A DNA stretch of 33,581 nt from Bacillota bacterium (GTDB lineage: Bacteria; Bacillota; Sulfobacillia; Sulfobacillales; Sulfobacillaceae), in NCBI GenBank assembly GCA_023488565.1, contig JAMDDZ010000086.1:1-33581 (forward strand). The letters run 5' to 3'. This document shows, in pieces, positions 1 through 33,581 of the stretch. A model generated the notes under the pieces. The model had not been told where the DNA came from. It saw only the letters and a list, made by a program, of their open reading frames with translations, and did no database searches. Positions within the stretch are counted from its first letter, which is position 1. Each line of letters starts with the position of its first letter. Made by a program: the position numbers and the translations under genes.

Positions 1-118
1 AACTTATATGGTCAATGCCCGGGGCCCCCCCATTAGCCACAACGGCCGCAACCGCCTTGGCCAAATTGCAGGGATCCCAGACTTTATCGGCCAGACTATA
101 CCATTTCCTTGTTTGCAT
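1..118 (-). CDS. Group II intron reverse transcriptase/maturase, N-terminal 39 residues (partial at window edge)
   Basis: Reading leftward from the ATG at 118-116, the frame stays open to the edge. It gives a start of the type KWYSLADKVWD, then NLAKAV, then ANGGAPGID, which is the N-terminal block of group II intron-encoded proteins (usual forms: WYSLIDKV and ANKGAPGVDG). A purine-rich GGAGGAGACGAGG stretch sits just upstream as ribosome site. In this family the protein is a reverse transcriptase and maturase that helps its own intron splice and retrotranspose. Only the part before the catalytic RT domain is visible, so intactness cannot be judged. The long RNA-like region upstream supports the call. 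Confidence 0.8.
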   Translation of the reverse strand, partial: MQTRKWYSLADKVWDPCNLAKAVAAVVANGGAPGIDHIS

Positions 119-701
119 CCTCGTCTCCTCCACCTGTTACCCCAGGCGTCCCGTCCGGGACGCGGCTGTCTTTAGGTGCAAGGACCAATCTAGCCTTACC
201 AAGCGCAACAGTCCTGTTAAAGTCCTATTGAAGTGACCAGTCTTCGCATTCCCGCCGAGTTATGTTGTCTCGTGCGGTACTTCGCTACTATTCCGGCCTC
301 CGACTCCCTGTCCCACCCGTTGGTGGGGGTTTGGCGGTCATCGCATTGCCCTTCTTTTTGAACCACCGGACCAGACAGGGTCTCACCGGGTCAGTCGCCT
401 CTCTTTCTCTCGGTGCAATCCGTAACCACCCCCCAGGGGTCCGTTGCGGTGCTGCTCGTTCCAATCTCGCTCTCGGGAGTGATACCCTATTAACCGCCAC
501 GGCAGAGGGCTTCGCCCAGATCACGAGGGCTCGCCACCCACTGAAGGCCACCCCTGGTTCATTTGCATTACAGCCCCGAGATTTGCCTCAGTCGAGTAGC
601 TCACAGGCGCCGTGGTGTAGGTGACGCTCGCTCCGTTGGCCGTCCCTTTCGGTTGACGGTGCCTCAGCGCGTCCCCCTGCCCGATTTCCTGCAGGCTCTC
701 T

Positions 702-739
702 AAAATTCCGTACGGTCGGTTTTCCCGAATACGGCTTCA
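702..739 (-). ncRNA. Group II intron domain V-like hairpin
   Basis: On the minus strand the 5' arm GAAGCCGTAT, the apical stem TCGG with a GAAAA loop and CCGA, a two-base CC bulge and the 3' arm GTACGG reproduce the domain V layout (AGC triad, short apical stem, two-base bulge). A second hairpin (CCTGC ... GCAGG) follows and could be domain VI. Domain V is the catalytic core of the intron and normally lies after the RT gene; here it lies before it. Confidence 0.6.
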
Positions 740-1547
740 AACGACCACTCCACCCGAAATCTGCCTCGTCGGGGCCAAGGCTTAAAGGCACCCGCCTATC
801 CGCCCCAGCCCGCCGAGTTGGTTCCGACCTACGGGTAGCCCTACGAGGCCGCGGTCCTCAAGCCGAAGCTTTTGCCACGACGGCGGGTACCATGGGTCGT
901 CCACGGGTCCTTTCCTCGCCGGCGGTTATGTTGTCCGCCGAGTCCTCAGTACTACAACCCGATGCGTCAGGCTCGACGCCACCTCCCGATTTCGCGCTCT
1001 ACGCTTATACGGGCGGCCATGCCTTTCGCGGGTGCTCCAAGCGGGCCTCGAGTCCTTCCCTGCTTTGCCAAGATGTCCTTACACCATGCCGCCTCCCTTA
1101 CGCCGGAAGGACCATCCGGTGCCCATTCCCATCGCTTCCCGAATGGTACCAGTCTTCGCCTGTGGGTCCGAGGCTCGACTCCCTTCATCGTTCCCGTTAG
1201 TCAGATTTCACGGGGAATCTTTCGACGCAGCAGAGATCACTTAATGGTACGGCCTGGCCTCTGGCTAGCCCCTCCGTCTGACCTCGCCTTTCAGCGAACA
1301 GGGACATTATCTTCGCGGCTTTCACCGGATGGGTCACCCCCTTCCGATGCGCGATTTGCTACGTGGCCGAATGGGAAGTTGCCACGGCCGGACTTGCGCC
1401 GGCTGGATATCCTAGGTTACAGGCTGCACGGCCCACCAGATTCCGAATTACTTCGGACACCCTACCACTATTGGCTACCCCACTTGAACGAGGAAACTAG
1501 CAGGGACTAGACTTTCACTTGCAAGAGAGGCGACCTGCCGGTCGCAC

Positions 1548-1586
1548 GTGGAAGCCCCGCCCTTTAGGGCTGGGGAGGACGTTCAC
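1548..1586. repeat. IS200/IS605-type end hairpin at the intron insertion point
   Basis: A hairpin (CCCC-GCCCT, loop TT, AGGGC-T-GGGG; 1555-1575) is followed by GGAC and GTTCAC. This resembles the GAAGCCCCGCC...GGGGAGGAC end that follows tnpB genes and forms the end of the guide RNA. No tnpA or tnpB is beside it on the right. The group II intron starts 8 bases from the hairpin, with the hairpin in its 5' exon. Confidence 0.5.
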
Positions 1587-1982
1587 ATAACGCGAAGGGA
1601 GAGGGACAACTTACACCCGTGCCAAGAAATCCGGGGCAAGGCAGAGAGAAAGACGTGCAATGCGTCCGGGGCGTTTGCGCGTGATCAACTCAAGGCGTTT
1701 CATGGACGCCGCATCTATCACACCATCATTTCAACAGAATATCGCTGAGAGAATCCTGCGCTCTGAACACGCGGGATCAATCACAGAATACGGATAGCCA
1801 ATTAAATCATTCATCCTGTAGAGAACCGTTAGGAATTTTATTCATACCAAACGCCGAGAACTCCATAGGATGGGGTATGGGGGTTGATGTGTTTCAACAA
1901 TTTCATGGAACAAGTTACAAACGTTATATATAATTAGTAGTGACATCTATTTTTGTTGGTTCTCATAGGGAGGGGTGTCTTT
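1587..1982. other. Intergenic region before the transporter gene
   Basis: No credible gene is visible. The left half is purine-rich and may be leftover insertion-sequence DNA. A TATAAT box at 1929-1934 lacks a convincing -35 partner. A ribosome site (AGGGAGGGG, about 1966-1974) precedes the ATG at 1983. Confidence 0.5.
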
Positions 1983-4343
1983 ATGCATCCCAAAAAGGAA
2001 CAGTGGGGTTTGTCGGCTTATTGGTTCTCTCTTAACATGGAGGGTGCGGCGCTATTAACTATTTTAATACCTGTAACTTTAGTGCGTTTGTCGAGAGCGG
2101 GACATATTGGAGAACTAGCTCGATTAGCGAGTCTCGCTGCAATTTTAGCCATGCTTGTCCCTCCGATAGCAGGAGCCTATTCTGACCGGCAAAGACGCCG
2201 GGGAAAACCACGAAAGCCCATGTTGTGGTGGGGTACCACAGCCAATGTAGCAGGCCTGATCATTATCCCGTATGCGCGTTCCATAACGACGCTGACGCTG
2301 TTGTTTGTCCTGATGATTGCGGGTCAATCCGGCGCACAAAGTGCCTATCAAGCCATGATGCCTGAGGTGCTCCCGCAAAATCAATGGGGAAAAGCTTCCG
2401 GCTACATGGGTTTGGCAAGCTTGCTCGGTACTGTGGCCGGATTGGGATTTGCCGGATTTAGCGGTACCAATATTAGCTACCGGGCCATCGCGATGGTTTT
2501 GGTGGTTGGTGCTCTTTTCACCACTGCATGGGTGCGCGAGCCCAAAGGGACAGTAACACTCTCTGGCCCGCATGTGATGGTACGCAATCATCGCGATTTT
2601 GTGCGGGTATTTTGGGCGCGGTTTTTAGTGCTGTTGGGTCAGACTTTTTTGATGACGTTTATCTTGTATTTTTTCCGTGACGTGCTGCATGTTTCGTCGC
2701 CGGCGTCTCAAACGGCGTTAGTAGCAGGATTGGCTTTGGTAGGAGCAGCGGTTTCTACCGTGCTTATGGGACGTCTTTCAGACCGCGTCAGTCGTAAATT
2801 TATCGTGTTTTTCGCGGGTCTGCCCATGGCCATTGCCGCGTTGGGATTTGGGTTGGACCCGCGCTTATCATTGGTGGCGTTGTGGGCACTGCTGTATGGG
2901 GTGGGATATGGCGCATTTTTATCTGTAGATTGGGCTCTAGGGTTAGAGTCAATCCCTGATTTAGCTAATGTGGCCCGCGATTTAGGGGTTTGGGGAATTG
3001 CATCAAATTTCCCAGCCGTGATTGCTCCAGCCATGGGGGGTTGGGTATTGTTGCATGCCGCCGATGCGAAAAGTGGCTATCAATTTTTATTTCTATTGGC
3101 TTCTGGCACCTTTTTCTTAGGATCCGTGGCGGTGTTGCTCGTGGGACGCCGTCATACACCCAAAGCATGGTCGCCTATTCTGGCCTGGATTGTATCCGTT
3201 GCGGTCGGCCGTTATGTTAAATTGCGTTACCATGTGGGGGTGTTAGGCAGAATCCCCGCCTATCAAGGGGCTACTTTGGTTGTTGGCAATCACGGTCACG
3301 ATATTGAGGGGATGGCAATTCCCGTATTATTGCTACAATCGCGGCACTTTGGTAGTCGGGTCATCTCAGCTGGATCCCAACGCCTCATGGAACCGGGATT
3401 TCTGCCGACGCGTATGCCGCTGCCATGGGGACGTTGGCTATCGGGCGTTAATTTGGATGGACTGTTATGGACGTTGGGTGTACGCCCGATTGAAAACGAA
3501 CCATTATTTCGACCTATTTGCAGTTGGGGATACACTGTATTTAAAAGTAATGGCAACTTATCGCTGAACGATGTGTTTACCAAAGAGATCATCGAACTGC
3601 TGGCGCAAGAGAAAGAGCCTCCGATGTTTCTGCGAGATCTTTGGTCTCCGCGGTATGTGGCGGCAGCGGTTACGCCTCGGGCAGTAACAATATTGAAGGA
3701 GCCCTACCGCAGTTTTTGCAAAGATGACATTCGGCAGCACGTTCGTCGTCAAATGGATGAAATCCTTGCCTCAGTGCGCCCGGGTGATGTGCTATATTTG
3801 ACTCCTGAAGGCCGCTATACCGAAGACGGGCGTCTGGGTCGCTTTCGTCATTTTTGGTATGAGGCGGTACAGCGCATTCCGAATGTGGTTTTAGCTGCTA
3901 CATCTTACGATTTGTTACGCCCAGGGTCACTGCGCATGTGGGTTCACTTTTTTCCATGGAATCGTCACAATGATGTCTCTTGGGTGTTGTCCTCAGTACG
4001 GCCTATGACAGCAAGTCACTTGGTCGCGCATATTTTAACATGCCATCCGTTAGTGAGTTGGGACCAAGCGTTTGTACTAGCCATCCAATTATGGCAGCAG
4101 GACAAAGATAAGTTTATTTGGGCAAAGGATTTGGAGGAGAATACAGACACAGTTATTAAGCAAGCGTTGACTTTTATACAATCGAGCACTTGGCCAAAAA
4201 CTCAAGACCTGGGTGACCCACGGTTTCCATACGTGGCTAATCTGCTCGCCTATTACGAAAACCAATGGCAAGAAACCGAGATTGCCTGGCGCCGATTAGA
4301 ATTGGCAAGGACGGTGTCCGCAACGCCTGAAGTCGGGATTTGA
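1983..4343 (+). CDS. MFS transporter fused to an acyltransferase-like (PlsC-type) domain
   Basis: The ATG at 1983 is preferred over the upstream TTG at 1953 because AGGGAGGGG lies just before it, giving 786 residues. Residues 1 to about 400 are very hydrophobic with repeated helices and loops such as DRQRRRGKPRKP and GRLSDRVSRK, as in the major facilitator superfamily. The C-terminal half is soluble: VVGNHGHDIEGM resembles acyltransferase motif I, but with H-x4-E instead of H-x4-D, and LTPEGRYTEDGRLGRF resembles the FPEG motif. The order recalls the LplT-Aas fusions that flip and re-acylate lysophospholipids, so a role in membrane lipid handling is an inference. The substrate is not readable. 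The gene converges on ctaG with a 28-base gap. Confidence 0.8.
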   Translation: MHPKKEQWGLSAYWFSLNMEGAALLTILIPVTLVRLSRAGHIGELARLASLAAILAMLVPPIAGAYSDRQRRRGKPRKPMLWWGTTANVAGLIIIPYARSITTLTLLFVLMIAGQSGAQSAYQAMMPEVLPQNQWGKASGYMGLASLLGTVAGLGFAGFSGTNISYRAIAMVLVVGALFTTAWVREPKGTVTLSGPHVMVRNHRDFVRVFWARFLVLLGQTFLMTFILYFFRDVLHVSSPASQTALVAGLALVGAAVSTVLMGRLSDRVSRKFIVFFAGLPMAIAALGFGLDPRLSLVALWALLYGVGYGAFLSVDWALGLESIPDLANVARDLGVWGIASNFPAVIAPAMGGWVLLHAADAKSGYQFLFLLASGTFFLGSVAVLLVGRRHTPKAWSPILAWIVSVAVGRYVKLRYHVGVLGRIPAYQGATLVVGNHGHDIEGMAIPVLLLQSRHFGSRVISAGSQRLMEPGFLPTRMPLPWGRWLSGVNLDGLLWTLGVRPIENEPLFRPICSWGYTVFKSNGNLSLNDVFTKEIIELLAQEKEPPMFLRDLWSPRYVAAAVTPRAVTILKEPYRSFCKDDIRQHVRRQMDEILASVRPGDVLYLTPEGRYTEDGRLGRFRHFWYEAVQRIPNVVLAATSYDLLRPGSLRMWVHFFPWNRHNDVSWVLSSVRPMTASHLVAHILTCHPLVSWDQAFVLAIQLWQQDKDKFIWAKDLEENTDTVIKQALTFIQSSTWPKTQDLGDPRFPYVANLLAYYENQWQETEIAWRRLELARTVSATPEVGI

Positions 4344-4371
4344 TCGCGTTGTCCATCGCCATCGCGTTAAT

Positions 4372-5199
4372 TTAGGCATACCACGACGACATATCGTAAT
4401 GGGAAAATGCCCTGGCGAAGGCAATGGCGTAAGCGATTGCCATCGACACGCCCATAATTAGGCCGCCCAATTGTTGATCTGCTAAGGAAGAAAGGCCGAA
4501 TAAGTGCGGCATGCTTTGATAGACGGTATAAAAAGGAGAAGACGTGTCGATCACATAAATGGTGGGGGGCATCATTAGATCGAAATTAAGAAACCAATAA
4601 ATCATCTGAGCTTCAGGATTTAAGGGTCCTTCAATAGCTGGAGACAGTAATTGGCGTGCTCCTTGGGACTTTTTCCCCTTCGCTACGGTTAATCGGCCGG
4701 GAGCGTATACGGGCCACCATAGAAAAATAGCAGTAACCATTGCCAACAGTGTGCCAATGGTGTAAGGCACGTTGAACTGCAGCGTCCAATCCAGCAGAGG
4801 AGGGTACTGCCATGCCCACATGACCATGTTGAAAAGTAAGAGGGCTATGAGAGGGTGGCCGGCAATCCGCACAATTCGGCGTAATATGGGTACTGCGTAC
4901 CATGCTTCAAGTAGCCCCTTGGGAAGGCCCCGATAGATCAGCGGAGGCACTACCAGGGTTAGTAGCGCTACTTGGACCATATGAGCTGCGTATAAATCTT
5001 GGGTTGCCCAAATGTTGAGTGGACTACCCACGCAAAGAAAATAGAGGGACAATGCACTAAAGAAAGACATCTGTTGCGAGATCCGCGGTTGTTCCACAGC
5101 AACCGCCCATCGCAAACGAAGAGTCCCTGTCAAGGTGTGGTACAACACACCTAAAATGACGATGAGAACTAATATTGCTGGATTCCAAGACCACGACAT
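4372..5199 (-). CDS. ctaG: Cytochrome c oxidase assembly protein, CtaG family (caa3_CtaG)
   Basis: This 275-residue polytopic membrane protein has the CtaG/DUF1404 pattern: an N-terminal SWNP motif, then SPLNIWATQDLYAAHMVQ, GHPLIALLLFN, WAWQYPP and a C-terminal block with QQLGGLIMGV. The family is needed for assembly of CuA/aa3-type oxidases, probably copper delivery, in Gram-positive bacteria. Its start has an AAGGTGAG ribosome site. It lies on the strand opposite the oxidase operon that begins 2.2 kb to the right. Confidence 0.9.
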   Translation of the reverse strand: MSWSWNPAILVLIVILGVLYHTLTGTLRLRWAVAVEQPRISQQMSFFSALSLYFLCVGSPLNIWATQDLYAAHMVQVALLTLVVPPLIYRGLPKGLLEAWYAVPILRRIVRIAGHPLIALLLFNMVMWAWQYPPLLDWTLQFNVPYTIGTLLAMVTAIFLWWPVYAPGRLTVAKGKKSQGARQLLSPAIEGPLNPEAQMIYWFLNFDLMMPPTIYVIDTSSPFYTVYQSMPHLFGLSSLADQQLGGLIMGVSMAIAYAIAFARAFSHYDMSSWYA

Positions 5200-5444
5200 A
5201 CGTTGGCAGTCTCACCTTTCATTGGGGTCCCTGGATGTTGGGTATTATAGCATGGGCCATCGTGCTCGGGTACCGTTACGAGATAACTATTTTCGAATCA
5301 CGCCATCCTTTAACTCTTGTGCCATTGCCTTGGATCCCCTATGCTTTAATAATCTGAAAGAGATGGGATCAACATGACGGGCTAATAAATGTCCTTAGTT
5401 CTGAGGTGAACCCATCACAAAGGAAATTGAAGGGAGGAAAAGCC

Positions 5445-5543
5445 GTGGATTTTGTACGCTCGGTATTTCTAACGGAAGTGCCGTTATTTATTGTGTCTAT
5501 CATCATTTTGGCAGTGACCTTGCTTCATGACTATGAGTTTTAG
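5445..5543 (+). CDS. Small single-helix membrane protein (32 aa)
   Basis: GTG start, preceded by a strong GGGAGG site at 5433-5438. The product is 32 residues with one hydrophobic helix (PLFIVSIIILAVTLL) and a short HDYEF tail. Size and position beside oxidase genes suggest an accessory oxidase subunit, like the single-helix subunits of small heme-copper oxidases, but there is no diagnostic motif. Its stop codon overlaps that of an opposite-strand small gene. Confidence 0.55.
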   Translation: MDFVRSVFLTEVPLFIVSIIILAVTLLHDYEF

Positions 5544-5644
5544 TCGTCCCGGGCGTGCCCATCACGTCGTTCACCGATAGCAACAATGACGACAAGAATC
5601 AGAGCAATTACAAAAATTAGCGCGGCAATGAGAGTAAAATTCAC
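5540..5644 (-). CDS. Possible small single-helix membrane protein (34 aa), opposite strand
   Basis: From a GTG at 5644-5642 the minus strand encodes a 34-residue peptide with one long hydrophobic helix (LIAALIFVIALILVVIVAI) followed by a charged tail (GERRDGHARDD). The inside-positive topology is typical of a real tiny membrane protein. The upstream ribosome site is only moderate (GAGTGAAG). The stop codon shares bases with the stop of the plus-strand gene at 5445-5543. Confidence 0.4.
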   Translation of the reverse strand: MNFTLIAALIFVIALILVVIVAIGERRDGHARDD

Positions 5645-5748
5645 GGGGGCTTCACTCGATTCTGTTTAGAGTAAACCACTGGAGTATTGCTATTGTAGCG
5701 TAGCACTACTAAAGATGCGAGCACAGAGTTATGGAAGGGCCGTGAAAT

Positions 5749-5979
5749 ATGACGTATTTGGTCATGACCTACCTTGGTCTCATAGCAGTTGCCATCAGCG
5801 GAGCCTTTGTGTTTTTTGGATTTGCACTATTCGGACCTTCTCGTCGCCGATCCGGATCGGCCATGGTTATGTTTCCGCGGGGGGGATTGCCCCTGCGCTG
5901 GGTTAGCCTTCATGTGCTTTTGGCTACGGTAACGCTGGTATTGTTCACACTGGCGATGATCCAAGGGCACTTTCGATAG
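5749..5979 (+). CDS. Small two-helix membrane protein (76 aa)
   Basis: ATG start with a GGAAGG-type site upstream. It has two hydrophobic segments (about residues 3-27 and 49-70) separated by a basic loop with PSRRRSG. The second half (LRWVSLHVLLATVTLVLFTLAMI) resembles the same part of the next gene (RRLLGIHLLMAVVTFISLTAS), so the two look like diverged duplicates. The product is unknown; the setting points to the respiratory chain. Confidence 0.65.
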   Translation: MTYLVMTYLGLIAVAISGAFVFFGFALFGPSRRRSGSAMVMFPRGGLPLRWVSLHVLLATVTLVLFTLAMIQGHFR

Positions 5980-6000
5980 GCCGGGAAAGGAAGTGCCGAG

Positions 6001-6291
6001 GTGGCCGACTGGATTTATGTGGCATATGTGGCGTATGTAGTAACGTATTTGACTGGGCTTACTTTTTACATTCGGTTTGATGTCCGGCGCCGTCCTTTGC
6101 GGCGAAGATTATTGGGTATCCATCTTCTAATGGCGGTTGTGACCTTTATCTCGTTAACGGCATCTATGGCTTTATATGGATTTCCAGAGCGTGCAGCTGT
6201 GCCTGAAACATCGCATCAGTCGACAATGTGGTACTATGTGCTGCAGCATCGGTCAGAACATTCGAAATCGCAAATTGCAGGACAACCGTAG
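6001..6291 (+). CDS. Small membrane protein (96 aa), paralogue of the preceding gene
   Basis: GTG start at 6001, placed after GGAAAGGAAG. Two hydrophobic segments flank a strongly basic loop (RFDVRRRPLRRR), and a hydrophilic C-terminal tail of about 35 residues follows. It shares the loop-then-H-helix pattern with the 76-residue protein upstream. Only 21 bases separate the two genes, so they are probably co-transcribed. No known family is recognised. Confidence 0.6.
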   Translation: MADWIYVAYVAYVVTYLTGLTFYIRFDVRRRPLRRRLLGIHLLMAVVTFISLTASMALYGFPERAAVPETSHQSTMWYYVLQHRSEHSKSQIAGQP

Positions 6292-6320
6292 TGGGTACCC
6301 ATATCAAAATAGGGAAGAGG

Positions 6321-7091
6321 ATGGTTGTGAGCTCTACGTGGAAGCAGTCATGGGAAATGGCAAGTGAATATTGGCAGTCGAGTTGGAAGATGTGGTGGAG
6401 TTCCTTGGTGTTTGCCGTTATTATATTTGTTCTATGGACAATAGTGAATCCTTCCGTAGTGCCGTTTCTGTTGCTTCGGATTCAGCCATTTAATGATCCG
6501 GTTATCGGAATAACGTTTCATCATAATCTGAGCACGCTGTCAAAATCCCTGGTTCAATTAACAATCAGCAGTTTGGCCGTCGTGGTAATTACCACAACAA
6601 TAACGCGGCGTTGGGTGCCACCGTCGATTGGGTTAGGGTATATTTCCGCGGGACTTCTGGCATTAGTGTCCTTGGCGTTTATGGCTGTTGCTGGTGTTCC
6701 CATCGGACGAGGTAACGGAAATTTTGGGATTACCATGGCAGTGTGCTTAATATCGTTAGTGTTTTTGTTGCCCGTGATATTTTGGTGGTGGCCTTGGCGG
6801 ATGACATTCGCCAAAGCGTCATTTGGCGATTTTGTGAGTTGGCTTATACGCTCGCTATTAGAAAAAGCTCTTATCGCCTTGGCATGGCTTATTGGTTTGG
6901 CGGTGGCAGAAATGCTGGCGGCAGGAGTAGCCTGGGCTACATTTTCCCCGTTGCTTGGTATGGTCACCTTGGCGTTGCTTGCGATCATTGATGGCGCCCT
7001 GACTTGGGGAGCCGCGATTTTTTACGCTCGAAACTTCATTCCTCGGATAAATCCGTCCTCAAAGCCGATATTAACCCCGCCTACTCGGTAG
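6321..7091 (+). CDS. Polytopic membrane protein of unknown function
   Basis: About 255 residues with roughly six hydrophobic helices, for example WWSSLVFAVIIFVLWTIV near the start and MVTLALLAIIDGALTWGA near the end. The site AGGGAAGAGG at 6311-6320 fits initiation at the ATG at 6321 or, with better spacing, the GTG at 6327; an in-frame ATG also lies further upstream at 6228 but has no ribosome site. No motif identifies the function. It follows the two small membrane proteins in the same direction and may belong with them. Confidence 0.65.
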   Translation: MVVSSTWKQSWEMASEYWQSSWKMWWSSLVFAVIIFVLWTIVNPSVVPFLLLRIQPFNDPVIGITFHHNLSTLSKSLVQLTISSLAVVVITTTITRRWVPPSIGLGYISAGLLALVSLAFMAVAGVPIGRGNGNFGITMAVCLISLVFLLPVIFWWWPWRMTFAKASFGDFVSWLIRSLLEKALIALAWLIGLAVAEMLAAGVAWATFSPLLGMVTLALLAIIDGALTWGAAIFYARNFIPRINPSSKPILTPPTR

Positions 7092-7182
7092 TCTTCAGCA
7101 GTGTTTTACCAGGGAATCCGTAGTGTAGGGAAGGCGATTCCCCTTCACAGAGTACAGCATCCTTGTCGTTCAATTACTTATT

Positions 7183-7210
7183 GGAGCCTAAATAACGGCT
7201 CCTATCTTAT
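7183..7210 (+). terminator. Weak hairpin, possible terminator
   Basis: GGAGCC (7183-7188) pairs with GGCTCC (7197-7202) across an 8-base loop, followed by TATCTTAT, a poor T-tract. It lies 90 bases after the six-helix membrane protein gene. Confidence 0.3.
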
Positions 7211-7332
7211 CAATGATTGTGAAATAACGAACAAACCAACTAATATCAGTCCGGGATGCAATCCAGACGTTGTCACAACCTCCTTGATATAAATGATGCC
7301 CTCACCCTATGTGTGCAATGCAAATGAACTAT

Positions 7333-7346
7333 ATGATAAAGATCAT
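7333..7346. promoter_or_regulatory. CRP/FNR-family-like operator (TGAT-N4-ATCA)
   Basis: ATGAT-AAAG-ATCAT is a perfect inverted repeat with the 4-base spacer of FNR/ArcR-type sites (TTGAT-N4-ATCAA). It lies about 110 bases before the cupredoxin start. Redox or oxygen control of the oxidase operon is therefore plausible, but such a short site can arise by chance. Confidence 0.35.
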
Positions 7347-7455
7347 GATTCGTAAACAATTAAAATTTCTTCAGCAAGTTGAAGGAGTTTAAAACTTCCT
7401 GTCGAATACCAATGTCTGTACCTTGTCCCAATTATGGGAAAGGGAATTTATTACT

Positions 7456-8121
7456 GTGTTGATGAAGGGGGTTAACCCATTGGATGAAGCCCTAGACAAG
7501 ACTCCGGGAGGGCCCGAGGAAGAATTGCCAAATTGGAGCCGCCGACAGTTTTTGCTAGGCACCACTGGACTGGCGGTGGCTGGGGCCGCTGCGCTGTGGA
7601 CACGTACCCCGATTGTCGATGCGGCGCGGGCCATTTTCGGGTCACCAGTTGATACGGGACTGGTTCATGTGTACCAAGAAGATTTTTATTTTGTGCCTAA
7701 TTACATGACGTGGCGCGTAGGGGACAAGATGACCATGCGGTTGCAAAACATGAGCTTGACGCGTTACCACGAAATGCAAATTGGCCGTCACGTGAGTCGT
7801 GAACAGACAATATTTGGCACACTGACCGCTGACGGTTTTACTGAAGATTTTTGGGACGGGGTTCCTGTGACATTCAGCAATCCCTACAAGATGGACAACC
7901 TGGTTTACAGCAAGGCAATCCCCACCTTTATCGGTCCAAAGTCGGATTATTTGATCGAATATGGAGGGGCATTGAGTCCGACCCTGAAACCGGGTGGCCA
8001 TATCGATCTTACCTTTGTGGTACCTGACAAGCCCGGAATTTGGCAATATGGGTGATTTGTTCAATATGCCGCCCATTGGCGGTTTGGGATGCGTGGCGTC
8101 CTAAATGTGATTAAAGCGTAA
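7456..8121 (+). CDS. Tat-exported cupredoxin with an in-frame TGA in place of the copper-ligand cysteine
   Basis: The GTG at 7456 fits an AGGGAA site 9 bases before it; an ATG at 7462 is the alternative. A twin-arginine signal (SRRQFLLG plus a hydrophobic stretch) precedes a cupredoxin-like domain with N-M-S-x4-H, a typical first His ligand. The frame reaches PGIWQYG and then meets TGA at 8053-8055. Reading on gives FVQYAAHWRFGMRGVLNVIKA and TAA at 8119-8121. With Cys at the TGA, the tail has the C-x6-H-x4-M set of type 1 copper ligands. Either the codon is recoded, or this is a single nonsense mutation removing the metal site. The gene heads the oxidase operon, so the protein is probably an electron carrier or oxidase subunit outside the membrane. 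Confidence 0.75.
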
Positions 8122-8187
8122 ACCAGTATAAGGAATTTCAACAGTTCATCGGTAGCGGAAATATTCAGTGGGGAGGGAGTGCCTCCG

Positions 8188-9009
8188 ATGGGAAGCGTGT
8201 TGGTGTTTGGGCTATTATGGGTCGTCATTTCTCTATTAGGGGAATGGGGGGCTACAACCTGGATTAATTCGGCTCCTGATGGCACTGGACCATATTTTGG
8301 GACGGCTTCCAATCTTGGCGTTATTGGAGCCCATGCCTTCGATTTTCTTGTGTGGGTTGCCGTACCCATCTTTGTGTTTGTTGTATTGATGATTATTTTT
8401 GCGATGATTAAATTCCGCGCTAAGCGTGGAGAAAAAGTCATTGACGCTCCGAAACAAACGCGCAACAACAAAGTATTTGTCGGTTCTTGGATATTGATTA
8501 GTATTCTGGTAAATCTGCTTGTATGGCTGCACCCTAACGCAAGTGGGTTAGAGCAAGTATTCGCGGCGCAATTGCCGGCCAACAACCCCAATCCTTTGGT
8601 AGTCGACGTTACAGCACGCCAATGGGAATGGATATTCAGCTATCCACAGTACAACATTACGCAATCGCTAAACGCAAACGGACAGGATACTTTATACCTT
8701 CCGGTTGACCGGCCTGTCAAATTTGTACTACGGTCCTATGACCCATTTCACACCTATGATACTGCAATCGATGTCATTCATGGATTCTGGATTCCGGCAT
8801 TTGGGGTCAAATATGACGTGATTCCCGGCGAGACTCGGGTGATCTATATAACGGCTACCAAATTGATTTCGACTGAACAAAACCCTATGGCCCGGGTGCA
8901 GTGCTCCGAGGTGTGTGGGCCGGGACATCCATATATGGAAGCTAACCTACACGTGGTAACGGGCTTGGCGTTTGCGAAATGGGCCAAGCAACAGGCATCG
9001 AGATCGTAA
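8188..9009 (+). CDS. coxB: Cytochrome c oxidase subunit II (CuA)
   Basis: The ATG at 8188 is chosen because GGGAGGG at 8171-8177 is well spaced for it; the GTG at 8179 would be too close. The product is about 273 residues with two N-terminal membrane helices and a cupredoxin domain outside the membrane. CuA ligands are complete: His198 in VIHGFWIP, then CSEVCGPGHPYM supplying Cys239, Cys243, His247 and Met250. The aromatic QWEWIFSYPQ motif for electron transfer is present. No heme c domain follows, so it is not a caa3-type fusion. It lies between the cupredoxin gene and coxA. Confidence 0.95.
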   Translation: MGSVLVFGLLWVVISLLGEWGATTWINSAPDGTGPYFGTASNLGVIGAHAFDFLVWVAVPIFVFVVLMIIFAMIKFRAKRGEKVIDAPKQTRNNKVFVGSWILISILVNLLVWLHPNASGLEQVFAAQLPANNPNPLVVDVTARQWEWIFSYPQYNITQSLNANGQDTLYLPVDRPVKFVLRSYDPFHTYDTAIDVIHGFWIPAFGVKYDVIPGETRVIYITATKLISTEQNPMARVQCSEVCGPGHPYMEANLHVVTGLAFAKWAKQQASRS

Positions 9010-9066
9010 TGCGACAGAAAAATCGAGACAATTATCCAATAAGTTTCATTAAGGGAGGATTAGGCG

Positions 9067-10944
9067 ATGGCACAACCCTTGCCCAAAGGTCAAATGGCGT
9101 CCATGCCAAAACGGATCGCCCCATGGCCTCCGGTATTAAGAGCCTTTCTGTGGGCAGGCATTGGTTTTGTGGTTTTAGCGGCAATCGCCGCCTGGCTTGA
9201 TCCCAGTCCCAATAGTCCTTATTTAACTGCAGTGGGATCCGTCGCTGGGTGGTTTGGGGCTTTGATCGGATGGCTTTTAGGAATTGGGGGCTATGATTAT
9301 ATTGTGCGTCCAATGATGGGGTACCCCACGCCTCGAGTACGAACGTCGGGCTGGCGGAGATATTACGAGTATGCCTTGGATCATAAGGTGATCGGCCTCC
9401 AATACTTAGGGGCTTCCACCGGGACTTTTTTGGTTGCGGGTCTTATCGCGATGGCCATGCGGTTTCAACTGATGAACTATCAGCCAACGTTATTTCATTA
9501 CCCCGAGGATTACCTCAACGCGGTGGGGATTCATGGTACTTTAATGATGTTCACAGTGGCTACCGTTGCCATGGTAGGCGGACTGGGAAACTACTTCGTA
9601 CCGTTGATGATTGGTACCCGCGAAACCATGTTCCCCAAAGCCTCCGGAATTTCTGTATGGCTGGTTCCCATTGGGGTGCTTACGATATCCATGTCGCCGT
9701 TGCTGGGACAGTGGAGCACGGGGTGGCGCGGGTATGAACCCTTGGCGGCCTCGGACGGCAGCGGGTTGCTTTACTACTATCTCGGGGTGTTTGCCCTAAC
9801 CACCTCTTCATTGATTGTAGCCATTAATCTTACCGCAACAATCCTATTTAAACGAACCAAAGGAATGACATGGAATCGGTTGCCCTTGTTCGCTTGGGGC
9901 ATTTTAACCGTGTCCCTTCTCAACATTATCTGGCTGCCAGAAATACAGGCTACGTTCATATTGGGAATGTTGGACAAGGTGATGCCACTAAACTTGTTTA
10001 ACGTGTTTGGGCAACCTCTAGGGTATGAGTACTTGTTCTGGCTATTTGGCCACCCTGAAGTCTACATCGTCGTGATTCCGGCTTTGGCTATTTGGAACGA
10101 GATCCTGCCTGTTATGGGCCGGAAATCCCTATTTGCACGCCCCATTGCGGTGCTGGGGCTAGTGTTCGTTATGCTATTGTCAGGGATGGTTTGGGCGCAT
10201 CACATGTTCACAATGATGCGTTTTAGCGAGATGCTGCCATTCTCGTTTTTTACCGAGATGATTTCAATTCCGACGGGATTTGCTTACTTGGCTGCCATCG
10301 GAACACTATGGAATTCCCGGTTGCGGATCACAACACCAACCCTCTTAGTATTGATGAGCATGTTTAATTTCCTGATTGGTGGCCTTACCGGCTTATTTCT
10401 TGCGGACGTTCCGGCTAACCTGCAACTCCACAATACATTTTTTGTGGTGGGCCACTTTCACTACACCATTATAGGCGGTATGGTGTTTAGCTGGATGGCG
10501 GCTATGTATTACTGGTTGCCCAAATTCTCCGGGCGCACTTACAGTGAGTTTTGGGGCAAATTGGGCGCAATTTGGGTATTCATTGCTTTTAACGCTACGT
10601 TTCTTAACTTTTTCATTCTGGGATTGCACGGCATGAACCGATGGGTTAGTGCCTATCCCAAATATCTGCAACCGGAGAACTTTTGGACGTCAATTGCGGC
10701 ATTCTTTTTGGGTGCAGGTTTTGGGATTAACATCATTCACATCGTGTGGGCATGGATCAAAGGTCCAAAAGTTAAAGAAAATCCTTGGGATGCCAAGACC
10801 TTGGAGTGGCAGACGAGTTCTCCGCCCCCTGCCAAGAATTTCGATGTATTGCCTGAAGTGGTGGGGAGTTTCTACACCTATGGTGATAATGTTCCCGATC
10901 CGGTAGTTATTCCCTCGGTGCAGGAACAAACGCCAGGACTGTGA
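9067..10944 (+). CDS. coxA: Heme-copper oxidase subunit I
   Basis: This 625-residue subunit I catalyses oxygen reduction at the heme-CuB centre. A ribosome site AAGGGAGG lies 8 bases before the ATG. There are about 70 extra N-terminal residues with two added hydrophobic segments. Ligands seen: His156 (GIHGT), CuB His329 with Tyr333 (HPEVY), His378-His379 (AHHM), and His463/His465 (VGHFHY). The conserved glutamate in HPEVY is present, as in A-type oxidases. Oddly, the K-channel lysine of the usual IPTGVKVF motif is missing (IPTGFAYL), and the D-channel aspartate position reads Glu (GTRETMFP). The operon is cupredoxin-coxB-coxA-subunit III-small protein-ctaB. Confidence 0.96.
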   Translation: MAQPLPKGQMASMPKRIAPWPPVLRAFLWAGIGFVVLAAIAAWLDPSPNSPYLTAVGSVAGWFGALIGWLLGIGGYDYIVRPMMGYPTPRVRTSGWRRYYEYALDHKVIGLQYLGASTGTFLVAGLIAMAMRFQLMNYQPTLFHYPEDYLNAVGIHGTLMMFTVATVAMVGGLGNYFVPLMIGTRETMFPKASGISVWLVPIGVLTISMSPLLGQWSTGWRGYEPLAASDGSGLLYYYLGVFALTTSSLIVAINLTATILFKRTKGMTWNRLPLFAWGILTVSLLNIIWLPEIQATFILGMLDKVMPLNLFNVFGQPLGYEYLFWLFGHPEVYIVVIPALAIWNEILPVMGRKSLFARPIAVLGLVFVMLLSGMVWAHHMFTMMRFSEMLPFSFFTEMISIPTGFAYLAAIGTLWNSRLRITTPTLLVLMSMFNFLIGGLTGLFLADVPANLQLHNTFFVVGHFHYTIIGGMVFSWMAAMYYWLPKFSGRTYSEFWGKLGAIWVFIAFNATFLNFFILGLHGMNRWVSAYPKYLQPENFWTSIAAFFLGAGFGINIIHIVWAWIKGPKVKENPWDAKTLEWQTSSPPPAKNFDVLPEVVGSFYTYGDNVPDPVVIPSVQEQTPGL

Positions 10945-10982
10945 TCTTCCGGGGTCTGGGGGAGAGAGGAAAGGAGTAATGC

Positions 10983-11552
10983 GTGGTGTCGGTAAAGGGC
11001 GGTTCGGTGAACGGAGAGAACGGAGTTGGCGTTAAGCATTACCGCGCCGGATTCAGTCTATTTTTGATTAGTCAAGCTGTAGTGTTCATGGTGTTGATAG
11101 CTGTGCGCTATTTGATCGCCGGGAGTAAAGTGGGACCTTACAGCCAATCTTTGGGTGTAGTCATCACTGTGGTGATGCTCATTAGTGCCTGGTTAGCCTA
11201 CAGCGCTCGAAAAGCTGCAGAACACAACAATGGACAAGCCATACAAACCCGATTGACGGGTGCATTCTGGCTAGGGGTATTGGCGTTTGCGCTGGTGCTC
11301 ATCATGTGGACCGTAGTTAAAAACGCAGGATATAGCGTGACGATGCCCTCTCTTGAAGTGTTTTGGGTTGGAACCGGATTTTGGTTAGTCTATGTGCTCT
11401 TAGGTTTGTTCCTCCTATTTGCGGCTCGTTCGCGGGGACGCCTAGTGGGATACACGCCAAACCAACACTGGGATCTGGAAGCCAGCTCCCACTTCTGGAA
11501 TTTGGTAACGGTCGGATGGATTGCTCTGTGGATCGTGTTCTTTATACTTTGA
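10983..11552 (+). CDS. coxC: Cytochrome c oxidase subunit III-like protein
   Basis: The GTG at 10983 sits 6 bases after AAAGGAG. It encodes 189 residues with five hydrophobic helices. The C-terminal SSHFWNLVTVGWIALWIVFF corresponds to the conserved WHFVDxVWIxLF ending of subunit III. The order after coxA supports the call. Sequence similarity elsewhere is low, as is common for short Gram-positive subunit III proteins. Confidence 0.8.
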   Translation: MVSVKGGSVNGENGVGVKHYRAGFSLFLISQAVVFMVLIAVRYLIAGSKVGPYSQSLGVVITVVMLISAWLAYSARKAAEHNNGQAIQTRLTGAFWLGVLAFALVLIMWTVVKNAGYSVTMPSLEVFWVGTGFWLVYVLLGLFLLFAARSRGRLVGYTPNQHWDLEASSHFWNLVTVGWIALWIVFFIL

Positions 11553-11594
11553 TCGGATACGCGGGTTAGAGCTTTTGAGAGGAGGAACATTGGG

Positions 11595-11813
11595 ATGAAG
11601 GGATTTTTTCCTAGTCTTCCGTTTGTCATTCCGCATTCCCCGGGGATCGCTCATTGGTGGGATATCTTTTGGTGGATTTTTCAACTGGTGGTTATGACAA
11701 CATTGGTCTTAGTGCTACGCCACTGGGCTATAAGTTTTGATCGGGAACGCTCACCCGACATGAAACAAACCGGAGTCTCAGCACCATCGCAAAAACCGGG
11801 AATACCTGGTTAG
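11595..11813 (+). CDS. Small oxidase-associated membrane protein (72 aa)
   Basis: The ATG follows GAGAGGAGG. One strong hydrophobic helix (DIFWWIFQLVVMTTLVLVL) is followed by a polar tail rich in Ser, Pro and Lys. It lies between the subunit III gene and ctaB in a tightly packed operon, so it may be a subunit IV-like or assembly component. No family motif is recognised. Confidence 0.65.
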   Translation: MKGFFPSLPFVIPHSPGIAHWWDIFWWIFQLVVMTTLVLVLRHWAISFDRERSPDMKQTGVSAPSQKPGIPG

Positions 11814-11824
11814 GGGAGGATGTC

Positions 11825-12745
11825 ATGCAAAGTGCCCATGTCGTTCGAACCAAGGATGTGAATATCGACCCCAGACATACTCAATCGACGTGGAGCGATA
11901 TTTTGCGGGCTTATTTGGCTTTGACCAAACCAGGCATTGTCCTTTGGCTCATGATTACGGCATTGTGTGCGATGACGGTGGCTGCCCACGGAGTGCCCCC
12001 GCTGATTACATCGGGAGCCACTTTGCTGGGATTGGCCTTTTCGGCCGGTGGAGCGCATGCCGTTAACATGTGGTATGACCGGGATATTGATCAGGTAATG
12101 GAACGGACCAAACATCGCCCGGTGGCTGTGGGGCGTATACCACCGGTGAACGCCTTGGTTTTTGGAGTGGCAGCCGGCGTATTCTCGTTTTTTTGGTTAT
12201 TCTCTATGGTAAATCTGTTGACGGCATTGACCTGTTTATCAGGATATCTATTCTATGTTTTTGTTTACACCATCTGGCTCAAGAGGCGGTCGCCCCAAAA
12301 CATTGTGATAGGGGGTGCTGCCGGCGCGGTACCGCCGTTGGTGGGGTGGACAGCGATAACAGAACATTTGGGAGTTACAGCATGGCTTATGTTCCTGATT
12401 GTCTTTCTATGGACGCCGCCTCATTTTTGGACACTGGCGTTGTACAAACAGGACGATTATCGGCGGGCCAAAATCCCGATGATGCCTATAGTACGGGGTT
12501 CGCGGGCTACGACTGTGCAGACAATGGTTTATACCGTTTTAGTGATCATAACCTCTGTGGCATTGTATCGAGTGGGACACCTTAACTGGGGATATTTGCT
12601 TGTGGCGATTATCGCAGGGACGGTATTTTTAGGTTATCAAGTGCAGTTGTTTCGAAATCAAAATGCTGATAACCGCTCGGCAAAAAGAGCGTTTGAGTTC
12701 TCCTTGATTTATATTGCCCTCTTGTTTGCGGCCATGACGCTGTAA
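11825..12745 (+). CDS. ctaB: Protoheme IX farnesyltransferase (heme O synthase)
   Basis: This 306-residue UbiA-family membrane enzyme transfers a farnesyl group from farnesyl diphosphate to heme b, the first step to heme O and heme A of the oxidase. The substrate motif NMWYDRDIDQVMERTKHRP (first Asp-rich motif) is present at about residues 80-98, and a later WTPPHFWTLALY block with DDYRRAKIPMMP is characteristic of CyoE/CtaB. The start is 11 bases after the small gene, with AGGGGAGG as site. It is last in the operon, before a strong terminator. Confidence 0.95.
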   Translation: MQSAHVVRTKDVNIDPRHTQSTWSDILRAYLALTKPGIVLWLMITALCAMTVAAHGVPPLITSGATLLGLAFSAGGAHAVNMWYDRDIDQVMERTKHRPVAVGRIPPVNALVFGVAAGVFSFFWLFSMVNLLTALTCLSGYLFYVFVYTIWLKRRSPQNIVIGGAAGAVPPLVGWTAITEHLGVTAWLMFLIVFLWTPPHFWTLALYKQDDYRRAKIPMMPIVRGSRATTVQTMVYTVLVIITSVALYRVGHLNWGYLLVAIIAGTVFLGYQVQLFRNQNADNRSAKRAFEFSLIYIALLFAAMTL

Positions 12746-12764
12746 CTGACTTGTTTCTGTTCAC

Positions 12765-12799
12765 AAAGGCGGTGATGCTAGCGCATCGCCGCCTTTTTA
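12765..12799 (+). terminator. Intrinsic terminator of the oxidase operon
   Basis: AAGGCGGTGATGC pairs with GCATCGCCGCCTT across a TAGC loop (one wobble pair), followed by a run of T. It starts 20 bases after the ctaB stop. Confidence 0.9.
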
Positions 12800-12904
12800 T
12801 CTGCGGGTTTTTCGCTGTTGTCGGACATTGTTTTGTCGCTAGACGACGTTGGCAGCTTCGTACAGGTAATATGGAAATGGTTCGCACATGCGTGCGGGTC
12901 CTGA

Positions 12905-13292
12905 CGATGACGTGTTAAACGCAAAAGCAATAGGAAATCTGTAGAACAGTTCCCCCCTTTGCAACCGTGTTTGGTCGGCCCGATGACCCGGGAACTTCAC
13001 GTGAAAATTCGGATCCATCCGCATTCCTTCAGCAGTAATATCGCCCTTAAACATGACTCCGGGGATTCCTTCGGGATAAAATTGATCATCCCCAGAGGAA
13101 ATAGAAGGAATTGGTTTCATAAAGTCGTTTGCCATCCCTACTTAACTCCAACATTTGCGTTCCGCCGACAAAGGGTGTTCCATCGGGCAATGGAGTAAGC
13201 CGTGCCGTGCCTCCTAACTCAATGTGGTTTGCCAAAACCGAAATGAAACGGATCAGACACGTCATATTCCCCGATTCTCCATAGCGTCGCAT
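12905..13292 (-). pseudogene. Remnant of a selenium-binding protein / methanethiol oxidase (SBP56 family)
   Basis: Minus-strand pieces match the C-terminal third of SBP56 proteins: LTPLPDGTPFVGGTQMLELS then RDGKRLYETNSFY in one frame, WDDQFYPEG and MDPNFHVKFPGHRADQTRLQ in a second, and GNCSTD in a third. An extra G at the TGGGGAT stretch near 13096 explains the first shift; another shift lies near 12955. About 130 of roughly 460 family residues remain, and the N-terminal part is absent. This is a decayed gene. Confidence 0.75.
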
Positions 13293-13439
13293 ACAAGTAA
13301 TGGTGGGCCAAAATGTTTACCGCTAAAATGGTTCTTTTGTAGATTGAGGCTAGGCAGTATAGTGCGGTCGAGGCACTGGACGCCGGGCACCCCAGCGGAC
13401 GGGAACCTCGATGGCCCCGACCACTCCCAATTGATTAAT
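13293..13439. other. Non-coding stretch beside the pseudogene
   Basis: No gene or clear signal is seen. It may hold unrecognisable remains of the N-terminal part of the selenium-binding protein gene. With the pseudogene, the gap between ctaB and the dioxygenase is about 690 bases. Confidence 0.4.
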
Positions 13440-14489
13440 TTACTCGGATTCCCTGTAGAGCGACAAGGCTTTAATAACCGGCCTATCGGTAAATGAAAAC
13501 AGAATCGCAGGTTCATCACCAGGATTCACATGTCGATGGTGCCACCAAGAGGGTACGACAATCACATCGTGGGGCTCCCAGTCAAAGGCCTCGCCGTTAA
13601 TCTCAATTGTACCGTGACCTTCCACACCCAGGTACACGGACGCACTGGTGTGGCGGTGCGCCGTGAGGGTACTGTGAGGAGGAATCCATTGCAAAAACGC
13701 ATCCATAGTCGGCAATACCGCGCCGCCAGTAAGCGGGTTAAGGTATTGAAGTATATGCCCGTCGTGTGGATTGACGCCATCGTTGTGGGCCATCCTGGTT
13801 AGTAATTCACGTGCATCACGGTAGGGGTAACTGACGATGGGGGAAAAGTGCGTGGCGGCGCTATCGTAAGCTGGACGAAACCCTCGACCATAACGAAGGG
13901 TGGAATCCCCCAATGGCCGCATCACCGGCTGTTGCCGTTCCGGGTATTTTTGGTAAAACACGCTGGAAAGCGTAGTAACCAGAGGAAGGTCCAGGCCGTC
14001 CAGCCAGACTACAGCCTGGTCCGATTCGTTGCCATGGTCGTGCCACACCCATGTCGGCGTGGTTACGAAGTCCCCTGGATTCATCACGGTACGCTCGCCA
14101 TTGACCGCAGTAAATGCCCCTTGACCCTCCATTACTAACCGGATGGCATTGGGAGTATGACGGTGGGACCTTGCCACTTCGCCAGGCAAGATAATTTGGA
14201 GGCCTGCGTATAAAGTCGGAGTGATGGCTGACTTTCCCCTAAGCCCAGGGTTCAAAAGCATCAAGACGCGCCGCTCCGCTTCGTCAGTAGGAACCAACCG
14301 CGCGGCTTCATAAAGCAACGGCCGCATGTGGCTCCAAGACCAGAGGTATGGCACTTCCCGGGTCACTGGTTCCGAGGTCAAAGACTCGGCGTATACATCC
14401 CACAAGGCTCCTAGGTGATGACCGGGCAATGCGGAAAAGAGTCGTTCCCGATCTTCATGGCGCCGAGTTTCTTGAACATCAGATGCCAT
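13440..14489 (-). CDS. Gentisate 1,2-dioxygenase family bicupin (copy 1)
   Basis: This 349-residue protein carries two cupin domains. The first has SHRHTPNAIRLVMEGQGA and PTWVWHDHGN, the second AHRHTSASVYLGVEGHG and PSWWHHRHVN. These His sets bind Fe(II) in gentisate and salicylate 1,2-dioxygenases, and both cupins keep theirs. The known reaction is cleavage of gentisate to maleylpyruvate. GAGGAGG precedes the ATG. A TATAAT-like -10 lies in the short gap after the truncated GntR gene. It is the last gene of the minus-strand operon, and a paralogue lies at 28312-29361. Specificity could extend to salicylate or substituted gentisates. Confidence 0.88.
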   Translation of the reverse strand: MASDVQETRRHEDRERLFSALPGHHLGALWDVYAESLTSEPVTREVPYLWSWSHMRPLLYEAARLVPTDEAERRVLMLLNPGLRGKSAITPTLYAGLQIILPGEVARSHRHTPNAIRLVMEGQGAFTAVNGERTVMNPGDFVTTPTWVWHDHGNESDQAVVWLDGLDLPLVTTLSSVFYQKYPERQQPVMRPLGDSTLRYGRGFRPAYDSAATHFSPIVSYPYRDARELLTRMAHNDGVNPHDGHILQYLNPLTGGAVLPTMDAFLQWIPPHSTLTAHRHTSASVYLGVEGHGTIEINGEAFDWEPHDVIVVPSWWHHRHVNPGDEPAILFSFTDRPVIKALSLYRESE

Positions 14490-14549
14490 TGTCGATCCTC
14501 CTCTAGAATATTTCCGGTTTTTAAGGCAATATATTATATACCACTTTAC

Positions 14550-14885
14550 TCAACACATCGTTTCGTCTAGTGTTTCGGGGGTCAGATGCTCGGCTGCACG
14601 TCTGGTGGCCAATTCTTCAAGCGCCGAGCGAATTTCGAAAATCTCCCGCAGGTCTTGCGATGACACTGGAGTGGTGATCGCACCCACGTGGGGAGTAATG
14701 GTGAGTAATCCACTCGAAGCTAATTGGTTGATGGCCTCGCGCACTGGAATCTCACTGGTGCCAAATTCCTGTACAAGTTGCCGAAATTTCAGGCGGTGGC
14801 AAGGTTCATACTGGCGATCTAGGATCTTTTGCTTGACGTGTCGAAAGACGTAGTCTTTTTTAGTTTCAAATTCCAATAGTGGCAT
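14550..14885 (-). CDS. GntR-family (FCD type) transcriptional regulator, truncated
   Basis: Start is the ATG at 14885 (GGGAG site). The 111 residues contain a complete winged helix-turn-helix (YVFRHVKQKILDRQ ... PVREAINQLASSGLLTI) and only the first helix of the FCD ligand-binding domain (DLREIFEIRSALEELATRRA). Family members have about 220-240 residues, so roughly half the protein is missing; the frame ends at TGA and the dioxygenase gene follows 60 bases on. It may be a pseudogene or a constitutively DNA-binding fragment. Confidence 0.75.
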   Translation of the reverse strand: MPLLEFETKKDYVFRHVKQKILDRQYEPCHRLKFRQLVQEFGTSEIPVREAINQLASSGLLTITPHVGAITTPVSSQDLREIFEIRSALEELATRRAAEHLTPETLDETMC

Positions 14886-14909
14886 ATTTGCACTCCCATC
14901 AACGGCTCC

Positions 14910-14922
14910 TGATATAATATCA
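14910..14922. promoter_or_regulatory. Palindrome upstream of the gntR fragment
   Basis: TGATATAATATCA is a perfect 13-base palindrome lying 25 bases before the gntR start and overlapping a possible -10 box. It is a candidate operator for autoregulation, as is usual in the family. Confidence 0.35.
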
Positions 14923-14940
14923 CATTTATTGTTTTTGAAG

Positions 14941-14962
14941 GTTTGCCTTGTCACAGGCAAAC
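14941..14962. repeat. 8-bp inverted repeat (GTTTGCCT ... AGGCAAAC)
   Basis: Arms of 8 bases flank a 6-base spacer, between the flavin reductase stop and the gntR start. There is no T-tract on the minus strand, so an operator or processed hairpin is as likely as a terminator. Confidence 0.45.
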
Positions 14963-15035
14963 GGGATTGGCATATCGATTGGCATTACGGACCATTCCAA
15001 CCCCACTAGCAAAGGGTTGGCATCACGCAATAATT

Positions 15036-15581
15036 TCAGTGGATATCCTTACTGCCTAACGTACTTTCACTGCCGAATGGGGAACGCTCGTGAAAATGCC
15101 CGTATTGGCCCCGATAAAATACCAACGGTTTTTTGGCATGATTGACTTTCATGTCGACTACGCGCCCTATGAATAAGGTATGGTCACCTCCTTCATATTG
15201 CATAGTTTTTTCGCACCAGAGAGCGGCCAAACTTCCTTCAATACTTGGCACCGGACTTTGGGGTATCCTCGATAGCAGGATTCCTGAGATATCGTTTTGA
15301 GGTTTGGAAAAGAGGGAGGAAATTTCTCTTTGGTCATCGGCTAAAATGCATACTGAAAATTGTTGCGAAACTACGAGTTTAGGGTGGGTGTTGGCGATCT
15401 TGGCAATACATACCAGAATTAACGGAGGATCCAGGGACAATGAACTAAATGAATTAACGGTTAACCCGTGAATTTCTCCGTCAACCTCTGTTAAGACGAC
15501 GGTGACTCCGCTTACAAAGGTTCCTAATACCTGCCGAAACTGTTTTTGATCCAGGGGAAAGTACGTGTGGGGGGTACTCAT
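15036..15581 (-). CDS. Flavin reductase domain protein (probable partner of a flavin monooxygenase)
   Basis: Start taken at the ATG at 15581, after GTGAGG. The 181-residue protein has the FMN-binding split-barrel pattern: FRQVLGTFVSGVTVVL, GLTVNSFSSLSLDPPLILV and GGDHTLFIGRVVDM, with PLVFYRGQYG near the end. The family supplies reduced FMN or FAD to two-component monooxygenases. The luciferase-like monooxygenase gene two places upstream is the likely partner. Only 11 bases separate it from the IclR regulator gene. Confidence 0.88.
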   Translation of the reverse strand: MSTPHTYFPLDQKQFRQVLGTFVSGVTVVLTEVDGEIHGLTVNSFSSLSLDPPLILVCIAKIANTHPKLVVSQQFSVCILADDQREISSLFSKPQNDISGILLSRIPQSPVPSIEGSLAALWCEKTMQYEGGDHTLFIGRVVDMKVNHAKKPLVFYRGQYGHFHERSPFGSESTLGSKDIH

Positions 15582-15592
15582 CGTCTGTTGCC

Positions 15593-16333
15593 TCACTTTC
15601 GGTACGCCAAAAGTCTTGACATGGTTGCACAAGTGTTCAGTAGGGTGCGGACCACGGATGAATCGGGATGGGTTTCCAAAGAACCTTGAAAACCCACCAC
15701 CGTCAAAGCGGCTACCAATGTGCCGTTAGAATTCAATACGGGAGCTGACACGGCTGAAAGTCCGGGTAAATATCCTCCTTCGGTGCAACTGTAGCCGATC
15801 TGGCGGACCCGATCACGAACCGTTTCTAATTCCGTTAGATCGAATTGGTCTGTGTGAGCATTGACGGAACACAAGAGAGCCCAATCGGTAAAGGCTGTGA
15901 AGATCTCACCCGTCGCACTTTTTAATAAGGGGAGTACCGTGCCAGCCCGCACGCCAACATTAACCACATTATTCCCTTCCAGCCACTGTACAAAAAACGG
16001 ACCGTGTATACCCCAAATTGCGACGGCCACAGTTTCTCCGGTAGCCCCGCGAAGGGCTACTAGATGCTCCTGGACTATGGTTTGTACACTTAACCGAGCT
16101 GATGCCTCCAAGCCTAGATGAATTAATTCTGACCCTAAGCTCCACCGACCAGCCAGGTCCTTTTGTAAAAAACCAGTTTTTTGCAGGGTGACGAGGTAGC
16201 GGAATAATTGACTTCGCGACATGCCGCACTTCGCGGCAATCGCCGTCATTGTCATAGGAGACGGATGATGTGCTACCGCATTTACAATGGAATACGCGGT
16301 TTCCACGGAATGGATTCCTTCTGATTCAGCCAT
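15593..16333 (-). CDS. IclR-family transcriptional regulator
   Basis: The 246 residues have an N-terminal winged helix (MTMTAIAAKCGMSRSQLFRY, then LVTLQKTGFLQKD) and a C-terminal effector domain with the IclR features GRWSLGSELIHLG, LPLLKSATGEIFTAF and GYLPGLSAVSAPV. Such regulators control aromatic and carboxylic acid catabolism and bind short palindromes near promoters. It lies within the operon between the monooxygenase and flavin reductase genes, 9 bases after the first. The palindromes at 17427-17452 are candidate targets. Confidence 0.92.
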   Translation of the reverse strand: MAESEGIHSVETAYSIVNAVAHHPSPMTMTAIAAKCGMSRSQLFRYLVTLQKTGFLQKDLAGRWSLGSELIHLGLEASARLSVQTIVQEHLVALRGATGETVAVAIWGIHGPFFVQWLEGNNVVNVGVRAGTVLPLLKSATGEIFTAFTDWALLCSVNAHTDQFDLTELETVRDRVRQIGYSCTEGGYLPGLSAVSAPVLNSNGTLVAALTVVGFQGSLETHPDSSVVRTLLNTCATMSRLLAYRK

Positions 16334-16342
16334 GGGTTGAAT

Positions 16343-17401
16343 TTACTCCTCGTTAAAGTGAGGTAAAATATATTTGGCGACGTTTTCCATTGAGGTAACC
16401 GTCTCCCGGTGACTTAACCCACCAAAATTTAGGTAGAGAATCACTTCGTCAACCCCAGCCGCCTCTGCCTTTTTGAGTGCCGTGACGCAGGTTTCCGGAT
16501 CACCCACAATAATCGTCTGGTCGCTTAAATCTGTGGTCTGCATTGCTTTTAGTTTTTCGACGATATCGACGAAATAGCGAATGTGAGGGGGTGCGGTGGT
16601 GGGATCCGATGGGAAGGCTGGGAGTATCCCGTGAAAGTATTTCATCATCCGTTGTTTGGTCTTTTCTTCTTCGGATTTGTTTTCTACCACGTTGAGGAAA
16701 TATGATATTTTTGTCTTTTTGTTCAAAAAGCCATGAGCTTGTGATTCTGTTTGAAAGGTCTCAACTGCCTTAGCGACGCTACCGAATACCATACTGGCGG
16801 CAAATGGTGCAAAAATGACGTTTTCTCCCATTTCTGCAGCTTTTTTAATAGTAGGGCCACTGAATGCTGCCAGATAAATCGGAGGATAGGGATGTTGCAC
16901 AGGTCGAGGTACGATAGTAGTTTCGGGGATGTGGTAGAAACTTCCTGAATGGGAATACGTGGAATTGGTCCACAAACCTTTGATTATTTCCAATTGCTCA
17001 AAAAAAATGTTCCGACTTTGTTCAAAATTTGTCTCAAAGACATCGTATTCTCGCTTGTCATAGCCTCGGCCGGCGGAAAATATGGCACGCCCATCACTCA
17101 AAACGTCAAGCAAGGCAAATTCCTCAGCCATACGAACGGGGTGGTTAACGGGGAGGAGCACGGTGGCCGGAGCTAGCCGTAGACGTTTAGTACGGGCAGC
17201 GACATATGCGAGCAGTAGTGATGGTGAGGGAAGCACTCCAAGTAACGCAAAATGGTGCTCTGGCACCCAAAACGAGTGAAATCCTAGTTCTTCAGCTAAC
17301 ACTCCTTGTTCTGCCAACTGCTTGACCATGAGGTTTGGGTCTTGACGCGAGCTGCCATAGGCTGGAGGATTGTCGGTTAAGGTGAAGAATCCGATTTTCA
17401 T
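16343..17401 (-). CDS. LLM-class flavin-dependent monooxygenase (bacterial luciferase family)
   Basis: The second ATG (17401) is chosen because AAAGG lies 9 bases ahead of it; the ATG at 17410 has no room. About 352 residues form the luciferase-like TIM barrel: MKIGFFTLTD at the N-terminus, LGFHSFWVPEHHF, RLRLAPATVLLPVNHPVRMA, DGRAIFSAGRGYD and IVGDPETC. Enzymes of this family use FMNH2 and O2 to oxidise organic substrates; the substrate is not readable here. It is first in an operon with an IclR regulator, a flavin reductase and a gentisate dioxygenase, so ring hydroxylation or a similar oxidation leading to gentisate is an inference. Confidence 0.88.
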   Translation of the reverse strand: MKIGFFTLTDNPPAYGSSRQDPNLMVKQLAEQGVLAEELGFHSFWVPEHHFALLGVLPSPSLLLAYVAARTKRLRLAPATVLLPVNHPVRMAEEFALLDVLSDGRAIFSAGRGYDKREYDVFETNFEQSRNIFFEQLEIIKGLWTNSTYSHSGSFYHIPETTIVPRPVQHPYPPIYLAAFSGPTIKKAAEMGENVIFAPFAASMVFGSVAKAVETFQTESQAHGFLNKKTKISYFLNVVENKSEEEKTKQRMMKYFHGILPAFPSDPTTAPPHIRYFVDIVEKLKAMQTTDLSDQTIIVGDPETCVTALKKAEAAGVDEVILYLNFGGLSHRETVTSMENVAKYILPHFNEE

Positions 17402-17426
17402 CACGTTCATCCTTTCACTTATCGTG

Positions 17427-17452
17427 AAGTGAATTCACTTATTGTTAACAAT
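17427..17452. promoter_or_regulatory. Two adjacent palindromes, probable operators
   Basis: AAGTGAATTCACTT (17427-17440) and ATTGTTAACAAT (17441-17452) are perfect palindromes lying side by side just downstream of the -10 box, where a bound repressor would block transcription. A TTCACTTAT element is also repeated at about 17414 and 17434. The IclR regulator encoded in the operon is the natural candidate. Confidence 0.6.
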
Positions 17453-17456
17453 ATAT

Positions 17457-17485
17457 AGTATAATATAATTGTTTCTGTTTGTCAA
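17457..17485 (-). promoter_or_regulatory. Sigma-A-type promoter of the monooxygenase operon
   Basis: On the minus strand TTGACA (17485-17480), a 17-base spacer and TATACT (17462-17457) form a near-consensus promoter 56 bases before the monooxygenase start. Confidence 0.8.
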
Positions 17486-17521
17486 TGAATACGAAATAAG
17501 GGGTGTACTTCAACTTTGTGA

Positions 17522-18821
17522 TCAGGCCGCAATCCGTCGTTTGTCTGAAACCCTTTGCCAGATTGACTGAGCGTGCCAAAACGCACCCCACTGACCCGAG
17601 CGTTGTAATGTGCGGAGGCGCTTCGCGTTTATGCCATCGCATACCGCAGGCACTTTCCCGCTGGTTGAGCACCGTTTTACACGCGCTTCGATGCGGGTTT
17701 CATGATACCGAATATATTGTTGTTCTCGAATGACGACGGTTTGAAGCGTCGTCATTAAGGTCGGAAGGGTAGCCCACGCCATCGCCAGATCAGTCGGCCC
17801 GCGGTGCCTGAGCTGATCGAAGGACTGTGCTACCCATGAAGCTGACGCAGACTCGGTATCCCAGACCGCGTGCGCCAAGTTCCACAGATGCTCACTGGCG
17901 TGATAGAAATCAAGGATTTCCACTGCGAGCATAGTTCGAAGCCGACACAAAACTCGGCGGGTCCATATCGGGAGGATTCGGGCGCCAGCATAACGGACGT
18001 TATCGGCTGAGGATCGAGACGCCCACAGACATCGACTTTCCCTTCGTGCTAGTCCCCGTCCATAGGGTCATCGCGCCAGCCGACGATACGACGAGACTCG
18101 AGGGGGCCCGGTACCGACGCCTGCGGCGTCACCCCGTCCACAAGCGGAGGTCCTAAGTTTTCGGACACCTGTCGCCCCATTTCTCCATCAACTGGGATTT
18201 CGAGCGTCCGATCGACGACATCAGACACCTGGTCAAAGGGCGTTTCCACCGCCAATCGAGCAAGAATGGCACTTAGGGTTGGCGACGCCTTGCCGGGTCC
18301 CATGGCCGACTCGGTCGGTACGGCACTTCCCTGGCCATTGGGCAAAGAATGACGACGCCCGCCCACGTATAGTCTCCAAAAATCTCCCGCACTGGACGTG
18401 AGCGATGGCCGTCGACCTGCCGGAGCGGCGTATGACATAGTCGACAGGAGGAAGCGTCCCCTAAGTCTTCCGGCGCTGTGACTAAGATTTGCATCAGCGC
18501 TTGGCCCAAAAAGTACTGGACGCCCTCCTCCGTCTCTTGGATCGTAGTCATCGACCGGCCAACGGCAGCCGGGCATCGGTCGAAAATCATCGCGACAATG
18601 TCAGGAACGACATCCGCACTCCACTGCGACTCCGTTGATGACCCAGAATTGCCAACCCCAGGGCTTTCCGTTACGACATCCATTTTGGAGGAGTTATTCG
18701 CTATCCATGGCCCAAAGTCCTGGGCAAAGTGTGGATCACAACTCCCGTGTCCATCCGGAATAAGGAGGGAAGCCATAGATGAAAGTAAATGGAGATAAGT
18801 ATGACGAAAGGTTTGGTGCAT
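17522..18821 (-). pseudogene. Degenerate ISKra4-like transposase gene
   Basis: Fragments in different minus-strand frames line up in transposase order. At 18821-18420 there is an N-terminal part with CRLCHTPLRQVDGHRSRP-like zinc-finger character. At about 18400-18170 a block ends in PTLSAILARLAVETPFDQVS. At 17950-17522 lies VEILDFYHASEHLWNLAHAV, the family's catalytic-region motif. Frames change at least twice, so no full product can form. I could not define the terminal repeats. The remnant occupies the gap between two divergent catabolic operons. Confidence 0.65.
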
Positions 18822-18956
18822 GAAAATAGTGGGTGTTTACGGTGGTTTTAGTGTCTTAGTCCATCCGCATATATAACTACGGCTACTCCTTGGTAATGCG
18901 TGGATAATCGGATTCGGTTTGTTTTTGCTGTTTTGCAAAAATATTCTATCAGAGAA

Positions 18957-18986
18957 TTGACAACGTAACAATGTATTATATATGAT
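18957..18986 (+). promoter_or_regulatory. Promoter of the aromatic-acid operon
   Basis: TTGACA (18957-18962), an 18-base spacer and TATGAT (18981-18986) lie just before the PaaK-type ligase gene. The AT-rich spacer contains ATATATGATATAT-like repeats that could bind the TetR regulator encoded downstream. Confidence 0.65.
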
Positions 18987-19008
18987 ATATTTCAGAGGGG
19001 ATGGTGAC

Positions 19009-20388
19009 ATGAGTATTCCCGAATCGCGGTATTGGAATCACTGGGCAGAAACTTTAAATCGAGAGGCGATCGATGCCTTGCATTTTAAGCGATTGAAATT
19101 GCTGCTGGATTATGCATACACGCGTAGTGCGTTCTATCGTGATTATTGGAAACGTGCAGGATTTCATCCTGATATGGTTCGGTCCCTTGAGGACTTTAAA
19201 AACCGGGTCCCATTAACCGACAAGAAAGACTTTTTGCAACTCCAGGAAGATTTTCCGCCTTATGGACCCACGGTGGCCGTAGGAGAACAAGATATTGCGC
19301 ATCACGCCGAGACATCGGGGTCAACTGGACTCCCGCTGAGAATTCCTTTTACCGATTATGATACCGAGCGTTACGGTGAATCATGGATTTACGGGTGGTG
19401 GGCGTTGGGAATCCGTCCTCAGGACAGCTTCTATTTCGCCTTTAATTGGGGCAACTATGCAGGATTTTGGAGTGCTTATTGGGGTGTGCGGCGTTTCGGG
19501 GCCAAGCTCTATTCGGGTGGCGGTCAAACGACAGAACAGCATGTGCGTAATATTCTTCGCCTCAAGCCAACGGTGCTGATTAGCACGCCGAGTTACGCGT
19601 TAAGGATTTTGGAGGCGGCGGGGCAGATGGGGGTAGATTTAGCGTCCTCTTCCCTTCGGTTCACATACCATGCCGGGGAGCCGGGACCTTGCTCGCTTTC
19701 CTCTGTACGTAAGAAGTTAGATGAAGGATTTGGTGCGATTAGCGGAGAGCTCTTGGGAATCGCTGAGGTGGATGCCGTTGCTCCCGGGTGTCGATTGCGC
19801 CGTGGAGTTCACATGTCGGAGATGTCAAATTTTTCTTGGTCAATGGACCCCGTTTCTGGAAACGAAGTGGGGGATGGCGATATTGGGGAGAATGTGCTGA
19901 CTACTTATGCCAATAGTGCGCAGCCCCTTATCAATTATCGTACCCACGATTTGGTGCGAGCGTTTAACCGTCCGGTTTGCGGATGTGGTTCGACTTGGCG
20001 ATATTTGGATGGAGTGGTCTTAGGCCGCAGTGACTACATGATCACCATTAAAGGAACTAATGTATACCCAGCCGCAGTCGAAAATCTGATAAGTGATGTT
20101 CCCGGGGTCAGCCCTCATTTTCAACTGGTGCTCAGTCGTGAAGGTGCATTCGATAATTTATTAATTCGCATAGAGCCCGAGGCCCACTGGGATGTATCAC
20201 GATGGCAGGGCATCGCTGACGAAGTGGTGCAGCGTATCAAGGATGTGGTCGGTGTTCGACTTAATGCTGAAATTGTTGAAGTCGGAACCTTGCCTAGAAC
20301 GGAATTAAAGGCTAAACGGATCGTAGATACCCGGGAACTTGAATTTCGTCGAGAACTCGACCGGTCAGGGGGGTGGGCACACTCATGA
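19009..20388 (+). CDS. Aryl-CoA ligase, phenylacetate-CoA ligase (PaaK) family
   Basis: The ATG at 19009 follows AGAGGGG; an upstream in-frame ATG would overlap the promoter. The product is 459 residues. The N-terminal YWNHWAETLNREAIDALHFK, LKLLLDYAYTRSAFYRDYW and ETSGSTGLP (ATP-binding loop) are PaaK-like, as are YRTHDLV and GRSDYMITIKGTNVYPAAVE near the C-terminal hinge. The enzyme would activate an aromatic acid to its CoA ester using ATP. It heads a long operon with PaaABC-like genes. The exact acid (phenylacetate, benzoate, anthranilate or a hydroxylated relative) cannot be read from sequence. Confidence 0.9.
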   Translation: MSIPESRYWNHWAETLNREAIDALHFKRLKLLLDYAYTRSAFYRDYWKRAGFHPDMVRSLEDFKNRVPLTDKKDFLQLQEDFPPYGPTVAVGEQDIAHHAETSGSTGLPLRIPFTDYDTERYGESWIYGWWALGIRPQDSFYFAFNWGNYAGFWSAYWGVRRFGAKLYSGGGQTTEQHVRNILRLKPTVLISTPSYALRILEAAGQMGVDLASSSLRFTYHAGEPGPCSLSSVRKKLDEGFGAISGELLGIAEVDAVAPGCRLRRGVHMSEMSNFSWSMDPVSGNEVGDGDIGENVLTTYANSAQPLINYRTHDLVRAFNRPVCGCGSTWRYLDGVVLGRSDYMITIKGTNVYPAAVENLISDVPGVSPHFQLVLSREGAFDNLLIRIEPEAHWDVSRWQGIADEVVQRIKDVVGVRLNAEIVEVGTLPRTELKAKRIVDTRELEFRRELDRSGGWAHS

Positions 20389-20600
20389 TAGAATATGAAG
20401 ATAAGCCCTTGGAAATAGCTGAGATCTATTTAGCGACTAAAAGGTTATTGGAAAGAACAGAAGTCCCCGCTATCCACCAGTGTTTACGTATTGCGGTAAA
20501 TAATTTGCATTGGGCATTGTGGTTAACTGGACAAGAATCGGATTTTGTCCCACCCTACTTTTCGACTCCTCCATTGGATACGGAGCGTGGTTCCTTGTGA
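20385..20600 (+). CDS. Small protein of unknown function (71 aa)
   Basis: It starts in an ATGA overlap with the ligase stop and ends one base into the next start (TGATG), so it is translationally coupled on both sides. The sequence is helical and acidic at first (IEYEDKPLEIAEIYLATKRL), then holds an aromatic C-terminal part with HWALWLTGQ. No family is recognised. Tight packing argues that it is real and works with its neighbours. Confidence 0.6.
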   Translation: MIEYEDKPLEIAEIYLATKRLLERTEVPAIHQCLRIAVNNLHWALWLTGQESDFVPPYFSTPPLDTERGSL

Positions 20601-21433
20601 TGCGCTTAGTGGATACCACCTGGGTTGATCTGGAGTCCGTTTGTCGCGAGACGACGCTTCTAATGATGGTAGTCGGTCCCACGGAACAACATGGGCCGCA
20701 TCTTCCATTAGGCACCGACTTTATGGTGGCTAAAGAAATGGCTCGCCGCATGACACAGGTTGTAGAAGAGGAATGTGGATGGCTCGTCATGGAGGTGCCG
20801 CCAATTTACTATGTTCCTGCTGTCTTGTCGCGCGAGTATCCAGGATCCGTCTCTATTCGGAAAGAACATTATCGCAATTATTTAATGGACGTGATGGAGA
20901 GCTACGCCACTAATGGTTTTTCCCATGGCATTTTGATTTCGACTCACATTGATCCGCCGTTTGTTATAACGACACAATCGGTCCTGATGGAAATCAACCT
21001 TCGTTATGGGACGCGGTATATTCACGGCTACGAGCGATTTCCAATGGAAGATGTCCTCAGTGGTCGGGCGCCGGAAATTTTTGGGTATCAACTGCCCGGT
21101 GATGTACATGCAGGAATATTGGAAACATCATCGATGGCAGTAGCTCGACCAGAACTGGTTGATTGGGCAAGGGCAAAATTACTGGAGGACCAACCCATAG
21201 AGTTTCAGGATTTGGCCAAAACGCAGTCGTTTCTTGAAGTGGGCAATGGACTCGGATATACAGGATATCCGCGGCTAGCGTCGGTAGAATACGGGCAACT
21301 TTGGTATCATCGATATGGTCGAATGCTCAGAGATGTTTTGATAGCGTATTGTCGAGGCGATGATGTGTTCGACCGACTAAGCCTAGACATGTTAGTCAGG
21401 CGATCTGAGGAGTTGGAGGATGCCAAGGAATAA
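20600..21433 (+). CDS. Creatininase-family metal-dependent amidohydrolase
   Basis: The ATG at 20600 overlaps the previous stop, giving 277 residues. GPTEQHGPHLPLGTD carries the Glu, His and Asp metal ligands of the creatininase family, and DVHAGILETS keeps the later His and Glu. The usual NGHGGN motif is replaced by STHIDPP, so it is a divergent member. Family enzymes hydrolyse cyclic amides or peptides (creatinine, formamides, the mycofactocin precursor). In a CoA-ester aromatic cluster its substrate is unclear. Confidence 0.82.
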   Translation: MRLVDTTWVDLESVCRETTLLMMVVGPTEQHGPHLPLGTDFMVAKEMARRMTQVVEEECGWLVMEVPPIYYVPAVLSREYPGSVSIRKEHYRNYLMDVMESYATNGFSHGILISTHIDPPFVITTQSVLMEINLRYGTRYIHGYERFPMEDVLSGRAPEIFGYQLPGDVHAGILETSSMAVARPELVDWARAKLLEDQPIEFQDLAKTQSFLEVGNGLGYTGYPRLASVEYGQLWYHRYGRMLRDVLIAYCRGDDVFDRLSLDMLVRRSEELEDAKE

Positions 21434-22007
21434 AAAGATGGACCGTGATGATTTGCTATCGAAGGCTACGGCGGTGATTCGGAAAAATGGGTATCGGGAA
21501 ACATCGTTAGATGAGTTGGCCAAGGAATTCCACTTTACAAAACCCGCATTGTATTACTATGTGGATTCCAAAGAGGCGCTACTCTATGAGATTTATGAAA
21601 AGACCATCCGTGAGTGGTTGGCGCGCATTCGCCGGATCGCGTCCGACAAGATCCGCAACCCAGAGGAAAAAATTCGTGAGGTAGTGCGACAGTTTATGCA
21701 TCTTTGTGTAGAACATGATGAGATGGCAATTTTTTTTGAAGAAAAGTCATATTTGGCTGATGAACATTTTCAAGCTATCTCCGCGAAAGAACGAGAAGTA
21801 ATCGAGATTATTGCTGGCATCATCGAGGAAGGGATCGCATTGGGAGTAATGAAGCCTGTGCCACCAAAAGTTGTGGCTTACGGTTTGGTCGGAATGACGG
21901 CTTGGAGCTACCGGTGGGTTTCTCTCGAGGGCCCTTTGACTATCGACAGTTTGGCCGATACCTACTACGAAGTAGTGATTGGGGGGTTGTTGCAACAAGG
22001 TCTTTAG
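21420..22007 (+). CDS. TetR-family transcriptional regulator
   Basis: 195 residues, overlapping the previous gene by 14 bases, with GGAGTTGGAGG before the ATG. The helix-turn-helix is TSLDELAKEFHFTKPALYYY followed by VDSKEALLYEI, the standard TetR pattern; the rest is an all-helical ligand domain. TetR repressors that sense acyl- or aryl-CoA esters (PaaR-like) commonly control such clusters. It is encoded in the operon and may act at the promoter near 18957-18986. Confidence 0.92.
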   Translation: MPRNKKMDRDDLLSKATAVIRKNGYRETSLDELAKEFHFTKPALYYYVDSKEALLYEIYEKTIREWLARIRRIASDKIRNPEEKIREVVRQFMHLCVEHDEMAIFFEEKSYLADEHFQAISAKEREVIEIIAGIIEEGIALGVMKPVPPKVVAYGLVGMTAWSYRWVSLEGPLTIDSLADTYYEVVIGGLLQQGL

Positions 22008-22044
22008 TCAAAAGTTACTGTATGGTTAGTAAGGAGGAGATAGC

Positions 22045-22983
22045 ATGATATCTACTGACGCATTGATCGAGAAGTTGGATAGTGGTTTTGTCGTGGAGTC
22101 GGAAACAGACATGTCGGAGGACTATAAGCGCCTATTGATTCAAACCCTGACTATTACCGCCGACACCGAGCTTATTAGTATCTTCAGTATTCTAGATGCC
22201 TTGCAATATGTTCCGACCTTGAATCGCCGGATTACCGAGCTGGCGATTGTCCAAGATGAATTGGGTCATGCCCATATTGCCTATCGCCTGTTAAAACTTT
22301 TAGGCGTAGATGTTGATGATCTTATCTATCGGCGTGACGCGAGTGAATTTCGCAATCCCTATCTCATGGATTTGAAGCTCAAAAACTATGCTGAACTTCT
22401 CACGTTACACGCCCTGTTAGACCGTGCCGGGTACGTTTTGCTTGGGGATATTTTCCACCACACGTCATATGGTCCGTGGAAGCGGGCCTTAGTCAAAGTG
22501 GACGCTGAAGAAGGTTTTCACGTCCGCAACGGCGAGTCTGGGATCCGAGCCATGGTTCAGACTGACGAGGGCCGCCGTATGGTTCAAGACGCTGTGGATT
22601 GGATGTTTGTGATGGGCCTTGACTTCTTTGGAATGGCAGATCATTTGAAAAAACGGTCTTTGCAACTCGATCTTCACCTCAAGGGAGAAACCAACGACCA
22701 GATGCGTCAACGATGGATGAAATCCACCATGCAATTTCTCGATTCGATTGAAATTCATGCGCCGGTGCACTGGGATGGTGAACAGCAACAGTATGTCTAC
22801 GATTTTCCCTACCCGTGTGAATGGGATGAAACTGAGCGGCGTTGGAGGTTTGATCGTCCTGTGGAATGGACCGACGTCTTGGCACGGTTCAAGGGACACG
22901 GTCCTTATCGACAGGAATATGTCAAGATGCTGCGCCAAGGGCGCGAGACCTACCTAAAGTTATTGCACGATGAGGTGGTTTGA
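22045..22983 (+). CDS. PaaA-like oxygenase catalytic subunit (phenylacetyl-CoA epoxidase family)
   Basis: AAGGAGGAG precedes the ATG. The 312-residue helical protein shows the di-iron ligands of PaaA: acidic residue in TADTELISIFS, the QDELGHAH motif and DAEEGFHVRNG (E-x2-H types). PaaA with PaaB, PaaC, PaaD and reductase PaaE converts phenylacetyl-CoA to its 1,2-epoxide. Here genes for A, D, B and C relatives follow in that order. Because the cluster continues into gentisate dioxygenase genes, the actual substrate may be another aryl-CoA. Confidence 0.88.
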   Translation: MISTDALIEKLDSGFVVESETDMSEDYKRLLIQTLTITADTELISIFSILDALQYVPTLNRRITELAIVQDELGHAHIAYRLLKLLGVDVDDLIYRRDASEFRNPYLMDLKLKNYAELLTLHALLDRAGYVLLGDIFHHTSYGPWKRALVKVDAEEGFHVRNGESGIRAMVQTDEGRRMVQDAVDWMFVMGLDFFGMADHLKKRSLQLDLHLKGETNDQMRQRWMKSTMQFLDSIEIHAPVHWDGEQQQYVYDFPYPCEWDETERRWRFDRPVEWTDVLARFKGHGPYRQEYVKMLRQGRETYLKLLHDEVV

Positions 22984-22984
22984 C

Positions 22985-23296
22985 GTGGTCACAGAAGAAG
23001 AGGTAAAGAAAGCGCTGGAATCCGTCTGCGATCCAGAAATTCCCATCAGTGTGTGGGATTTGGGCTTAGTGACGGGTATTCAACTTAAAGAAGATGCGAT
23101 TAATGTGCAAATGACCCTCACATCCCTCGGTTGTGGTTGCGTTGACTGGATTGTTGGTGATGTTGAGGAGGCATTACAACGTCTGCCGGGTGTTGCAGCG
23201 GTCCACGTCGAGGTTGTGTGGAATCCCTCCTGGAAGAAAGAGCGGATGACCGCCCGAGGCCGGATGAAGTTAGAAAAATGGGGGGTAAAGTCATGA
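22985..23296 (+). CDS. PaaD-like N-terminal domain protein (DUF59/MIP18 family)
   Basis: The GTG at 22985 is favoured by the GAGGTGG site 6 bases upstream. The 103 residues contain only the DUF59 part of PaaD: VKKALESVCDPEIPISVWDL, GLVTGIQL, MTLTSLGCGC and VHVEVVWNPSW. PaaD is thought to help mature iron centres of the epoxidase. In the usual PaaD a C-terminal cysteine-rich zinc finger follows; here that part appears as a separate gene at 24107-24259. Confidence 0.85.
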   Translation: MVTEEEVKKALESVCDPEIPISVWDLGLVTGIQLKEDAINVQMTLTSLGCGCVDWIVGDVEEALQRLPGVAAVHVEVVWNPSWKKERMTARGRMKLEKWGVKS

Positions 23297-23520
23297 CTCT
23301 ATGGAGGGAAGACGAGTTCGAAGTGATGGCCCAACATCGGCGGGGAGATCCTGTACACGTTATTGGGAGTGTGTGGGCACCCAATTCGATATTGGCCGGC
23401 TTTTATGCCGCGACAACCTATGATGAACAGCGCTGGCATACCTTATACGCGATAAAAAGATCGCAGAAAATACCTGTGATCATTGATGGGCGGACATTAA
23501 TCGGAGAGGAGCGGGTTTAA
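23293..23520 (+). CDS. PaaB-like epoxidase subunit
   Basis: It starts in an ATGA overlap with the PaaD-like gene. The 75 residues match the short PaaB pattern: WREDEFEVMAQHRRGDPVHV, then IGSVWAPNSILAGFYA and a conserved YDEQRW block. PaaB is a small subunit bridging the PaaA-PaaC dimers. The order A-D-B-C differs from the common A-B-C-D-E. Confidence 0.8.
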   Translation: MTLWREDEFEVMAQHRRGDPVHVIGSVWAPNSILAGFYAATTYDEQRWHTLYAIKRSQKIPVIIDGRTLIGEERV

Positions 23521-24116
23521 TGGAACAGGCACCGGTAGGGGTCCGCCCAGCGTTACTAACCTTGTCACGACTAAAGTACTTGATTGGGGAACAGTTGGTT
23601 AAAGTTGGGCCCGTGGCACCCGACCTAGCCGCAGCGATTGCGAGCGTAGCGGTAGCACAAACCAATTATGGTCAAGCGCGCTATTTTTACAATTGGTATA
23701 CCGGAGAAAGTCGAGCCGCGGATACGGAGCTTAAAGTCGACGAAAGTTGGAACAAAGAGACCACTTTGCTGAATTTTAATAAATGGGCCACGTGGCCACA
23801 TTTAATCACGGTAATGTGGTTGGTCGACGAGGCCATATTGACTCTCATCCATGACTGGAGCCGAGAAGACCCTGCGCTTAAGCCGAATTTAGAGAAAGTG
23901 AGGGAGGAACTGACACAAGCCTTACCCTTTACTACCGAATGGGTGCGAATTTTTCTCCAAGATGGACGAGGAGTGGGTCGGGCGTCTGCTGCTGTGGCGG
24001 CCCAATTAGGTCCGCTTCTTACCCAATTCTTGATGAATGCTGGTGCGATGGCTTACTTACCAGAATTTCAGGACCGATGGACCCGCGTGGTTGGGGGGGA
24101 TATTTCGTGGCGGTGA
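23520..24116 (+). CDS. PaaC-like structural subunit of the epoxidase
   Basis: TAATG overlap with the PaaB-like gene. The 198-residue helical protein resembles PaaA-fold structural subunits (ALLTLSRLKYLIGEQL, SVAVAQTNYGQARYFYNWYT, NKWATWPHLITVMWLVDEAI) but lacks the E-x2-H iron motifs, as PaaC does. It is shorter than usual PaaC (about 250 residues). Its role would be to stabilise PaaA. Confidence 0.72.
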   Translation: MEQAPVGVRPALLTLSRLKYLIGEQLVKVGPVAPDLAAAIASVAVAQTNYGQARYFYNWYTGESRAADTELKVDESWNKETTLLNFNKWATWPHLITVMWLVDEAILTLIHDWSREDPALKPNLEKVREELTQALPFTTEWVRIFLQDGRGVGRASAAVAAQLGPLLTQFLMNAGAMAYLPEFQDRWTRVVGGDISWR

Positions 24117-24259
24117 CGTGCCCTTTTTGCCATGCATCCGATACGGCGCAGATCGTCAACTGGGGTTCGCGCCTACTCACCCAACAATGGTGGTGCAATT
24201 CGTGCCAATCCCCATTTGAATGGATTCCCAGTCTAAGTCAGGAGGCCCTTCATGAATGA
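24107..24259 (+). CDS. Small zinc-ribbon protein matching the C-terminal part of PaaD (50 aa)
   Basis: The GTG at 24107 follows GGGGGGA. It overlaps the preceding stop and ends 8 bases into the next gene. VAVTCPFCHASDTAQIVNWG and WWCNSCQSPFEWI supply two CxxC pairs, in the same order as the C-terminal finger of PaaD (CPRCGS ... C..C.PF). It therefore looks like the detached second half of PaaD. Confidence 0.72.
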   Translation: MAVTCPFCHASDTAQIVNWGSRLLTQQWWCNSCQSPFEWIPSLSQEALHE

Positions 24260-24998
24260 ACTTGCCATTGTAACGGGTGGTGGGCGCGGCATTGGAGCGG
24301 CCATCGCTGAGGGGCTCGCCCGCCAGAGTGCCCACGTCATCATTGCTGGAAATATGCCCGAACAGCAAGAGAAGCGGGCAGCCGAATTACGCGGGTTAGG
24401 GTATAGCGCTGATGCGTTAGTCCTCGATATCGCTCAGTTTGATTCCGTTGACGAGATGGCCCAAACAGTTTACTCACGGTGGGGGGCACCGTCCATTCTT
24501 GTCAATAACGTGGGAGCGGACAGCATCAAACCGTTCTTGGAAACGGATGAGGGAGAGTGGTGGGAGACTCTAAATGTTAACCTTCTCGGGGCTATGCGCT
24601 GTTGCCGGGTCGTTGTTCCGCTGATGCAACGACAGCATTATGGTCGGATTATCAATATCAGTTCGGATGCGGGACGCGTGGGAACGAGTGGACAAGTCGC
24701 TTATTCGGCAGCCAAAGCAGGTTTGATTGGGTTTACCAAAGCCTTAGCCCGGGAAATGGTCCAAGAGGGTATCACACTGAATGTTGTTTGTCCCGGTCCT
24801 ACGGACACACCTTTGGTGGAGGAAATTCTTCAAGGCCCGCACCCGAAACTTTACCAAGCGCTAAATCGCGCCATTCCAATGAAGCGTTTTGGCCGGCCAG
24901 CAGAGATGGTACCAGCGGTATTAATGTTCGCCAGCCGCGAGGCTAGCTATATGACCGGGCAAACCGTGAGTGTGAGTGGCGGGCTAACCATGATTTAG
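24252..24998 (+). CDS. Short-chain dehydrogenase/reductase
   Basis: 248 residues with GGAGGCCC before the ATG. The Rossmann motif TGGGRGIG is at residues 8-15, followed by NNVG, INISSDAG and YSAAK (catalytic Ser, Tyr, Lys), then CPGPTDTP. Similar SDRs serve as 3-hydroxyacyl-CoA or cyclic hydroxyacyl-CoA dehydrogenases in aromatic and alicyclic acid breakdown. With the enoyl-CoA hydratase next door it may complete a beta-oxidation-like step. Confidence 0.9.
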   Translation: MNELAIVTGGGRGIGAAIAEGLARQSAHVIIAGNMPEQQEKRAAELRGLGYSADALVLDIAQFDSVDEMAQTVYSRWGAPSILVNNVGADSIKPFLETDEGEWWETLNVNLLGAMRCCRVVVPLMQRQHYGRIINISSDAGRVGTSGQVAYSAAKAGLIGFTKALAREMVQEGITLNVVCPGPTDTPLVEEILQGPHPKLYQALNRAIPMKRFGRPAEMVPAVLMFASREASYMTGQTVSVSGGLTMI

Positions 24999-25044
24999 AA
25001 ATCTTTGTGAGTTTATTGAATCCAGAATGGGGAGAGTGACAACT

Positions 25045-25836
25045 GTGTCGGCAGAGACTACATCAATTTTATTGGAGCACGAAGGTGCAGTGGCAAAATT
25101 TATCCTCAATCGTCCACCGGCTAATGCATTGGATGTGTCGACGAGCAGACTTTTGTGGGAACTAATGGAAAAGGTTGCCCAAGATCGGAGCGTGAAGGTT
25201 GTCGTTATCGAAAGCGCTGCTGAGAAGATCTTTTGTGCAGGCGCGGACGTATCCACCGTTGATGCTCATGACGTGCCACTAATGGATAATTTAGGGAAAA
25301 CATTAAAGGACACATTTCTCTTGATGCGGTCTATGCCGCAAATAGTAATCGCAGCGGTCAACGGCCATTGTTTGGGCGGCGGCTTGGAACTGGCTCTTGC
25401 TGCCGACTTTCGTATAGCTAAAGATGGGCCGTCAAAATGGGGCCTCCCAGAGATCAATTTAGGACTGTTTCCGGGTGGGGGAGCGGTTGCGATGATGAGT
25501 CGGTTGGTTGGTTCACAAAGAGCCTTTCGTCTGGCGCTGTTAGGTCAGAGCATCTCAGTGCAACAGGCTTTCTCATGGGGATTAGTGGATGAATTAGTTG
25601 AAGCTGAGAAATTTTCCGAGAGCGTCGACACAATGGCCAAGCAAATTGTTCAAGCGCCATTTGAGGCCGTCACAGATTTGAAGCAAGCAGTGTGGCGAGG
25701 AATAGAAATGCCGCTTTCAGCGGCCTTTGACTTTGAACGAGTGATGCATCGCGACCTGGTTCTAACCTCGGATTGCTACGAAGGTGTGAAAGCCTTTAAA
25801 GAACGGCGAGTTCCCGAGTTTGGAAAGGAAGGATAA
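25045..25836 (+). CDS. Enoyl-CoA hydratase/isomerase family protein
   Basis: The GTG at 25045 is chosen from the GGGGAGAG site 7 bases upstream; the ATG at 25027 has no site. The 263-residue crotonase has NRPPANALD, the oxyanion loop FCAGADV, NGHCLGGGLELALA and WGLPEINLGLFPGGG. Both catalytic glutamate positions are therefore kept. It would hydrate, isomerise or open a CoA-bound ring product. The specific step cannot be told from sequence, as PaaF, PaaG and ring-opening hydratases share this fold. Confidence 0.9.
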   Translation: MSAETTSILLEHEGAVAKFILNRPPANALDVSTSRLLWELMEKVAQDRSVKVVVIESAAEKIFCAGADVSTVDAHDVPLMDNLGKTLKDTFLLMRSMPQIVIAAVNGHCLGGGLELALAADFRIAKDGPSKWGLPEINLGLFPGGGAVAMMSRLVGSQRAFRLALLGQSISVQQAFSWGLVDELVEAEKFSESVDTMAKQIVQAPFEAVTDLKQAVWRGIEMPLSAAFDFERVMHRDLVLTSDCYEGVKAFKERRVPEFGKEG

Positions 25837-25840
25837 CGCG

Positions 25841-26708
25841 ATGAAAGTCGCCGTGTTTAACGACTCGCGTATCGGTGTTGTTCAAAACGATAAGATCATT
25901 GATGTGACAGATACCTGTCCTTACTACGCGTCTACTTGGCCGCCGACCTTTATGTTGTCGTTTATCGAGCACTTTGACACACTGCGCCCGCAAATCGAGG
26001 AGTTAGTGGAGGAGCAAGCTGTCACCGTCCCCCTCAATCAAGCTATACTTCATCCTCCCATTCCCATTCCCACGAAGATCTTGGCGGCACCCGTCAATTA
26101 TCGCTTGCATCAAGAGGAGATGACGGTGAAGGGTGCGGTGTATGAGGGTATGGCGCTGCACACCATTGAGCAATATGGAGTTTTTTTAAAACCGCCTTCT
26201 TCGTTGATTGGGTCAGGGGGAAGGGTGGAACTTCCCTTCCCAGACCGAAGGACAGATCATGAAGGAGAAGTGGGGGTTGTAATTGGGAAAAAGGACGTAA
26301 TATCCCGCGAGACAAGGCTAAGGATTATATCTTTGGCTACACCGGCGTGATGGACATCACAGTTCGCGGTTACGAAGACCGCACTTACCGGAAGGGATTT
26401 GACTCCGTGTGGTAACCAAAGATGAGCTGGTGTGTGAAGAGGATATTTCTTTCGAACTAACGGTCGATGGGATCACTCGGCAAAAATCCACTACCCGCCA
26501 ATTGATTTTTGATATACCTCGCCTAATTGAATTAGCGTCCTTTCAAATGACTCTCTACCCGGGAGACATCATCTCCACTGGCACTCCAGATGGCATGGGT
26601 CCTATCGTCCCGGGAAATGTGGTTAGCCTCACCGTAGAAGGGATTGGTACGTTAAGTGTGACAGTGGCCCATGCTCATCCGGGGACACGACGGGGACTGG
26701 GGAACTAA
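25841..26708 (+). pseudogene. Fumarylacetoacetate hydrolase family gene with two frameshifts
   Basis: The ATG at 25841 has AAGGAAGG as site. The frame runs through ILAAPVNYRLHQEEM and a HEGEVGVVIGKK block, both typical of FAH proteins. Near 26313 it slips. The correct continuation (KDYIFGYTGVMDITVRGYED) is one frame away and hits a stop at about 26413. A third piece in another frame begins VVTKDEL and ends with PGDIISTGTPDGMGP. The usual TPLGPW-like link is also missing near 26405. FAH-family hydrolases include fumarylpyruvate hydrolase of the gentisate route. As it stands the product would be truncated at residue 169. Confidence 0.85.
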
Positions 26709-26772
26709 GATCCCATATTTGGATATAAAAAAGGGAAACAAAGCCAGAAGGTAAAGAAAGGGATGAAAAGTT

Positions 26773-28308
26773 ATGAGTGTCCAATGGGCGTTTGCTGCTG
26801 CATGCGACCGTACGCCCAATCGTCCGGCCGTTGTAGAAGGTTCGGTTCAGTGGTCATATCATGAATTGTACCAACGGACCTTGGCCACGGCTCAAGCACT
26901 GCATGCAGGGGGGCTAAGACCCGGAGATCGCATCTTGGTAGGACTGCGGAACACCAAGGAGCACGTCGCCTTATTTCTTGCAACCCAATTGAGTGGGATA
27001 GTGTACGTGCCGATTAACTTTCGTGTCCATCCTCATTCGGTGAGATATTTTTGGGACTATGTAGGGACTAGCTGTGCGGTTATGGAATCTGACCTTATCC
27101 AAGGGCTCCTCGGAGCTGACCCTTTATGGCGTGAGGTCGAAGCGGCGGGACGACTATGGCCAGGTGATAATCGCTTATGGGATCGGGTTGCGTCGGCGGC
27201 ATCCTCTTCGTCCTCATTGACCGAGGTGAAAGATGGGGATTTGTCGATGGTACTCTTTACCTCTGGCACTACTGGTAATCCGAAAGGGATTCCCTTGACG
27301 CATCAGAACGTGGTGGCGCGCACTATGGGACCTTCTTTAAATTGGGGCTGCCCGCATGACGGTCAAGAGCATGTCATTGGACTCATGCCGCTTTATCACA
27401 CCATTGGGTTACAAGGTTGCTTATTGTATGCGTTATTGCTTAATAATACCTATTACGCGGTCCCCCAATTTTTACCCAAAAGTACATTAGACTTGATTCA
27501 GACAGTGGGTATTACGCATCTCTTCGGTACTCCTACCCACTTATATGCACTTGCTACAGAACCGTCAGTTGCATCTTATGATATGTCCTCATTATCCCAC
27601 GTGCTCTATGGGGGAGCTCCGATGAGCCCCCATGTCATTAAACAATGTGCGAAAGTATTGTGCCCCCGGATTACGTATGTATATGGGAACACAGAAACCT
27701 ACAATGCCTTATTTCATCGGGAAGCTCCGCGAACCTTGGAACAATCGCACACTGGCGTTTACCATCGCGTGCGCGTGGTGGCGATCGGCGGGGGGCCAGA
27801 TGACCTAGTGGCGGTCGGCCAAGAGGGCGAGCTTATTATCGATACCCGCTCGCCGGAATCATTTCAAGGTTACTGGAATTTACCTGAAAAAACCCGAGAA
27901 CGTGTTCGTGAGGGATGGTATTTTACTGGGGATAGCTGCCGATTCGAAGGAGAGAATGAGTTTCATGTGACGGGTCGCGTTGATGACATGATTATTAGCG
28001 GAGCGGAGAATATCCAACCGGTGACGGTAGAAAATGCTCTCTTAGGGCATCCGGATATTTTGGATGTAGCGGTCGCAGGCGTACCGGACGAACGGTGGGG
28101 ACAGGTGGTTAAGGCTTACGTCGTAAGCCGTTCAGACACATTGACTGCCTATGACATTGACCAATGGGTCAAGAACTGCTCGACGTTGGATCCCTATATG
28201 CGTCCACGACAATACCTCTTTTGTCACGAGATTCCGCGCAATCCGAGTGGAAAGATCTTGCGTCAATCTCTCGCAACATTAAAGGAGCAAACCATAGGGA
28301 GGTCTTAG
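26773..28308 (+). CDS. AMP-dependent acyl/aryl-CoA synthetase
   Basis: This 511-residue ANL-superfamily ligase has LFTSGTTGNPKG (ATP loop), PLYHTIGLQG, YGNTET, YFTGD, GRVDDMIISGAENI and a C-terminal PRNPSGKI with the catalytic Lys. It joins a carboxylic acid to CoA via an acyl-adenylate. It is the second CoA ligase in the operon, besides the PaaK-type enzyme, so it may act on a different intermediate. The ribosome site (AAAGGG) is rather far from the ATG at 26773. Confidence 0.9.
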   Translation: MSVQWAFAAACDRTPNRPAVVEGSVQWSYHELYQRTLATAQALHAGGLRPGDRILVGLRNTKEHVALFLATQLSGIVYVPINFRVHPHSVRYFWDYVGTSCAVMESDLIQGLLGADPLWREVEAAGRLWPGDNRLWDRVASAASSSSSLTEVKDGDLSMVLFTSGTTGNPKGIPLTHQNVVARTMGPSLNWGCPHDGQEHVIGLMPLYHTIGLQGCLLYALLLNNTYYAVPQFLPKSTLDLIQTVGITHLFGTPTHLYALATEPSVASYDMSSLSHVLYGGAPMSPHVIKQCAKVLCPRITYVYGNTETYNALFHREAPRTLEQSHTGVYHRVRVVAIGGGPDDLVAVGQEGELIIDTRSPESFQGYWNLPEKTRERVREGWYFTGDSCRFEGENEFHVTGRVDDMIISGAENIQPVTVENALLGHPDILDVAVAGVPDERWGQVVKAYVVSRSDTLTAYDIDQWVKNCSTLDPYMRPRQYLFCHEIPRNPSGKILRQSLATLKEQTIGRS

Positions 28309-28311
28309 CCA

Positions 28312-29361
28312 GTGAGCCAGGAGGATTACTACCAGGACGTACGGGAGCACCATTTGGAACCGCTTTGGACGATTGGTGACTGGTTTTTATCCAACGAACC
28401 CTTGAGAGTGTACCGTCCCTATCAATGGCATTGGAGTGACGTCTATCCGCGGTTGATGGCGGCGGCCGACCATATGGTGCCAGGTCAGGGGGGAGCGCGT
28501 CGTGTCCTAGTCTATGCGCACCCGGACCTAACCCAAACGCTCGGGACTACACATACCTTAAACGTCGCCATGCAGATGATTTTGCCCGGTGAAGAAGCCC
28601 CGGCCCATCGGCATACACCGTTAGCGATTCGTTTTATCATCACTGGTCAAGGAGCCTCGACCACCGTGAATGGCGAACGGATGGCGATGGGATCCGGCGA
28701 CTTTCTGGTGACACCGCGCTGGGCTTGGCACGACCATCGCCACGAAGGAGAGGGCCCGATGGTTTGGATGGATGGGTTAGATATTCCTCTGACACGATGG
28801 ATGGGGGGAATGTTCGTGGAGCCGTATTCCGCATCTATGCAAGAGGAAAGTGTGCCGTCGCAACAATCCGCCAAGGTGTTCGGCACAGCCGGTATTTATC
28901 CAAAGGTCAGTGAAGACTTCAAGACCGCGAATGGCTCGCTAATGGTCTATCCATGGGAAGCTACTCGAAAAGCGTTGGAAGCGGTTCGTGAAGTCGCTCT
29001 TAATCCCTTTGACGGAGCCATCGTAGAATATCGCAATCCGCGATCCGGCGGTCCAGTTTTGCCGAGCCTGGGTGCGACGATGCAATCCCTGCAACCGAGG
29101 GAGACCACGAAAACGCATCGTCATACCTCAAGTGTGGCTTATTATGTCTTTCGAGGAGAGGGTTGCACAGACATTGACGGCCAGATGTATGACTGGAGTC
29201 AAGGGGACGTAATCGTGATTCCACCATGGCATTGGCATCGGCATCGCAATATGTCCTCCACCCAAGAGGCGCTGCTGTTTGCAATAAACGATGAGCCGGT
29301 AATGCAAAACTTGGGACTTTACCGAGAGGAGGGTTTGCCGAGTGAACGTGACGCGGACTAA
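28312..29361 (+). CDS. Gentisate 1,2-dioxygenase family bicupin (copy 2)
   Basis: GTG start after AGGGAGG, 3 bases from the synthetase stop. The 349-residue protein parallels copy 1 at 13440-14489 along its length: APAHRHTPLAIRFI, TVNGERMAMGSGDF and TPRWAWHDH in cupin 1, THRHTSSVAYYVF and PPWHWHRHRN in cupin 2. Predicted to cleave gentisate or a relative to maleylpyruvate-type products with Fe(II) and O2. Its place between CoA-ester genes is unusual, because ring cleavage here would need the free acid. Confidence 0.88.
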   Translation: MSQEDYYQDVREHHLEPLWTIGDWFLSNEPLRVYRPYQWHWSDVYPRLMAAADHMVPGQGGARRVLVYAHPDLTQTLGTTHTLNVAMQMILPGEEAPAHRHTPLAIRFIITGQGASTTVNGERMAMGSGDFLVTPRWAWHDHRHEGEGPMVWMDGLDIPLTRWMGGMFVEPYSASMQEESVPSQQSAKVFGTAGIYPKVSEDFKTANGSLMVYPWEATRKALEAVREVALNPFDGAIVEYRNPRSGGPVLPSLGATMQSLQPRETTKTHRHTSSVAYYVFRGEGCTDIDGQMYDWSQGDVIVIPPWHWHRHRNMSSTQEALLFAINDEPVMQNLGLYREEGLPSERDAD

Positions 29362-30571
29362 GGAGTGCCAAAGGGCAGCAGGACCTCTTGAGGGTGTCAC
29401 GGTTGTTGAACTGGGGAGTCTGATTGCGGGACCGTTTGCGACGCGCTTATTAGGGGATTATGGGGCGCGGGTGATTAAGGTGGAGGCACCTGATGCCCTG
29501 GACCCGATGCGGGACTGGGGACACGTCACGTATCGCGATCGGCACTTATGGTGGCTGACCCAAGCTCGGAATAAAGAACTCATTACTTTGAATCTTCGCA
29601 CGCGCAAGGGCCAAGACCTGTTTCGGCAATTGGTGCCGCATATCGATATCGTGGTCGAGAATTTTCGGCCCGGCACGCTTGAAAAATGGGAACTTGCCTG
29701 GGAAACCTTACACGCGTTGAACCCACGGCTGATACTGGTCCGCGTTTCTGGATTTGGGCAAACAGGTCCCTATCGCGAGAGAACCGGATTTGGTTCGGTG
29801 GCAGAAGCCATGGGAGGGCTTAGGTATTTGAATGGGTTTCCGGACCGCCCGCCAACCCGCTTTGGCATTTCCCTGGGGGATTCTTTGGGCTCGTTGTATG
29901 CAGTAATTGGAGCTCTTGCGGCTATCCATGCCCGGGAGAAGACAGGGGAGGGGCAGATGGTGGATTGCGCAATAACCGAAGCCGTGTTCAGCCTCTTGGA
30001 AAGTGCGGTCTCCGAATATGGATTAACTGGGTATGTGCGGGAACGGCAAGGCAATATTCTGCCGGGAATTGCACCGTCGAATACCTACCGAACTAAAGAT
30101 GATCAATATCTAGTCATTGGAGCCAATCAAGACCGCGTCTTTCAGAGACTCACAGAGGTCATGGGAGCACCGAACTTGGCGTCTGATCCAATGTATCAGA
30201 CGCATCAGGCACGGGCCACGCACCAAATGGAGTTGGACCGGATTATTGAATCATGGACAACTCAACACACGCTTGAAGAACTGGCTGCCTGGTTACATGA
30301 GGCTGGAATTCCAGCTGGCCCAATTTATTCCATCGAAGACATCTTTTCCGATCCTCAATTTCGAGCTCGAGAAATGATCTTGCAACAGGAAGCACCTTCT
30401 CTCGGATCTGTCCCGACGCCGGGAATCGTGCCTAAATTTTCTGGGACGCCAGGACAAATCCGGCATTTGGCTCGTGAGCATCCTGGCCAGGACAATCATC
30501 GGGTGTATAGTGAATGGCTGAATCTCTCCGACCGGGATTTGCGAGATTTAGAAGAGGACGGAGTGATTTAA
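29342..30571 (+). CDS. Class III CoA transferase (CaiB/BaiF family)
   Basis: GTG start inside the end of the dioxygenase gene (20-base overlap), with GAGGAGGG as site. The 409-residue protein has GVTVVELGSLIAGPFATRLL, DYGARVIKVEAP, ENFRPGTLEKW, VSGFGQTGPY and the catalytic Asp in GISLGDSLGSL, all hallmarks of the family. It moves CoA between acids, for example succinyl-CoA to a dicarboxylate. The adjacent HMG-CoA-lyase-type gene suggests its CoA ester product is cleaved next. Confidence 0.93.
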   Translation: MNVTRTKECQRAAGPLEGVTVVELGSLIAGPFATRLLGDYGARVIKVEAPDALDPMRDWGHVTYRDRHLWWLTQARNKELITLNLRTRKGQDLFRQLVPHIDIVVENFRPGTLEKWELAWETLHALNPRLILVRVSGFGQTGPYRERTGFGSVAEAMGGLRYLNGFPDRPPTRFGISLGDSLGSLYAVIGALAAIHAREKTGEGQMVDCAITEAVFSLLESAVSEYGLTGYVRERQGNILPGIAPSNTYRTKDDQYLVIGANQDRVFQRLTEVMGAPNLASDPMYQTHQARATHQMELDRIIESWTTQHTLEELAAWLHEAGIPAGPIYSIEDIFSDPQFRAREMILQQEAPSLGSVPTPGIVPKFSGTPGQIRHLAREHPGQDNHRVYSEWLNLSDRDLRDLEEDGVI

Positions 30572-30588
30572 TGGAGGGAGGAAAGGAC

Positions 30589-31476
30589 ATGGAGTCCGGA
30601 CAAGTTACGTTGGTGGATGTAACATTAAGGGATGGGTTACAAGACCAACCTCGGGTTGTCTCGACTGAGGATAAGGTGATGTTGGCAGAACTCTTGGTTC
30701 AAGCGGGATATAGGGAACTCGAAGTAACCTCTTTCATGCGTCCGGATTGGATTCCACAAACGGCGGATGCCGAAAGGGTTCTGAAAGGGTTTTCCTCAAG
30801 GCCAGGAGTTCAACGACATGTGCTGGTGCCTAACCGCCGCGGGCTAGATCGGGCGCTGACGACGGATGCGGAGGTGTTAACGTTTGTAATATCCGCAAGC
30901 ACCGCACACAATCAACGAAATCTCAATCGCACAACGGACGAGAGTTTGGCTCAGGTTGCTCCATTAATTGAGGAGGCTAAGAGAGCCGGAAAATGGGTGC
31001 GGGGAACGGTGTCGACTGCTTTTGGCTGTACAATCCAAGGCCCGATTGCGCCAAACGCCGTGTGGATGGTTGTTGATCGCTATCTCGAGGCTGGAGTCGA
31101 TCAGGTATGTCTTGCCGATACCGTCGGGTTAGCGACGCCAAAGGGTTTTAACGAAGTGATGGAGAGGGTGTTGGATGGCCTGTCCCCCGGGATGCTAGGC
31201 CTACACCTTCATGAAGGTGCTGCGGTCTCGATTTTAACCATTGTTCAGCAGGCGCTCGACATGGGCTTACGGGTTTTCGATAGTGCGATTGCAGGGTTGG
31301 GCGGCTGTCCTTTTGCCCCCGGTGCAAAAGGCAATCTTAAGGCTGAACGGTTGATTCCATATCTTGAAGCTCGCGGATTTGCCACCGGTATAGACTCGGG
31401 GCAGTTACCGACCATTGCATTAACGCTGGGGATGGCTTTAGGCGATGGACCTCTAGTGACACGCCGTACGTCCTAA
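30589..31476 (+). CDS. Hydroxymethylglutaryl-CoA lyase family protein
   Basis: The ATG at 30589 is used because GGGAGG lies 7 bases upstream; the ATG at 30571 lacks a site. 295 residues. DVTLRDGLQDQP, LEVTSFMRPDWIPQ, GCTIQGPIAPN, LADTVGLATP and GLGGCPFAPGAKGN are the metal-binding and cysteine-loop motifs of HMG-CoA lyases. The enzyme would cleave a 3-hydroxy-dicarboxyl-CoA into acetyl-CoA and a keto acid. In this family (R)-citramalyl-CoA lyases also occur, and the neighbouring CaiB transferase fits that pairing. It is the last gene of the operon. Confidence 0.9.
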   Translation: MESGQVTLVDVTLRDGLQDQPRVVSTEDKVMLAELLVQAGYRELEVTSFMRPDWIPQTADAERVLKGFSSRPGVQRHVLVPNRRGLDRALTTDAEVLTFVISASTAHNQRNLNRTTDESLAQVAPLIEEAKRAGKWVRGTVSTAFGCTIQGPIAPNAVWMVVDRYLEAGVDQVCLADTVGLATPKGFNEVMERVLDGLSPGMLGLHLHEGAAVSILTIVQQALDMGLRVFDSAIAGLGGCPFAPGAKGNLKAERLIPYLEARGFATGIDSGQLPTIALTLGMALGDGPLVTRRTS

Positions 31477-31522
31477 CAAATCACATGAGCATAACCTAAA
31501 AGCATTTCGCTGATATCTGTGG

Positions 31523-31547
31523 CGCTTAGCCTACGAGGGCATAAGCG
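31523..31547. repeat. Hairpin downstream of the HMG-CoA-lyase-type gene
   Basis: CGCTTA (31523-31528) and TAAGCG (31542-31547) with an inner GCC/GGC form a stem, but no T-tract follows. It could mark the operon's 3' end. Confidence 0.4.
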
Positions 31548-31574
31548 TCAAGCCTACTATTCCATAAGATGAAC

Positions 31575-31594
31575 CGAGGGAACTAGTTCCCTCG
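31575..31594. repeat. Perfect 20-bp palindrome
   Basis: CGAGGGAACTAGTTCCCTCG equals its own reverse complement. It lies between the convergent catabolic and tRNA operons and may act as a bidirectional hairpin or protein site. Confidence 0.55.
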
Positions 31595-31660
31595 TAGACA
31601 CGCGAAGCATTCCATCCGGACATACGCGATGCCGCACGGTCACGGCATCTAGACTAATCA

Positions 31661-31689
31661 TAAAAAAATCCCTAGCCCAATAAGCTAAG
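31661..31689 (-). terminator. Intrinsic terminator of the tRNA operon
   Basis: On the minus strand CTTAGC and GCTAGG pair (one wobble) across TTATTGG, followed by A and seven T. It starts 11 bases after the tRNA-Val CCA end. Confidence 0.7.
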
Positions 31690-31699
31690 CGACTTTGAA

Positions 31700-31774
31700 T
31701 GGTGGGCACGACAGGTATCGAACCTGTGACCTCTTGCGTGTGAAGCAAGCGCTCTACCACTGAGCTACGCGCCC
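31700..31774 (-). tRNA. tRNA-Val (anticodon CAC)
   Basis: Full cloverleaf on the minus strand: acceptor GGGCGCG/CGTGCCC, D-arm with AGCTCAGTGGTAGAGC, anticodon stem CTTGC/GCAAG with loop TTCACAC, TTCGATA T-loop and encoded CCA. An apparent protein reading across it on the minus strand is an artefact of tRNA sequence. Confidence 0.95.
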
Positions 31775-31796
31775 ATTTTGGTTTGCGGTACACGGC

Positions 31797-31871
31797 TGGT
31801 GGGCCCAGAAGGATTCGAACCTCCGACCAACCGGTTATGAGCCGGCAGCTCTACCGCTGAGCTATGGGCCC
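31797..31871 (-). tRNA. tRNA with CAT anticodon (Met or Ile2)
   Basis: Acceptor GGGCCCA/TGGGCCC, anticodon stem GCCGG/CCGGT with loop CTCATAA, TTCGAAT T-loop, CCA encoded. A CAT anticodon can serve as elongator Met or, after lysidine modification, as Ile2; sequence alone does not settle it. The paired first acceptor base argues against initiator fMet. Confidence 0.93.
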
Positions 31872-31879
31872 AAAAATAA

Positions 31880-31955
31880 TGGCTCCTCGAGCAGGACTCG
31901 AACCTGCAACCACCCGGTTAACAGCCGGGTGCTCTACCAATTGAGCTATCGAGGA
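31880..31955 (-). tRNA. tRNA-Asn (anticodon GTT)
   Basis: Acceptor TCCTCGA/TCGAGGA, anticodon stem CCCGG/CCGGG with loop CTGTTAA, TTCGAGT T-loop, discriminator G and encoded CCA. It is the first gene of the three-tRNA operon. Confidence 0.95.
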
Positions 31956-31972
31956 GTGTTCCGACAAATGAC

Positions 31973-32001
31973 ATCTTAGCAGGCTCGAGCCTTAGCGTCA
32001 A
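31973..32001 (-). promoter_or_regulatory. Promoter of the tRNA operon
   Basis: TTGACG (32001-31996), a 17-base spacer containing GGCTCGAGCC, and TAAGAT (31978-31973) lie 17 bases before tRNA-Asn. Confidence 0.75.
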
Positions 32002-32116
32002 GTACTACTGCCGTGTTTTTAATGGTATTGTACCCGGTAAGTTTTAAGTTATGCAGTAGGAAATTAGGAGAAAGCGTCGAATTCGTATTTAATAGACCAT
32101 TTTAGGGAGGATGCTT

Positions 32117-32713
32117 GTGGCGGGCAATATTAAAGTGATTACAGGGGAAATGTTTTCTGGAAAATCCAAAGAGTTGTCTCGGCTCATAGAGCGGGCTTTA
32201 ATCGCAGACCTTACAGTTGATGTGTTTTATCCTGTTTTTTCTTCTCGTGACAGTTCACGGGATATAGAGCGCCGGGTTGCCGAATTGCGTGGCTCATTGA
32301 CCATCATGGGGGTGCCTGATGGTAGCGCTCGAGCACTTATCACTCTGATTAATCCTGGAGCCGATGTAGTGGCTATCGATGAAGCCCAATTTTTCACCCA
32401 TGATTTGGTTGATGTGGTAAAAAAATTGAGGCACGATGGAAAGCGAGTCTTGATCGCAGGATTAGATTTAGATTACCAGGAAAACCCGTTTGGGTGCATG
32501 GGGGCTTTGATGTGTATAGCTGACGATGTTATGAAGGTCCATGCGGTATGTACTGCCTGTAAAAAGTCTGATGCTTTTATTTCCTATCGGCTATCTGCTG
32601 AATCTGGCCAGGTAGTGATTGGCGAGAGCAACTATACGGCGCTTTGTGTGGAGTGTTATGATCATGTTATGATGGGCAAACAGGAGAGGACGACGGATTA
32701 CCAGACCGCTTGA
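32117..32713 (+). CDS. tdk: Thymidine kinase (type II)
   Basis: The GTG at 32117 fits the AGGGAGG at 32104-32110 better than the ATG at 32111, which touches it. About 198 residues: P-loop GEMFSGKS, DEAQFF, GLDLDYQENPFG, and two CxxC pairs (CTACKK and CVECYD) for the structural zinc. The enzyme phosphorylates thymidine for the salvage pathway. Its 3' end lies within the likely start of trmK. Confidence 0.95.
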   Translation: MAGNIKVITGEMFSGKSKELSRLIERALIADLTVDVFYPVFSSRDSSRDIERRVAELRGSLTIMGVPDGSARALITLINPGADVVAIDEAQFFTHDLVDVVKKLRHDGKRVLIAGLDLDYQENPFGCMGALMCIADDVMKVHAVCTACKKSDAFISYRLSAESGQVVIGESNYTALCVECYDHVMMGKQERTTDYQTA

Positions 32714-32720
32714 AAATCGA

Positions 32721-33329
32721 TTGCAGTTGCTAAGCCAATGGTGCAGACCATATCCTCGCGTGGCGGATATCGGTGCCGGTAGCGGGCGTTTAAGTCTTGA
32801 TTTGATTGGTAAAGACCACGATGTGATAGCCACGGAGGCAAGCGCCAAAGGCCTCGACGAATTGCGACGGAGAACCGCTAACCGAGTGATAGGTTTGTTT
32901 GGTGATGGACTTCTACCGTTAAAGCATCAGATGGCGGTTGATGCGATTGTGGTATCGGGAATGGGCAGCAATCTAATCGTACATATTTTAGGGCAAAGAC
33001 ACCTATTGCCTTATAGTCCGGTGTTTTTGATTCAGCCCGTCCAGGGTATATTAGCGGTGCGCCGTTATCTATACGAAAATTTGGCCAGGATTCATCGGGG
33101 TCTCCTTGTGGCGGATCATACTCGGATATATGCGTCATGGGAAATTTCCTTCGATGGTATCGGAGCCCAAATGCCGATGTTTGACGAATTCTTTCAGGAT
33201 CCTTTGTTTCCGGAACTTTGTTCTCGGGAACAACAATTTAGGAGACACAAACTGACTTTCCCATTGTCGCAAAAGGAATATGAGAAGACATGGGAAGAAT
33301 TGGGATATTGGGATACGATACGAAGTTGA
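32721..33329 (+). CDS. trmK: tRNA (adenine22-N1)-methyltransferase, TrmK family
   Basis: The protein has the SAM-binding motif VADIGAGSGRLSLDL near its start, then VVSGMGSNLIVHILG and FLIQPV, matching TrmK, which methylates A22 in tRNAs. The interval given starts at a TTG, but that codon has no ribosome site. The frame is open upstream, and an ATT at 32697 lies 7 bases after AGGAGAGG, which would add ITRPLENR. The true start is probably there, overlapping the thymidine kinase gene. Confidence 0.85.
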   Translation: MQLLSQWCRPYPRVADIGAGSGRLSLDLIGKDHDVIATEASAKGLDELRRRTANRVIGLFGDGLLPLKHQMAVDAIVVSGMGSNLIVHILGQRHLLPYSPVFLIQPVQGILAVRRYLYENLARIHRGLLVADHTRIYASWEISFDGIGAQMPMFDEFFQDPLFPELCSREQQFRRHKLTFPLSQKEYEKTWEELGYWDTIRS

Positions 33330-33357
33330 ATACTATACCAGGCAGAGGATATCACTG

Positions 33358-33581
33358 ATGAATAACACGGAGTATCAGGTATATACTGATGGGGCGTGCA
33401 GCAACAATCAGGCACCCGGAGGGCAACCCGGTGGCTGGGCCTGCGTATTTGTTGATGGGCCGAGTTTCTCCGGAGCGGATCCCGCAACTACTAATAACCG
33501 GATGGAAATGATGGCGGTTATTCAAGCGTTGCAGAACACACCAAAAAACTCTGCAGTCAGAATTTGCACTGACTCTGCCTA
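33358..33581 (+). CDS. rnhA: Ribonuclease H (partial, continues beyond the right edge)
   Basis: ATG at 33358 after GGCAGAGG. Visible motifs are VYTDGACSNN (first catalytic Asp), NNRMEMMAVIQAL (Glu) and CTDSA at the edge (second Asp), as in RNase HI, which removes RNA from RNA-DNA hybrids. The GGQPGGWACVF strand fits the fold. The C-terminal half is outside the window. Confidence 0.9.
   Translation, partial: MNNTEYQVYTDGACSNNQAPGGQPGGWACVFVDGPSFSGADPATTNNRMEMMAVIQALQNTPKNSAVRICTDSA

Follow-up and report, generated by a model that had tools for sequence, protein, structure and literature searches.

A predicted selenocysteine copper ligand in an AcoP-type cupredoxin encoded with the cytochrome oxidase genes of Sulfobacillaceae

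The 33,581 nt stretch of Sulfobacillaceae DNA analysed here, referred to as the window, contains an in-frame TGA (8053-8055) at the position of the copper-ligand Cys (residue 211) of an AcoP-type cupredoxin. The locus raises the question of whether this TGA ends the protein or is decoded and, if it is decoded, by which amino acid. The frame 7423-8055 is open until the TGA, with the residues PGIWQYG just before it, and runs on past the TGA as FVQYAAHWRFGMRGVLNVIKA for 21 codons to a TAA at 8119-8121. This is as had been set out in the preliminary description of this DNA, which also held that a Cys at the TGA, together with an earlier His, would complete a C-x6-H-x4-M copper set; this too is borne out, by C211, H218, M223, and H116. 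The gene and the residues concerned are:

7423..8121, + strand: gene of the acoP-type cupredoxin, with the TGA read through; 232 codons counted from the first possible TTG (AcoP homology, fold match)
7534..7566, + strand: twin-arginine signal motif WSRRQFLLGTT (from the sequence; WSR invariant and RQ nearly invariant in the alignment)
7768..7770, + strand: H116, first His copper ligand, in RYHEMQIGR (aligns with AcoP H85 by phmmer; invariant in the 16-sequence alignment)
8074..8076, + strand: H218, second His copper ligand (alignment of 16 homologues)
8089..8091, + strand: M223, axial Met copper ligand (alignment of 16 homologues)

The true start of acoP is uncertain, the in-frame candidates being TTG 7423, ATG 7462, and TTG 7480. 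When the TGA is read as Cys, all four ligands are invariant across the 16 aligned homologues. Stopping at the UGA would cost the copper site its Cys, His, and Met together.

The closest solved relative of the product is AcoP of Acidithiobacillus ferrooxidans (PDB 7z3b, E=1.6e-19, matching in two stretches), the copper ligands of which are H85 and C159-x6-H166-x4-M171 (PMC4059628). The green copper site of AcoP has a high potential, and the protein is copurified with cytochrome c oxidase (PMC5982212); Sulfobacillus homologues of it have already been mentioned (PMC4059628). An AlphaFold2 model based on 16 own and related sequences has a mean pLDDT of 67.4, with a confident beta core that scores higher than this mean. 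The top Foldseek matches of the model are all AcoP structures (7z3b, 7z3f, and 7z3i; E=1.7e-10, TM (target) 0.79). A protein query against plasmid sequences found no match. The earlier designation of a Tat-exported cupredoxin can thus be made more specific, the cupredoxin being of the cytochrome-oxidase-partner AcoP type, presumably with a green copper site; for the export signal, the Pfam TAT_signal model gives only a weak match that is under its cut-off (E=0.049), the WSRRQFL motif being nevertheless conserved in the family. The A. ferrooxidans protein and the window protein are alike in their cupredoxin fold, in the His plus C-x6-H-x4-M spacing, in a cytochrome oxidase gene neighbourhood, and in belonging to acidophile respiration. 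They differ in that A. ferrooxidans AcoP has an N-terminal transmembrane anchor, whereas the window protein has a Tat-type signal, and in that the former has Cys where the Sulfobacillaceae gene has UGA.

The genes around acoP include those of a haem-copper oxidase:

4372..5199, - strand: ctaG-like oxidase assembly factor (PF09678, E=6.4e-30)
6228..7091, + strand: gene 5' of acoP for a conserved membrane protein (no match in Pfam)
8179..9009, + strand: coxB, cytochrome oxidase subunit II, with its CuA motif CSEVCGPGHPYM intact (PF00116, E=4.3e-12)
9067..10944, + strand: coxA, haem-copper oxidase subunit I, with TGA as its stop (PF00115, E=7.5e-109)
10983..11552, + strand: coxC, subunit III, with TGA as its stop (PF00510, E=7.3e-7)
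11825..12745, + strand: ctaB-like haem O synthase, UbiA family (PF01040, E=2.4e-68)

The acoP gene is directly upstream of coxB, coxA, and coxC, and this oxidase operon is seen in three genera. The gene order of the window recurs in Sulfobacillus harzensis (L139) and in the metagenome assembly G005 (L136), in both of which a protein similar to the product of 6228..7091 is encoded before acoP. Homology, fold, ligand spacing, and clustering with cox genes all place the product among the AcoP-type proteins, the Cys position itself being a UGA. A global reassignment of TGA in this genome is ruled out, as coxA, coxC, and the gene at 1953-4343 all terminate in TGA.

An alignment of homologues at the TGA, which the preliminary description had proposed, was conducted. 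Within the 151 relatives searched, the Cys codon is TGA in five copies, those of the window's genome (G000), G005, G017, G024, and G028, which span three genus groups of the Sulfobacillaceae. G028 corresponds to S. harzensis DSM 109850, an isolate with an assembly coverage tag of 110.99. G005, G017, and G024 were assembled from metagenomes; the genome of the window is incomplete (71.5%) and fragmented. Across 84,980 species genomes, 76 loci were identified, four of them with TGA, those of G005, G017, G024, and G028; the remaining motif-bearing loci have TGC or TGT, except for one distant TCC, and at one locus the motif was not found. No further TGA copy is present among the 51 acoP copies from a profile search of 154 genomes of the class. 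The same codon is thus TGA in four further genomes, TGC or TGT in about 70 other AcoP genes, and TAA or TAG in no acoP copy found. This is beyond chance, and the TGA at 8053-8055 is biology rather than error. It is typical of selenoproteins that near orthologues exchange Cys and Sec and have no other stop codon at the site (PMC12013277, PMC9312934), and here the in-frame UGA aligns with the Cys of the homologues.

Close orthologues with TGC or TGT are found in G004, G006, G008, G015, and G026. In a maximum likelihood tree from which the Cys/TGA codon was left out, the five TGA and five Cys copies are mixed in one clade (support 100/98), within which at least two switches between TGA and Cys are forced, and every TGA/Cys difference is confined to this subclade. 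The Sulfobacillus genomes G020, G025, G029, and G031 have 4 to 5 acoP paralogues each, all with Cys, and switching to Sec is limited to the acoP clade that is linked to this cox operon. Additional TGA triplets noted with paralogues in G024 (C18) and G027 (C94) were rejected, being upstream of the gene; in these paralogues TGT is the Cys codon and no stop interrupts the profile match.

The sequence beyond the TGA has been conserved as protein. The tails of the window's gene and that of G005 differ by 2 nonsynonymous and 8 synonymous codon changes, where about 126:40 would be expected in the absence of constraint (binomial P=3e-4). Between the window's gene and that of G028 there are 3 nonsynonymous and 6 synonymous differences (P=0.008); the G005 and G028 pair, with 3 of each, is not significant alone (P=0.16). 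This purifying selection on the codons 3' of the UGA, as is expected for a bacterial selenoprotein, indicates that they are translated.

The family has the means to decode UGA as selenocysteine. In the 34 family genomes, matches above cut-off were identified for SelB in 30, SelA in 29, and SelD in 30, with one TGA inside each of these SelD. A tRNA-Sec match above the Rfam cut-off is present in 24 of the 34, and in 22 of these ARAGORN calls the best match tRNA-SeC(UCA). SelB and SelD are found in all five TGA genomes, four of which (G005, G017, G024, and G028) also have SelA and a tRNA-Sec(UCA) of at least 70 bits, completing the SelA/SelB/SelD/tRNA-Sec(UCA) set. Of seven genomes tested, six (G004, G005, G017, G024, G026, and G028) have Fdh-alpha with one TGA. 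The search for selA, selB, selC, and selD that had been suggested earlier is therefore positive for all four in the family and for two in the window's own genome: selB (G000:C85:16604-18478, with the SelB winged-helix domains present) and selD with its TGA (G000:C29:10210-11145). Neither selA nor selC (tRNA-Sec) was found in this 71.5%-complete genome, where the tRNA-Sec matches were rejected as tRNA-Ser and others. Its congener G004 has SelA and tRNA-Sec. In G026, two strong tRNA-Sec-like matches are seen (L061 and C12:20786-20877, at 73.8 and 72.2 bits). L061 reads as a tRNA-SeC(UCA), with a sequence quite unlike the family type, and the G026 assembly has 6% contamination.

It has to be considered whether the UGA might be read as Cys by an opal tRNA-Cys of the selC* class, in which some tRNAs carry UCA as the anticodon; the product would then be an ordinary Cys cupredoxin. 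The family does have long-arm tRNA-Cys of the selC* type, and opal representatives have been described elsewhere (PMC7609411). However, all those found among the tRNA-Sec-like genes searched have a GCA anticodon or are a damaged copy (L222), and the recovered UCA tRNAs are all tRNA-Sec. With SelA, SelB, SelD, and true Sec genes at hand as well, decoding by tRNA-Cys is very unlikely. The long-arm, tRNA-Sec-like tRNA-Cys(GCA) genes occur in many family genomes (L080, L082, L101-L107, L109, L110, L222) and fall within the selC* class described by Mukai 2017 (PMC7609411); in the one from G028 (L222), the anticodon loop is shortened.

As a general phenomenon, UGA can be read through by near-cognate tRNAs. 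Programmed or leaky readthrough at this site, inserting Trp or another near-cognate residue, would yield a copper-free or altered protein, possibly a regulator. Yet the homologues have Cys rather than Trp at the position, the other three ligands are kept, coxA and coxC end normally at a UGA, and the Sec machinery is available, so that this explanation is very unlikely. The least probable reading is that the TGA is a true stop in a truncated or decaying gene, or a sequencing or binning error; the incomplete, fragmented assembly and another gene with frame changes (about 26320-26400) would allow for it, but the same TGA is present in four other assemblies, one of them from an isolate sequenced at high coverage, none of the copies has a broken upstream frame, purifying selection acts on the tail, and other stop types are absent from the site. 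The suggestions of a sequence error and of a recent mutation or pseudogene are rejected on these grounds. Selenocysteine, listed first in the preliminary description, is supported by the shared TGA, the Cys relatives, the selection on the tail, and the Sec genes of the family; the pattern that would have counted against it, of absent Sec genes and a decaying gene beside Cys-bearing strains, is not what is seen, as the family has Sec genes and the tail is conserved.

Sec insertion by SelB would call for a SECIS element, and two hairpins are found 3' of the UGA:

8066..8083, + strand: hairpin 1 (GCC...GGC), nt 14-30 after the UGA, partly or largely dictated by the amino-acid sequence
8083..8105, + strand: hairpin 2, candidate SECIS, in five of five TGA genes

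Hairpin 1 was rejected as the SECIS, being mostly forced by Ala...Trp-Arg and having a loop that does not show the GG/GU pattern. If formed, it would shorten the effective distance between the UGA and hairpin 2. The core of hairpin 2 (8086-8102, nt 34-50) has the form GGGAUGC-GUG-GC[A/G]UCCU, which in the window gene is GGGAUGC-GUG-GCGUCCU; the GUG loop (8093-8095) is 37 nt past the UGA. In all five TGA genes it formally agrees with the bSECIS model (GUG loop, at least 7 bp, 37 nt, MFE -8.7 to -11.5), for which 37 nt is the outer spacing limit (PMC13188914). For SelD and Fdh, these genomes mostly have SECIS loops of GGA type and GGUCU, spaced at 17-19 nt. Hairpin 2 with at least 7 contiguous pairs is found in only 2 of the 20 Cys copies examined, those of the near relatives G026 and G004. 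Synonymous resampling of hairpin 2, using one gene per genus, gave P=0.003, 0.085, and 0.086 (combined 0.0015). Comparison of the TGA genes identified no compensatory base-pair changes in the hairpin, which should therefore be seen as a good SECIS candidate and not as proof. Both hairpins are kept in the TGT acoP of G026 (C45, L016), which fits a recent change from Sec to Cys, or a codon that is not plain Cys.

The acoP gene very probably encodes a Tat-exported AcoP in which the UGA is decoded as Sec, copper is bound by His116, Sec211, His218, and Met223, and the protein is an electron partner of the oxidase. SelB bound to hairpin 2, a putative SECIS inside the coding sequence, would bring Sec-tRNA-Sec to the UGA at 8053-8055. 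The precursor would then fold and be exported by Tat, with one copper held by the four ligands, and the mature protein would pass electrons to, or tune, the haem-copper oxidase encoded downstream. Here Sec insertion at this UGA and the exact SECIS are predicted from sequence, the Cu-Se bond would follow from homology, and the role as an electron carrier is presumed. It is likely, more broadly, that there is a natural copper electron-transfer protein with Sec-ligated copper (His, Sec, His, Met) in extreme-acidophile respiration, and that it has been evolutionarily interchangeable with the Cys form. It may be speculated that selenium is of benefit through the potential, acid stability, or softness toward Cu(I).

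Sec is a metal ligand in FdhA and [NiFeSe] hydrogenase. These families and SelD resemble the acoP case in having an in-frame UGA, Sec/Cys exchange, and SelB-dependent machinery. An engineered Sec112 azurin has reportedly been made by semisynthesis, with Cys changed to Sec at the type 1 copper ligand; this is the same substitution, but man-made, and the acoP gene would be its natural counterpart. Copper-handling Fe-S and efflux proteins are among the known prokaryotic selenoproteins (PMC13188914), and the prokaryotic selenoproteome reviews searched (2022, 2026) and the deep-Sep paper contain none of cupredoxin, azurin, or plastocyanin type (PMC13188914, PMC12013277, PMC9312934). A search of open-licence full texts, which could miss a subscription paper, found nothing relevant on a natural selenocysteine cupredoxin, azurin, AcoP, or blue copper protein. 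The gene is predicted to encode the first natural copper electron carrier with a selenium-held copper.

If this is true, the selenoprotein family would be new, as would the metal-selenium site in biology, the Cu-Se bond in a type 1-like site having so far, in the literature found, been addressed only in the engineered azurin. It would add a respiratory, exported metalloprotein to the selenoproteome. The exchange would have occurred more than once within a single subfamily. The organisms are culturable acidophiles, and Cys orthologues and paralogues are available as controls, so that the influence of selenium on the potential, the reorganisation energy, and the tolerance of acid and oxidants of a copper electron-transfer site becomes directly testable. 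Standard annotation would end such a protein early, at the UGA.

Elsewhere in the window, a fumarylacetoacetate-hydrolase-like gene (25820-26770, + strand) has frame changes near 26320 and 26400, which may be assembly indels or mark a pseudogene.

Follow-up and report, generated by a model that had tools for sequence, protein, structure and literature searches.

A PaaABC-type gene set with PaaD in two genes: a separate and widespread family of putative aryl-CoA oxygenases

The DNA analyzed here, a contig of 33,581 nucleotides from a presumably acid-loving bacterium of the Sulfobacillaceae (called the window below), carries a compact set of genes related to those of phenylacetyl-CoA epoxidase, with PaaD divided between two genes and PaaE missing. 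Does this set encode a rearranged phenylacetyl-CoA epoxidase or, as the original prediction proposed, a distinct family of aryl-CoA oxygenases? The source genome comprises 1.85 Mb and is 71.5% complete, and its nearest named relatives in a scan of species genomes are Sulfobacillus. On the forward strand at 22045-24259, five genes follow one another directly or overlap:

22045-22983, + strand: PaaA-like catalytic subunit of a di-iron oxygenase, 312 aa (PF05138, 179 bits; cut-off 28.5)
22985-23296, + strand: N-terminal half of PaaD as a stand-alone DUF59 (SufT-like) protein (PF01883, 65 bits; cut-off 23.5)
23293-23520, + strand: short PaaB-like subunit, 75 aa (PF06243 alone weak, E 0.04; profile matches solved PaaB)
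23520-24116, + strand: short PaaC-like structural subunit, 198 aa (PF05138, 25.5 bits, just below the cut-off of 28.5)
24107-24259, + strand: C-terminal half of PaaD as a stand-alone CxxC...CxxC zinc ribbon, 50 aa, GTG start (PF23451 Zn_ribbon_PaaD, 45 bits; cut-off 27)

Homologues of PaaA, PaaB, and PaaC are thus encoded together with the parts of PaaD, which places the set among PaaABC-type di-iron aryl-CoA oxygenases at the superfamily level. The PaaA-like protein has all of the di-iron ligands (E42, E72, H75, D126, E156, and H159); its AlphaFold model (pLDDT 94) finds PaaA as the best PDB matches in Foldseek, and its score against the equivalog model TIGR02156 is 130 bits, below the cut-off of 280. 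For the PaaC model (pLDDT 90), the nine top Foldseek matches are all PaaC. A PaaB profile built from 22 relatives has the solved PaaB 4iit_B as its top match (E 1e-4) and also matches 3egr_A (E 3e-4). PaaA, with its complete ligand set, is likely the catalytic subunit, with PaaC as its structural partner and PaaB as a bridge. The start of the DUF59 gene is ambiguous, either GTG at 22985 or ATG at 22970, and start-to-stop overlaps run from PaaA into a dehydrogenase gene beginning at 24252, the one between PaaA and DUF59 existing only with the ATG start. Relative to two Sulfobacillus relatives, pN/pS is 0.13-0.52 across the five genes, and all five are therefore under purifying selection.

Among 84,980 species genomes scanned, 80 loci have a relative of this PaaA (40-84% identity); they are distributed over Bacillota, Chloroflexota, Actinomycetota, Acidobacteriota, Bipolaricaulota, Armatimonadota, and haloarchaea. 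Using iterated profiles, we found the exact order PaaA, DUF59, PaaB, PaaC, zinc ribbon in 65 of the 67 untruncated loci, representing Bacillota, Chloroflexota, Actinomycetota, Acidobacteriota, Bipolaricaulota, and haloarchaea. The predicted arrangement, with the halves of PaaD flanking the PaaB and PaaC genes, is therefore neither due to chance nor local. A conserved two-gene state describes PaaD here more aptly than a break at this locus, and the halves are shown to be conserved as separate predicted proteins, with the CxxC...CxxC motif of the zinc ribbon in 72 of 72 relatives. The idea of a single fused gene broken by an assembly or frameshift artefact draws on the one broken gene in the window, that of an FAH-type hydrolase, but it is refuted to near certainty by halves that flank two other genes and recur in this order in unrelated assemblies.

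PaaC was also described as short. A length of about 200-222 aa is typical of the Bacillota members, and PaaC is mostly of normal length in the other relatives. In most of the non-Bacillota relatives, as well as in L086, L055, and L046, PaaC keeps residues resembling the ligands of PaaA (E, H, D, E, and H). Lys takes the place of the first Glu in 48 of 51 sequences, and Sulfobacillus PaaC has lost most of the ligand-like residues. PaaC could conceivably hold a second metal site.

Neither the divided PaaD nor the missing PaaE would alone show a separate family, so that support for one rests elsewhere. PaaD is also encoded by two genes, with a separate zinc ribbon, in haloarchaeal phenylacetate operons (NF041868 PaaD; NF041869, the zinc ribbon of PaaD, for which the NCBI name is "PaaE"). 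These operons differ from the split-type sets in having the order A-B-C-D-zinc ribbon, an adjoining PaaK in one locus, and a PaaA of the canonical clade that retains Lys68 in both of the loci whose motif was read. Moreover, the proteins of the window miss the cut-offs of both models (89 bits against 180 for NF041868; 27 bits against 100 for NF041869).

The absence of PaaE from the operon was predicted correctly, and no PaaE-like protein was found elsewhere in the 71.5%-complete genome of the window. Genome-wide searches of G000, G015, and G022 were negative, and none of the about 80 loci has a full PaaE near the split-type set; the haloarchaeal loci have only a stand-alone ferredoxin. Because canonical PaaABCD sets of Sulfobacillus also have no PaaE close by, and the genomes G015 and G022 encode none at all, its absence was dropped as a marker of the family. 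In all haloarchaeal members examined (L065, L067, L068, L074, L090, L092, L109, L110, and L125), the stand-alone ferredoxin is of the plant [2Fe-2S] type, and its gene lies immediately upstream of PaaA on the opposite strand; this protein may be the donor of the haloarchaeal sets. A search for plant-type ferredoxin in genomes G061 and G064 gave no match.

The evidence for a separate family comes from the phylogeny of PaaA, its active site, and the co-occurrence of both types of set. In a tree including canonical PaaA proteins of E. coli, Sulfobacillus, and haloarchaea, from which L008_can (a wrongly extracted frame) and L026 (a long-branch row) were left out, the split-type proteins are set apart from the canonical ones by a branch supported at 100/100. 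When the three Sulfobacillus members of the family were forced to group with canonical PaaA of Sulfobacillus, the tree was 189 log-likelihood units worse and was rejected by the AU test (p 5e-39), as was the same grouping with E. coli PaaA added (p 2e-14). Placing this trio with all canonical PaaA proteins was not rejected (p 0.25), which, as the tree is unrooted, only allows the trio to be the earliest branch of the split family. Relatives from L065, L074, and L035 score 129-143 bits against TIGR02156, compared with its cut-off of 280.

All six di-iron ligands are invariant in the 81 split-type PaaA sequences. By contrast, the Lys68/Glu49 lysine bridge described for canonical PaaA (PMC4498308) occurs in all 20 canonical sequences and in none of the 81 split-type ones. 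Residue 108 is Phe in 77 of the 81, Leu in L026, and Met in the three Sulfobacillus members only, to which Ile49 is also confined. The family thus offers a natural loss of the bridge with the di-iron site intact, and hence a way to test the role of the bridge; E. coli PaaA with the substitutions E49Q and K68Q was crystallized with benzoyl-CoA previously (PDB 4ii4). We consider it almost certain, from these comparisons, that the split-type set constitutes a family separate from the canonical PaaA enzymes. Our literature search among open-access PMC papers found no paper describing this widespread family and no assayed member, and it is apparently undescribed.

Comparison with phenylacetyl-CoA 1,2-epoxidase PaaABC(D)E of E. 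coli (PDB 3pw1 and 4iit) delimits what is shared: homologous PaaA, PaaB, and PaaC, the same folds of PaaA and PaaC, the six di-iron ligands, the DUF59 and zinc-ribbon parts of PaaD, and a CoA-thioester context. The split-type sets differ in a PaaA that is only about 24-31% identical and belongs to another clade without the lysine bridge, in the gene order, in having two genes for PaaD and none for PaaE, and in a shortened PaaB, as well as a shortened PaaC in Bacillota.

Could the set nevertheless be a diverged but otherwise ordinary phenylacetyl-CoA epoxidase with rearranged genes, serving the standard phenylacetate pathway? Genes for a PaaX-like regulator, PaaH-like and PaaJ-like proteins, PaaY, and aldehyde dehydrogenases occur near several members, a PaaK-like ligase is encoded near the set of the window, and in some genomes the split-type set is alone. 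However, at least seven genomes contain a canonical set beside the split-type one (four named Bacillota, G015 and G022 of the Sulfobacillus family, and the haloarchaeon G108), so the latter is not simply the phenylacetate enzyme. The PaaA scores of half the TIGR02156 cut-off, the complete loss of the lysine bridge, and linked ligases that are mostly of the benzoate type rather than PaaK also argue against an ordinary epoxidase, which we regard as improbable.

Indications of the substrate come from neighboring genes. Of 25 linked AMP-forming CoA ligases, scanned at those of the 81 loci that have such a ligase nearby, 20 match the benzoate-CoA ligase family TIGR02262 (E 1e-112 or better), a subfamily model that may take in other aryl-acid ligases. 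L035 also encodes PaaX (241 bits against 264), a 3-oxoadipyl-CoA thiolase near its cut-off (586 bits against 597), PaaH-like halves, and an aldehyde dehydrogenase. No BoxB above the TIGR03225 cut-off was found in 17 genomes carrying a split-type set. From these results, the family is probably an aryl-CoA oxygenase, acting mainly on benzoyl-CoA. As the main substrate, benzoyl-CoA is slightly favored by the neighboring genes. The predicted distinct family of aryl-CoA oxygenases thus gains support from phylogeny, active-site residues, gene order, co-occurring canonical sets, and linked ligases. The best explanation overall, for and against which the chances appear evenly balanced, would be a separate family of PaaABC-type di-iron monooxygenases that act on the ring of an aromatic CoA thioester.

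Two further observations concern the neighborhoods of these loci. A crotonase gene is present twice in L035 (4033-4824 and 15484-16275), the copies being nearly identical over the 110 residues shown. Two genes of the CoA-transferase family (PF01144, IpdA/IpdB-like) lie near the set in 8-9 loci, including L035, L038, L043, and L067.

In the usual route of the family, a linked benzoate-CoA ligase would form benzoyl-CoA, which the oxygenase would convert to an epoxide, and crotonases, an aldehyde dehydrogenase, and 3-oxoadipyl-CoA thiolase would process the product. The DUF59 protein and the zinc ribbon may mature or load the metal center, a role that has been proposed for PaaD. Electrons would be supplied by an unlinked ferredoxin or flavodoxin, not by PaaE. 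Such a reaction would resemble that of BoxAB, the benzoyl-CoA 2,3-epoxidase, in being a di-iron aryl-CoA epoxidation, with benzoyl-CoA the likely substrate in most of the relatives. BoxB differs in consisting of one chain of about 480 residues that has no PaaB or PaaC partners, and the predicted fold of the PaaA of the window matches it weakly (Foldseek E 6e-5).

Models that cover the split-type genes are named after phenylacetate degradation. If the encoded enzymes oxidize benzoyl-CoA, they become candidates for the aerobic degradation of benzoate in large groups that have no BoxB, among them thermophiles, acidophiles, and haloarchaea. Bacillus stearothermophilus PK1 reportedly breaks down benzoate through benzoyl-CoA and gentisate. 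Haloferax sp. D1227 degrades benzoate via gentisate, and the available passages of the paper in question do not name the ring-oxidizing enzyme (PMC4005966). A broader reading, to which we assign a little less than an even chance, is that the family provides another ring oxygenase at the level of benzoyl-CoA, beside BoxAB, in Bacillota, Chloroflexota, Rubrobacter-type Actinomycetota, and haloarchaea without BoxB. It would use a donor other than PaaE and might supply the missing ring-oxidizing step in, for example, Haloferax sp. D1227. In this reading, the Sulfobacillus branch would be derived and act on another aryl-CoA.

The genes around the set in the window bear on this branch:

18982-20388, + strand: PaaK-like aryl-CoA ligase (TIGR02155, 236 bits against 646; PF14535, 82 bits)
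21420-22007, + strand: TetR-like regulator upstream of the set (open reading frame judged by eye; kept in L032 and L033)
24252-24998, + strand: SDR dehydrogenase, its gene overlapping that of the zinc ribbon (top NCBIfam match BadH, 241 bits against 431)
25027-25836, + strand: enzyme of the enoyl-CoA hydratase/isomerase (crotonase) family (PF00378, 196 bits)
25841-26709, + strand: gene of the fumarylacetoacetate/fumarylpyruvate hydrolase (FAH-type) family, frame broken by in-frame stops
26773-28308, + strand: AMP-forming acyl-CoA ligase outside the benzoate-CoA ligase family (PRK06187, 336 bits; no TIGR02262 match at E 1e-85)
28312-29361, + strand: gentisate-type ring-cleavage dioxygenase (TIGR02272, 285 bits against 442; NF049978, 310 against 650)

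The AMP-forming ligases of the window, L033, and L026 are not of the benzoate type, nor is the PaaK-like ligase of the window, which is conserved next to the set in L032 and L033. An SDR gene is also located beside or near PaaA in L026 and L058, and in the window its product could possibly catalyze the step after oxygenation. The best PDB match of the dioxygenase is the gentisate dioxygenase 3bu7. The frame of the FAH-type gene breaks near 26330-26410, through either an assembly error or a recent mutation; the copy in L032 is intact (PF01557, 173 bits). Because of the other ligase, Met in place of Phe108, and the downstream dehydrogenase and gentisate-type dioxygenase, the substrate of the Sulfobacillus branch probably differs from that of the rest of the family.

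In the window, one of the two linked ligases would make another aryl-CoA, into which the oxygenase would insert oxygen. The overlapping SDR would restore an aromatic hydroxylated product, and this would be released as the acid, cleaved by the gentisate-type dioxygenase, and passed to the FAH-type hydrolase. With the dioxygenase below its family cut-off and the FAH-type gene broken in the assembly, we propose this gentisate-directed route only tentatively.

Alternatively, the enzyme of this lineage might not be a benzoyl-CoA epoxidase but a hydroxylase of salicylyl-CoA or hydroxybenzoyl-CoA that forms gentisyl-CoA in a single step. The location of the gentisate-type dioxygenase and the FAH-type hydrolase within the same gene run is consistent with this, as are the non-benzoate ligase and the restriction of Met at pocket residue 108 to Sulfobacillus. 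One-step hydroxylation would, however, leave the overlapping SDR without an obvious role, no thioesterase was identified, and the low score of the dioxygenase weighs here as well; we thus consider it unlikely, although less so than an ordinary phenylacetyl-CoA epoxidase.

The gene run that includes the proposed route of oxygenation, SDR action, and ring cleavage closes at 29342-31476 with a CaiB-family CoA transferase and a gene of the HMG-CoA-lyase family (287 bits against 246). A separate aromatic-acid cluster on the - strand at 13440-17410 encodes another gentisate dioxygenase (TIGR02272, 410 bits against 442), GntR-like and IclR-like regulators (by eye), a flavin reductase, and a luciferase-like monooxygenase. 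The - strand of the window also has a match to group II intron D1-D4 at 1242-1405 and three tRNA genes (Val, Met, and Asn) at 31700-31955.
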